DNA of 64,000 nucleotides from Ligustrum vulgare (Eukaryota > Streptophyta > Magnoliopsida > Lamiales > Oleaceae): positions 12,747,501 to 12,811,500 of the forward strand of contig OY743190.1 of the NCBI GenBank assembly GCA_963555705.1, read 5' to 3'. The notes under the pieces are model-generated. The model was not told the origin of the DNA and ran no database searches. It worked only from the letters and a program-made list of their open reading frames with translations. A program made the translations under genes and the position numbers. Below are positions 1-64,000 of this stretch, piece by piece. Within the stretch, counting starts at the first letter, position 1; each line of letters opens with the position of its first letter.

Positions 1-1767
1 CTCTATAGATCTTTATCTCTAAGATATAAGCATCTTCTCCCTCATCTTGCATGAGTAAAATCTTTCACAACCATAATTTTATCGAAGAAACAAAAAGATG
101 TCGTTTTCATTAATAATATGTCATCCAAATATAATATTAAGAATACGATATCACTACCACTTGCATTTTATAATCACATAGTTCCTATTTATTTAATTTT
201 TGATGTAATCAAACTTTTTGATTATTTCATCAAAATATTCCAGCTCATAGAGGCTTGTTTCGATCCAAACATGGATCAGTAAATCTAGCATACATTGTCA
301 GCATTTTGGATTCAAAACTTTTTGGGTTGTGTCGCATACACTTCCCAATTTATATTCTATCTCAAGAATGCAATTTTGTTATCCTTCTGCCATATCTTAT
401 ATTTATGATATGCAACTATTTACAAACAAAAATAGATTTAAGCATGGCTGCTAGTAAAAGGTCAAAGTCAATTGTTTGGCTTTGTTTGTAACATTTTACT
501 ATTAGCCTTACTTTGTATGTATGGATGTTTCCATTTATCTTGACCTTCTTGTAAACAAATTTACAACTCATGAGGTTTATTCCATCAGTTAGGTCGACCA
601 AAGTCCTTACCTTGTTTACATACATCAAGTCCATCTTGGATCCCATGGCACCTTGCCATCTCCTTGAGTCAACACTTGACTTTACCTTTTGCGTAACTTG
701 TAGGTTCATTATCCTTGATAAGTAATCATGAATTCAATCATTCAAGGAATCAAATGATCCTACTAAATTTACGCTGAGCTGTCGTGTCATCAGGAATCTC
801 TACTTCCTGATCATGAGTTTGTCCCTTAGCTGGTGTGGGATTAATCTCAAGCTCATTTATTTGGTCAATTGATATTTGTGATCCTTAAACTTCTTCAAGT
901 TCTATTTTGCTCCCACTGTCCTCTCCTAATATGAACTATTTCTCTAGGAAGACAGCATGTCTAAAAAGAAGACTTTCTTCTCAGTGGGATTATAGAATTG
1001 ATATCCAATTATTCTTCATGGATATCATACAAATATACATCTATCGGAGTTAGACTCTAGCTAATCCGATTCAATACGCTTCACATAAGTGTCATAGCCC
1101 TGAACTTTGATATGAAATAAGTTGGGGCTTTTTACCTATCCATAACTCGTATGGAGTTTTGTTGACCAATTTAGATGGGACACGATATAGTGTGTAGCAT
1201 GTGGTATCTAGTACATGAACCCAAAACGATTTTCGGGAGGCTTGCATGGCTCATCATTTATTGTACCATATCTAATGATGTACAATTTCTCCTATCAGAT
1301 ACATCGTTGGGCTGCGGTGTATAAGTTGGAGATCACTGCTAGAGAATCTTATTATCCATTAGTTAATCTAAAACTCACCTTTAGATATTCTACACATTGA
1401 TCAGATCATAGTGATGAATATCTTTACCAAATTATTTCTCTAGTTCTAGCTCTAATTTCTTGAACCTTTCAAGGGCTTCATGCTTGAATTTCATCAAGTA
1501 TACATAACCATATCTAGATGGTTGTTAGTAAATGTGATGAAGTAAGATAAACTACCTCTAACATTAATTAATACGGGTCCACATACATCACTATGTATTA
1601 GGTCCATTAATTGTGCAGATCTTTCTTCTTTTCAAAAAAAAGAGATTCGGTCACCTTGCCTAACAGGCATGAATTGCATTTTTCAAGTGATTCAAAATCA
1701 ATTGACCTCAAATCTACATCTCCATGTAATTTGAAAATGCTTTCGTGACATTAATTTGTGGTGCCAG

Positions 1768-1862
<95 letters not shown>

Positions 1863-2480
1863 TTAATGCCTTATTTTGCTTTTAATTTTCTATACTCTAA
1901 TTAGAAAACTCATTATCTAGAATATAAATGTCATTTTTTAATTCACCACAACTATATTATATCTTCTCAAGATAAAAGGGAACAACGATTGTCCTTAACA
2001 TTAAACAATTAATGTCTCAACATGAAATTGAATTAGTGCTCTTAGTAATGGTCAGTATGAAATTTCTCTAATTCTAGTATAAATCTATAAGGAAATGACA
2101 AGAAGTTTGTCCTTATAGGTAATGCAGCAACCCTTGCTCATTCCCATCGTATAGGTCAACTTTTTCATTCTGCAGTAGTATGCTTTTCTCTAGTCTGCGC
2201 ATATTTATTCAAATTCAAATATGAGATCCTCTGGCATCTAATACCCAAGAGACTAAAGAAATAGCTAAATCTACCTCAACAAAATTACTTGTAATAGAAG
2301 TTTCAGAAAACTTCTTTACTTTCAAGTTTGCGAGGTGAGCCTTACATTTCTTATTCCAACAATCTTTCATTCCAAATGAAAACAAGGGTCATTGAAACTT
2401 GGATTGTCCTTCATTGCTTTGACTATTGTTTATCTTAGCCTTATTGGATACTTCTCAAAGCTTCCATTAGACTTCCATTT
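1..2480 (-). pseudogene. Copia pol remnant (protease/integrase/reverse transcriptase)
   Basis: Minus-strand translation shows a decayed copia polyprotein. The stretch 416-709 encodes the N-terminal RT block (WQGAMGSKMDLMYVNKV, then KARL-like and DFD-like segments). Further downstream 230-270 reads SIYGLKQAS-like, and 120-131 encodes the RT catalytic motif as YLDD. Between 780 and 1200 lie scattered remnants of the integrase C-terminus, and around 2200-2330 a WVLD-x-G-SH-like protease segment. Stops and frameshifts interrupt all of it, so no functional product is expected. Family assignment to Ty1/copia rests on the RT motifs and on the gag-upstream order. Confidence 0.75.
1772..1860. repeat. 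(TA)n microsatellite
   Basis: About 89 bases of uninterrupted alternating T and A inside the pol remnant. This is a slippage-prone simple repeat, and its length is likely to vary between individuals or assemblies. Confidence 0.98.
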
Positions 2481-2488
2481 CAGAGGAA

Positions 2489-2878
2489 TCATTGGCCAAG
2501 ACATGTCCCATTATCAAACCTGGTATTTGGCTCAATAGTCTTAAGCATATTTAGCAACTCAAGAAGTGTGCGTTCGAGCTCATTCATGTTAAGATTCATA
2601 ATGAACTTTGAATAGCTGTTTGGCAGAGATTGCAAAACCAAGTCACTACTTAGTTCATTGTCCACAACAAAACTCAATCGAGACAACTTCTCAATATAGC
2701 CAATCATCTTCAGTATATCATACTGATTGAAGATTGCTCTTCCATTTTGCACAATGTAGATGCTTAGAAAGATCATATATTTCAACAGGTGATTGGTTAT
2801 CATACAACTATGGATAATCACTTTATTAGCATCAATACTCTTATGTTTGCTTTTGTAATGCAGTTGAAATAGTTGCAA
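2489..2878 (-). pseudogene. Copia gag remnant
   Basis: A 129-codon open stretch containing a copia gag (UBN2/DUF4219-like) segment: MIGYIEKLSRLSF, then SSDLVLQSLPNSYSKF and a Leu-rich helix with NELERTLLELLNML. These correspond to the segment of copia gag that precedes the zinc knuckle. A normal gag is far longer, and the N-terminal part is not recognisable here. A remnant of the CCHC region can be glimpsed further left (about 2340-2400, with MKDCWNKKCKAH). The fragment lies in the expected place between leader and pol. Confidence 0.7.
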
Positions 2879-4945
2879 ACATCACATATGTTGCAATACT
2901 ATTGTCAGTACTGTGTTAAGCCACCTCTTTTGAAATTGAGTTCTCAACTAAAACTTCTGGAAACGGATGCTCTAGGATCTATCCAATTAATCATGCTTGA
3001 GAACAGTTCTCAGATTATGGTGCGATTCGAAAAATTTGGTTGAATCAGATAATAGGCATCCAGTATACCTCTCAAGATTATATGATTACTCGATATTCAA
3101 AATAATAAATGACAAAATAAAGAATTAATAAAGATGCATCAATTAATTTAACATGGACTTGAATTAAATTAATTATGCTCACACTGTTTAAATAAATTTA
3201 TGACCCTCTTACACAAATTAATGGAATCCATACTTTGATTCCCAGTGGGCTAGGATCTCATTTGTTATATCAAGACCTTGAGGGTACTCAACAAGCCTTA
3301 ATAAAACATTTGGGTAGATACTCTTATCAATTGTATCTCTATACAACTCCCAGATCATTAAATCAACAATTGTTTGTCCACACACATCTTATGTGTTAAC
3401 TTAATATGCCTCTAAAAATTATCTCCTTGAGTGTACTCAACAAAAGATAGATTTTAGTTAAGTCAAACCCATCTTTCAGAAATATCTAATAATTCATAGT
3501 GTCAAACATATTCCTAATAAACTCGCCTTGAGTGTTCTCAACAAGCTAAGGTCGATACGAAACTCTAGTTTTTCACTATAATGGTGGAAGGCGAATATAA
3601 TTGACTTAATATTAAATTGAGGGATTCAATCATGCAAAGGTCTCATCAAATTATGTATATATAATTTATCATACATCTAACATGCTAATAAACATACACG
3701 TAATAAATATAGTGTGGACGATTATGAACTTTATTCTATCTAGTCTTCCCGAGCTAAAAGGAAGACTAGTTGGTCAATTCCTAGGGGGACATAGCATTGA
3801 TCATACAATGCTCCATCTCCATGGTATCCTCCATCTTGTATCTTCAACCAATCCAGCTGCAGCCTGTATCCTATACTAGTTGGCATGCAAGCCTAATTAA
3901 ATTAAGCACGCAGGCTCAAATAATAAAATAACAATGGGCTCACAGGTCCATAATATTTACAATAGGCTCGCATGCCCAAATACTACAAGAAATAAAATTA
4001 ACAATTCTACACATCCACATGATCGAGTCCATAATCATCCACTAGTATAACATTCATCAAATAAATGCAATCTTATATAATATCAAATATTATATATAGA
4101 TATATTTCAAGTTTCTAGCAAATAAATGTCTTCTAAACATTTTAGACAAAAGGTCGAAACAATTAAATAAATAATTAATCAAATTAATCAACTTATTTAA
4201 TTAGCGGGATTTATTTAATCAAAATCAAATTTTAATTAAATATCGAATTAGAGTCCAACTCTAATTATATGGTTTATGGGAAAATAGAATTACTACTTTG
4301 ATTTATGATAAACCTCCTACATAAAATAAAATAGAATTCAATTCAATAATTAATTAATCAAATTAATCAACTATCAAACTTTAATTAAAATCTAATTTTT
4401 AATTAAATGCATGTTGGAGTCCAAATCCAATATCAAGGCTTTCAAGGCAATTGAGTTTTAATTTAATAATTAATTAATCAAATTAATCAATTATCAAAAT
4501 TTAATTAAAATCAAATTTTAATTAAATGCATATTGGAGTCCAACTCCAATATCAAGGTTTTCAGGGCAATTGAGTTTTAATTTAATAATTAACTAATCAA
4601 ATTAATCAATTATCAAATTAATTTAACCAAAATCAAATTTTAATTAAATATTAAATTAGAGTCCAACTCTAATTATAATATTAGGATAAATTGAATTAAT
4701 ATTTCAATTTAGGATAACACTCCTAAATAAAATAAAATTCAATCTAGGTCAAAGTTACTAAATTGGTTAAAATCATATTTTAACGATAATTTAAAACCAT
4801 GAATTTAAATAATAAATTTTAATTGGGTCAAGATTGAAAATATGATCAAAATTGAAATTTTGGTGAAACCATTAAAATCAATTTTAGAAAACAATTTGAA
4901 ATTAACCATTAAAACCATTTTATCGAATTTACAATCTGAGCTCAA
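2879..4945 (-). other. Copia leader, non-coding
   Basis: No gene. This AT-rich stretch lies between the gag remnant and the viral insertion. It holds three spaced copies of a CTTGAGxGTxCTCAACAA-type motif (near 3278, 3424 and 3530) and, toward its right end, a roughly 130-bp tandem repeat. In minus orientation it reads from the primer-site side toward gag, consistent with an unusually long untranslated leader. Confidence 0.45.
4190..4690. repeat. Imperfect tandem repeat, unit about 130 bp, 3-4 copies
   Basis: Repeated units contain AATTAATCAA runs, a TTTTAATTAAAT block and a short palindrome of the type TTGGAGTCCAACTCCAA (variants TTAGAGTCCAACTCTAA). The units start near 4190, 4330, 4455 and 4580. 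The central GAGTCCAACTC palindrome is retained in each copy while the flanks diverge. Confidence 0.8.
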
Positions 4946-6655
4946 TTGAAATTTACAAATAGAGCCCTTAATTTCGAAAATTATAAAGCAGGCTCCTGTA
5001 TTAACAATTGCACTTTAACCCCTGATATGATATTGCAGCTGGGGCCTACAACTTCTGAAATTGCATTGTGGCCCCCGTCTCCACCCAAAAAGAAGTTGAT
5101 TAGGCTTCAAAAACAAGGGGAGGCAGGCGAAAGTAGCAAGACTACTGGAGCAAAAATTACAGGCGAAAGTAGCAAGACTACTAGAGCAAAAATTACAGTT
5201 TCAAAAGAAACGCCTATTATCGAAAGTAGCAAGACTACTGGAGAGAAATTTACAGTACTTGCAGAAAATGTTACTGCAACAAGCTCGCAAGGGCTTAAGG
5301 GAATTCAAAACCCGCAACTTGGACCACAAATCCAATTAAATACAGGAGATTCTTCGGAAACTCAATGTTCTCAAAAACATACGGTTATTCAAAAACCAAC
5401 TGAAATATCTCAGACACAACTGGAAACCACACCATTGGTGGGGGTAAATACTTCCATTGCAGGTACAAAATTCTATACAATCTTTGATGGACCTCACAGA
5501 GGATTCTACACAAGTTGGGCAGAAGTCGAACTTATTGTCAAAGGAAAACCATACAAACACAAAAGCTTTAAAACCTTTTCAGATGCTCATCAAGCCTATC
5601 TGGACTTTTGTACAAAAAATGGACACATCTCAATCCCACACAAAAATTTATTTGACCAACAAAACCTAAATTTGAGACCAAACTATTGTCAACCAGACAT
5701 TAGATCCAGGCCCAGAATGCCTACATTCATACCACCATCCGAAAACCAAAGGATAAAATTCTTTTCCTACAGTGAAGCAGCCCAATCCAGCAAACCAACC
5801 CAAATTCCAACCAGGTTCAAAAAACTTGGAAAAATCCCAGCCCAAAAGGAAGAAACCACCTTTTCGGGTATCAAACTGCAAGATTTACTCTTACTTGAAG
5901 AAGAAGCACGTACAATAGGAGCCTCTGCACCAGAAGGAGGGTACTATGGCACAATTGAGAAAAAATTCGGTCAGTTCATCTTCTTTGTAGGAGCTGAGCC
6001 CAACATGGTACAGACAGCATTCCATTGCGGTTTAATTAAAGAAATCATTCCTGGAAATGATTTTGAAGAAATCAAATTACTTGATGAAAATTTAGTAAAA
6101 ACAGTCAAAGATTTTGCTAAATTCGTAATTAAAGACAAAAACCTCAAAATCATTCTCAAGATCAACAGCACAATTCCTTTTTGGAACGAGGATAATATTT
6201 TTGTCAAAGGATATCATCATGTACAGATCAAGACAGTCCAAGAAGTGGAAATCAACACTCCAATTGCTGGACAACTCACTGAAGTAAACGAAGAAATTTT
6301 GCCAGACTGGAGATCCCTTTCATTTCAAAGGGTTTTTACAGGATTAAAAAATTTTGACGGAATTTCAAAGATTAAAGTAAACTACAGTTCAAAGTTTATT
6401 TTAATTACTAGTAAAACAAGTACACTTATCAATGTAATGGATACTAGAAAAATTTGTAAGTTTGAACATAATTTCTATTATTTGCCAAATACACAAAGCA
6501 GCTACAAAGGACATTTATGCAAAGCTCTCAGATCAAGTCTCGGGAAGATGCACCTTTGTCAATGGTGTAAAGTTGATGAGACTCAACAACAAGAAAATGA
6601 AAAAATTGCAGACAGCAGTACATCTGGCAGCATTAGCCGCATCCAATCAGAATAA
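4946..6655 (+). CDS. Caulimovirid transactivator/viroplasmin (ORF VI type), 5'-chimeric
   Basis: The 569-codon ORF includes a viroplasmin domain at about residues 174-222 (FYTIFDGPHRGFYTSW, then a KSFKTFSDA block). In caulimovirids this domain is typical of the inclusion-body protein that transactivates reinitiation on polycistronic RNA. A repeated ESSKTTG-type peptide occurs at residues 58-95. Near the C-terminus a Cys/His cluster (HLC...HLCQWC) may bind zinc. The first 47 or so codons are encoded by the copia leader, because the same DNA recurs at 13010-13073 outside the virus, so this start is not viral. The true viral N-terminus lies at 7796-7849 on the other strand. The remainder is uninterrupted. 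Confidence 0.8.
   Translation: MKFTNRALNFENYKAGSCINNCTLTPDMILQLGPTTSEIALWPPSPPKKKLIRLQKQGEAGESSKTTGAKITGESSKTTRAKITVSKETPIIESSKTTGEKFTVLAENVTATSSQGLKGIQNPQLGPQIQLNTGDSSETQCSQKHTVIQKPTEISQTQLETTPLVGVNTSIAGTKFYTIFDGPHRGFYTSWAEVELIVKGKPYKHKSFKTFSDAHQAYLDFCTKNGHISIPHKNLFDQQNLNLRPNYCQPDIRSRPRMPTFIPPSENQRIKFFSYSEAAQSSKPTQIPTRFKKLGKIPAQKEETTFSGIKLQDLLLLEEEARTIGASAPEGGYYGTIEKKFGQFIFFVGAEPNMVQTAFHCGLIKEIIPGNDFEEIKLLDENLVKTVKDFAKFVIKDKNLKIILKINSTIPFWNEDNIFVKGYHHVQIKTVQEVEINTPIAGQLTEVNEEILPDWRSLSFQRVFTGLKNFDGISKIKVNYSSKFILITSKTSTLINVMDTRKICKFEHNFYYLPNTQSSYKGHLCKALRSSLGKMHLCQWCKVDETQQQENEKIADSSTSGSISRIQSE
5025..5090. repeat. Left copy of about 65-bp direct repeat flanking the viral insert
   Basis: This segment recurs almost identically at 13010-13073, with one base missing in a C run. 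The two copies lie at the outer edges of the pararetroviral DNA, in the same orientation. The simplest reading is that copia leader sequence was duplicated when the viral DNA entered. Confidence 0.85.
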
Positions 6656-7433
6656 AAAGTTGAAAATACTTTTTGACCAGAAGTTTCCGGGTGAAACGCG
6701 TGTCAAAAACTATTTAATACTATCAACAAATTCTGAAAAAAGAAGAGGAAAGAGAAAAAAGGACAAGAGAAGAAAAAGAAGGCAAAAGAAGACAAAAGAA
6801 AGAAAAAAGAGGAAAGAGAAAAAGGAAAAGGAAATTTTCTCGTAACAAATGAAGAAAAAGAAGAAAGTTGGAAGAAAATGTCAAAAAGGCTACAAGAGGA
6901 TGGAAGAAAAAGTCAAAAAGGCTACAAGAGCTACCAAAAAGGCTAAAATAAAATCACGTGAACAATGAAGGCACTCTGCAAAAATCAACAGGAAAAAGAA
7001 CAGCGGAGGACTATAAAGACGGGAAAAAACAGAAGAAAAGAGGAGGAAAATTTTTCGCTTCAAATTTCTTTTTGAATTTACTCTGAAAAATGTATCAAGG
7101 CTAAACACCTTCAAGACAGTGATCCACACTTGGGTCAAAAATATATAATTAAATAAGTTTAAGAGTTTTTTTCTCTTAAACCTTCTGTTTTCAATAAAAA
7201 GTCCAATGTTTTCTTCACTTTTCTTACTTTGTTCAAATACGTACGGATCTATTAAGAATTCAGACAACTGGAGTACCGCTAGGCAAGTGGTCGCAAGGGA
7301 AACATAGCCCAGTAATTCAACATAGTGAGGCGTGGGATCAAAAAAGAAACGTAGGAAGCAGCAACCAACAAAGTACATCAAGAAGGTTTAATTTTGAAAG
7401 CTCCTTAAATTTATTTTTATTTACATATTTGGC
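6656..7433 (+). promoter_or_regulatory. Viral large intergenic region with promoter and poly(A) signal
   Basis: Follows the transactivator gene. A purine-rich tract (6735-6950) precedes a TATA-like CTATAAAG at 7011-7018. About 180 bases on is AATAAA (7193-7198), preceded by a short hairpin. TATA followed closely by a poly(A) signal is the usual caulimovirid arrangement for a terminally redundant pregenomic RNA. The region runs to the primer-site boundary at 7492, where the genome inverts. Apparent Lys/Arg-rich reading frames in the purine tract are low-complexity artefacts. Confidence 0.65.
7157..7198 (+). terminator. Hairpin plus AATAAA poly(A) signal of the pararetrovirus
   Basis: A 9-bp stem (GTTTAAGAG / CTCTTAAAC, 7157-7165 with 7173-7181) around a T-rich loop stands 11 bases upstream of AATAAA at 7193. 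Position relative to the TATA box fits the viral 3'-end signal; function is inferred. Confidence 0.55.
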
Positions 7434-7536
7434 CAAGCATGAGATCACATGTCTTGATTAATACACTTCCGCACACACCTTCCTCAAATTGGTGTGTGCG
7501 GAAGTGTATTAATCAAGACATGTGATCTCATGCTTG
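7434..7536. repeat. Near-perfect palindrome at the viral inversion junction
   Basis: Arms of about 46 bases (7434-7479 and 7491-7536) are exact inverse complements around an 11-base centre. The left arm is the end of the plus-oriented viral segment and the right arm the end of the minus-oriented segment, both being leader sequence next to the primer site. Each arm also contains a smaller viral inverted repeat (GGAAGTGTATTAATCAAG type), which is seen again at 12950-13004. Confidence 0.95.
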
Positions 7537-7555
7537 ATTAATACACTTCCGCACA

Positions 7556-7795
7556 ATGTATAACAATTAATTTGTGTACTAGTGTTCTCCATAACTATGA
7601 TGGCAATTTGCATAGTGTATGATGAATGTACGTAAATTATTTTCATAATTTTGTTTTGTTTCAAGATATTTTTGCTCCATATTTAAAGTACAATAAGGAT
7701 TTCCCCAAAATTTCTTTGAGTCAATTCTTTCTTTGTACCATAAAAATGCTTCGTACTGAAAGGTAAACAATTTGTGAAGTGCATAGCAAGTATTC
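7556..7795 (-). repeat. Second copy of the viral leader-ORF segment
   Basis: About 240 bp matching 12647-12885 in the same orientation, with only a handful of differences, including one T more in a T run. It lies between the inversion palindrome and the transactivator stub. It therefore represents viral genome start sequence joined out of order to the end of the polymerase/transactivator region. Confidence 0.9.
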
Positions 7796-7849
7796 TTTTG
7801 TTTCAATTTCTGTCTCAATGTCTTCTATTTGTTCCTTGATGTCAGTCAT
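7796..7849 (-). pseudogene. Transactivator 5' stub
   Basis: An 18-codon start (MTDIKEQIEDIETEIETK) whose ATG overlaps the polymerase stop by 8 bases, as expected for the next caulimovirid gene. It ends abruptly where the duplicated leader segment begins. The rest of this gene is most probably the plus-strand ORF beginning near 5088. The split marks a rearrangement breakpoint. Confidence 0.6.
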
Positions 7850-9854
7850 TTTTACCTGAAAAAGCAAATTCTCTTGTGAGTGAATCAGCTAAAGAATTAT
7901 CTTTTCCTCTAATGATTTCAATATCAAAATTGTAGTGACTGAACCACATTTGCCATCTGATTAGTCTTCCTTGCTTGTAATCTGGGTGTACCTGATTTTT
8001 CAAAAATGATTTACATGTAGTAGAATCAGTTCTAACAAGAAATTTGTTAGTAATGATATAAATTCTAAATTTTGTTATGGCTTTTTTCATTGCTAAAATT
8101 TCTTTTTCATTGATGTGGTAATTCTTTTCAGGATTTGTGAATGTCCCTGAAGCATATCCACAAAGTTGTTCTTTTTATTCATTTTCGTCAAATGTTTTTA
8201 AAACTGCTCCCCAATGTTCTTGAGATGCATCAGTTTCAATTATCATTTTATCATTATTTTTTGGATGATATAATGATGGTAGATTTTTTATTTTAGATTT
8301 TATTTTTTGTACATAAAGAGTATCTTCTTTAGTCCAAATCCATTTAAAATCTTTTTTGAGTTTCTTTTGAAGTGGTGCTCTCATTTTTGCTAGATCTTTA
8401 ATGAAAGATTCTGCATAAGTGAGACATCCAAGAAATCTCATCAATTGTTTTTGATCTTGTATTTCGTTTGGAAATTCATGAATATGAGTAAGAACATGTG
8501 GTTTTAACTGCTTATAACCATATGTAATATCCATACCTAGATATCCAATTTTTTCTTTAAACATTTCTGCTTTCCTTTTGGAAAGTATAATGCCTAATTT
8601 GCATATTGTTTGAAGTACTGTGATTACATGTTTTTCATGATCTTCCTCATTGTCTGAGAAGACCAAAATATCATCAATATATACACAACAAAATTTCTCG
8701 TGTATTTTGAAGATATTATCCATATGTCTTTTGAAAATACCAGGTGCTTGTTTTAAACCAAATGGTATGATTTTCCATTGGTAATGTCCTTGCGGGCAAC
8801 TAAATGCTGTTAGATGTCTTGCATTTTGATCAAGTATAACTTGCCAAAATCCTGATTTACAATCAAAAGTAGAAAAAGTTTTCTTTCCTTTGATTAATTG
8901 TAGTAGGCTTTGCATATTTGGAATTAAATATCCATCTGCCTTAGTTATCTTGTTGAGCTGAGAATAGTCTACAACCATTCTAGCTTTTCCTCTTCTTTTT
9001 TCTGCTTCTTTTCTAACCATGAAAGCCGGTGAAGAGAATTGTGAAGTACTTGGTTCAATTACTTGTAATTCAAGTAGTTCCTTGATTTGTATAGAGAATT
9101 CTTCTCTATCCTTTGGACAATAAGCCATTGCTTTTGCTCTTATTATTGTATTTCTGTGTTCTTCAAGTAGTTCAATTGTTGCAGTCATATTTCCTTTGTT
9201 CTTTGTTGGATCCAAAGGATTTTCTGAGCAACATTGGTCAAGGAGTTTTAGGATTTCTTCTCTTTTTGAGTTGATTTTGAATTTTTCTTGTTCTTCTATT
9301 GTTAAGAAAATATTCCTTTTTGGGATAATATTTTCTCCTTGAGGTTTTGTGAAGATTTTCCTATTGCAATTGATTTTTGTCATTTCCAAGAATTTCTCTT
9401 GAAGAAAATTCATTGCAACAGCTTTTCTTTGTTTTGATATCCAAAGTCTTTGTCCGTTAAGAGTAAAACTTATGGATTCAATTTCTTGTATGAAAGGATG
9501 ATATAACTGACAAAAGTTATTTCCAATTATAAAATCAATTCCAGTTTCAAGTTGGTATACTGTTCGAATTTTGAAATAAAAAGTTTGCCATTGGGATTTG
9601 TGGTATCCACTTATCTCAATGTTTAATCCTTTTACTAGTTTTGATGTTTTGATTTCAGATTTGTCAGCAATTTTTAGATTCATTGTTTTTTCTGTTGTTA
9701 CCCAAAATTGTTTTGGAATAACAAATTTGCTGGCAGTACATAATGATGCTCCGGTGTCAATGTAAGCATGTAATGTGAATTTTCTATATCCTTCAAAACT
9801 GAGTTTTATAGGTATGTAGATTGAGTTTGGATTTGTAACATTTTTATTACTCAT
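7842..9854 (-). pseudogene. Caulimovirid polymerase (protease-RT-RNase H), one in-frame stop
   Basis: The likely start is the ATG at 9854, which overlaps the coat-protein stop; an upstream in-frame ATG lies at 9896. Domains in order: aspartic protease with DTGA (YIDTGASLC); RT with YIDDILVFS and an upstream FDCKSGFWQV block; and RNase H with ETDASQ followed by a second block with RTDSTTCKSF and a conserved IRGKDNSLADSLTR tail. A single TAA at 8175-8177 interrupts RNase H, and the frame continues unchanged on both sides. The total is about 670 codons, normal for the family. The enzyme would copy pregenomic RNA into DNA. Confidence 0.9.
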
Positions 9855-11156
9855 CCTCTGAAAATTCTGTTTCAGATGACTCAGATTCAGTTTCACTTGT
9901 TAAGTAATACAGGGATTCTGTATCACTAGGATCTTCTACTGGGTAGAAGCCTTGTTTTTGAAATGTATTTAGGAGTTTAATCCTGTCTTCATTTCCGATT
10001 TTTGCTGGGCATTCGTTTGCATAATGTCCAGATTCATTGCAAAGCCAACATCTTCAATTCTTTTTCTTTTGAGGACAAAATTTCTTTTTGTCTTGTGTTT
10101 TTTCAAATTTTTTATTCTTATATGGAATTTTCCCCTTTGAATATTTTTTGAAAAATTTCTTTTTCCTAAAAATATTTTCTTTATAAGGTTTTTTGTATTT
10201 TTTAAAAATATATCTTTTATTTCTAAAAGATCTTTTTCTTGTTTTCTTTTGGGTGTTATTGGTTGACAACCATATTGGCTAGGGATTTGGTCAAGGTAAT
10301 TGTTACAACAAATTTTTGGATTTTTGTAAACTGTTTTAACACTTTCTCTTACCAATGTGTTTTGTTTGCATTTTTCAGCAATTAAATTTCTGGTTGTAGT
10401 TATGACTAGTCCAAGGGACATGTCTATTTGAGCATTTACTCTTGGATCAATGATTTCTTTTTGTTTTTTGATTGATTCATCAAAGTCACTCATGACTTCA
10501 TGATTAAATGGTTCTGGTAGTTTACGTATGAATTTTTCTGTTAATTCTATCCATTTGTCGGTGGACATATGTAAAAATATTTTGAAAATTCGCAAGCATA
10601 ATTTTCAAAATAACACATATCACATATAGAGATTTTCTCTAAGTGATTTAATGCATCAACAATTGCAATTACTGATCTCTTACTTTTGAATGCTTCAAAA
10701 GTTTGTCCGGTAAATTGTTTGTATATTTGGTCCACAATTCTTTCAATGAATTTTGGAATGACTCCAATTGAATCTTTCCAGATTTGATTTTTTGTGTCGT
10801 ATGTAAAGCTTTAAAGGAATCTCAAAAGTTTCTGGTTTTGGTTCTCTGATTGTCGGTCCAAGTCCCATGTTAGGATCTGTTTCTCTTCCAGTATGAAATC
10901 TTTCATGAATGATGATTTCATCTTCACTGTCAGATTCTTTATCTGTTTCATATTGTGATTCAGGTTGATTTTGATTCTGTTGTTCATTGTTTTCATTGTC
11001 CGAAATTGTCATAATTTTCTCTTTTATGTCAATATTTTTGACGATTGAAACAATCTTGTCAAGTTCATTGTCTTCAAATGCCAATAAAACATTTAAGAGT
11101 CCCAACTCCTGGCTGGTCTCATAAATGATTTCAAGATTTTTCCTGAAGCTTGTCAT
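9847..11156 (-). pseudogene. Caulimovirid coat protein, frameshifted
   Basis: The N-terminal part (11156-10743) is acidic and ends near a conserved-looking capsid segment. The middle part (10735-10547) reads QIYKQFTGQTFEAF. A frame change leads to a third open part (10595-9969) rich in Lys. The nucleocapsid CCHC knuckle (CWLCNESGHYANEC) is present near 10000-10050 but in another frame, and an acidic Ser-rich tail runs to the stop at 9847, overlapping the polymerase ATG. At least three frame breaks make it non-functional. It starts at a TAATG overlap with the upstream gene. Confidence 0.75.
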
Positions 11157-11446
11157 TATACTAAATGGTCAATATCAAATTTTCCTTCTGGAATTTCATC
11201 TTGTTTTGCTTTTGTTTTTGGAGAGAGTTCTCCCATTCTTTCAAAAATTCCAATTTGTTGTGTTGATTTAATCTTTGAAATTATTTTGTTATTTTGATTA
11301 TTGTTAATAATTCCTGCTATAATGATAGCAGAATGTTTTTCAAGTAAAATTTCAATTTGTTTTTCAAATATGTTAAAATTTCTTTTAATATCTCTGATTT
11401 CTTCTTTTATGGAGTAAATTTCTTTTAGAAGTTCTGGTATTGACAT
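11156..11446 (-). CDS. Small coiled-coil protein, virion-associated-like
   Basis: A 96-codon ORF from an ATG placed two bases after the movement-protein stop (an upstream in-frame ATG at 11512 lies inside that gene). The N-terminal half is a heptad-like helix (LLKEIYSIKEEIRDIKRN...EKQIEILLEK), resembling the coiled coil of caulimovirid virion-associated proteins. The C-terminal half is basic and Asn-rich. Its stop overlaps the coat-protein ATG (TAATG). Function is inferred from position, size and the coiled coil; it could instead correspond to an ORF II-type protein. Confidence 0.55.
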   Translation of the reverse strand: MSIPELLKEIYSIKEEIRDIKRNFNIFEKQIEILLEKHSAIIIAGIINNNQNNKIISKIKSTQQIGIFERMGELSPKTKAKQDEIPEGKFDIDHLV

Positions 11447-11447
11447 T

Positions 11448-12446
11448 TCAATTATCAGATTCTTCTTCTTGATCACCATAAAGTGTTTCGGCCATTTTGT
11501 TGACGGTTTCACTTAATTGTTTGAGTTGTATGTTAGTTTTTCTCAACTCATCGTTTTCTTTTTCTTTCAACTTTGGTGGATTTATTTTATTTTGTGAGTT
11601 ACTTCTTATGAGAAGTGGTTGTTGTTCCCTGATTAGGGGTCTTTTAGTGTTAAGATCTATATTTATAGATCTTCTCTCTGATTGCGTTAACCAGTCAAAT
11701 TCTGTTTCTTTATTTTCTATGTAATTGGAGAATAAAGGATCAATTTTGATTCCTTTTGGTTCTCTTATCATAACCATGTTGTGAGAATTATGGATTGCAT
11801 AACTCACGAGGTATGATATTGAAAAAGGTACATTATTGTCTTTGACTAAGTCTTCCCTTCCGTACTTGTGTACAAACGAGAGTATTCCGTCAAAGTTTTG
11901 ATCATGTAAACTTATTGATAGTCTGGGATAGACTGTAAACAGTAGTTTAGCACATGCTAGGTTTCCTTCAAGGGATCCTAGACATCCTTCTTGTGGGTTT
12001 TGTATTCTTTCATCGATTAAACACATTCGGATTGGTTGATCCGTTTTTTCTAATAGTGTGCTTTTCAATTGGATTCTGATTGCTCCAATTGTAACCCAGT
12101 AAAGATTTTTGTTAACTTCGAGGTCAATTTTTTGTTTTGCTTGGTTTATATCCTTTTTAGTTAGTAGAGAGATTCCTACTTTTCCGTATGTATGTTGAGC
12201 GTTAATCGCAAATTCTTTATGAGATACACCGTAATACACATGTTTCTTTCTTTTCATGAATTTATCAATAAATCCTGGTTGTGAAAAAATTTCTTTTGGA
12301 TCTAAAGATAAAGTGGTTTTACATATTTTGTCAAGTTTTTCGTTAGAAATTAAAATTTCATTTGAAAAATTCCCCTTTGATTCAATTTGTTCGCAAATCT
12401 CCTCATGTTCTTGAGATGTTCCTTCATTAGCAAGATTTATGCTCAT
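11448..12446 (-). CDS. Caulimovirid movement protein (30K superfamily)
   Basis: An uninterrupted 332-codon ORF. The central region carries 30K-type features: a hydrophobic strand with an IDERIQ segment, a GSLEGNLACAKLLFTVYP block, and a C-terminal NSHN motif. This family forms tubules or modifies plasmodesmata so that virus moves between cells. The C-terminal tail is charged, with coiled-coil potential. Its ATG overlaps the stop of the upstream leader ORF (ATGA), fitting the tightly packed polycistronic layout. It is the only large viral ORF on this strand without a visible lesion. Its own promoter is not adjacent. Confidence 0.85.
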   Translation of the reverse strand: MSINLANEGTSQEHEEICEQIESKGNFSNEILISNEKLDKICKTTLSLDPKEIFSQPGFIDKFMKRKKHVYYGVSHKEFAINAQHTYGKVGISLLTKKDINQAKQKIDLEVNKNLYWVTIGAIRIQLKSTLLEKTDQPIRMCLIDERIQNPQEGCLGSLEGNLACAKLLFTVYPRLSISLHDQNFDGILSFVHKYGREDLVKDNNVPFSISYLVSYAIHNSHNMVMIREPKGIKIDPLFSNYIENKETEFDWLTQSERRSINIDLNTKRPLIREQQPLLIRSNSQNKINPPKLKEKENDELRKTNIQLKQLSETVNKMAETLYGDQEEESDN

Positions 12447-12859
12447 GATTTGTAATGTTGTGTGACGTAGTGAATTAAAAAATTAGAAACAGATTCGTAA
12501 TAATTTTGTAAAGCTTTATCTTTTTGTTGTCTACAGTTTTCTAAAGAGTCTTTGTGGACTCCTGCAAAAACTTGGTGTCTATAAAATTCTTCATAAAATT
12601 CGCAAATATGAAATTCAGAATTTATGAGATGAATATGTGCATGACATGTATAACAATTAATTTGTGTACTAGTGTTCTCCATAACTATGGTGGCAATTTG
12701 CATAGTGTATGATGAATGTACGTAAATTATTTTCATAATCTTGTTTTGTTTCAAGATATTTTGCTCCATATTTAAAGTACAATAAGGATTTCCCCAAAAT
12801 TTCTTTGAGTCAATTCTTTCTTTGTACCATAAAAATGATTCGTACTGAAAGGTAAACAA
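12443..12859 (-). CDS. Leader ORF upstream of the movement protein, unknown function
   Basis: A 138-codon ORF between the primer site and the movement-protein gene. It has aromatic-rich N-terminal sequence (FQYESFLWYKERIDSKKFW) and a middle Cys/His cluster (CYTCHAHIH...HICEF). The N-terminal half also occurs in the duplicated segment at 7556-7795, where one extra T puts the downstream part in a different frame, so the reading frame of one copy is shifted. Small ORFs in this position are common in caulimovirids, but I recognise no family. Confidence 0.5.
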   Translation of the reverse strand: MFTFQYESFLWYKERIDSKKFWGNPYCTLNMEQNILKQNKIMKIIYVHSSYTMQIATIVMENTSTQINCYTCHAHIHLINSEFHICEFYEEFYRHQVFAGVHKDSLENCRQQKDKALQNYYESVSNFLIHYVTQHYKS

Positions 12860-12885
12860 TTTGTGAAGTGCATAGCAAGTATTAC
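12647..12885 (-). repeat. First copy of the viral leader-ORF segment
   Basis: Partner of 7556-7795. Here it is in its normal genomic position directly beside the primer site. The low divergence suggests that both copies entered together or from closely related genomes. Confidence 0.9.
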
Positions 12886-12922
12886 AATTATTGCTTGATT
12901 GTGACAGGTTAATATGTGTGAA

Positions 12923-12935
12923 GGCTCTGATACCA
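12923..12935 (-). other. Viral primer-binding site (tRNA-Met)
   Basis: On the minus strand TGGTATCAGAGCC matches the 3' end of initiator tRNA-Met, the minus-strand DNA primer of caulimovirids. It lies upstream of the leader ORF, as expected for position 1 of such a genome. Confidence 0.85.
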
Positions 12936-12949
12936 ATTTGAGGAAGGTG

Positions 12950-13004
12950 TGTGTGGAAGTGTATTAATCAAGACATGTGATCTCATGCTTGATTAATACA
13001 CTTC
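12950..13004. repeat. Viral leader inverted repeat
   Basis: Arms of about 18 bases (GGAAGTGTATTAATCAAG and its complement) surround a 15-base centre. This is the same hairpin that forms the core of the 7434-7536 palindrome. It stands just upstream of the primer site in viral orientation. Confidence 0.85.
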
Positions 13005-13009
13005 CTCAA

Positions 13010-13073
13010 ATATGATATTGCAGCTGGGGCCTACAACTTCTGAAATTGCATTGTGGCCCCGTCTCCACCCAAA
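13010..13073. repeat. Right copy of about 65-bp direct repeat flanking the viral insert
   Basis: Matches 5025-5090 apart from a one-base gap. Copia leader sequence continues immediately to its right. Confidence 0.85.
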
Positions 13074-13512
13074 TCCAAAAAACCTAACCCTAAACCTTGT
13101 AACAGGGGCTGCGGGTGCTGCCCCTCCGGCGGATGGTGACGATGTCGCCTTTTAGCAGCGAGAAGCGCTGCTGCGCCTCTCCCTTCTATCGCGTTTGTTA
13201 CTGCGTATTTGCTGCGACGATAGGCGCTACTGCTTCACGCAGCGGTGCTCTACGCCGCTACCGATGCATGGCCTCCAACAGTGCGCGACTGTCGCACGCT
13301 GCTTCCTCCAGTTGGTGAGGTCACCGGCGGTGCTACCGCCTCCGCCCGTTACTCCAATCCGTTTTTTTTTTTTTTTGTAAAAAACAATTTTTCAAAATTG
13401 TGAAAATCAAATTTTCAAATTTCTATAAACATGAAACAAGAACAATTAACAATTAATTATTACAAGATTCATAGAACAATTTCTAACAAACACAAAGTAG
13501 GCTCTGATACCA
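13074..13512 (-). other. Copia leader start and primer-binding site
   Basis: Non-coding. The minus-strand primer site TGGTATCAGAGC is at 13501-13512, one base from the LTR. A GC-rich block (13100-13350), unlike the AT-rich surroundings, ends in a T15 run. Short open frames here are compositional artefacts. Confidence 0.6.
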
Positions 13513-13513
13513 C

Positions 13514-15077
13514 TGTTGGGAATTTACTTAATCATGCACAGCGGAATATAAAATAATTTTCAATTCCCAAATGAGGATCTGCTTTGTGTTTAGATAGAAA
13601 TCTTGATAAAGAACATTACCTCTTGATGTTCTTGAAGACTATTTTGAGAATCTTGATTCTTTCTCCAATCTACTTGCACACCACAGCTGCCCAATTGTCC
13701 AGCCTCCAAAGGTGATACACACGAAAGAACAAGAATGAGAGGCTAGGGGTTTCTCTCTTCTTGTGCTAGCAAGAGAATAATGAATTAGGGCTAACTTTTC
13801 CAAACCCTAGTTGTTTATTAATATAAGTCAGAGTGGACTTAGCCCATAAGTTAAACATCGACCCGATTCATGTGGTTTAATTAATCCAATTAATTAAACA
13901 TGGGATATTAGTTAATTAATCTATTTAATTAACTCGAGTCTATTAATAAACAATAAAATTAATTAATTCTACAAAATTCGAACATTTGTTAATTAATTAA
14001 TTCCAATCACATTCTTCTAGTTCTCCCCTTGTGTGTGACCCTTTAGGTTCCCAATCACGATGTCGAACTGCGTGAATTATTATTTTGATCTAATCAAAAT
14101 AAGATTAATTAAAATTATCTTTTAAATTAGTCATTAATTCTCCTAAATTAATTAATTCACATTAGTTGTCACAGATTGACATCTAGCAACGTGTTGAGCA
14201 ATACATGTGATGAGAAATGTCACGTGGTGTGACAAAATCAAACTAGTTCGTTTATCATGAAACTTTAATCCCTTCGTCAATATGATCCGATCAATTAGAG
14301 AAATGGAAATGTGTCAATCTCGTTTATTGATCATGTCTTTTATTTCGCTCTTAAATCAATAAACGTCAAAACTATTTTCGACTTTATTAATTCACCTTGG
14401 CCAAGGATTTCGATATCAACTTAAAAAAATAAAACGAAGATCATAATTTCTTACTATCTAAGAGTGGCGAATCCTATATTGATCATTCACAACCTTCATG
14501 TGATTCTTGACATACCCGAACGATATCGTATTAGCGATTCCTTTCAGAGCAAAAATTCAACATCACCAAAGTATGACTGCCCTCATATAAGGTACTATGA
14601 TGACCTCAAGTCAAATGTTCAATTCCACTAACGAACGTTGGAGATTAACCACCGACACTCAGATAGTTATCCATGTGAAATCTTCGTTGCGGGTCTCCAA
14701 TGTTTTGTTCTCTTAATAAAACATCCACGTGTTCATTTAGATGTCTCTACATCTTAGCTTGCGAGATCAGCTACTCACTTCTAAAGTGGGCGATGACACA
14801 CGTGTTGGTCTATCCGTAATAAAGATATCCGTATCTCGATATTACTTTACGACCAAGGATATTTAATATTCAATTGTAACTTATATCTCACGATCAAAAC
14901 TTCTTGTGATTAACAAGTTATAAAGATTTGAATCTACGGACTCTATTGATTTAATTTGCAAGAATAATAATAATATTATAAATCAATTAAATAACAGATC
15001 TGCCATATATATTAAATGCATAAAATATATTAGTAAGTGTTTGGTCAAACGATTGAACCTAGGGCATAACACTTACA
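13514..15077 (-). repeat. Copia 5' LTR (minus orientation)
   Basis: 1564 bp with TG...CA ends: TGTTGGGAA at the left (next to the primer site) and ...ACACTTACA at the right. In element orientation it begins TGTAAGTGTTATGCCC, a start I recognise from plant copia LTRs. It would drive transcription leftward, into the leader and the viral ORFs. Its partner lies outside the window, so no age can be estimated. Confidence 0.75.
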
Positions 15078-15087
15078 GTTAGACGAG

Positions 15088-15195
15088 TCGAGCCCATGCT
15101 CGACTCATTTCCATGAGCCGATGATTGGCTCGTTAATGGGCTCGTCAAATTGACGAGCCGAGCCAACGAGCGGCTTGGCCCGTTTTTCACCTCTA
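15088..15195. repeat. hAT-like terminal fragment (GAGCC/GGCTCG-rich)
   Basis: Subterminal GAGCCGAGCC and GGCTCGT repeats end in CACCTCTA, the complement of TAGAGGTG, resembling hAT termini. It is similar in style to the complete MITE at 26222-26680. No target duplication was found, so it is probably truncated by the neighbouring LTR. Confidence 0.4.
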
Positions 15196-15799
15196 CTTGG
15201 AGTATATAGTTTATTCTTAATGTTAATAGATTTTTGAAATAATCATTTTTATTTTTCAAAAACATTTGTCAATATCGTGCATGTTCATTATAAAAATTAT
15301 ATTTTAATTCTAATAAGGGTATAATAGACATTTAAATCCTAAATTTGGCCATTTCTGCATTAGTTATAAAAACTGACTATATTCGGTTTGACAAACATAA
15401 AAATTGGCTATTTTTGTAAATTCTCCTGCATCTAATTGAAAGAATGAAAATCTAATGGGGAATTTATGCAAATACCTGGTTATAATGTATCGTAATTGAA
15501 AAATACCGATTTTTCATACTATTTGTAATATTACACAATTTTGTTTTGGGTGGCTATATTGCCACCACAAAACTTATTTTCTACACCACAATTTATGTAT
15601 GTGGAGAAGAATAAAAACATTGTAGTAATTTAGGGTTGTGGTGTACATATGATTTTGTTTTAGAATTAAATAAGGGTATATTTGTATATATATTGTGGTG
15701 TATTTAGTAAATTTTGTCGGGGTAATATATTTACCCTTTTGTTTTCAAAGTTTAGGAAAATACTGGATTTGATGTGAGAGAATATATTATTTGATTAAT

Positions 15800-16480
15800 G
15801 TCATTAATTATAGTAATCTTTTTTTTAGGAGGTTGTTACCTATTTTCAGGAATTTAAAATAAACACTTTCTAATCTTCCTTAAAAAAACTCCATAGACGG
15901 TTTCTCCCTGATGTACTATACTTTTACCTATTATTTTAATTATTTCAAAATTTAAAATAGAATTATGATAGATGTACAATCTTTTTGTACAACATTAGTT
16001 ATAATTCATGATGTGACAAAGTGTGGTGTACTGATTTTGAAAATAATATGATGTGACGTGTGAATTAATAGGATTGTGTCACATAGATTGTAAGTCAAAA
16101 GTTGTAAGAATGTGTTGTACATGTATCATGGTTCTTTAAAATAGACACTTTGTAATATAATGTAATCTAATATAATTATGGTAATCTTCTTAAAAAAAAA
16201 CTCCACATATGGTTTTTTCCTAAACAGTAGGTTGTTACCTATTATTTTAATCATTCAATAATTTACAATAGGTACTTTGTAATGTAATGAAATCTAATGT
16301 AATTATGGTAATCTTTTTTTTAAAAGGCTGTTACCTATTATTCAGGATTTTAAAATAGATATTTTCTAATCTTCCTTTAAAAACTCCACACATGGTTTCT
16401 TCCTAAATAATAGGTTATTGTCTATTATTTTAATTATTTAAGAATTTAAAATAGACACTCTGTAATGTAATATAATGTAA
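15800..16480. repeat. Imperfect tandem repeat, 3-4 units of about 120-190 bp
   Basis: Each unit contains a GTTACCTATTATTT-type block, an AATTTAAAATAGACACTTT-type block and a GTAATCTTxxTTAAAAA-ACTCCA block. The blocks recur near 15830, 15930, 16140, 16230, 16330 and 16430. No coding potential. Confidence 0.7.
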
Positions 16481-17496
16481 CGTTCGATTAATTTATACAT
16501 GTAATGATTTGTAATGTAAGGTAATGTTCAACTAATTTATACCCATAATGATTCGTAATATTCTGTAATTGCATTGCAAAGGCTAAAAAATAAATAAATA
16601 TAGCAACACAGTCGTGTAATGTATTTTGTAATAGTTATTGATATTACGGACGTGTAATGTAATGCAATGACTTTGTATTCAAAGTTTGCTACGTATTGCA
16701 GTATTGTGACGTTGTGTATTGTTATTGTAAATCCCGAACATGATGCACCTGTAATCTTATGAACAAAACAAACAAAAACAACCATCCAAAAAAATCCATC
16801 ATCCATCAGTGGAATGGACGAGGCAACATTGTACTGCAATATTTAAAAAAATTCAGAACTTGGATGGATAGGAATTCCTCCATTATATCATCATCCAAAT
16901 CCATTTCATCAAACCCCATTGCATCCAAGCCATGCCTTTTTGTTCAAACTCTGTGCAGAAAAAAGGACCAAGCTGTAGTAGATATAAAAAAAACATGAGG
17001 TAAAGTCTAGGTAGATGAAAAGAGACTCCATTACCAAAAAAAATAAAAAATAAAATAAAAAAATCAATATTTACCCAAATTTTCAAGACTATCATTTCTT
17101 CAAAATCGGAAGAAAAATAATTCGCGATTAATGGAAACACTTCGTCATTATTTCGAGTGTGCCCAGACCAAATAGTCAAAATAGAGTGCAGATCCATAAG
17201 ATAGGTGCTGTATAAAGATAGATTTAGGTTGATCTAGTACTTTAATTCAGCAAAAACATTTTTCACCAGTTAAAATAAAAAAAAAAGTTGAATTTTGTGA
17301 TTTTATGAGAGAGATTTTGTGAATGAATTAGAATTTCAAGAAATGAAAGAAAAAAATTTATACATTGTGATTTGATTGATTTCTAGTAATTAAATGAAAC
17401 AAAGAAATGGAGGAGAGAGCATAGAGAGAGAAAATGGAAAGAGAAAAAATACAGCTTGAATTGAGAGACGTGAGAGAGAAAAAATAAATCAATAAT
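16481..17496. other. Gene-free stretch
   Basis: AT-rich DNA with GTAATGTAATG-type short repeats at its left and a GA-rich tract (17400-17480) at its right. One open stretch on minus (17197-16883) begins with plausible-looking sequence but has no recognisable family or splice support. Confidence 0.4.
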
Positions 17497-17501
17497 GTCC
17501 T

Positions 17502-17711
17502 TGTTGTAAAACAATAGAGAATATAGAGAGAATCAGAGAGAATTTCTTATTCTTAATATTTCATAATGAATATAGGCCCCTATTTATAGGGGTGGACAAT
17601 GGCATAATCGTAATATTGGACAATGGCATAATCGTAATATATAAATTTTACAGGGGCATAAGAGTAATTTTCATTCAAATATCTTACCTAATTTTGCCTA
17701 ATTTTATAACA
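17502..17711 (-). repeat. 3' LTR of element A
   Basis: Starts TGTTGTAAAAC and ends TTATAACA on plus. In element orientation it contains a TATAAATA box (complement of 17579-17590). Its pair is at 23162-23371. Confidence 0.9.
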
Positions 17712-17751
17712 CTCCCCCTTGAATGAAATATTACTCGCTTGCTCAATTGTC

Positions 17752-18426
17752 TGCCTCGTTAAAACCTTGCTAAGAAAACCCAGTGGGATAAAACTTGAGC
17801 GAAGGAAAAAGAGTACAAAAGCTCCCCCTGATGTTGGACATAGTGAATCATTGAGTCTGACGTTCGAGTAGAACAAATCATGTACTGAATCTTGAATTTC
17901 TGAAGTGCTGCCTCATTAAAACCTTGTCAGTAAAACCCAGTGGGATAAAATCTGAATCAAGGAAAAAGAGTACAGCCGCTGCCTCGTTAAAACCTTGTCA
18001 GGAAAACCTAGTAGGATAAAACCTGGACGAAGGAAAAAGAGTACAGCATGATTCTCCCCCTGAAGTGTGCAATTGAGGATTCATGAACTTCTCGAATATT
18101 GATATCATCTTTCGTCTGGAATATATATGAAAATCTTCTTGTGTGTAGCCGATATCATAACATTCTTCATAAGATGTGTATGATTTTCTTCATTTGTTGA
18201 TATCATTCCAGTATAACAATGTGTTGTTAATTATAGCTTGTTGATAGCTATGATGATGCCTCAAAAACCTTTGCTAGGAAAACTCTGTGGGACAAAACCT
18301 CAGCAAAGGAAAAAGAGTACATTATTCTCATTAATTCTTATCAATACGCCTCAACTGTTGCCTCATTAAAAACCTTGCTAGGAAAACCCTGTGGGAAAAA
18401 CCTCAGCTAAGGAAAAAAGAGTGCAA
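17752..18426 (-). repeat. Five dispersed copies of a ~65-bp motif in element A
   Basis: Copies at about 17752-17818, 17908-17974, 17979-18045, 18257-18321 and 18359-18426. Each begins TGCCTCATTAAAACCTTG, continues through AAAACCCAGTGGGA and ends GGAAAAAGAGTACA. I recognise this motif from the 3' region of plant copia elements. Two copies are nearly adjacent and the others are 110-215 bp apart. Confidence 0.85.
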
Positions 18427-20361
18427 CGCGTATTTATTCCTTTTCATGGAATATCACAAGTATATTGATGCAATCTCATATATTTTCATCAAAACATATC
18501 ATTCATGATGAGCTTTATATAAATCGTTCATAGCTCATTTATGATGTCATAGTTTATTTATGATGTACTGAACATGCTATACCAAGCAATGTTTATTTAG
18601 TTGAGTGATTGCATTACTCAAATCTAGAATTGATTCACTTCTATCAAAATCTAGAATTCACATCTGATGAATAATTAAATATTCATTTTCATATTCACTT
18701 CTGGTGAATAATCAATTTCCGGTGGATAATATAATTTTGCATATTGAAAATCAATTGCATGCCCAAATATTCAATAATAATAGTACACTCCAATTTCAAT
18801 TTCAACATATTATATTATGGGGTCATTTGTATCATCCTATAGTGATACTAATCTGGGCATGTTGAATCTTTCAATGATTTATACATGTATGTTCTTGCAC
18901 TTTATAAACTGCAATTTCTAATTTGCAGGAGCATAATCAATCATTGAAATAGATATCAATTTTGACATATAATCTACAATCATTTTACTTGAAATCCCAA
19001 CGTACCGCGATCAACTGGTACATCAAAGAATACCCTCAAAATACCGAGATGAGAATCACACTTTTTGATCTCACTCATTGGTTTATCAAAGAGCTCAAGC
19101 TAGTGATTTAGATTATAGTCACATCCACCATATGTCATGCCAGTTCAATGAAAAATCTTGCGCGCAACAAGTCGTCATCTACGACTGTGAAATATTTTTC
19201 ATTTGCACCTATAATTACTGGCTTTACACATTTAAGCATTTGGACTTCTGGTCCTTGAATAATAATCCCTACGTTTGGAATTTTATACTTGGCCAAAGTA
19301 TTATAATTTCATCAACCTCATTTTCATAAGAGGGTTGTATGTATTCGACTTATTTATCGATTCCATTTCAACTCAATATAACATAGAGAGATCTCTGTAT
19401 ATGTTCTATCATCAGGTACCTGAATATCTCATCATTATGTCCCTTTTACTCACCATGAGTATTTAGCCTCAAAGGGATCATTTCAATCATTCAAGAGATA
19501 TTTATTTTGGAATCGATAGTCATTATGCTTCAGGCATAATTACGCTTTAAGCGTGTTTTCCCCATAATATTCACAAATCTTATATTATATCAATCGGCTA
19601 AAATGCCGCAACACATGTCATACAATCATATATCAAGTGCGTATTGTTGGAGTGTATATAGATATCGCACTTCTTAGAAATCATAAAGTTTCACAAGCAA
19701 ATCATTATTTCATCGTATTGACATGTTTATATGTAGAATATTGCTGCATAATCAAATTGTTCTCATAGCAAATAACTTGAGGCTTTTAATCTGCTAAACC
19801 ATTAGCAATATAATATTCTATTATCTCAACTAATTCGTAAAATCATTAATAACTTTAAGATATATTCATGCTAGCATTTATCACTTTGCTCGTAATATCA
19901 TTACTTGAGCAAATAATCAGTCATTCATTTAGTGAGATAATTAATTTGCTTTTGAGAACAAGCAGCAATGATAACAATCTTCTGGTTCTTTAATGAATGC
20001 CATTATTCATTCTCAATAAATCTCATTATTGAATTGGAATCTAACCAATCATAATAGAACTTCTGGTTCAACAAGATATTTCACTTGTACATATGTATGA
20101 ACTTCTGGTTCAATACAGTATTCATTTCATCAGTACGTATTTCTGTACAGTTCAAATCAGCATACCTTTATTTCTTTTATACCGGAAAAATCAGGTACAA
20201 TATCCAAGGAAAATATCTCAATCTTGTCGCCAAATCTTCCCTTATATCGAAAAAGGTAATGACGCATTATCTCACCTTTTCAATAATTTATTCCATTATT
20301 TCTTGATGGAATCGATATCACTGACACGCGGAGCCATCGCTCTTTCACGCGTTGAATAATG

Positions 20362-20373
20362 CATTTAAATAGA
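20362..20373 (+). promoter_or_regulatory. TATA-like box of cassette gene 1 in element A
   Basis: CATTTAAATAGA lies about 35-40 bases upstream of the ATG at 20405 and occupies the same place as the TTTAAATAG box in the B copy. Upstream both copies share a CACGCGG motif. Promoter activity is inferred. Confidence 0.45.
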
Positions 20374-20404
20374 TGATTTGGGAAGAAGGCTAGATCCATC
20401 AAAA

Positions 20405-20950
20405 ATGGATATCATACTTTCAAATATTCGCAAATATTATTCCAATCTTCCAGTAAATGATTTGAGAAAAATTTATCGAATTAGGTTCGAAAGATTGAGG
20501 TTGCTGATGGATCATGGCATCCCAGAAGATGTTCGTTGGTTGATCGATGCGAAAGTTCGATTAGCTGGTGAATTACCAGATTCATTTCCTAAGCACAAGC
20601 CTGGCTTAGGTAAGAGTACTTTTGCAAAGAAGCGAAGAGCAAAAAGATTAAATAGTTGCTACAAATGTACTCGATGGACATGTGATACCCGTTGTAAGTC
20701 AATAGGGTATTCATCTATAAATCGAGATGATAAGATAGACTTTATTAAGGGTGGGCTGAGTAAGGAGTCATTGGATGATATCCGATTGACTCTTGAGACG
20801 CACCCTAGTGGGTATGTGCAGCATGAGCTACTATCTTTATGGGCAAAATTCATCGGTGATAAAGAGCGTTATAGTCTCAAAAATATAATAGCAAAAGATC
20901 CTGTTTGCCAGACTGTTATAAACAATGATGTTTTGGCTATGCAGCATTAA
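20405..20950 (+). CDS. Basic Cys-cluster protein, flexivirus NABP-like (cassette A copy)
   Basis: 181 codons from the ATG that aligns with the B copy; an in-frame ATG nine codons upstream falls beside the TATA-like box and is unlikely to be used. The N-terminal third is helical and hydrophobic/charged (IRKYYSNLP...RFERLRLLMDHG). A basic block (FAKKRRAKRL) is followed by CYKCTRWTCDTRC (C-x2-C-x4-C-x3-C), then a DDKIDFIKGGLS segment and an acidic helix. The basic-plus-Cys block followed by an FI/FV-K-G segment resembles nucleic-acid-binding proteins of vitivirus/carlavirus type; this is pattern recognition only. About 80% identical to the 41693-42244 product. The gene is antisense to its host retroelement. 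Confidence 0.6.
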   Translation: MDIILSNIRKYYSNLPVNDLRKIYRIRFERLRLLMDHGIPEDVRWLIDAKVRLAGELPDSFPKHKPGLGKSTFAKKRRAKRLNSCYKCTRWTCDTRCKSIGYSSINRDDKIDFIKGGLSKESLDDIRLTLETHPSGYVQHELLSLWAKFIGDKERYSLKNIIAKDPVCQTVINNDVLAMQH

Positions 20951-21186
20951 TACAAGGTAAATCATTTGATATATATGCACATATAAAATATTTTTATGTT
21001 TTCTTTCACGAGTTTTGATAAAGGCTGGTTAAAAATATTAAATCACCGAAAGGTTAGTAGGGTGATTCTGTCAAAAGTAAATCTTCACTTTTTCAAAACA
21101 TGAGCAGTAAATAGAGAAGTTTTTCAAGTTTAAAAGCCAATGATTTTCACAGTTTATGCATCCCAAAATACCATGAGATATTTCCT

Positions 21187-21345
21187 AGGAGAATCCTTAT
21201 TTCTGCTCCTACTATCGAGGAACTGCTGGATAAGTTGCAATCATATATTCCAATACAAGATCCAGCAGGAGTAAAGATAGATTGGTCGCAAGGAAGGGGA
21301 ATCAAGAGAAAATGGAGTCCGGTTAATGTAAATTTATCTTTGTGA
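21187..21345 (+). pseudogene. LOG cytokinin-activating enzyme, 3' fragment (cassette A)
   Basis: Encodes only the C-terminal 52 residues of the LOG protein found intact at 42541-43194 (RRILISAPTIEELLDKL and a KIDWSQGRG...KRKWSP tail). Everything from the start codon through the catalytic PGGxGTxxE region has been deleted: the sequence jumps from the leader (about 21165, GCATCCCAAAAT) to the coding region near the equivalent of 43036. It cannot make enzyme. The 3' flank with three hairpins is kept. Confidence 0.85.
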
Positions 21346-21355
21346 ACCCTAGAAT

Positions 21356-21554
21356 AGGTGGTGGTAGAGTACGGAGTATTCTCACTCTTGAGACACACCA
21401 TAAATTTCTAGGATTTTGTTAATGTTTAATCTTGTGTACCTCAAAAATTTAAGGTGGTAGAGTATGGAGTATTTCTTACTCTTGAAACACACCTTTTTCT
21501 TTATTTCCTCAAAAGGTCAGAGGTGGTAGGATACGGCTACTCCCGAAACACATC
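21356..21554 (+). other. Three related hairpins downstream of the LOG fragment
   Basis: Stem-loops at about 21356-21399, 21452-21493 and 21521-21554 share the pattern AGGTGG-TAGAGTA...TACTCT...CACACCT. The outer arms AGGTG/CACCT and the inner arms AGAGTA/TACTCT pair; the third is shortened. They are matched in number and order after the LOG gene of element B. Confidence 0.7.
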
Positions 21555-21974
21555 TCTCATTTTGAGGATCATAAATGTTTCCCCCTTTTGCGTTTTGCAT
21601 GTATGTCTCGTTTATGCTTCTTCAGGAGCAATAATAATATCATTTCAGTATGTTTAGATGATAATTTTTACTTCTTCTGGAGTAAATATGTACTTCTTCT
21701 GGAATACATAAGTGCTCGTGCAAGAACTTTTCCAGACACTTATCATCTAATATTCATCTCATAATACTGAAGAGATTATTTTCACATTAGCCATATCCGA
21801 GCTATCATATGATATTATCTTGTTATACATCAACATTCTCTTGTTGAATAATTTTCATCCACCCATTCAAATTCAGATATTGGTAACTTCTGGTACCATT
21901 GGATGAAATATTTTTATCAACATTTACCAACTTTTTGGTAATGATAACTTCTGGTATCATTTGATGAAGTATCA

Positions 21975-22215
21975 AATAACAATAATATCACCATGTATAT
22001 AGGTTAAACAATAATAATATCACCATGTATATATGTTGACAACATCCTCTAATATGTTAGAATTAACCAACAATTGAGGTGTTTATAAAATATGAAATAT
22101 GAATATATGTAAAGTATTCTATATATTCAATTGCTAAACCAGCCATATAGGCGGTGTCAACATAATGAAATAATTAAACCAGCCATATAGGCGGAATCGA
22201 AATAATGAAATAATT
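21975..22215. repeat. Short tandem duplications in element A
   Basis: Two copies of a ~35-bp unit containing AATAATATCACCATGTATA (21975-22040), and two copies of a ~43-bp unit with AACCAGCCATATAGGCGG (22136-22210). Non-coding interior of element A. Confidence 0.8.
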
Positions 22216-23161
22216 AAACTAATACATAATGAAATAATTACCTTTCATGAGTGAGCGAGTCGTATCTTCAAATCCAGTCAAGGTATTCATAATAGTCCAA
22301 TCCGTTACGATAATGAGTCATCTCCAGTTAAGGTATAAATCCAGTCCATAAAACTCAATCCATCACGGTATGGCAACTATTATGTTACTTTTAAATCTTT
22401 TAATTTATCGTATTGATTACATAGTAGTGTTAAATAATTTAGAATATATATTTTATTAACACTTATCATCATATCATTAATAATGATTAATAAATTTCAT
22501 TAAATCACGATTAATATATTTTATCGTATCATCAAGGACAAAATCGTCCATATTTTAATATATTAATCATATGGATAAATCAAAACCGTCAATAGATTTG
22601 AAATTTAATTTAGAACAAACTTACTTTTGGTCCGAAGTACAAAATCTCGCCGGAATTTCCGTAAAAATATTTTTTACGACGCCGCCACGTTCGACCGCCG
22701 GAAAATATCCAAAACTGCACCAAACAGAAAAGTAAGACCATAGAAAAATAAAAAACATCGAAATGAACAAACTTCATGTTGACGTCGTCGCCGGATTCCC
22801 AGACACGCGCCACCACGCGCCGATTTGACGTCTGCGCGTGGGCTTCACGCGCCGCCGCGCCGGTGACCCCGCCGTCGACACGCGCCGGTGCCGGAGGATT
22901 GTCCCGTCGCCGTCGTCATGGATCTGTTGTCCGATCGTCATTTGGATTTATGGTTTGGCGTGAATTTGCTTTGAAAGTTTCGGTTTTTTCAACTTTTCTT
23001 CTCCGGTCGATATCTTCTGTTTCAGCGGTCGGATTATCTCCAAATTTCAGGCGAGGCTTCTCCTTGACAAATTCGTTCTGATGGCGGTGGCTGATCGTCG
23101 ATCGGATATCTGGATTGACCGGAATCATTCTTTTCAGTTCGAGAGAAAAGTGCTGATAACG

Positions 23162-23371
23162 TGTTGTAAAACAATAGAGAATATAGAGAGAATCAGAGAT
23201 AATTTCTTATTCTTAATATTTCATAATGAATATAGGCCCCTATTTATAGGGTTGGACAATGGAATAATCATAATATTGAACAATGGCATAATCGTAATAT
23301 ATAAATTTTACAGGAGCATAAGAGTAATTTTCATTCAAATATCTTACCTAATTTTGCCTAATTTTATAACA
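23162..23371 (-). repeat. 5' LTR of element A
   Basis: Same length as the left LTR and nearly identical. It lies about 320 bp upstream of the CWC25 start codon, pointing away from that gene. Confidence 0.9.
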
Positions 23372-23376
23372 GTCCT

Positions 23377-23693
23377 TTATTTTTTTAATTTCTTTCAAAA
23401 GTTGATATATTTTTTTTTTTAAATTAGGTGAATCGAAGTAGTGTCGGGACTAATTATTATCCAAGAAAAGTACAAAACGCAGGCTGATTAAAAAATAGGA
23501 GACCCAAGTACAAGATTATAAAGTGAATTACGATCTGACTCAAGAAAAAAAATTCGAAGACCCTTATCTTTCTTGATTTGTAGCAAAAGAAATTAATCGA
23601 AACCCTAGTTCTGTGGTTTCCCCTTGCTTCCACAGATCCGGAAAGCCAATTAATATTGAATTCCCAGATTTTTTATTTTTTCAATATCTCGAT
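23377..23693 (+). promoter_or_regulatory. Upstream region of the CWC25 gene
   Basis: Non-coding interval between the target duplication of element A and the CWC25 ATG. It contains AAACCCTAG (23600-23608), a telo-box common in plant promoters of translation and RNA-processing genes. No clear TATA box. The transposon sits within what would normally be the proximal promoter. Confidence 0.5.
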
Positions 23694-25975
23694 ATGGCTT
23701 TGAAGTTTCTGAACAAGAAGGGATGGCACACGGGCAGTCTCCGCAATATCGAAAACGTATGGAAAGCCGAACAAAAGCACGATGCAGAACAGAAAAAGCT
23801 CGAGGAGCTTCGCAAGCAGATTAACGAGGAACGGGAACGTTCCGAATTTCGTCAACTTCAGGAACAAGCTGGCCTTATCCCGTATGTTTTTCATTCGTTA
23901 ATAGAAAATTGAATTAAAGAAATTAATTTGAATTTTCTTGTTTACGCTTGCTAATTTGAAATTATGGAATTGCACTTTTTGTAGGAAGCAAGAGCGTTTG
24001 GATTTTTTGTACGATTCAGGATTAGCTGTTGGCAAGGGTGGTTCTAGTTTTAAAGCACTTGAATCCTTACCAAAGACTGACCCTGAGACCGCTGCCTCTT
24101 CCTCTTCAGCCGCTGCCACCAAGGTAATTTCTTTGAATTATAGATTGATTTGTCTCCCCAATTTATGTATATTTGGAATGTTATGTATATGAATTGCTAA
24201 TGTTATAGCAGGAGCACTCATTGGCACCGGGGGCATTATTTGAGGAGAAGCCACAGTCTGCTAATGATGCCTGGAGGAAATTGCACACGGATCCTTTGCT
24301 TTTGATTCGTCAGAGAGAACAGGAAGCACTTTCTCGTGTGAGGAATAACCCTGTCCAGATGGCCATGATTCGAAAATCTGTAAGTTCATTATTGCAATAT
24401 GATTTACTAGGTCATTCACGTGCTTTCGAACGAGTGGTCAGATGCAAATTTGGTGCCATCGTGTCAAAATATATAACAGTAGGTTGATTCTAGTTAGTTT
24501 TATGTTTTGTAGTGTGTGACTCTAATAATTTGTTTGTTTTATGTTCACACATGGAGTAGAATGTCATGGTAGGACTTGTAAGGTACTGTATGAAATAGCT
24601 GGCCATGCTATTGCTAGCCATCATAAATGAGGCAGTAATGCTTAATCTGGTGAACCTTATGTATCAAGACCACTTTCCTATAGGCTATATTGCATTAGAT
24701 TTTTCTTTATAGATGCATTTATAGTTTATAGCCGTGATGGGAAATTATTCACAGCTGCTGTCTTGTTCGCCTCAGGCGAACATCTAGCTGTTGACGTTTG
24801 AGGGGAGTGTTGGTTTTCTGGGGTTCTTCAAGCTTTTGCATGTGGTTGATAGAAAATGAAACTGACCATCTTTTTCCCCTGGTATAAACTTGGATGGATA
24901 TGCTCTTTACTCGGACTTCTATTATATCAGTACTGATTTTCTTTTGGGGTTCTTCTCTTAGTTCTCTATAAGTTTCTGTTTGGAAAATATTGTAAATGAG
25001 TTGGACTGTTTGGCATCCCACTAGTAAAAGTGCACCTAATTTTATGATCTTCAGTCATTTTTTTTTTTTTTTTTCTGTGGAGATTGTACTTGTTGAATGT
25101 AGCTCATCATACCCTGTTGAGAGAAATTATAAAACAACGTTGATAAGCATTATTCCGGAGCTTCGCAGAATGCTAACTGATTCTGACAATTTATCACTTT
25201 CCAGGTTGAAGCTAAGAAGCCCAATGAAAAGAATCATAGTGCAAAAGATGAGAAGAAACAGAGAAAAAAGAGTCACCACAAGAAGTCTAAACATCGGAAG
25301 TATGCATCATCGGAAAGTGGCTCTGACTCCGAAGAGACTGCTCTGCCAGAGGACAAAAGAAGAGATTGCAGCCATCACAATGCCTCAAAATATGACAAGC
25401 CTTCACATAAAGCAGCCTGGAATCTGGAGGAAGAATCAAGTGAAGGGGATGTTTATAGAAGGAAACATTATCACCAGGAGGACAGAGAACGGAGACCTTC
25501 TGGCCATCGTCATATGAAAACTGACGAGAGTGAAGGTCAACAAAGAAGCAAGAGGCATTACGAAGACTCACAACGTAAAGAATATTCTTCAGACCGACAA
25601 GTGGAATCCCGTCATGACAGGAAAAGTCATTTTGATTCTTCTGATAAACCACCGAGGCCTGGTTCAAATAGTAGGAGTCGAGCTTCTGTTAAACTTTCTG
25701 AAGAAGAGAGGGCTGCCCGTCTGCGGGAGATGGAAATGGATGCTGTTCGGCATGAAGAGCAAAAATGGAAACGACTAAAGAAAGCAGAGGTAAATGATGC
25801 ACATGAAGCCATCCATGACTCTGCTTCTCTGGGAAGGAACTTCCTCGATGCTGCTCAAAAGAGCATCTATGGTGCTGAGAAGGGAGGAAGCTCCACCATA
25901 GAGGAGAGTGTTCGCCGTCGAACACATTATTTACAGGGAAGATCAGAAAGCGAAGGCAATGCTTTCCGACGGTAA
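23694..25975 (+). CDS. CWC25: Pre-mRNA splicing factor CWC25 homolog, 4 exons
   Basis: Exons by eye: 23694-23881, 23985-24123, 24209-24379, 25205-25975, all with GT...AG introns and a continuous frame of about 422 codons. The N-terminal CIR-type domain (ALKFLNKKGWHTGSL...VWKAEQKH, residues 2-45) is diagnostic and is followed by a charged coiled coil (EQKKLEELRKQINEERER). The C-terminal half is rich in Lys, Arg, Ser, His and Glu, like many spliceosomal proteins, and ends with a conserved GRNFLDAAQKSIYG segment. In yeast Cwc25 joins the activated spliceosome and promotes the first transesterification; nuclear action is inferred by homology. Exon 3 has a tandem TAG/CAG acceptor. Confidence 0.9.
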
Positions 25976-26221
25976 GATGAGTCATGAATGTTAGAACAAG
26001 GGCACAAACGGCTTCTATCTATCCAACTTTATGTGATGTACATGCTACTATCTTCTTGTAATGAAAAATATTGTCATATCTTGCAAGATTAACAATGACA
26101 TCGTACCAAGAACTGCTGATTTCACTAGAATTTCTACAGCCTCTCTTCAATAGAGGATTTTCTGAGTATCTACAAAAACACGAGGTGTGACTTCGATCAT
26201 AACTTTATAATGATTGTGATT

Positions 26222-26680
26222 TAGGGATGTCAACGAGCCGAGCCGAAGATCAAGGCTCGAACTTGGCTCGAGCTTTTTGAGGTCGAGCTTTTTTTGGCCC
26301 GAGCCGAGCCGAGCCGAGCTAAAGCTCGTCCTCAAAAATAAGGCTCGACTCGAGCTTTTTCCGAGCTGAGCCGAGCCAAGTCCCGAACTTTTACTTTTTT
26401 TCTTATTTTTATAGCAAAAATTCATAAAATTTTTATTGAAAATGTGTATATATAGCAAGTTGAATCGAACTCGTGGTTGAAATTCATTGTTCAAGCTCCC
26501 ATTGAGATTTTTTAGCGGACTTTTTTTTTGCTTGAGCCGAGCCGAGCCAAAGCCCGTCTCTAAAAAAAAAGCTCGGCTCGAACTTTGGCTCGAAATCTCG
26601 AGCTACGAGCCGAGCTTAGCTCGAGCTTTTTCCGAGCCGAGCCCGAACGGTCCGAGCCGACGAGTCGTTTTGCCATCCTA
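26222..26680. mobile_element. hAT-type MITE with 8-bp target duplication
   Basis: A 459-bp element flanked by perfect TTGTGATT duplications (26214-26221, 26681-26688). Ends are TAGGGATGTCAACGAGCC and the complement of GGCAAAACGACTCG..., imperfect inverted repeats of the TAGGGxTGxCAA type seen in hAT elements. Subterminal regions are packed with GAGCCGAGCC / GGCTCGAGC repeats, typical of hAT transposase binding arrays. There is no transposase. Confidence 0.85.
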
Positions 26681-27129
26681 TTGTGATTTGTTTAATTCGT
26701 AGATGATAAATAAATAAATAAATTTAAACAATACAATTTTTTAAAGAATTTTTTAATCTCACATTTTTTATTTTCACTTTTTAATAAAACATCTTACCTT
26801 GAAAAGATAAAAAAATATGTTTTTAAATACCAAAATTTTAACAAAGTGAGGGAATCACTACTCGTTTGCAATGAACTAGTAACACTTGACTGTGATTGTA
26901 TGGGATTTGATTATGCACCGAAAAATTTATTCAGAAGAAAACATGGTTTGTCAAATCATTATTGACGAGAGATGAGCCAAATCGAAAATACCAATCGGAT
27001 AATTGAGAAATGTGGGTCAGTGTTGTGAGTATTTATATGATAAATTGTTTATAAATAGTTGTTTATAAATGATGACGTGTTAACATTTCGTATATCCATT
27101 TTTTTGAAAAGTAACAAATGGTGAGTTAA

Positions 27130-27440
27130 TTGTTTCATTGGCCACCGAAATTTATATGTTGTCACGGTTTAGCAATCCAACTTCAATATGCTTTTAAGTG
27201 GTCACTGAATTTTGAATCGTTTCACCCCGTTAGCCACCGAACTTTATATGCTGTCATGATTTAGCAACTCGACTTCTATATACTTTCAAGTGATCACCAA
27301 ATTTTGTATGCTATCACGTAGTATCCACCAAACTTTAACATATGTATGTATGTATATATGTATGTAAATACACATACAACTTTTATGATGTCCCTTGGGA
27401 GTACCATAAAAATTGCCCACCTGCCATTTGACAGGTGGGC
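27130..27440. repeat. Imperfect repeats and a short hairpin
   Basis: Three diverged copies of a block with CCACCGAAxTTTATATGxTGTCA...TTTAGCAA-C (from about 27140, 27230, 27295) precede a (TATG)n stretch near 27343-27366 and a hairpin GCCCACCTG/CAGGTGGGC (27415-27440). The repeats resemble the fold-back family at 62.2-63.4 kb. No gene. Confidence 0.55.
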
Positions 27441-27888
27441 TTTGGGTGTCAGGAGGGGTCCTCCGATACCCCCAATAGGGGGTGACACGTATGGATTGAG
27501 CTCCGTGCAAAAAAGGAAGAATAGTTAAAAATGAAAGTTTTGCTTCTAATAATTTTTAAAACAATCATAATCTATTCTTGTCTCCCTTTTCTTCACCAAC
27601 TTTACATGTTTCAAGGTGCTTTAAAGGTGAAATGTATTGCTGAGGCACCAAAATTTCAAAATACTGTTCAGAAAACAACATTAGTTGTTAAACTAATACC
27701 ACTAGCTGAATTCAAACCATGAGGTGCGGATCTTAGCTAACAAATATTTAACTTTTTGAGGATTTATACCACCAGATTTTGATTCACCCTTTTCGTCTCC
27801 TTTTTCACGGCCTTCTATACAGAAAACACAGTACTACTGAGGTTCTGCTCAATACCATCTATCTAATACAAGGTTAGGCAGTCATAAA

Positions 27889-28881
27889 ATGGGATGCATA
27901 CCTTCGAAAACAGCAGCAGTTACTCAATCATTAAGCTTCCAAAGAACATCCAAATTCATTCCTGTTTGGGAAGAATTGTTAACTTCCCACAATGCCAATG
28001 AACAGTTTCTTGCGACGACCAATGAACTTACAAACAGAGATCCCAAAACAGCTGCTGAGAGTGCCAAAGGAAAAGAAGATGCAGAAAGCTCATTACAGCC
28101 CCGAGATGCTTTAGGAATGGACGATTTTGGGCAATTGTCAAGGTCGAAAAGCTGTCAAGTAATTCCGGATAAAGAATTCTCCATACAAGATCCTGAGATT
28201 GAGGGCCCTGCTGAAAATAAATTAGATCGGAGAGATAAGAATACCGGAGGCTCTAGAAGCTTTCACACTGTCGAGGAATATGATGCCCTGCTAAAGAGAA
28301 TTCACATGTCTAGCACAAGCAGTAGAGAATCCTTTCGAGTTAACAAGTCATCAGATGAAGATTGCGATGACAGCAACATTCATGGAAAAGCTGAATATTT
28401 TCTGAAGAACAAATCTAACATTAATGAAGGACCTTCAGAGCATAAGCGTTCCAGTTCGAGTCCAACGGAAAAATCAGATGATTTCAAGAATTACAGTCAA
28501 GAAGGGGCTGCGTGTGAGACAGGTTGGAAAAGGAAGGCTGTTGCACAGGGCCTGAAATCACTTGACATGTCACCAGTCGAGTTTCCAGCCATTGCAAGGC
28601 TTAGACAATGGTTTCATGTAGAGGGGCATGTTTACTCTCCTGGAACTTATGTTACTCCAAAATTTGGCAGCTATAATAAGCCAAGTTCTGTGAGAAGAGA
28701 AGAAGATGTGAATGATTCAGTATTTAGTCCAGAAGTAGTGGCTGCTTTTGAAGAGTGCATGCAGCAGCTAGAAGCAGAAGAAGAAAGCATTTTAAGCTGT
28801 ATTAATGGATATCTGCTGGCTAATAATGAAATGGAGAACCATATAGAGGAAGACTGCAACATGGGAATTTTGAACAGGTAG
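27889..28881 (+). CDS. Plant protein of unknown function, probably N-myristoylated
   Basis: A single uninterrupted 330-codon ORF. It begins MGCIPSK, a good N-myristoylation signal (Gly2, Ser6) with Cys3 available for palmitoylation, so attachment to the plasma or another membrane is likely. The middle is polar and Ser-rich (SSTSSRESFRVNKSSDED), probably disordered. A more conserved-looking block lies at residues 229-262 (FPAIARLRQWFHVEGHVYSPGTY). The C-terminus has an acidic helix (VVAAFEECMQQLEAEEESI). I do not recognise a named family. Codon use and lack of stops over nearly 1 kb support a real gene. It is possible that upstream non-coding exons exist. Confidence 0.75.
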   Translation: MGCIPSKTAAVTQSLSFQRTSKFIPVWEELLTSHNANEQFLATTNELTNRDPKTAAESAKGKEDAESSLQPRDALGMDDFGQLSRSKSCQVIPDKEFSIQDPEIEGPAENKLDRRDKNTGGSRSFHTVEEYDALLKRIHMSSTSSRESFRVNKSSDEDCDDSNIHGKAEYFLKNKSNINEGPSEHKRSSSSPTEKSDDFKNYSQEGAACETGWKRKAVAQGLKSLDMSPVEFPAIARLRQWFHVEGHVYSPGTYVTPKFGSYNKPSSVRREEDVNDSVFSPEVVAAFEECMQQLEAEEESILSCINGYLLANNEMENHIEEDCNMGILNR

Positions 28882-30269
28882 AGAAAAATATTGTGTTTCT
28901 TGTTTCTTCAAGCAATTTGCAAGTATAGGAAACTTCCAAGGGTGATGAACGCAGGTGGTCCAGGCTCCATGACGATCTTTGAGAGTTTTTTTCCTGCATT
29001 TAGAGCTCGTTTGGTTTAGGAAATTTTGACGTTTGAAAGAACGTGGGGGTTGAAAGCTGTTAAAAATTGTAAAAGTGATTGGCCTCATAAAAGTGTGGTT
29101 GGAAATGAGTTTTTGAAAAAAGTTGTTCAAAAACTCTTGGATGCTTAGTTGCTTACAATCCCATCCTTTCCTAGATAATTATTGATAGGGATACATCAAT
29201 CAATGCACTGATTGTCTGATTTTGCTGCATCGACGTTCCAACAGGAAGACTGGTATTATTCTTATGTTAATCACGCTTAAGAATTGATAAATTGGTCTTT
29301 GAATCATTTTAGTGCAAAAATTCACTCAAAATTCATCTCCAGCGAAAACTATACCAAAAATTCAGAATAAAACCCCAATTCCCTACTAAAATATTCAGAA
29401 TGTGCCTGATTTTGTCCCAAATTGGGCATTTTGAAGTTCGGCCACAATTACCGTCGGTTATCAGGCAAATGCAAGACTTCTAACACTTCAAATTTTAGCC
29501 AGCTAGAGTTAATAGGCACACACATTCCCCTAACATCTCAAATGGACGCCAAGAAAAATGCATCACTTACAAAATGGAGAAAACCCAGTAGACAACGTGG
29601 TCTGGTGAGCAAGAACCACTTTGTGACACAAGGGTTCTTTTGTCACGTACTTGTGGGTTCTCCAACATTCGAAAGACCTGCACTTAAATAGAGAGCTTGC
29701 TAAGAGAATGGTTTGTGAGGAAAGAGTTTCGCAAAATTCTACTGGATATAAGTCCTCCCTTTTGCCAGCCACCATTTTCATGGGATTAAATTAAACCTGT
29801 GAAAAGATTAACCTATTATATTTCAGCAATTTACAGATAAAAACTTTCAAGCATCTCTTATATAATTTCTTCAACTTGCTAAAACCATCAACTGTATATT
29901 TTCTTCCAAACCAATGGCTCTTTATTTGAGTTAGTGGCTTGCAGTCAATTCCCGCTCAACTCCAGAAAAGATAATGATACAGTAGAAAATTCCATATACA
30001 CATCAATAGTCATCAACAAGTGACATTTCAACGAACAAATCTGCCTTGTGCTGAGATGAAGATTTCATTTGTGGCTGCACCAAGACGCAATCCGAGCTTC
30101 GTATATTCACTTCTATGCAACACCAATAGGGTATTATTTGAGGACACAAGTCAATCTGACAACAAACTTCTGCAAGTATGCAACCCTCAGGCTCCTTTCT
30201 TGAGAAAGTATCATTCCTTCTACAAGAAAGTTTTGCTCCAACAATGTATGCAAAAGGATCAAAAGATAT
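28882..30269. other. Gene-free interval between convergent genes
   Basis: No supported gene. It holds the 3' ends of the gene at 27889-28881 (plus) and of the WD40 gene (minus). A stretch near 29003-29150 (GAGCTCGTTTGGTTTAGG...) looks like part of a small inverted-repeat MITE related to others in the WD40 introns. Confidence 0.4.
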
Positions 30270-32180
30270 TCACATTAGGGTGTCTAGATATGAGTAGTTC
30301 CTGCATCGGTTGTACTGAAAAAGGCTACCATAAGTGCGATCCCACACTCCAATGAAGAGGGAATCTGTATCAGGGCTGAAAGAAAGCCCAGAGATCTCGC
30401 CAAAAAAATCAATCTCTTGTTCTTTCTCAAAATCATTCTTCACATCATAGACATGAACAAAATCAGCTGGCTCAGCCATCGCCATGAATTGCCCATCAGA
30501 TGTGAAACGGATTGATCGAATAGCACCTAGATTTCCTCTAAGTACATCAACTGGCTTTGACAGGTTCCGAGCATCCCATATACGGCAAGTCTTGTCCTGG
30601 TTTCCAGTGGCAAAGATGTGACCATTTGGATGCCATGCAGAAGCAAAAGAGAAATCCAAGTGCCCATGTAGATGCGTGAGAGTCTACCATAAAAAAAGAG
30701 TCGATAAGTGAAAAAAATTCTTAATCCGCTAGCCACTTAATCTGGAATTATATATCAGATCTTTCCACAGTCCAATTAGTTTCAGAAATGGAACATATGG
30801 GGATACTACCTTCCCAGTTTGAGAATCCACCAGCATTCCATCAGGGTTGTCTCCAACGATAACGACGACTTTGCCATCTGGACTCAGGGAGGTATGCTGT
30901 AAACAAACAGAAAGCAAAATGGTTATAACCTTCGAAATGGACATGCACTATTAAATGCACAGAAGGCTGTATCGTTATATGCTTCAAAATAGGGAAAAAT
31001 TCAATCTGCAATATGAACACACCGAAAGCATGATTGCCATACCTTTTAAAATGGAAGGGAAAAAATTAATATGAAAAGCTAATCAATTATTTCGAATATA
31101 AAGCTTATCACTTTAAACTTTTTGGAAAGCATGCCATGGGGAAATTATCTCGTAACAAAAAATAAAATAATATCACATGTAGTGGGCTGAATCTTTGCTT
31201 TGCAGCCCCAAAACTGACCCTCGTGCACAAGATCTGGTGGTTGCTTGTTATGAATAATATAATAGGGAATATAGAATATAACACATTCCTAAATTTCATC
31301 CTCATGATCATATTAACTGGTGGTTGCTTTATATGAAAATGTTTAGTGACTATATAGAGAAGATACTGAGATTACTGTGATAGGTACATACATGGGACAG
31401 TAACAAATTGATAAATAAAAATAAAGAGCACTGAGAAGTTGATTCTTCCACGATCTCTAACCTTCAAAGGTTTAGGAAATATTGTTACGAACTGGCAGAG
31501 ATAGCCACTCACAATTTCAATCCATGTACAACAAAGGAAACCAAACTCCCAGCATACACCCACCTCTCCGGACCAAAAAAATAGATAAATAAAAAATAAT
31601 GGCAGTAACTATGAGATTCAATTGCAGAAGCAGCAGAAGATAAGCATGCACAGAACTCGCAGACTAGTAAGTTCAATAATAACATCAACAGCAACGAATA
31701 AATTGATCTTTCCAAAGTCAGAACAGTAATATGGCTCTATTTTCAGACCAACGGTCTATTATTCTTTAGGTTATATAATCACGTGCTACATTAATTGATC
31801 TTACTTATCAAACACCAAATAGAGAATCAAGATCTTCTTCCTACTGTTTCAACTTCATATGTTACTCATGCTAGCTTTCTGCAAGCAATTAATATCCATT
31901 AGCATGTATAGATAATTAAATTAAACTTGACTACACTATACTATAATATTTCTCCTTTGATAAAAATCAATGTTCCAATTTAAAAGATCATCTCGCTTAC
32001 CGATTGGCAGATGTAGGCAAAATATCAACCCAATATTTGAATTCGTAAATTTATCAGTTGGTACCAAAAAGTTTCAGAATTTCAGAGGACAAATAATAGG
32101 TATTTATTCCGAGAGTAGCCCAAAGCAATTATTGCAACCAATAAACAAAGGAGTGTCTGCCCATTTTTATGTGAGTTGAG

Positions 32181-32213
<33 letters not shown>

Positions 32214-35200
32214 TTTGTGGTGGGGGGGGGGGGGGGGGGGGTACCTCCGCAGATATACAGTTTGAAGTGTCATAAAGATAATGCAGCACAAAACCTTTAA
32301 ATAAATGATAAAACGTTTGCATGTAGTTTCTTGATTTCTTGTTTACCTTGTACTTTCCAAGGATATTTAGCCACTGTTTGGTGAAATTTTGTTTATAAAC
32401 AGCCACATGCCAACGTCCAATTATCCATATAAGTAATAATTTCAACGGATCAAAGATTCTTGCCCATCATTTCTTACTTTCCAAAAAAAAAAAAAAAGGG
32501 ATCAACAAAATGTTGTCAAGTCGCTATTTGTAAACAATAATTATAAACAACTGTTTATAAAATGTTTGTCATACAGAGCCTCAGTTAATTCCTCTTTAGT
32601 ACATCAAATGTAGGTATATTCACAAGTAAACATAAAATGAACTTACATTCGCAGGCCAAGGATAAGAGAAGTGCTTGATAAGCTGAAACCTCTCCATATC
32701 AAAGTCTCGTACTCCACAATCATTATTTGTAGCCATGAAATGAACAGCCCCACTGATAATGATTTAAAGCCAATTACTCCAAGAACATGTATGAACATTA
32801 ATTGCCAACACAAATGTCACTGGTGAAGCATCTCTATTTTACCTTCCAGGATAGATTTAAAAGGGGGTGGGTCGGCATTAAAATGGAGAATGAAATTAAC
32901 CTTGGACTGTCATAGATTTCAATCGCATTTGTGATTGCATTGTCATCATAAGTTGTCCTGGTACAAAAGGTAACCCCAGGTCGGTCTAGATACTGCATCA
33001 AACATGGAATACTTCAGTCAGTAAACAGTTAATTCCTTGATTATCACTTCCACCTATCACAGAAAGAAAATGGTAATCTTTTCCTTTTTATTTATTTAGG
33101 TCCCAAATGAAGGAAGAGAAGATACTCGAAAACCAAACTACATGCATTGGTGGTAAAAGTAACTTATCATAAGAAAAAGGAGAAACCCCAAATAGAGAAA
33201 GTGGTACATGCTAAAAGTCTTGTATAACATGTCTTTTCCCATGATATACCATACTTGAGAACTGATACTGCTGATTCATCAAGAGATACAATTACCTTGC
33301 AAATAAGCTCCCCATGAAATCCCCCAGCAATCAATAAATTGTCGCGCACTGCCAAAGTACTAACTTGTGTCTGAGTAAATCCCTCCAGTAAACTTCCCGG
33401 GTGTTTCTGTCATAAAAAGTAAGTCAGTCCAGATTCCATACTCCATATACTATCATTGTGAAAGAAGAACCATCAAACTCATTAGCCTAAATGACTGAAA
33501 GCCAATCCTCATAAAAATAATGCACCTCACACGGAGCCACATGGCCAGAAACATTGAGAACTTCTGTCTTCTTGGAACTTAATGAAGACCAGTGAATGAT
33601 TGAATAATGTGACATGAGGTAAACATCGTGCTTTGACGTAGACCAAACCAAGTTCCTCAACTGCAATGTCAAACGTAATGACGAATAAGTTTAAATCTAA
33701 TTCAACACATAAATACCTAAATGTCAAAATAATGAACCCAATTGTGCTATTGCTCATGATACTATCTATACATCTTCTAAAAGTCGCTTAAATGGAGAAG
33801 CTTTTTGGACGTTCCTACCTTTGCAACTTTTTATAATTTCATATTTACCCTTAATGTTAATTAATGAATAATTATTTTTAATATTATTTTTTTCATTTTA
33901 TCAATAATATCATTAATTTCAAAACATCAACAATCTAAACTATTTACTTTCTTACTAAGAATCTTTCATATAAAACCTAAAATTTTCAATTTTCATGTTT
34001 TATTTTCCGTTATTTTATTTCAAATTATTATTTATTCTCACTAATTACAATTACAAATATATTAATACACTATCATAGAGGAAATAGTGAAAAAATTCTC
34101 GTTATAATTTTTTCATGAAACTGAAATTCTTCTTCTTAATTAAGCCCTTGTTTGATGCTCTTTTTTTCATAAAAAATCATACTTTTTTCTACAGTAATTA
34201 ATCTCAACCATTCAAAAAGTCAAGCTCACAATTTTTTTTTTCAAACCACTTTTTAACCACATAATTTTTCAAAACCATTTTTTGTTCCAAAAAGTAGGAG
34301 CATCAAACATGAGCTAAATATTAATATATTTTCATTACTAAGGAAGTTGTGAGAAATATGAATAATATATTTTTTGAATTATACTTTTAATATTCTATTA
34401 TTATTTTCATTTTTCAACAATGTCATTAATTCAAAAAGAATATCTACGACTCTCACTCTATAACCAAAATCACATGCATTATAATATTCAATCCGATACA
34501 TTTACATATAGTTATATATAACTCTCAATTACTAATTTTCATTAACACGTTTATAATTCCAAGAACCCTTAATTTTCATGTATGTTTTTACACTAAAATG
34601 AATTCAATACAACATATAAGATAATCCAATATAGTTCATTATAAATTCAAAAGGAATTAAAAGTCTAACCTCATATTTTGCTGAACTTTTTTGAGACATC
34701 ATTTATCTCAAATTTGAATTTTTAATAAATCCAATGGTTTAGTCCACAAATAAAAGTATAAATCATATGTTGCTATGAAATCTGATCGTATATGATAAAG
34801 ATTGAATTATAAAAAATTTCAATATCTGTACATATTCCATTGAAATTTATATGTACATATGGAAGTTTCAAAACTTATTTTGAATTTTTGATTAATGAAG
34901 ATGTGATATTTCCCATTAAATTTGTCTATATTTATTTTAATAAATTTTCAATATTAAACAAATATGTTGTCTTTTTAAAACTTACAGGGTACCAGATTTT
35001 AGCTACACTATTTTGGATCACAATTGAAAATTTCACCCCCATGGAAAATATATCGAATTTATCATGAAAAAATTAGACCGATAGTAATCATACATTTTCA
35101 AATGTGCCCTCTGAAATTGAAATCAATTTCACAAAAACATCAAGATTGAAGAGATTGAAGATGAGTTCTCATCAAAATTATCAAATTTATGCATTGTTAA

Positions 35201-36842
35201 ATTCTCACAAGTCCCAAATTTTATTATGAAGGAAAAATACTTGGTATTAAATTTTCATTGACAATTTTTTTTGTTCTCCTATAACTATTCCAAAATATTA
35301 TTGTCGTTCTCAACTTGAAGCTCATATTTGCTTTTATCAAATAAGCGAATCTAGCCAAAATTTTGATTGAGATAGTAAAATATTGTCTCAAAAACTTTGT
35401 TTAAATGTTAAAAATTATTTGATTTTGTTAATTCTATTTGTCTTGCATTTTTTGCTAATCTTCTTGAGAAAAAACTCGTAATTTTTACCTGTCAAAATTT
35501 CTAAAAATTACTTCATATGGACAATTAATGTGCAAAACACATTTATACAACTAGTTCCAAGAAAAAAGAACAAACAAACTAACAATGTGTTCAGTAACTT
35601 GTTTATAAACAAGTTTATAAATGTCACAATTTTCCAAACCACTTTTTAACCACACATTTTTCGAAACCACTTTACAACCACACATTTTACCTAAAAAAAA
35701 CATAATATTTTTTGCTTATAAACAATTTTGGATTGCCAAATAGAGGCTAAATAAATTGATATCAAGAGAAGCCCAATATTCAGGTTTATTTCACCACATA
35801 GTGTGCAAATAAATCACATGAATCTAGTCTTGTACTATTTATCATTAGAATAACTGGTATCATATTCCAGAAGATTAACTTAATGTATAGCATCATGTGA
35901 AAAGATGATAGCACGCAATTCTAAGATCAATTTAATTTGATAACATAATCTCTATCTGCCCCCATCCCACCACATGTACACAGGGTAATATAAGAGTAGC
36001 AACAAAGAAACATTATGGATAGTGAATAAACTCCCATGTGAACTCATAGTCACTCACTTTTCCAGCATATTCATACCTCAGGTCTGCCAATAAGTTAATA
36101 ATGCACCTTAAGAATGCTTAGCCTATACTAGAATATATAGGAGTACAATCACCTCGAAAACATCCAATTCTTCTAACATCATACATTATAACTCAATTGT
36201 TTCACGACACAGATCAAAAAAAAAAAAAAAAATCTTTTCATCCTGATATATCTAATCAAATACTTACACATCTCTTTGAGCGTGATATTTAATGCAGTTA
36301 ATGCCAAAAATAATTCATGAATAAATTTATAGAGATAGTATGTAGACAAGCTAGAATCCCACTCATACCCAATATTAGAAGTGAATTCAGAACCTACAAG
36401 TAATTTGAAGCATTTCAAAGGACCTCATCTTACCTGAAAATGCAAGATAGTTGATTTCACAGATCTAGTGTTCTGCCAGAACTCATAATACGCTCCATCT
36501 TTTCTAGTTGGCTTGCATTCCTGGGAAAAAAATAATAAATAAATAAATCAAAAATACGTTATTGCAATAAATCAATTAAGAGAACAAAAAAAAAAAAAAA
36601 AAAAAAACTTAAGGTGGCAGCTACAGTTACTGTTTAAAAACTAAAAGTTACCTTCTCTGAGCCCTCTCCAGATTGCGGTACATTTTCATAATTCTTATAC
36701 TGTTCTAGTCTAGTCTGCCTATACTTCTCCCGGGAAATGCTTAGTCCATCCCATGGAATTCCTTGAATGTCCTTTCCTCTCCTGACCTCAGCAGCAGATG
36801 TATCCGTAATCTTATTGTCCTAATTCCAAAAATCAGTTGTCA

Positions 36843-36876
<34 letters not shown>

Positions 36877-37085
36877 GGCAAACCAAAGGAAAAAATAATC
36901 AAATAATTCAAGAAGTAGTAATAATCAGGGGCTGAATGCATATATGCAAACTTGTACACATAAATTGTACAGACCAAATTATCATATTCATTCCCATCTT
37001 CCTCATCAGACTCTGTGTCTCCCATATAGTAATACATATTCTCATCTACTTCACCCATCTCATAATCGCCAGCAGCATAGTCCAT
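30270..37085 (-). CDS. WD40 repeat protein, C2A9.03-like, 9 exons
   Basis: Exons on minus: 37085-36975, 36819-36652, 36520-36434, 33660-33526, 33406-33296, 32992-32901, 32752-32647, 30896-30810, 30683-30270. All introns are GT...AG and the frame is continuous for 436 codons. It begins with an acidic Tyr-rich tail (MDYAAGDYEMGEVDE), then conserved plant segments (IPWDRLSISREKYRQTR type) and a C-terminal propeller with HLDFSFASAWHPNGH...TCRIWDARN (residues ~306-340) and SIRFTSDGQFMAMA. It matches the plant family named after fission yeast SPAC2A9.03; molecular role unknown. A telo-box AAACCCTAG is at 37439-37447. Introns 3 and 7 are long and carry MITE-like repeats and a poly-G tract. Confidence 0.9.
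32181..32241. repeat. (ATT)n microsatellite followed by a G20 run
   Basis: About 11 ATT units (32181-32213) and then an uninterrupted G tract (32222-32241) in intron 7 of the WD40 gene. A G20 run is rare in this AT-rich DNA. It could form a G-quadruplex or mark a sequencing/assembly weak point. Confidence 0.9.
34141..34320. mobile_element. Small MITE-like inverted-repeat element in WD40 intron 3
   Basis: Ends CTTGTTTGATGCTC and GAGCATCAAACATGAGC are inverted complements over about 14-25 bases, enclosing about 150 bp with ACCACxTTTTAACCAC-type repeats. The target duplication is not clear. Similar terminal pieces (TTTATAAACA, CAAATAGxGGC) occur at 32370-32580 and 35590-35750, suggesting related elements. 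Confidence 0.5.
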
Positions 37086-37780
37086 TTCTTTATTTCGATT
37101 TCACTCACTTGTTGACCGCAGCAAAAGTAATGCCCTATCATACAAAATAAATCCCAAGTATTTCAGTGCAAAACAGGTACGGATAAAACCATAAAGATTA
37201 GGTTTTGAATTAAGAGAGCAACCGAGGTTTTATCTTTCCGAGAATAAAAATTAACAGAGGCAAAGATGTTAATTCCAAACTCTCTAGCATATAATATATC
37301 CATAAACATCAGTACGTACAAGAAAATTAAAAGAGGAAATCTGTATCAATTCGAATTTATCCATTACTAATATAGTTCACATTCCATGGTATGAAGTGAA
37401 CAAGGAAAAAGAACAGATAATATAAATGCACGAAGACGAAACCCTAGACGCAAAAATTCACAACTTAACAAGAAAAGGCGCGAAACCTTAAATAAATAAT
37501 CATAAATTCATCGTGTAAATAAAGATGAAAACTCCGATTCTGACCTCGAATTCCAACCTCTCTATATATTTATTATTCAAAACACTCGCAACACAGTCTG
37601 TACAATTTTGTAACTATGAACTGAGCAAGGATAAATTAGAACTATAGTAAATACTTTGCTCAGTTTTGAAAATATTAATCAATGTACCAATTTTTTACCG
37701 GATCGAGAAGTAACATGAGGAAATACATTTCCATTACGTTGAATACTATTAATTTATTTATTTACACTAGTAGTTTGTTA

Positions 37781-37996
37781 AAAAAAAAAAAAAAGGGTTG
37801 AACCCAACTTTAAGGGTCCCTACCTGCCCATCATGAACATTGATAAAGGATATAAATCGCAGGTTACGCCTTTTAGTATGCAGGGTGAGGGCTTACTTTT
37901 TAACTTGGCAAGAGTCGAATTCGAATCTCTAACCAAGCGAGACTGGTCTTTAAACCACCATCTCTTTCACCGCTGAGAGATGTATCCCAAAAGACT
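37781..37996 (-). mobile_element. tRNA-derived SINE with 15-bp target duplication
   Basis: A 216-bp element flanked by perfect ACTAGTAGTTTGTTA copies (37766-37780 and 37997-38011). On minus it has an A-box-like TCTCAGCGGTGA (near 37961-37980) and a B-box-like GATTCGAATTCGA (near 37911-37935). It ends in a T15 run, seen as A15 on plus at 37781. Pol III-type boxes in order plus a long perfect duplication support a SINE mobilised by LINE machinery. It lies about 700 bp upstream of the WD40 start. Confidence 0.75.
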
Positions 37997-38426
37997 ACTA
38001 GTAGTTTGTTAGAAATGTAGACTTTTGTTTAGAATTAAATTATGTCCTAATACCGATATATTAATAATTTCTAGTGTCAACACTATCATGATGTAGAATT
38101 TATTTCACTGCAATTGATGGTACAAGTAGAAGGGAATCATTCTCTCAAATTCCATTTCTAAGAAGATTTGGACTTCCATCTTAAATGAACATTCTTAATA
38201 AGAAGAGTAATCTAAATTTTAATTTGTTGATATATATTAGGCCTGTACAACGAAACCGCCAAATCGTCAAATCGAAATGAAACCGTAATTTCGAAATCGT
38301 TGGTTCCGATCCACGCGAACCCGTCAACGTTTCGGGTTTGACCCAAACAAAACCGATTTTAAATGGTTTGGTTTAGGTTTCATTTTTCAAAACTCGTTTC
38401 AAACCGCCAACTCGCCAAACAATTAC

Positions 38427-38926
38427 TGTTGAGATCGTACCCAAGAATGTGGCACATTGGGCCACCAGTGAAGGCCCATGAGAGTCCACGAACTTTAGCC
38501 CATGATTAGAAGTTCAAGATATCCCCCTGGGCCAATGGCCGAGGTGGAAAAGAACACGAGCTCCTCTGGACGAGCTGACTTGTGTCTGGCAGAGGCGCTT
38601 TATGCTTAGTAGAGGTACTTACGGTAGCGCCTGGATGTAGGGATGGGACAAGGGATGAAGTCAGAGATGTGACGCTGGCTTTACCAAGATGTGACTGGCG
38701 CCCATCCCATACGAAATGTAGCAATGATTACGGTCAAAAAGTAAGGTTGTCCCCTTCAAGAGCTAGGGTGGATACATGTGTAAAAGTCTGTCACGTGTCA
38801 CAATCCAGGGCAACGAATCCTTCTATAAATAGAGCACACTTACCTCCAAGGAAAAGGTTAGCAATTTCATACTCTTGACTAAATATATTTCTCTCACTCC
38901 CTTTTCTCTCTTTTACGCACTTATAT
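38427..38926 (+). repeat. Gypsy 5' LTR, first part
   Basis: Starts TGTTGAGATCGTACCC and contains CTATAAATAGAGC near 38820, the likely core promoter. It is interrupted at its downstream end by element B and resumes at 47311-47494. Confidence 0.9.
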
Positions 38927-40760
38927 TGTGACGACCCGAATTCTCGACCATTCGAGTGCCACTAAAAGTGACTCATATCATATTATCGAGACTTAAATAG
39001 TAATGTAAAATTATTCAAAAGAATAATTAGAATCCCATAATTCAAATTTTTTTTTTTGAATAAAAATAGAACATAATTTTCTTACATAAAGTTCAACATA
39101 ATTATCTCATCAATCTTAACCACTTTTGCCACTTCCATGTTGACCGCCTCGAACCTTCAATTATCTGAAAATGGTAAATATCGTGGAGTGAGATTTATAA
39201 AATCCCAGTAAGTATACCAAGCATAAATTTTCTTTTGAAAGCATATGGATCATTTTCATCATAACATAGGATATGATCGAAATACTCATAAACATAGGGA
39301 GACACAAGAATTTTACCGAACTTAAATGGCAAGAATTCTTATGTGTAGCGCTACTAAACTCCGGTCCCCTTAGCATAATCATAAACATATCATATGGAAC
39401 CCATAACAATCTTGTGAGATTGATTTCATAGCAATAATCCAAACATTTTCATAAAAACATAAGATATACTTACTTGTCATAAAAACATACTTACTTTTCA
39501 TAAAAACATAAGGTATACTTACTTGTCATAAAAACATACTTACTTTTCATAAAAACATAAGGTGTATTTACTTTTCATAAAAACATACTTACTTTTCATA
39601 AAAACATAAGATATACTTACTTGTCATAAAAACATACTTACTTTTCATAAAAACATAAGGTGTATTTACCTTTCATAAAAACATACTTACTTTTCATAAA
39701 AACATAAGATATACTTACTTTTCATAAAAACATAAGGTGTATTTACCTTTCATAAAAACATACTTACTTTTCATAAAAACATAAGATATACTTACTTGTC
39801 ATAAAAACATACTTACTTTTCATAAAAACATAAGGTGTATTTACCTTTCATAAAAACATACTTACTTTTCATAAAAACATAAGATATACTTACCTTTTAA
39901 AAGATTAAAATGAAGTGTAGTAGTAAATGGACCAAAACTTTCTTGACCACCTTGAATTTCTCTTACTTGTGGATTTTGTCAAGAGATTGGAAATAAGTGT
40001 ATATGTGTAGAGTTGTGTGTAAAAGAGATGGGTTTAAATAGATGTATAAAGTTGGCATATTGTAAACATAATCATTCAATTCTATTAATTTTAACACATC
40101 CTTTTCTTAAAGTAAAGCACCATTCATATACTTTTCCATATTTATACAAATAATATGCTCTTCATGATTATATATAATGGAGTATATAAATCATTCATAT
40201 ACTTTTCCATATTTATACAAATATTATGCTCTTCATGATTACATATAATGGAATCTTATCAATCATTCATATACTTTTCCATATTTATACAAATATTATG
40301 CTCTTCATGATTATATATAATGGAGTATATAATTCATTCATATACTTTTCCATATTTATACAAATATTATGCTCTTCATGATTACATATAATGGAATCTA
40401 TCAACCATTTATATACTTTTCCATATTTATTAAATTAAGATTCTCATAATTATTATATATAATGGAACCTCTCATGCTTGCATATATTTTCTTAATTTAA
40501 ATAATAAAAGTAATTTTTGTATAAATAAATATTGGGATAACATTGAATCAAGTACTTAGACTTAATATACTTTAAATCAAGAGAATGGAGATATTTTTAG
40601 AAATTCGGAATTTAATTTAAAATCGAACGATCTCGATTATTTCTTGACTTGGCTATACGAATACGTCGTGGCGTTAACTTAATAAAAATGGGTGAAATAG
40701 TAGCGACATGATTTTCTATTAAAATAATTATTAATCGCGTAAAAATTCTTGGTCGCTACA
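38927..40760 (-). repeat. 3' LTR of element B
   Basis: Contains two internal tandem arrays. One is a ~24/48-bp unit with CATAAAAACATACTTACTTTT (39440-39900); the other is a ~62-bp unit with TTCATATACTTTTCCATATT and ATGCTCTTCATGATTA (40120-40480). Both recur in the other LTR. Confidence 0.95.
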
Positions 40761-41647
40761 AACTTACCCCCTTAAAATAATTTCGTCCTCGAAATTAATC
40801 TTACTTGATCTTATGATTTCTGAACACTTAATCAGAATCTCTTCTTCTTCTTCTTATGTAGCATCATCGCTACCATATTTAACCCAACCATATTTAACCC
40901 ACTGGACTTTGACTAAATGCATCAATTTGTTTTCTTAAGACATGGACTTTTCTATCAATAATAGACATATGTCTACTCATAAATTCTTCTGAATCAAAAT
41001 GAAAATTCCCAATCGTATGTGATATTTCATCATATCTTGTAGTATTCATGTAACTTGTCATTTATCATCGTATCATGTGACCTCAAATATTCGTATTAAT
41101 ATCTCTAAAATTTCAATAAATCTTTACTAACATATCATACCATAATAATTTGTCATTTCTTCTTATCACCAAATATCCCAAAATAATTAAAACGATTACC
41201 TGAATATTCTCTATGTAATATACCCAAACATGTTATTCACATATCAACATAATCATCAGTTTATCTTTCCAATATTTGTAACCCAAAATTTCTGCAAAAT
41301 TCAATAAACAAATATCTCCCAAATAATTAAAATTCTTAACTCAAATATCATAACATTTCCCGTAAGGTATTCCTTTCACTTGCACAAACTTATTAATCCT
41401 GATTCAATACAGTCCTTATTTCACTTTCACGTATCCCCGTATTATTTCTATACCTTGATTATTATATCAAAATATCAGTACCCAAAATCCAAGAAAATAT
41501 TCCATATCTCAAATCCCGTCATCATCAAATCTTCCTTTTATCAAGAAAGTAAACGGCGTATAAACTCTTGTTCCCTCTTTTCCATTATTCTATTCCGCGC
41601 TTTCTTGCTGGAATCAATATCACGCGGATTCCCTCCGATCCTTAATG

Positions 41648-41658
41648 CTTTTAAATAG
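41648..41658 (+). promoter_or_regulatory. TATA-like box of cassette gene 1 (element B)
   Basis: CTTTTAAATAG, about 35-45 bases before the ATG at 41693. A CACGCGG motif lies about 30 bases upstream of it (also in A). Placement identical to element A supports function; not proven. Confidence 0.5.
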
Positions 41659-41692
41659 TTCATGCTGGGAAGAGGTTAGATCCATCAAAAAC

Positions 41693-42244
41693 ATGGATAT
41701 CATTCTTACAAACATTCGCAAGTATTATTCCAGTCTTCCAATGAATGATCTGATGAAAATTTATCGAATAAGACTCGAAAGATTGAGGTTGCTGATGGCT
41801 CATGGTGTTTCAGAAGATGTTCGCTGGTTGATCGAAGCAAAGGTTCGACTATCTGGTGAATTACCTATGACATTTCCAAAGCACATGCCTGGTTTAGGCA
41901 AAAGCACCTTCGCAAAGAAACGAAGAGCAAAAAGGCTGAATGGTTGCTACAAATGTGCTCGTTGGAACTGTGATACTCGTTGCAAAACAGTAGGATATTC
42001 TTCTACTAATCGGGATGATAAAATCAAATTCATAAAGGGTGGACTGAGTAAGGAGTCTTTGGATGATATTCGACTGACTCTTGAGACGCACCCAAGTGGT
42101 TATGTGCAACGTGAACTTCTCTCCTTATACGCTCAGTTTAACGAGGACAAAAATCGTTATAATCTCCAAAATATAATAGCAAAAGATCCTGTTTGCCAGT
42201 CTGTTTTACAAAATGAGGCTTCTGGCAGTTCAACAATGATATAA
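41693..42244 (+). CDS. Basic Cys-cluster protein, flexivirus NABP-like (cassette B copy)
   Basis: 183 codons. The in-frame ATG at 41645 is rejected because the TATA-like box lies downstream of it and because homology with the A copy begins at MDIIL. Layout: an N-terminal helical region (residues 1-60), GLGKSTFAKKRRAKRL (about 67-82), the Cys cluster CYKCARWNCDTRC (84-96; C-x2-C-x4-C-x3-C), DDKIKFIKGG, and a C-terminal helical part with a conserved IIAKDPVCQ. The basic-plus-Cys arrangement suggests nucleic-acid binding. Resemblance to vitivirus/carlavirus Cys-rich proteins is my pattern match; those are shorter and lack the N-terminal region. An AATAAA follows at 42303. Confidence 0.6.
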   Translation: MDIILTNIRKYYSSLPMNDLMKIYRIRLERLRLLMAHGVSEDVRWLIEAKVRLSGELPMTFPKHMPGLGKSTFAKKRRAKRLNGCYKCARWNCDTRCKTVGYSSTNRDDKIKFIKGGLSKESLDDIRLTLETHPSGYVQRELLSLYAQFNEDKNRYNLQNIIAKDPVCQSVLQNEASGSSTMI

Positions 42245-42456
42245 GGTAAATCTCTTGATACACATTTAAAATATTTTGCTGTTTTCTTTCACGCGTTTTG
42301 GAAATAAAATATATTTTCCTTTCTCGAGTTTTGATAAAGCTGGAAATAAATCACCGAAAGGTGATATCTTTGGTAAAACAGTCAAAAGTTGGCCGATTTT
42401 GACAAAAGTAAATCTTTACTTTTTCATAATCAATCAAAAACAGTAAATTTTTTCGG

Positions 42457-42467
42457 CTTTAAATAGC
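42457..42467 (+). promoter_or_regulatory. TATA-like box of the LOG gene (element B)
   Basis: GCTTTAAATAGCC, about 80 bases upstream of the LOG ATG. It is the same TTTAAATAG core as gene 1, inside a short palindrome (GGCTTTAAATAGCC). In element A the equivalent has decayed to TTTAAAAGCC. A CACGCG motif lies near 42290. Confidence 0.5.
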
Positions 42468-42540
42468 CAAACATATTTCATAGTTCAGGCATCCCAAAAT
42501 CACATCTTCTTCGTAAGTTTTCTCTTCTATACTATCAAAG

Positions 42541-43194
42541 ATGGAAGCACCAAAACTTCGACAGATCAAAACTATTTGTGTATTTTGTGGATCAAAAGTG
42601 GGGAAAGGCTTCAGTTATCTAGAAGCGGCCGTAGATCTTGGAAAGAAACTGGGGGAAAAAGGTATCACTCTTGTGTATGGGGGTGGTAGCAGTGGTCTAA
42701 TGGGTTGTGTTTCCCAATCTGCTCTTGCAGAGAAATCAAAAGTAATCGGTGTCATACCTGTCCCTTTGGTAGATGTTGCAGGCAAAACACGAGGGCATGA
42801 AGTTCAAACATTATCCATCCATGAACGCATAACTTGTATGCTATATGGTTCTGATGCCTTTATAGCCCTGCCCGGAGGTTTTGGTACCTTAGAAGAAATC
42901 TTTAACATTACCTCGTGGGCTCAACTAGATCTCCATACTAAGCCTATTGGGCTTCTGAATGTTAACAATTTCTTTGATGGCTTGTTAACCTTTCTTGATT
43001 ATGCTGTGGAACAGGGATTCATCTCTCCATTTTCCAGAAGGCTCCTTATTTCTGCTCCTACTATTGATGAACTACTGGATAAGCTGCAGTCATATATCTC
43101 AATACAAGATCCAGCAGGGGTTAAGATAGATTGGTCGCAAGGAAGGGGAATCAAACGAAAATGGAGTCCGGTTAATGTAAACTTAACTTTATGA
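42541..43194 (+). CDS. LOG: LONELY GUY-type cytokinin riboside 5'-monophosphate phosphoribohydrolase, intronless
   Basis: 217 codons, complete. LOG enzymes hydrolyse cytokinin riboside monophosphates to free active cytokinin, normally in the cytosol. Diagnostic features: CVFCGSKVGK near residue 11-20, LVYGGGSSGLMG (38-50), an HER Arg at the position of the catalytic Arg (SIHERITCM), and ALPGGFGTLEE (about 109-119) supplying the catalytic Glu. Length is normal for plant LOG proteins. Ordinary plant LOG genes have several introns; this one has none, so it is a reverse-transcribed copy. The C-terminal KRKWSP...NLTL tail resembles the LOGL8/9/10-type ending. It follows gene 1 by 296 bp, same strand, antisense to the retroelement. 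Confidence 0.92.
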   Translation: MEAPKLRQIKTICVFCGSKVGKGFSYLEAAVDLGKKLGEKGITLVYGGGSSGLMGCVSQSALAEKSKVIGVIPVPLVDVAGKTRGHEVQTLSIHERITCMLYGSDAFIALPGGFGTLEEIFNITSWAQLDLHTKPIGLLNVNNFFDGLLTFLDYAVEQGFISPFSRRLLISAPTIDELLDKLQSYISIQDPAGVKIDWSQGRGIKRKWSPVNVNLTL

Positions 43195-43205
43195 ATCTTA
43201 GAATA

Positions 43206-43414
43206 GGTGGGGGTAGAGTACGGAGTATTCTTACTCTCGAGACACCCCTCTAATTTCCTAGGATTTCCTTAATGTTTAAATCTTGTGTGTACCTCAAAGG
43301 TTCCAGGTGGTAGATTACGGAGTATTCTTACTCTCGAAACACACCTCTTTGAAGGTTTCTTTATTTCCTCAAAAGGTCAGAGGTGGTAGGATACGGCTAC
43401 TCTGGAAACACATC
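43206..43414 (+). other. Three related hairpins downstream of LOG (element B)
   Basis: Stem-loops at 43206-43249, 43305-43346 and 43381-43414. Shared pattern: GGTGG-TAGAxTACGGAGTATTCTTACTCTCGA-CACACC, with GGTG/CACC outer and AGAGTA/TACTCT inner pairing; the last is shorter. The element A copy has the same three in the same order, with changes in loops and some stems. Confidence 0.7.
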
Positions 43415-43499
43415 TCTCAATTTGAGGAATTTCCCATGTTGCTTTCTTTTGATTTTGCGTGTTTCATGTATTTCTTTCCAATGTGACTCTTGTGTGTTC

Positions 43500-45472
43500 T
43501 CCTTACGAGAAAATAATAAATATCTCTGTTATCATCTACTAAATCTCGTTTGTGATGTAAATGAATTTGCATGTCTAACCTCAATTCTCTTAGTGATTGC
43601 ATACCATACTATGCTCTTAATTCCAAACGATAAAATTCTAAGCAGAGTTTCCTTTGAAATTTGGACTTATTCAAACCGTAAGCATACTTCATAACTCACA
43701 ATAATAAATAATTCCACATTTGATCACAACGATCTAAAAATTGACCACAATTTCATCAAACTTCAATATCATTAAAAAATATTCCAGAAAATCAATTCAT
43801 AATTCCTCAACATAGAAATTTCAAATCATAGTCGTCAATATCACAATATCACTTCCTTCAATACCTTAATTGGCTCAAAAGATTACTCATACTTATATTT
43901 ATAAGTCATAAATCATATTCCCAAAATTTAATCACAAGGCCAAAGTTCATAATAAATTTCTCTTCAATATAGAGGCATAATTCACTTACTCAACATAATA
44001 TCCATTACTTAATTCCCAATAACCAAATCTTTAAATCTCTAACTTCATAATGCTTCTCATAAAAGTCTCATTAAAATCATATCACTTATAATCTTAACAT
44101 CTCATAAAAATTCATAAAATTGGCTCGCTATTTCTCATTAAATCTAAATGATAGATAATGTGAACATATTTCTAATCATTTCTGTTGACTTCTCATACTT
44201 AATGCCATGTCTAAAATCAATTATGCAAAGTCCATTTAAGGTTTATCATTTCTAAACTCGAGGACAACAATTATTTTGAAAATCATTCTTAAGTCATATT
44301 ATTCCCATTATGCTCAACACCCGTTCTCTTTCTTTCTTTTCTTTCTGAATTTTTTTTTTTTTTTTTTTTTTTTTCAGAATTGAAACTTGAAGAGTGGTAC
44401 CAATAATCATCCACAATTTTTCCTTGCTTTTAAGCAAAGGTAGTGATAAAGGGATAAATTATTGAACCGAAAATTGAAACTTGAAGAGGAAGTACTAATA
44501 ACCATCCACAGTTTTTCCCTTGTTTTTACACAAAGGTAGTGATAAAGGGATAAATTATTGTACGAATTCATTATCAATTTTGTTTGTTTAATATATTATT
44601 CCATATATTTTGGGCAAAAGTTACAACCCAACTTAATTTCTAATTGAGTCAATCTTACTAAGCTTAATATGCACCAAAATTCATATAAATATCCTCTCTG
44701 TCTCATGATTCTACATTGAAAAGAATAAAAAAATTGAGTCTTCTATCAATTTATATCATACTTGACATGTATATTATGTGTAACACATAAAGATTCATAA
44801 CATATGAAGATTTCATACTTAACATGTCTTAATAAAATCGTAAATGACTTGCAAAGCATATAACATACCTGGTTCGAGGAGTCAATACGTGGAGAGTGAC
44901 ATAGTAGAGTGATGAGTTAAAATATTTCATATAATCTTATTTTCCTTTAATCAACAATAATTTAATGTGGTTGTATCCAAATCAACATTTTCTTGAATCA
45001 TAATTCCTAATTAATCACAGTCTTCAAAACAAATCCAATATCGACATAGTAATTATCTCCCCATCAATAATTAATAACTTAACCCAAATAAAATTTATCG
45101 TCAAATCTTATTTTTCCTTTAGTCCCCAAACTTCTAGAAATTTATCAAAGACATTAATATAAACATCATATCACTAACTAATTATATTCCATAAAATTTT
45201 CAGGACATTACAAACTCCCTTACTTAAAATGAATTTTGTCCTTGAAATTCGCACATCAAATTTCATCATGCTTTTCAAAATCATAACCATACTTGACATG
45301 TGAAAATTCAACTTTTTTTTTTTATAATGAATAGTGATTTCGTTCACTGTTCATCATGAATAGCACGTCGTTTTACTGTTCACATGAATAGTGATTTTTT
45401 TTTTTTTTTTAAAGAAATAAAATTTCAAAAATTTACAGAATCGTTTTTAAAACTCTTTGCTCTGATACCAAC
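43500..45472 (-). other. Gene-free interior of element B
   Basis: AT-rich. It contains a ~100-bp duplication with TTGAAACTTGAAGAG...GTAGTGATAAAGGGATAAATTATTG (44375-44575), CATGAATAGTGATTT repeats near 45330-45400, and the primer site at 45459-45470. No gag-like translation seen on minus. Confidence 0.55.
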
Positions 45473-47305
45473 TGTGACGACCCGAATTCTCGACCATTCG
45501 AGTGCCACTAAAAGTGACTCATATCATATTATCGAGACTTAAATAGTAATGTAAAATTATTCAAAAGAATAATTAGAATCCCATAATTCAATTTTTTTTT
45601 TTGAATAAAAATAGAACATAATTTTCTTACATAAAGTTCAACATAATTATCTCATCAATCTTAACCACTTTTGCCACTTCCATGTTGACCGCCTCGAACC
45701 TTCAATTATCTGAAAATGGTAAATATCGTGGAGTGAGATTTATAAAATCCCAGTAAGTATACCAAGCATAAATTTTCTTTTGAAAGCATATGGATCATTT
45801 TCATCATAACATAGGATAGGATCGAAATACTCATAAACATAGGGAGACACAAGAATTTTACCGAACTTAAATGGCAAGAATTCTTATGTGTAGCGCTACT
45901 AAACTCCGGTTCCCTTAGCATAATCATAAACATATCATATGGAACCCATAACAATCTTGTGAGATTGATTTCATAGCAATAATCCAAACATTTTCATAAA
46001 AACATAAGATATACTTACTTGTCATAAAAACATACTTACTTTTCATAAAAACATAAGGTATACTTACTTGTCATAAAAACATACTTACTTTTCATAAAAA
46101 CATAAGGTGTATTTACTTTTCATAAAAACATACTTACTTTTCATAAAAACATAAGATATACTTACTTGTCATAAAAACATACTTACTTTTCATAAAAACA
46201 TAAGGTGTATTTACCTTTCATAAAAACATACTTACTTTTCATAAAAACATAAGATATACTTACTTTTCATAAAAACATAAGGTGTATTTACCTTTCATAA
46301 AAACATACTTACTTTTCATAAAAACATAAGATATACTTACTTGTCATAAAAACATACTTACTTTTCATAAAAACATAAGGTGTATTTACCTTTCATAAAA
46401 ACATACTTACTTTTCATAAAAACATAAGATATACTTACCTTTTAAAAGATTAAAATGAAGTGTAGTAGTAAATGGACCAAAACTTTCTTGACCACCTTGA
46501 ATTTCTCTTACTTGTGGATTTTGTCAAGAGATTGGAAATAAGTGTATATGTGTAGAGTTGTGTGTAAAAGAGATGGGTTTAAATAGATGTATAAAGTTGG
46601 CATATTGTAAACATAATCATTCAATTCTATTAATTTTAACACATCCTTTTCTTAAAGTAAAGCACCATTCATATACTTTTCCATATTTATACAAATAATA
46701 TGCTCTTCATGATTATATATAATGGAGTATATAAATCATTCATATACTTTTCCATATTTATACAAATATTATGCTCTTCATGATTACATATAATGGAGTC
46801 TTATCAATCATTCATATACTTTTCCATATTTATACAAATATTATGCTCTTCATGATTATATATAATGGAGTATATAATTCATTCATATACTTTTCCATAT
46901 TTATACAAATATTATGCTCTTCATGATTACATATAATGGAATCTATCAACCATTTATATACTTTTCCATATTTATTAAATTAAGATTCTCATAATTATTA
47001 TATATAATGGAACCTCTCATGCTTGCATATATTTTCTTAATTTAAATAATAAAAGTAATTTTTGTATAAATAAATATTGGGATAACATTGAATTAAGTAC
47101 TTAGACTTAATATACTTTAAATCAAGAGAATGGAGATATTTTTAGAAATTCGGAATTTAATTTAAAATCGAACGATCTCGATTATTTCTTGACTTGGCTA
47201 TACGAATACGTCGTGGCGTTAACTTAATAAAAATGGGTGAAATAGTAGCGACACGATTTTCTATTAAAATAATTATTAATCGCGTAAAAATTCTTGGTCG
47301 CTACA
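45473..47305 (-). repeat. 5' LTR of element B
   Basis: Nearly identical to 38927-40760, including the tandem arrays (45990-46440 and 46670-47010). It is transcriptionally upstream of the element, which runs leftward. Confidence 0.95.
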
Positions 47306-47310
47306 TATAT

Positions 47311-47512
47311 TTTCCGCAGTCAAATTATATTTGCTGAACATGGGCGCTGACTTTGGCATCGGAGTGCAAACGGGAGCCACCTCGGCCCCCTTTGCAAACT
47401 GATTGTTTGTCACAGTGCGCAGGAGATCCACGTGTTCAAGAGGGAGGAGCTGAGACGTGTTGTTCCAAGGTCCAGCCGAATTTTGTGGTCAACATTTTGG
47501 CGCCGTCTGTGG
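47311..47512 (+). repeat. Gypsy 5' LTR, second part, and primer site
   Basis: LTR continues to ...GTGGTCAACA (47494), matching the end of the 3' LTR at 58957. The primer site TTGGCGCCGTCTGTGGGAA follows directly; its first bases match the 3' end of tRNA-Asp, as in other Tat/Athila elements. Confidence 0.85.
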
Positions 47513-47619
47513 GAAACCATACTGCTAACCATAAAAACCCATGGTGAAAAGCCACATATAGAAAGGAAGTTTTAGAAAAATGACGATTAACCTCTTGTAA
47601 AAAGAGTGGAGAACTGCAA

Positions 47620-47830
47620 AAACTTTGAAATACAAGTTTATTAACATTGAAAAAGGCTTTAAACTTTGAAATACAAGTTTATTAACCTTGAAAAAGGCTT
47701 CAAACTTTGAAATACAAGTTTATTAACCTTGAAAAAGGCTTAAAACTTTGAAATACAAGTTTATTCACCTTGAAAAAGGCGTATAACTTTGAAATATAAG
47801 TTTAACAACCTTGAAAAAGGCTTGGAGCAT
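47620..47830 (+). repeat. Tandem repeat in gypsy leader, about 5 x 42 bp
   Basis: Units of the form AACTTTGAAATACAAGTTTA-TTAACCTTGAAAAAGGCTT, nearly identical in the first four copies. Non-coding leader between primer site and gag. Confidence 0.9.
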
Positions 47831-47990
47831 TGAGATAAAAGTCCATTTATCCTTGAAAGATAAACTGAAACCAAGAAATTTCTCTGAACATGAACGAAAG
47901 CGATTGTGATATTAACCCCCGTAGGGGCAGAAATAGCCAGCACAGCGAGGAGGAGGCTCCTCAAGGACCTCATGAGACACCAATGAGGGA

Positions 47991-49900
47991 GTGGCACAAC
48001 CTAACCCACCATGCCGGCACCGTAATCGCCGCATGTTGCGAGACATGACTCGCATAGCGGCTCAAATGCTAGAAATGCAGAAGCAGCAGATAGAACAGAC
48101 TGCTGCGATGAATGTCTACATGGCTAGAGGGTATGTTGTGAACGAGCCCATGATGCCTCCGCAATACCCACAACCACATTACTCACCATCCGATGCGGCC
48201 ACTGCCTCCTATTATTATCAAGATCTACAGGCATATGCAGAGGTGGAATCTGAGCCCTTCTACGGGGAGGGCCCGGAGCATGAAGCCCATGAAGAACAAG
48301 ACCAACTCCCAGCTAGACACAGGGAGGCTTCACATGCAAAATCTGACAGTGTCTTCAGCCAGATAGGAGGGTTATTCAGAGGCAAGCAAGGGGGTCGACA
48401 CAATGCAGCTAAACCTAGAAATAGGTGGTAGCGACGCGCTGAAGAAGCCCTGTCGCGAAGCGAAATGCATAGAGATCGGCATGGCACAGGGGCAGAAAAA
48501 TTAGCCCCCACCCATGAGCCTAGGAATAGGCAGGAAAGGAGAGCAGAAGCAGCCCGGACCAAATCTCGTAATGATCTTCCGACCTTTGAAAGGCCAAACT
48601 ATGGGCGAGTTTTGCCACCACAAAGATAGGAGTACGCTCCACCGCCCTATGACCAGCATCATGTCCAGATGTACTCCGGTCATGATGGAAACAGTGAATT
48701 TCCGTCATACGAGCTAGATGACGAAGAGGAAATAAGCCCCTTCACGGAGGGCATCCATAGGTGCCCAGTGCCTCATGACTTTGAAATGTCGGAAATAGAA
48801 AAATATTCTGGCCGAGGTGACCCTGACGATCACCTGCTAAACTACCGCGCTAGCATGGAAATAGCCGGAGCCACTCCGGCACTGAAGTGCAAGGCTTTTG
48901 CTTCGACCCTGGAGGGAAGCACGATACGATGGTACAAAAAGCTCCCTCCGGGTAGCATCCACAGTTGGAGAGACTTGAAAACAGCCTTTAAAAATGGCTT
49001 TATTTCCTCCAGTCCTGGCCAGCTCCCAGTCCAACGCCTTCAGGATCTAAGGCAAGGAAGGGATGAATCTCTGAAAAGTTACCTAACTCGGTTTACCGAA
49101 GAGATGCACATTTGTGAAAACATCACCGAGGCGGAGATGTTTTTCGCTTTGAAAGGAGGGCTGGATATAACGAGCATGTATTGGAGAGATGTCTGAAGCC
49201 AGAAACCAAGGGATTACAACGCCCTAGTAGACCTGATAAAGGAGGAGATCGTATCAGAGGAAATGGCTAGAGCCAAAGACAACCACCCTTAAGGGAGATA
49301 CAATTTTGGGTATTCTAATGAAGCAAACCTCAAGAAAGGAGGTAATAAGGATAGGTTCGGCAGTAACCGAGGTGGAGTGCCGCGCCCATTTCCGGGGACG
49401 GGGTCTAGCTATGCAGCAGAAATTACGGAAGCTATTCCCCACTTGTACTCCAACACTCCTTCTCAGAATCCTCCCACGGCTCAAGGAAGAATGGAAAGTA
49501 GCCGAAGTGGAAAACAACCCATGATTGGGGCTTACTGCGCCTACCACAGATATTACGGTCACGCAACAGAAGATTGCAGGGAAATCCACATGTTAGCGGA
49601 CCAAAAGGCGCAGGGAAGACGGGGAAGTGATTTCTCCCATGACACGGGGAGAACTCAGAAATCAAGTGGCCCGAAGTTCAACTGAGCTGACAGGAGAGCT
49701 CCGTGGAAGAACTCGACCAAAGAGAGGATTGACAATCGTCAAAGAGACAGGAACAAGGGTCAGGATACCGCCTCGGCACATGCTAAAGATACACGGGAAC
49801 CACCTATGCCTGTGGCCGACCTTCCTATTCGAGAAATCGATACAATATTGGGAGGCCCCCACCCAGGTGGGAGCATAAACAACTCCCAAAAAAGGTATAT
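47991..49900 (+). pseudogene. Gypsy (Tat) gag, interrupted
   Basis: One frame runs from 47991 through several stops. The retrotransposon gag domain is at 48780-49190 (EKYSGRGDPDDHLLNYR, ALKCKAFASTLEGSTIRWY, then LPPGSIHSWRDL and a GRDESLKSYLTRF block). The zinc-finger-like CAYHRYYGHATEDC is near 49540. Stops at 48429 (TAG) and 49194 (TGA, probably from CGA) break it; no frameshift is needed to read through. The product would form the nucleocapsid core. Confidence 0.85.
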
Positions 49901-49925
49901 CAGAGAAGCCAAGTAGCCCACCAAT

Positions 49926-52900
49926 GTGAATTACCATATCCATTCACATCCCGTTGGGATGCCTCGGACAGAATCTATTATATTTACCCAAGACGATGCC
50001 ATTGGCGTACACTTCCCACACAATGATGCATTGGTTATCAGGGTAGTGGTGGCCCAGAATGGGTTGTCACGAATGATGGTGGATGATGGTGCCTCGGTAA
50101 ATGTGATTTACGGGGTAACTTTTGATAAGATGGGGATCAGCACTCCACTCATTCCAGTCCCGGATCCAATATATAGATTCACTGGGGATAGCATAACCCC
50201 CAGAGGATCCATAACCCTTATGACTGAAGTAGGGCAAGTGCCAACTCTTTCCAGAATCCCCATGGAATTCTTAGCCGTGGACAAAATCTCCTCCTATCAT
50301 GGCTCAATTGGGAGGCCAGGTCTCATTGACTTGGGAGCTGCAATGCATACAAAGTACATTTGCATGAAGTTCCCCACGGAGCATGGTATTGCAACTGTAA
50401 GGGGGAGCCAAACTGAATCGCGGGCCTGTTACACAAACGCAATCCGAAAATTTCAGGACCGAAGCTTGAACATGATTAGCGATGTGGCAATGGCCGAAGT
50501 TGCTCCAGACCCTGAAATACTGGGTGGATGACCCTCAGAAATTGAGGATGTTACAATGACGCCGGAAGAAGATCTGGCAGATCTGGACCCAAGAATGGCA
50601 GGAAGCAGTTGCTCCACTCCAGCTGAAAAGTTGGAATGCTTCATTGTAGATCTACTTGAGCCAATCAAGGAGTTACAGATTGGATTGGACTCGATGGTTG
50701 AATTCAAAGATCAGCTGAAAGGCTTCTTACTTGAGAACCTCGATGTATTCGCATGGAAACATGATGACATGGTTGGGATCGATCCTAAAGTGGCCCGTCA
50801 CAGACTCCAGCTTGATCCTAGAAGCCCTGGGCACAGGAAAAAGAGAAGGCCTATGAGTTCTGATAAGTATGTGGCCTTGAAAGAAGAGGTTACGAAGCTG
50901 TTGAAAAATGGCTTTATCAGAGAATCCCGATATTCGAAGTGGGTATCAAACCCTGTCTTGGTACCAAAACATAATGGAAAGCTAAGAGTATGTATTGATT
51001 TTTCAAATTTGAACAGGGCATGCCCTAAAGACAGTTTTCCACTGCCTCGGATCGATCAGTTGGTTGACTCCATAGCGGGACATGAGTTGCTGAGTTTTAT
51101 GGATGCCTACTCCGGGTACAATCAAATCCCCATGTGTGAGTCATACGAGGAGCATACTTCGTTTATTACAGATAGAGGACTCTATTGTTACAGAGCTATG
51201 CCATTTGGCTTGAAAAATGCTGGAGCTACCTATCAAATGCTGGTAAATCGCATGTTTTCAGAATAATTAGGAAACACCATGGAGGTATATGTTGATGACA
51301 TGCTGGTCAAAAGCATGGTCGCTACGGAGCATATCCGCCATTTTTCAGAAACCTTCAATGTTTTGAGGAAATATCGAATGAAGCTCAACCCAGTGAAATG
51401 TGCTTTTGGGGTAGCGTCCGGAAAATTTCTTGGACTCATGGTGAACAAGAGAGGGATCGAAGCCAATCCTGATAAAATCAATGCGTTGTGAAACATGCGA
51501 TCGCCTCGGAATCCAAAAGAAGTGCAAAGCTTGACAGGGACAATTGCGGCCTTAAGTCGATTCGTTTCCAAGTCCACTAATAAATGTTTGCCATTCTTTA
51601 AAGTCTTAAAGGGAGGGAAGCGATTTCAATGGACACCGGAGTGTGAGCAGGCTTTTTCCGACCTAAAAGCATTCTTAGGACATGCCCCATTACTATCAAA
51701 ATCGAAGGCTGGCGAGCCTCTCTACTTGTATTTAGCCGTATCAAAAGAGGCTGTTAGCTCGGTATTGGTCAGAGAGGAGGATGGGAATCAGTTCCTGGTA
51801 TATTATGTAAGCAAAGCCATGATAGATGCTAAGATACGGTATCCAGATATGGAAAAGCTTGCTCTCTCGTTGATCATAGCCTCTCGCAAACTTCGTCCCT
51901 ACTTTCAGTCACACTCCATACATGTGCTTTCCAACTTTCCTATGAGATAGGTGTTGCAAAAACCAGATGTATCTGGGAGGTTAATGAAGTGGGTGATTGA
52001 AATCAGCCATTTCGACCTACATTATGAGCCTCGGACCGCTGTAAAGGGTCAAGCATTGGCGAATTTCATAGTCGAATTCAGACATCCACCGGAGGTTGAA
52101 ATGATTGATAACTTGGATGAAGGCTGATAGTGGAAATTGTTCGTTGATGGGTCCTCGGATGAGGGATGATCCGGTGCGGGGATATTGCTAATAAGCCCAG
52201 AAGGATTCAAACTGCACAGTGCGATTCGTTTCGACTTTAAAGCTTCAAACAATGTTGCTAAATACGAGGCGCTATTAGCCGCGCTGAGACTTACGAATGC
52301 TTTGAAGATTAAGTCGTCAGTGGCGAATAGTTATTCGCAGCTCGTTGTAAGTCAGTTTAATGGACAATTTTCTGCCAAAGAACCAGCTATGGTCGCTTAC
52401 TTGAAGAAAGTAAGAGATTTGGCTGTGCACTTCGAAAAAATGGAGTTACGGCACATTCCCAGAACTGAGAATTCTAACACTGATGCTTTATCCAAATTAG
52501 AAAGCAGCAGTGATTCGGAGCTCCATAATCTGATCCCAATTGAGCACTTGTCGACTTCTTCTATTGATCCAGGGCCGGAGATTTTGACAATAGAAGAAGA
52601 AGGATTTTGGATGAATCCTATAATAGCATACTTGAAGCATCAGACAGTTCCAAACGACCCGGAAGAAGCTCGAAAATTGCAAAGATACACCGCGAACTTC
52701 GTACTTTTGGATGACCTGCTCTATAAACGGAGCTATACTTCCCATTTGCTGAGATGTGTGGGGCTGGAGGAAGAACGTTATGTAATGAAAGAAATCCATG
52801 AAGGCATATGTGGCAACCACGTCGGGGCATTGTCATTAGCTCGGAAAGCCCTCAAACAGGGATATTTTTGGCCGACCATGCGAAAGGACTCTCATGACTT

Positions 52901-53830
52901 TGTTTGCAAATGCGATAAATGCCAAAGACATGCAACCATACCGCGTCAGCCGCATCACAAGCTAACTGTGGTGACCAGCCTTTAGCCTTTTGCGAAGTGG
53001 GGGGTCCTATACCTAGGGGTGCTGGTAATAATTGCTTTGCGATAGTGACAATTGACTACTTCACCAAGTAGGTTGAGACGGAACCTCTGATGAGAATCAC
53101 CGAGGCCAACACCACCAAGTTCATTTGGAAGAATCTCATATGCCGGTTCGGGATACCGCACTCACTGGTTAGTGATAATGCAAAACAGTTCAAAAACAGA
53201 AGCGTGGATGAATTGTGCAACGATTTGGGAATTAAGAAACTATTTTCATCCCCACATCACCCACAGGCTAACGGACAGGTCGAAGCTGTGAACAAGACCA
53301 TAAAAAATACCCTGAAAAGGAAGTTGGAGTCCAAAATGGGCGCATGAGTAGATGAACTCCCACAAGTACTATGGGCACTTAGAACCACCTCGCACACCGT
53401 TACTAGTGAAACACCTTTCTCATTGGCATATGGAGTCGAGGCGGTATGCCCAGTTGAAATTGGGGTCCCTTCTCTTCGTCAAATTCATTACGACGAAGTG
53501 AGAAATGAAGAAGCACAAAGGGCTAGTTTGGATTTCCTCATGGAAAAGCGGAGTGATTCCTAAGTGATGATGGCCAGGTACCAGAAAAAGATTGCTCGAT
53601 GCTACAACAAAAGGGTAAAACGAAGACACTTTAATGTTGGGGACTTAGTCCTCAAAAAGGTTCTTCCTTCAACTCAAGAACCAGGAGTAGGGACTTTAGG
53701 TCCTAACTGGGAAGGCCCTTACAAAGTCTTTGCCGAGGTGGTATCCGAAACGTACATGATCGATGACTTATCTGGGGTACCTTTATGTAATCCTTGGAAC
53801 ACAGACCACCTTCACCGCTATTTCCAATAA
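49926..53830 (+). pseudogene. Gypsy (Tat) pol: protease, RT, dual RNase H, integrase; many nonsense codons
   Basis: In frame with gag. Protease has MVDDGASVNVIY (near 50080). RT has PFGLKNAGATYQMLVNRMF and YVDDMLVKS (51286-51312). The first RNase H is at 51600-51930. A second RNase H-like domain, decayed, has KLFVDGSSDEG...NNVAKYEALLAAL (52140-52300). Integrase has a zinc-binding HEGICGNHVG...CDKCQRHA and a D-D-E core (TIDYFTK, VSDNAKQF, NGQVEAVNK), then a chromodomain-like C-terminus to 53830. Stops include 51264, 51489, 51948, 52983 and 53345, plus one frameshift between 52985 and 53090. Dual RNase H supports the Tat lineage. Confidence 0.9.
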
Positions 53831-54799
53831 ATCAAATCCCTCTTCAGTGGTTACAGCATTACCATATGATTTTATAAAATCATAAGTGAGTTACATTGAG
53901 GATTATACCAATTACTAATTAGATAAACATAATGGATAAACACAAATTCCAAGATTATTTTGGTTATAACACCATACGTCTACGCCATGCATGAAGTTTG
54001 TTAAAAACAATGGACTTTTATAAGCCTACACTGCGATCACTGCATAAGGGTTGAGAGTGTTAGCACCATCAAAGGGAGTTCATACAAATTTGTATACACA
54101 GGTCTTACAAAGTGTGACTTAGAAACGTTCAAATTATTGTCAAATCAGATTTTACTGGTAAACATGAATGTCTCAAACCACTCAGATCTGAGGGACTATC
54201 TTCATATAACCGTACAATGTGAAGATATAACCGTGCAATGCATTTAAAAGACATCTTCATATAACCGTGCAATGCGTTTAAAAGACATCTGCGTTTGGAA
54301 GCATTCAAACTTAATCAAATGTTGCTGCATTTGGAAGCATTCAAACTTAATCAAATGTTGTCATATAAACCAAAAATTGTGGTCAAAATCAGACCTAACC
54401 AGCAAACGTGAATGCCTTGAGCTACTTAGGTCCGAGGAGCTGTACACTTAATATCTTCGTACGGTATTTGCAAAACGTTTGTGTGTTGGAAGCGTCCACA
54501 CTTAATAGATAAGGTCATACAAACTAAGGCATTAAACTAAATACGGAAAATCATCGCATTCATGAAGGCAAAGTATATACAAATTGAATGATTGTTACAT
54601 TTACAATGTCAGGTGCCATTGCACTTACAAAAAAAAAAAAAGAGAAATTACAACAGAATGGCAGGTACAAACTAGGATCACTGCGGAGGGACATCCTCTA
54701 AAGAGCCCTTGTCTTGAGGTTCGGGGTACAGGGCTTCAATGAAGGACAGATCCAGGGTTGGGAAGGCTTCTTTCACATTACCCAAAGCCATCCTGGCCC
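53831..54799. other. Gypsy region between pol and the antisense block
   Basis: No gene. It contains duplicated units, for example TTCATATAACCGTGCAATGC...AAAAGACATCT (54205-54290) and GCATTTGGAAGCATTCAAACTTAATC-type repeats (54290-54360). Confidence 0.5.
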
Positions 54800-57273
54800 C
54801 TATTTTCCCAAAAACCTCTGCATGGCCTCGTATTCTGGGGTCTCTTCAAAAGTGTCTTTAAAGTTCTGGATAGCGTCAGACACTTTGGCACTTAGAGCGT
54901 TCTCCACCCGTGTCATGACGGTCTGCTCCAAAACCTCTGTAATCCTTGTTTGCATGTGCCGTTCTAAAGAGGCAAGGCCCTCCTCTGCCTTTGCCTTAGC
55001 CTCCATCTCCCTCCCTAATTTTTTCGTTAGCTGCTGCCACCTCAGCCTCTAGCTTAGACTTAGCTGCATTAGCGGCGGTCAGGGCTTCAGATGTGATGGA
55101 CTGTGCACGATTGGAGTCATCTAACTTCTTGCACAAAGAAGCCACATCTTCCTCAGAGGCCTGGAGGTCATGCTTCAGTTTATCGTTATCCTCCTGGAGG
55201 CGCTTCGCGTGAGCCCTCTCCTCTGAGGAAGATTTGCGGGCTAGGGACAGCTGAGTTTTAAGATCATTAATCTCCTTCAGCATGTTGTCCGCGTGACGGA
55301 GGGCAGTCTCAGCATCTTTCTTGTCCCGCTGCACCTCCTCCACTGATGACTCCACCTCGTCAATAAGGGCCAGTTCCCTAGCATTCATCACTTTAGCGGC
55401 GAGCAACTTCCTAGACTGACTGGCACTGGAAGAAAAGGCAGACCAGCCCTCCGTCCAAAATTGCTCAGTAATTAATGTGGCCCGGCAGGAGGGGAGCTGG
55501 GGGAGTCGAACAGGGAAGGATTGAAGGTGACATCTCTGGGGAGAACACTGGTTTTAATACGCTTGAGCTCTTCTGCCCCCTCAGGTGTCACTTCATAAGC
55601 CAAATCTGGAACGGACACAGACGGCTCGTCCTCCAAGTCCTGAATTACTGGTGGCGGAGGCGCGGAGGTGGATTCCTTGCCCTTACCCCTTTTAAGCCTC
55701 TTCAAGGGAGCGGGATCCTCCTCGGATACTCGCTAAGGAATATCCTCGGAGAAGGAGGATGGTGCAGAAACATCCATAGCCTCCCTTTCCCTCTTAGAGC
55801 CCCCTCTATCCGACCTTTTCCCTTTCCCCTTTGTGGGGACTCCTCTAAGATCAGCCTCCTTTTCTATGCTGGGCTGCTGGGGACCCACTGACAGCAGAAT
55901 GGGTGGTGGCAGTAAGGCTGGAAGAGGACCTTGAAGTTGGGCTGTAGACACCTCGGACACCTTTGCCACCCCAACTTGCAGGTTGGCCAGTACCGTTTTC
56001 TGCCTCTTTTCAATTTCACTGCCATGGCGAAGGGCAAGAGGAATCTTCTTAGCCACGAGACCCTTTAAAGAAATTTTCGGAAATTCCTTGGAACCTAGCA
56101 AGAAAAGAAGGAAAATGGGATTATGAACAGAAGAAGCATAAGATATAACAGCAATAGGGAAACGAACTTACTCATGGCTCGCATAAGACCGTGCTTAACA
56201 AATAATTTGTTCTGTTGGATGACCCGCTAGAAAGTGCCCTTGCAAGCAAACAAGCACCTTACTGCCGTTAACTCTGCGTCAGGGAGGAGGCGGGCAAAAG
56301 TGTCCCCTGCCATAAACCAATAACATGTTAGGAAACAGTCAAGAAAAGTGAATAGAAATTAAAAAGCAAATGACACGTGACACCTAAAGACACTAAAGCA
56401 AGTACAAGACTCACTAGGTAGGGAAAGAGTTCGGAGAACGGTAATTTCTGGACTAGGGTCCACAGGAGAGCTCTGCCACTCCCCAGCAATCCAGAACCAT
56501 TGGTTCCTCCAGTTCTTTATTGAGGTTGGGTGACCGGTGATAACAGGAGAATATGAGCCCCTGGGAGACAAGTAATACCAATCCTTGACGTCTGACCTCA
56601 CGTCTCTCTCCCTTCTAACTGATTTCTTCAAAGTATAGAGGGTATGCATGATGTGCAGTGAGATGGGGTAGTCAGGATTGACCTCTTGCCACACTAACCA
56701 AGTACCCACAGCCTGTGTCCAGAAGTTGGGGGCCAGCTGGTAGGGGCACAAGTTATAGCTCCTAAGCAACGCCCTGAAGAAGGGGTGTAGGGGTAGCCTC
56801 ATCCCGCAAGATAGAGCATTATAGCATATGGCCGCTTAACCTGGAGGAGGGCTGCAGGGTCAGCAAGAAGGGGTAGGGTGCACCAATTGAACCCCTTCTA
56901 GCATCCTGAATCTTGCCGAAGCCCCAGCCAAGTCAACCCCCCAAATTTCAGTGGCAATCTCACTGCTCTCCCATGATTCTGGGTTTGGATCAGGATCAAC
57001 GTGATAGCCAGAAACTTTGTTAACCTGATCAACTCAATCCTTCACTTGGGCGATCTCCTCTGCAATCAGGCCCAACTCTTCTCTATGTGCCCTAAATGGG
57101 GCCCTAACGATTAAACCGAGGTCCTGGTGACCGGAAGAAGAGCATACCGCCTCTTCTCTTCCCAAATCCCTGTTTCGCTTGCTTCGAAGCTCTCTCAAAG
57201 ATGCCTCCTCCTCGGATGACAGATAAGCTATGTAGTTCTGATCTTTTTCTTCTTCGCTGTCAGAATCACTCAA
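54800..57273 (-). pseudogene. Antisense ORF block of the Tat element (spliced or broken gene)
   Basis: Minus-strand open parts in order: 57273-57034 (acidic, MSDSDSEEEKDQNY), 56802-56359 (globular, with YNLCPYQLAPNFW and a WRNQWFWIAGEW segment), 56101-55733 (Lys/Ser/Pro-rich, nuclear-localisation-like KGKGKRSDRGGSKR), 55705-55472, 55406-54996 and 55006-54800 (long coiled coil). Together they resemble the antisense protein of Tat-lineage elements such as Grande: a globular N-terminal domain, a disordered linker and a coiled coil. Gaps may be introns (a possible donor GAGTAAG near 56172) or lesions. Function in the family is unknown. Confidence 0.6.
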
Positions 57274-57289
57274 ATAAATTATACCGCTG

Positions 57290-58271
57290 ATTTTCTTATT
57301 TCTCCTTTAATCTGCTCCCTAAAGAACTGAGAACTAAAAACTGATAAAGATATGGGGCAGAAACCTCTGACAGGAATCGCCATTGCTAACATTTCCTGTG
57401 AACCCGTTCCCCCAACTCTTTCCATTTTTTTGTTCTTAAAGATGGGTCAGACTCACCAAAAAAGGAAAACAAAATGCAAAAGGGAATTTTCAAACCCACA
57501 CTTGAAGATTAGGAATAAAGAAGTCTTGCACATACAAAGGAAAAGAAATTTACCTTCAAAGAACGAATGTTCGAGACCGTACACTTGAAAGGAGGAACAC
57601 GCCAATGAAAGCTGTTGAACAGTAAGGATGTTTTGCTGGGCAGAAAACCCTTGTAGAGAAGACGCGAGATTTGCAAGAAAGGGAAAACCAATACAACCTT
57701 TGGTGAGAGTGTTACTGCAAAGAATTCTAAGAAAATGGTAAAGGGAGGATAATGAGACGAAGGAGGATTTATAGGGAACCTAATGATCTAGAACCCTTGG
57801 TTTTTGAGCCGTATGATTAATGTGGGTAACCCACACCTCTTGGGGAATGGGCTAATCAAAGCGCCAGCTGTCGAATGAAGTAAATGAAACCGTTCAGCTA
57901 CCACAGTGAGTACCACGCGCGACAAAAATGCCACTCCCGTCACCTTTTATATTCTTTGGGAACCAATATCAGTAGCCCTTTTTCATTAAATACGCCGCCT
58001 AAGATACGCGCTAATGCGCCCCAAACCTTCACTTAGGAGGGAAAAGCCGAAGTAAGGGGCCGACTATACTATGAATCCGAACTTCCCATAAGGAATGCCA
58101 TTCCTGACCCCAAAAAGCGCTGCGCTACATAGCAACTCCCAGCGAGCGGATGGCGGAACAATTGCAAAATATTGGATATAACAGGTGATGAAACTTGGAC
58201 AGAATTGTTGCTGTGAAACTATGACAAATTCGATCCGCCCATGAATGACCACATCAGATTTGAGGGACTAG
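57290..58271 (-). other. Region upstream of the antisense ORFs and gypsy 3' end
   Basis: Presumably carries the promoter of the antisense gene. It ends in the gypsy polypurine tract (GATTTGAGGGACTAG, 58257-58271) immediately before the 3' LTR. No other gene supported. Confidence 0.4.
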
Positions 58272-58957
58272 TGTTGAGATTGTACCCAAGAATGTGGCAC
58301 ATTGGGCCACCAATGAAGGCCCAATGAGGGTCCACAAACTTTGGCCCATGATTAGAAGTTCAAGATATCCCCCTGGGCCAATGGCCAAGGTGGAAAAGCA
58401 CACGAGCTCCTCTGGACGAGCTGGTTTGTGTCTGGCAGAGGCGCTTTATGCTTAGCCGAGGTGCTTACGGTAGCGCCTCGGATGTAGGGATGGGACAAGG
58501 GATGAAGTCAGAGATGTGACGCTGCCTTTACCAAGATGTGATAGGCGCTCATCCCCTACGAAATGTAGCAATGATTACTGTCAAAAAGCAAGGTTGTCCC
58601 CTTCAAGAGCTAGGGTGGATACACGTGTAAAAGTCGGCCATGTGTCACAATCCAGGGCAACGAATCCTTCTATAAATAGAGCACACTTGCCTCCAAGGAA
58701 AATGTTAGCAATTTCATACTCTTGACTAAATATATTTCTCTCACTCCCTTTTCTCTCTTTTACGCACTTATATTTCCCGCACTCAAATTATATTTGCTGA
58801 ACATGGGCGCTGACTTTGTCATCGGAGTGCAAACGGGAGCCACCTCGGCCCCCTTTGCAAACTGATTGTTTGTCACAGTGCGCAGGAGATCCACGTGTTC
58901 AAGAGGGAGGAGCTGAGACGTGCTGATCTAAGGTCCAGTCGGATTTTGTGGTCAACA
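58272..58957 (+). repeat. Gypsy 3' LTR
   Basis: Starts TGTTGAGATTGTACCC and ends GTGGTCAACA. It contains CTATAAATAGAGC near 58672. It differs from the split 5' LTR at many sites, roughly 5%, with small indels. Confidence 0.9.
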
Positions 58958-58962
58958 ATTAC

Positions 58963-60538
58963 AATTAAAATTTAATTTTTTAATTGCAAAAAAAAAAAAA
59001 AAATACAGAATTTTTTACTACTTTTATTTTCAGTTTTACAAATTTTTATACACATTGTTGTGATGCTGTCTTTATTTTCCCCCAACTCCAACACGCCTCA
59101 AGGCCCAAAATAACCAAGCCCAACAAAGTGAAATAATATGATAAACTTAGTCATTTAGTTGCTTCTCGCCTAGAAGCATCAAATTAGTTCCTCAATCAAG
59201 ACTTTAAGGCTTGCCCTAACTAGTTCACCGACCTTTTTTTCTGCTACGGTGAGAGCTGCGCTCCTTGGTCCTCGTTGCGCCATCTATCTCCGGTGGAAAT
59301 TAACATCATTCACGACGTCTTCCAACCAGTATTTTACTATTTTTCAATTGTTTAGAGTTTGAAGCCGTCTGTGTTCGGTTTGCACTTCGCACTTCGTTCT
59401 GACCTTTTTTTTATTATCATTTTCTAGTTTTTTTGGAAAACATTGAGGAATGACGAATCTGGAATAGAGTAGAAGTTTTCCACACAACTAGAGTTTTGAG
59501 TAAGCCGTGTTTTCTTCCTAATTTCGAGTAAACTTGAACTTGTATTTGGGGTATTAATGTGACTCTTTATTGAAAATTAGTTGTGCCAAATGAAGCCTTA
59601 GACTGTGTGCCACTGGTTAGCAATTTTTTGTATTTTACGTATGTTATAAAGCAGGGAAAATACAATTGGCAGCAAATGATTTGTTGAAATTATATTTTGT
59701 GCTTGTTATGAAACATTGATGTATTTTGTGGTAGTTATGGAGCAAACGTTGAGAGCGTTTTTGATATGAATTCCTTGTTTATATTGTGTTTTGTTTCCCC
59801 CAATATGTTGTGCTTGTTTGTTTATGCCTGAATTCAAAATCAAAATGATTATTTTTTGACCTTTTTTTGGGGCATTTTCTCAATTTTATGCACTTTGTTT
59901 TTTGTAGTGACTAATGAATTCATTTGTTCTTTGTTTTATTTTTTTGGTATGAAGATGAATCATGTGTAATAGCATAAGATTGAAGTGCTGGAGTATTGTA
60001 CGATGTCAAAGGAAGTTACCATTAGGTAAAATATTTTAGAATTATATTGGAAGTTGCTTATTTTGTATATATTTTGGAATCAATAAATCTATATTGTAAT
60101 GTTGTGATCACTAGTTTGTACTTTTGTGTTATCTATTAGGTTTTTTTGATATTATTGTGATCACTAATCATTTGCTTGTGTTTGTGCCTTTACCTTTGTA
60201 TCTATCTTAGAAGTTGTTCACCTATATGTTTTAATTTTGTTAGTCTTATAACATATATTCGTAATGTCTTTCGGCTATTTGCAATTAATTTTGACGTCTT
60301 CATTTAAAATTTTATTTCAATAGTTATTTTAACTCAATCTACGTATATTAGTTTAGTTTCGTTTGCAAATCGCGGTTTAAAACCGCACCAAACCGCAAAA
60401 AATGGTTTGGTTTGATTTGGTTTAAGAAATGAAATGGTTTGGTTTGACCGTTTGGGTTGGAAAAAAGTCAAATCGCTTTAAATGGTTTGGTTCGAAAATT
60501 TTTCAAAAACCGCCCAAATCAAACCGTTTACACCCCTA
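58963..60538. other. Right part of the hAT-like element, no transposase
   Basis: A GC-balanced block at 59200-59320 is followed by T-rich DNA and terminal GGTTTGGTTTGA repeats (60370-60530). No open frame of note. It could contain captured gene pieces, but I recognise none. Confidence 0.5.
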
Positions 60539-60599
60539 ATATATATTTCGTTAATTAGTCGATATGAAATTTATCACTTAACCCTATATAGGGCCGGTG

Positions 60600-62170
60600 A
60601 ATGACTATGACAATTGTGCAAGACTGAATTAGTTTTCTATTTGGTTGGATAATAGCTCGGAAAAACACTAAAACAAAGATAAAGTGTGTTTTATTCAAAC
60701 TTGAGGCGTGAAGTAAGCAATTCGACATTGAATCATCTATTTGTGTTCATTGAGTAAGTTTTAGAGTTATATTTTAATTTTATTTTATTCGAGGACGAAC
60801 AATGCTCAAGTTTGGAGATATTTGATAAGTTCATTTTGTACACTTATTTTTGCTCTAAAACTAAGCAATCATTTTGTCATTTTATTGATTTTCTACTTAA
60901 ATCGTTGTAAATTATGTTTATTATAGCTTTGAACCCAATTTGAAGCAACGGAAGGATTTTTGCATTGATTCGTAATTGATTGGGAACTGTAGTGATTAGT
61001 TTGTAAATATTGAAAGATGAAATATTTAAGTATCATGAGTTAAATATTAAGAAAATGTATCAAAGACATTGGAAATAAGTGCTTTGCAGTATTAATGAAG
61101 ATGCCAAGCGATGGATCAAGTACCGGAAGTCGGAAGAAGCAAAACTATAAACCTATTTGCGGATCATGCGAAGAAATCAATACATAACTCTCAGTACAAA
61201 AATTATCATGGATCCCGTAATATATCATTTGAAAGATAATTGAATTAGAAGTTCAAAGAAAAAACAGATCACAATTTAGAGTTTTAGATCAAAAATTATA
61301 TGCGTTTGAAAAAGACTGTCAGAGTCATACACCGAACATAACTAGGTTATTATCCAAGGTAAAATACATGTTGCCACCTGACTAAGCAAAACGCTAACAA
61401 AGGTTGCAAGTAAAGCCTGGGTAGTCGCCTAACTTTGTACTAGGTGGCCGTCTAGGGAAAAATCTTGGACAAATTTTCTGATCTTTTCAAAATTTTATTT
61501 CAAGTGTGATTTCATTTTGGGCCACGATTTTTACACTATCTTATTCTTGGAAAGGCATATAAAAAGATGAATGAACTCTACATTGGGGAATTCAATAATT
61601 GACTCAAGAGGAAGAAAACAAGAAATTCACATCAAGATTTCATTCGACAAATATTGAAATGAAGATTGAATTCGAGATTTTGTTTTCCCGGGTGATGAAT
61701 TCAACATCTTTAATTTGTTTTCTTTTCATTACTATATTATGCTAAGTTCTAAATTGTGATAGGATTTGGATGAAAATTTTGTTATTTTCTTGTTAATGTC
61801 GAGTTTTGAATTTTCATTAAAAATTATTTCTTGATTTCTAAGTGTTCATTAATGATTTATACGTATTAATTGACATAAAATCCCACTGAGGGTATAAACG
61901 TACCTCTGTGCTTTATTTGATTTCTAAGTGTTCATTAATGATTTATTGTATAATCGAAACATTTATTAACTTGCAATTATTTTAATTTCTATTTATAGCT
62001 ATTTTATTTACAAAGTTTGCTTTTATTTTACAAAAACCAATCTTAAAATTCCGTGTTTTAATTAAGGCTAGATACTTGAAAATAATTTATCACAGATTCA
62101 CAATCCCTGTAGGAACGATACACGACTCACAATTCACTTTATTAATTGTTTGATCTGTCAACTTACGATA
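60600..62170 (+). mobile_element. Gypsy LTR remnant
   Basis: GAGGACGAACAATGCTCAAGTTTGG-like sequence followed by TTTGATAAGT (60823) is the usual internal 3' end and LTR start of plant gypsy elements. CAATCCCTGTAGGAACGATAC near 62100 is the motif commonly found near such LTR ends. No coding sequence remains, and the right boundary is uncertain. Confidence 0.5.
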
Positions 62171-62172
62171 TG

Positions 62173-63425
62173 ATAAAGAGTTAAATATTTCAACACCAAT
62201 CTTAACTTCAGTTGTGGTCACATGTTACTCACCGAACTTTAGAATGTCTCACATTGACCACTCGACTTTAGGTTTAGGGCATTAGATTTCAACACCCATC
62301 CACATTTGGAAGTGATCACGGTTACTCAATGAACTTTAAAATACTTTTCATTGACCACTAAACTTAAAAAAATGTTGATCTAGAAATTGATTAAAGGAGA
62401 TTATGAAAGTACAGTTATACAAAATAAATAGAAATAAGATGATAAAGAAGAATGATAAAAATATTACAATTTATAAAGGGCTATTCACATAATTACACTA
62501 CTTTTAGGGATCAAATTGAAATTTACTTGAATTTTATAAAAATTGAAAATTACTTATAATAAAATCATAAAAACTGAAAAATACTTCATAATCACGTGAA
62601 GTATCACAATCTGATACTTTTGATACTTCTCAAATATGTTAGTATCACAGTATGATACCTATGATACTTTTCAATTTTTTTAATAACAATGAAGTATTTT
62701 TCAAAATTTTTTATTTGAGTAGTAAAAATCAGTTTTATTATCTAAAGTAAGTAATCTATACAATAAACCCATTTTTAAAATCATGCATAGAGCTCATTAA
62801 TACGATACCATAACATATTGACTTGTTTCTAGCACGGGTCAATTTTATTTTGATCCACTTTTCATTGCTACACTAAACTATCAAAATCACAAGGAAGACC
62901 ATATTTTAAGTTAAGAATTTCAACTTTGATAAATAGCAAATAATATTTTAAGCTCAGTCATGGTCTAGATAACATTAGATGAATATAGCGTGAAAAGAGT
63001 AACTATCTTAATTTTTATCAAGTAATATAATAATATACAAATTGTTCAATAATATTTGTTTTGTAAGATGAAACTGAGCCATTAAATAAATTAGCATTGG
63101 GTGTTGAAATTTAATGTCCTAAAGTTGAGGGACCAATCAAAAATATTCTAAAGTTCGATAAGTAATTCGTGACTACAACCAAAGTTGGATAGTGTTTGAA
63201 ATATTTAACATGTATAAGTAATGGAGTGCAATTCTCTAAAATTGAGTAACCAATGAGAAGTACTTTGAAGTTTGTTGAATAACTAGCGAGAACATCTAAA
63301 GTTGGATGGTGATGTGATGCGATGTTCTAAAGTTGAGTGATTAATGAAAAACATTTCGAAATTTGGCGAGTAACTCGTGACTACACCTAAAGTTGAGTGA
63401 GTGTTGAAATATTTAACTTCAATAT
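62173..63425. mobile_element. Fold-back element with long imperfect inverted repeats
   Basis: The left end, AGTTAAATATTTCAACACC..., with TTACTCxCCxAACTTTAGAATGT repeats, is matched in inverse complement at 63300-63425 (...GTGTTGAAATATTTAACTT). Several internal sub-repeats of the ACTTTAG...CTCGACTTTAG type occur on both sides. No transposase was seen. It could be a Mutator-like or other MITE. Confidence 0.55.
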
Positions 63426-64000
63426 CGACCTTTACCCAAATTTTATCAAGGGTACATTTGATTGGGGGCAATTCCATGAAAATAGAAAATGTTTTTCATG
63501 AAATTTCATTTTTGGTCCATTTGATTGGACTTTTGTTGGGAGATTCATTTTCACTGTTATCTCGATTTTCATGAAAATTAGGAAAATATTTTCAGCGGTT
63601 GAAAATTAATTTTTCACATTTATCATATTAATTAATATCACCTCTTTAATCAACCATAGTAACATACCAAATTTCTTAAACTTATTTTCCATTTAAAAAA
63701 AAAATGAATACATCACAATTCAAATTTTTTGGGCTTAATTTCCTCCAAATTTCTTGCTTGCAAAAAAATTATTGTCCATGCGCTGGGAAAACCAGATCGA
63801 CCAAAGCGCTAATACTGAGACCGATGAATGGTGCTAGAGTGCTACCGCCTCTCGCCAACATTACCATGGACGCATTCTGTCGCGTACCTCTTTTACTGTG
63901 CGAGAACTATTTCGGATGAGTACTGCTACTTGTACAACTATAGTTGACAACTCATGTAACATCCCGAATTCCACGGAGTCCGGGACATCACGTCGTCCTT
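63426..64000. other. Gene-free right edge; possible LTR start
   Basis: A short palindromic stretch with TCCATTTGATTGGACTTTTG lies near 63518. At 63955 TGTAACATCCCGAATTCC resembles the start of a gypsy LTR that would continue past the window. The short open frame at 63704-63919 has no recognisable family. Confidence 0.35.

Follow-up and report, generated by a model that had tools for sequence, protein, structure and literature searches.

Several families of LTR retrotransposons share a pair of genes for a predicted nucleic-acid-binding protein (NABP) and a LONELY GUY-like (LOG) enzyme, and at least one of these families, in which no other genes were recognised, is present at thousands of copies with signs of selection on the pair. 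Two such elements, A and B, lie in the window (the whole stretch of 64,000 nucleotides that was analysed) and probably carry an accessory module of two genes that can pass between elements, with putative anti-silencing and cytokinin functions.

17502–23371, minus strand: element A, a non-autonomous LTR retrotransposon with 210-bp LTRs and the TSD GTCCT
17502–17711, minus strand: left LTR of A (3' LTR in element orientation)
23162–23371, minus strand: right LTR of A (5' LTR in element orientation)
23148–23161, minus strand: primer site of A, just inside the right LTR, reading ..ACA and then CGTTATCAGCAC
38927–47305, minus strand: element B, a non-autonomous LTR retrotransposon with 1.83-kb LTRs and the TSD TATAT
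38927–40760, minus strand: left LTR of B (3' LTR in element orientation)
45473–47305, minus strand: right LTR of B (5' LTR)
Just inside the right LTR, minus strand: primer site of B, tRNA-iMet type, GTTGGTATCAGAGC

Both are complete LTR elements, with an LTR pair, TG..CA ends, a 5-bp TSD (GTCCT on both sides of A, TATAT for B), a primer site by one LTR and a purine tract by the other, and both lie on the minus strand. The LTRs of A differ at 6 of 210 sites (97.1% identical), and those of B by 5 substitutions in 1,833 sites (99.7% identical, K2P 0.0027), so that this copy of B is young. It is nested in an LTR of a larger gypsy-type element. The coordinates and anatomy given for both elements in the first-pass annotation hold, and so do two of its further claims. 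It had seen no similarity between the LTRs of A and B, and alignable LTRs would have spoken against it; the best blastn match between them has E = 0.16. It had also found neither gag nor pol: the gag and pol domains expected of an autonomous element were recovered from neither A nor B, and all 16 other stop-to-stop ORFs of at least 70 aa in the two internal regions lack a Pfam match at E 0.1.

20079–21568, plus strand, antisense to the element: shared cassette in A, aligning to B 41374–43428 with a gap in LOG
41374–43428, plus strand, antisense to the element: shared cassette in B, aligning to A 20079–21568
20405–20950, plus strand: NABP ORF of A, 181 aa (Viral_NABP PF05515 2.7e-8, Carla_C4 PF01623 5.7e-5)
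41693–42244, plus strand: NABP ORF of B (183 aa when read from the conserved ATG, 199 aa from an upstream ATG at 41645)
21180–21346, plus strand: 3' remnant of LOG in A, reading in frame into the stop that B also has
42541–43194, plus strand: LOG-like ORF of B, 217 aa (Lysine_decarbox 1.3e-33)

The two cassettes are homologous. A 20079–21169 aligns to B 41374–42500 (73%, E 0.0) and A 21180–21568 to B 43029–43428 (86.5%, E 1.5e-134); apart from short cross-matches between hairpins, the rest of A and B gives no further alignment at E 0.01. In both elements the order is NABP, LOG and three tandem hairpins, antisense to the element. The proposal that A and B hold the same antisense gene order was therefore right as to homology but not as to intactness, since LOG is broken in the window's A (its first ∼529 bp are missing) and only NABP is intact there. 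Among the other A-family copies read, LOG is intact in L044, full-length with one in-frame stop in L043 and partial in L042, that is, intact in one of four copies (one of three sister copies).

The Cys-rich ORF is, according to Pfam profiles, a predicted betaflexivirus-type NABP; the cut-offs of both families are passed (PF05515: 34.5 and 32.3 bits against 23; PF01623: 23.5 and 22.9 against 20.9). Members of the viral NABP family also rank first in a structure search, but the best E is 0.036 and TM-scores are low. With the better NABP model, 11 of the 14 best viral matches, from viruses of the betaflexivirus group, bear the name NABP, 15-kDa protein or RNA silencing suppressor. Database relatives at E 0.01 or better number 406 proteins, from plants wherever a name is listed, a connection between a large protein family and a family of viral suppressors. 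The Cys-rich NABP and RNA-silencing suppressors of betaflexiviruses such as chrysanthemum virus B p12, as described in PMC7588395, belong to the same two Pfam families, and the viral analogy draws on PMC7588395 and PMC8062710. Unlike the viral protein, the cassette NABP is encoded in a plant genome, repeated and paired with LOG, and it is larger (181–199 aa compared with 77–135 aa for the 11 named viral proteins, two of which are fragments).

In the host genome (1.385 Gb searched) exact matches to the primer-site/LTR word of B number 2,377 and those to the active-site word of LOG 3,676, the reversed control words giving none in either case, and at least 150 A-type copies were scored. Within the first 48.1 Mb of C1, 68 of the 85 B-type junctions have the LOG word antisense to the element at a distance of 2,262–2,798 bp, while a single junction of 85 has it within 4 kb on the other strand and a single one of 85 on the outer side; the exact word is missing at the expected place in the other 17. 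A normal chromosomal gene pair hit by LTRs by chance, which would have refuted the first-pass annotation, is ruled out by these 68 junctions and by the recurrence of the pair in Athila-like elements.

These Athila-like elements carry NABP and LOG in sense orientation in the host genome; they are provisionally assigned to Athila by a primer-site sequence. Of 20 loci of 10 kb read from the host genome, 18 have both genes and two (L032, L033) have NABP without LOG. L034 has pol, NABP and LOG in order, with RNase H (2336–2959) followed by integrase (2963–3790) as in gypsy elements, and L001 has pol and a sense NABP. Four loci (L024, L026, L030, L031) have on the cassette strand a primer site that is presumably of the tRNA-Asp type. 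Outside the host, 20 of the 120 proteins listed are two-domain single gene models from three species of Orobanche, and two Citrus gene models fuse NABP to an SLOG domain.

Between A and B types both genes show purifying selection, with dN/dS 0.14–0.17 at dS 0.61–0.75 for NABP and 0.058–0.073 at dS 0.47–0.55 for LOG. These values bear on the idea that the cassette is a passenger, captured once and copied along with successful LTRs, its intact ORFs reflecting very recent amplification with no benefit to the element. Near-identity of the B copies (150 of 150 scored NABP matches are at least 99% identical) and the youth of the window's B would fit this, as would the broken LOG in three of four A-family copies and the apparently relaxed Athila-type LOGs of the host genome (dN/dS 0.85–2.2 among six copies, with few changes and one C-terminal frameshift). 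Yet dS of 0.47–0.75 with low dN/dS implies that both genes have long been constrained in separate families, and the cassette was kept where gag and pol were not found. We therefore think a mere passenger unlikely.

20364–20372, plus strand: TATA-like TTTAAATAG upstream of NABP in A
41650–41658, plus strand: TATA-like TTTAAATAG upstream of NABP in B
42458–42466, plus strand: TATA-like TTTAAATAG upstream of LOG in B
21346–21571, plus strand: three tandem hairpins of A (cores 21360–21401, 21453–21495, 21522–21556)
43196–43432, plus strand: three tandem hairpins of B (cores 43209–43250, 43306–43347, 43382–43416)
20750–20806, plus strand: hairpin motif within the NABP ORF of A (weak covariance-model match, E 0.11)
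42038–42094, plus strand: hairpin motif within the NABP ORF of B (weak covariance-model match, E 0.25)

A TATA-like box had been proposed before each gene. This is so for both NABPs (41 and 43 nt from TTTAAATAG to the ATG) and for the LOG of B (83 nt), but no such word precedes what is left of LOG in A; it occurs five times in the window, the remaining two in the LTRs of B. Among the loci compared, it lies upstream of NABP in 7/7 antisense but 0/6 sense loci, and upstream of LOG in 5/6 antisense but 0/5 sense loci.

The tandem hairpins show compensatory changes: their covariation score is 0.219 against 0.125 for shuffled alignments (reached by 0 of 500 shuffles), is higher (0.245) after sliding by +2, and goes with a number of doubly changed pairs that is not significant (49 of 500 shuffles). 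A covariance model built from the window's six hairpins alone finds matches 3' of LOG in eight Athila-type loci (E 2e-5 to 0.03). The site within NABP matches this model at E 0.1–6 only, an unrelated window site scoring E 2.1; its synonymous sites are not significantly more conserved (p 0.12–0.40), and the model did not find it in L001. Conserved hairpins in the sense RNA of Athila-type elements, together with a protein of a viral nucleic-acid-binding family, might point to a packaging or RNA-chaperone module in which NABP binds the hairpins and takes element RNA into particles as a nucleocapsid substitute, LOG being incidental. However, LTR-driven RNA of A and B would hold the reverse complement of the hairpins, the conserved sequence being present in cassette-strand RNA only, and LOG is no less constrained than NABP in the A/B and B/L035 comparisons. 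We regard this role as quite unlikely.

The second gene would encode a LOG-like, cytokinin-activating enzyme, as predicted from its sequence. The closest solved structure to the LOG of B is 2a33 (At2g37210; 4.7e-58), and PGGxGTxxE and the Arg of HxR are retained. The eight B-type LOGs that were compared have PGGxGTxxE and the preceding Arg, as do L043 and L044; six Athila-type copies of the host genome lack that Arg and have PGD instead of PGG, and the motif is lost in two of the three Orobanche LOGs compared. In AtLOG3 and AtLOG8 the catalytic-type Arg is followed by a Lys; none of the 16 LOGs from the host genome has it, so the substrate may differ. The LOG of B scores above the cut-off of the broader subfamily TIGR00730 (164.2 against 96.35) and below that of the NCBI equivalog model for cytokinin LOG, NF058542 (109.7 bits against 300). 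SLOG proteins are handlers of nucleotide signals. The changed residue and the low equivalog score would both suit an enzyme that hydrolyses ribosyl-nucleotide signals other than cytokinins (e.g., TIR-derived adenine nucleotides) and acts with NABP against defence and not on growth, but antisense-type LOGs retain PGGxGTxxE and overall similarity to plant LOGs, and we give such an immune-signal sink a low probability.

In phylogenetic trees the antisense NABPs fall in one clade (100/99), joined by three rows without assigned orientation, and the antisense LOGs in another (99/99), joined by one database row. The first-pass annotation had left it that the cassette either moved between element types or was captured twice; sharing stands, whereas it is hardly credible that A and B each acquired a normal host NABP-LOG pair, even though LOG is a normal plant gene family, as their cassettes cluster for both genes and share both the TATA word upstream of NABP and the tail of three hairpins. 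Moreover, Athila-like elements also have the pair, as do repeated gene models of other plants. Both trees are midpoint-rooted, and the direction from Athila to A and B is thus one that we infer.

Under the favoured reading of a transferable module, the source context would be Athila-like gypsy elements, where NABP, LOG and RNA hairpins follow each other in sense behind the pol position. In the host lineage the module would have entered two or more LTR families whose LTRs are unrelated, where it came to lie antisense, with a TATA-type word before its genes and no recognisable gag or pol; these carriers would then have multiplied, presumably mobilised by proteins of other elements. NABP, being related to nuclear activators and RNA-silencing suppressors of the carlavirus type, may ease host silencing or reprogramme transcription where a copy is active. 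LOG could raise active cytokinin locally and so maintain cell division, and the hairpins in cassette mRNAs might be a regulatory site, perhaps bound by NABP. Either protein's effect would make new copies likelier in dividing meristem cells, and hence in the germ line. In a stronger version, put forward tentatively and rather improbable, the virus-type suppressor/activator and cytokinin enzyme of active copies would favour cells with new insertions in the meristem and so in the germ line, which would let families that lack gag and pol persist; unrelated families would hand the module on to each other, and NABP would recognise the hairpin of its own mRNAs.

The Citrus and Populus gypsy elements with a YgdH domain are presumably Athila-like. 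Such YgdH/LOG-like extra ORFs are reported in PMC9289625, citing Steinbauerova et al. (2011). There, too, the extra ORF of an LTR element holds a LOG-family domain, and the proteins that we matched in Citrus and Populus probably belong to these elements. The passages of PMC9289625 on them name only the YgdH domain, without NABP, a hairpin array, transfer between unrelated LTRs or antisense cargo-only families. The suggestion of a new kind of cargo thus stands only in part, LOG-like extra ORFs being already in print, whereas our literature search turned up nothing on an NABP partner, on the hairpins, sharing between LTR families, antisense relocation or cargo-only amplification. Additional ORFs antisense to the element are also described for Grande, RIRE2 and Retand in the review PMC7264820, Grande's with its own promoter. 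As summarised there, these ORFs are placed downstream of pol, before the 3' LTR, and do not clearly resemble any database protein. In A and B, by contrast, neither gag nor pol was found, the cargo is a pair of recognisable genes with TATA words, and the module occurs across LTR families. In bdelloid rotifers, ORF3 types are likewise common to unrelated retroelement lineages, but the account in PMC5408684 is of a GDSL esterase or DEDDy exonuclease, with gag and pol present and in a different kingdom.

If our reading is true, a functional module of two genes is exchanged among plant LTR retrotransposons and is similar to a plant-virus toolkit of silencing suppressor and cytokinin up-regulation; it is kept under purifying selection, at thousands of copies, by elements in which no mobilisation genes can be recognised. 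The success of non-autonomous elements would thereby become a tractable problem, as would the question whether mobile elements gain access to the germ line by manipulating host growth.

Elements A (17502-23371, 210-bp LTRs) and B (38927-47305, 1.83-kb LTRs) are real and complete LTR elements, as the first-pass annotation had it, with 5-bp target-site duplications (GTCCT for A, TATAT for B) and primer sites that both lie on the minus strand. The claim that their LTRs are unrelated also held (best E 0.16), which rules out that A and B are diverged members of one LTR family. Alignment of the two interiors confirmed the common plus-strand cassette, which covers ~1.5 kb of A and ~2 kb of B. For A, the description was right for the Cys-rich nucleic-acid-binding protein (NABP) but not for the LONELY GUY-like protein (LOG), whose first ~529 bp are gone in the window's copy. 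Three sister copies of A were fetched from the host genome, and their LOG is intact in L044 (94.0% identical to the protein of B), full-length with a stop at codon 193 in L043 (92.6% identical) and partial in L042. Since B can be aligned in part with locus L036 (89% in the internal region, 77-91% in pieces of the LTRs), L035-L039 were regarded as a related subfamily of B and no separate transfer was counted for them.

In element A, a 76-bp unit repeated five times (17751-18434) adjoins the purine tract. Element B interrupts one LTR of a larger gypsy-type element (38475-58960), whose second LTR is found at 58321-58960. The interior of this host element contains reverse transcriptase and integrase pieces and, after 47497, a primer sequence which we take to be Tat-like.

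The NABP ORFs belong to the Pfam families Viral_NABP (2.7e-8, 1.2e-7) and Carla_C4 (5.7e-5, 8.3e-5), above the curated cut-offs. They have 406 relatives in the protein database at E 0.01 or better, and among the 120 of these that were listed the named ones come from Orobanche, Populus, Acer, and Xanthoceras. A first structure model was poor (pLDDT 57.6), its best viral match being an RNA silencing suppressor of fig latent virus 1 (E 1.2). A second model, from 94 sequences, was better (pLDDT 76.5) and gave 37 matches to viral structures at E 10 or better, none of them at 0.001. Eleven of the first 14 carry the name 15-kDa protein, RNA silencing suppressor or NABP and come from betaflexiviruses, and three are unnamed. 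Comparison with the PDB gave a single match (E 7.9).

A LOG-like protein is encoded by the second ORF (TIGR00730, 2.4e-48; nearest solved structure 2a33, At2g37210, 4.7e-58), but at 109.7 bits it stays below the 300 bits set as cut-off in the NCBI equivalog model of cytokinin LOG. None of the 16 host-genome LOGs keeps the Lys that follows the catalytic-type Arg in four reference LOGs, and 18 of the 20 database LOGs shown have also replaced it, the two exceptions being from Xanthoceras; this may point to a changed substrate.

The host assembly (1.385 Gb, 51 contigs), which contains the window, yielded 8,805 first-look candidates for the NABP of B. The best 150 were scored, and all are full length, stop-free and at least 99% identical. 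For the NABP of A, the best 150 of 8,869 candidates are 94-100% identical, four having one stop. As these are the best-scoring copies, both samples are skewed to intact ones. An exact word from the primer-site/LTR junction of B occurs 2,377 times in the host genome and one from the LOG active site 3,676 times, while the reversed controls gave 0 for both. Spacing was analyzed for the first 100 places of each word, all on contig C1. Over its first 48.1 Mb, 68 of 85 B junctions have the LOG word 2,262-2,798 bp off on the same written strand, that is, antisense to the element; 1/85 has it within 4 kb but on the other strand, and 1/85 on the outer side. This fixed spacing and strand rule out a chance insertion or fragment, and bear out for the B carriers that the cassette is not a host gene pair enclosed by accident. 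The 32 of 100 LOG words without such a B junction are what would be expected if the word is common to related families. Head-to-tail B-type units at intervals of ~6.6-6.8 kb, suggestive of repeated LTR-internal units, were also seen in the host genome (G000):

Contig C6, 13822851-13836922: head-to-tail B-type series
Contig C22, 1306460-1326777: head-to-tail B-type series
Contig C23, 10311325-10338627: head-to-tail B-type series

Twenty 10-kb host-genome loci were picked by hand from the NABP matches. NABP is found in all of them and LOG, whole or broken, in 18, with constant order and strand; LOG is absent from L032 and L033. Six B-type loci (L021, L022, L035, L036, L037, L039) have an iMet-type primer site on the strand opposite to the cassette, and the strand reading covers these six, the junction of L020, L023, and L038 being outside the displayed part. 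On the cassette strand of L024, L026, L030, and L031 the left LTR is followed by a TGGCGCCGTTGCCGGGGA primer site, and in L026, L027, and L030 a G-rich purine tract lies before the right LTR; these loci carry the cassette in sense. In L034, RNase H and integrase are followed by NABP and a broken LOG, all in sense. Its pol is 69-70% identical to that of the metagenome contig L001, and a related pol piece is also present in L028. L026 and L027 are young Athila-type elements without detected pol. Besides NABP and LOG they contain a 264-aa ORF near the primer site (L026 6479-7270, minus; L027 2724-3515, plus), which has no Pfam match and is perhaps gag.

One Orobanche protein used as query returned 140 proteins, of which 120 were listed. 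Among these listed matches, at least 20 single gene models from O. minor, O. hederae, and O. gracilis have both NABP and LOG domains, and at least two Citrus gene models fuse NABP to an SLOG domain. A further gene model from O. gracilis (P0256) joins NABP to a copia-type gag (PF14223) and a zinc knuckle, and the next locus tag is LOG; being a gene prediction, it is a mere hint that another LTR lineage possibly has the module. In viral contigs, none of the 46 stretches that fitted the search pattern encodes a relative. One of 45 candidate stretches in bacterial and archaeal contigs does, namely L001 (DAIEQH010000041.1), a 3.3-kb contig filed under a Nomurabacteria bin, where a gypsy integrase is followed by a plant-type NABP in sense, with no LOG in the next 1 kb. 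With this content, L001 looks like contaminating plant DNA in a metagenome bin.

A single clade of the NABP tree (100/99*) unites the antisense A and B types with P0001, L032, and L033, which have no assigned orientation, and the nine Athila-type NABPs of the host genome form a separate clade (100/100*). The L001 NABP is outside both under the midpoint root. Sense Athila contexts bracket the antisense clade, which favors sense as the older state in this midpoint-rooted tree, the root having no independent fix. In the LOG tree the antisense proteins form one group (99/99*, with P0121) and the Athila-type proteins another (100/100*). A strongly supported branch separates both groups from AtLOG3, AtLOG8, and two bacterial LOGs, and equally from LOGs of Populus, Reevesia, and other database entries. 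As these database LOGs may also be element-borne, the tree does not establish a single capture of LOG by the elements.

Judged by pairwise dN/dS, the antisense cassette is under constraint. Values for NABP are 0.17 (B/A), 0.14 (B/L043), 0.17 (B/L044), and 0.34 (B/L035), and for LOG 0.025 (B/L035) and 0.058 (B/L044), with 0.073 (B/L043), 0.066 and 0.126 (L043/L044) for the three pairs that include L043. Against the Athila type (B/L026) they are 0.15 for NABP and 0.21 for LOG, with dS near saturation. Within the Athila type, pairs of LOG copies gave 0.85, 0.88, and 2.2 on few changes, one pair having a C-terminal frameshift, and NABP 3.2 and 0.42, also on few changes. The host-genome Athila LOG, where neither the Arg nor the second Gly of PGG is preserved, looks relaxed by the same measure.

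TTTAAATAG is found shortly upstream of NABP in 7/7 antisense loci shown and upstream of LOG in 5/6, L043 having TTTAAAAAG instead, whereas the 110 nt looked at in sense loci lack it for both NABP (0/6) and LOG (0/5); these counts include near-copy loci and are not independent events. Four of the five sense loci have a T-rich stretch ending in CAG in its place upstream of LOG. From this we infer individual promoters in the antisense carriers and LTR-driven, probably spliced expression in the sense carriers.

The three tandem hairpins annotated after LOG were recovered. A covariance model built from the window's six tail hairpins only gave cassette-strand matches downstream of LOG in L024-L028, L030, L031, and L034 (E 2e-5 to 0.03) and in L029 (E 0.09). 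A similar hairpin lies inside the NABP ORF, and ACTCTTGAGACRCACC occurs seven times in the window at up to three mismatches (0.29 expected), twice in NABP and five times in the tails. The NABP-internal site matches the model weakly (E 0.1-2 in A, B, and nine loci; 5.7 in L029 and L031), a range that includes an unrelated window site (E 2.1). That of L001 gave no match to the model, and a synonymous-constraint test of the internal hairpin was not significant. In an alignment of 21 distinct hairpin sequences, itself fitted to the model, 93.7% of cells pair against 89.3% in shuffled alignments (reached by 0/500) and 34-68% in slid controls. Three outer pairs show double changes (GC to AU twice, UA to GC); 49/500 shuffles have at least as many. 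The covariation score of 0.219 is above 500/500 shuffles, but a slide of +2 scores higher (0.245). RNAalifold recovered four outer pairs only from this alignment, the internal loop hardly varies in sequence, and single sequences do not always fold better than shuffles (z -0.9 to -3.4). No Rfam family matched the window at gathering cut-offs. As LTR-driven RNA of A and B contains the complement only, the conserved sequence can act only in cassette-strand RNA. This disfavors a packaging signal and argues for control of the cassette mRNA, possibly via NABP.

Caulimoviridae-like endogenous pararetrovirus remnants were also observed in the window:

5027-12769: remnants with a transactivator-type domain (Cauli_VI), an A3 peptidase with RT, and a movement protein, in separate ORFs
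Around 7434-7794 and 12646-13008: repeats with these remnants

The proposal of a new kind of cargo held only in part, for the module and not for LOG as such. Extra ORFs, antisense ORFs and LOG-like domains of plant LTR elements are already in print (PMC7264820, PMC9289625, and PMC6317226). The last of these is an extra-ORF survey, which counted ORFs of at least 250 codons and would therefore have missed both NABP and LOG here. ORFs common to unrelated retroelements are already known from rotifers (PMC5408684). No account of the NABP-LOG-hairpin module, or of cargo-only elements that spread it, was found in the open-access literature searched, which included passages of PMC3136472 on endogenous plant viruses.

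The p12 protein of chrysanthemum virus B is reported to relieve silencing or activate transcription (PMC7588395), and geminiviruses raise active cytokinin by another route (PMC8062710). The cassette proteins point to two linked effects of this kind in the host cell: NABP could relieve silencing or activate transcription, and LOG would provide more active cytokinin. The mobile element may gain from both in meristems.
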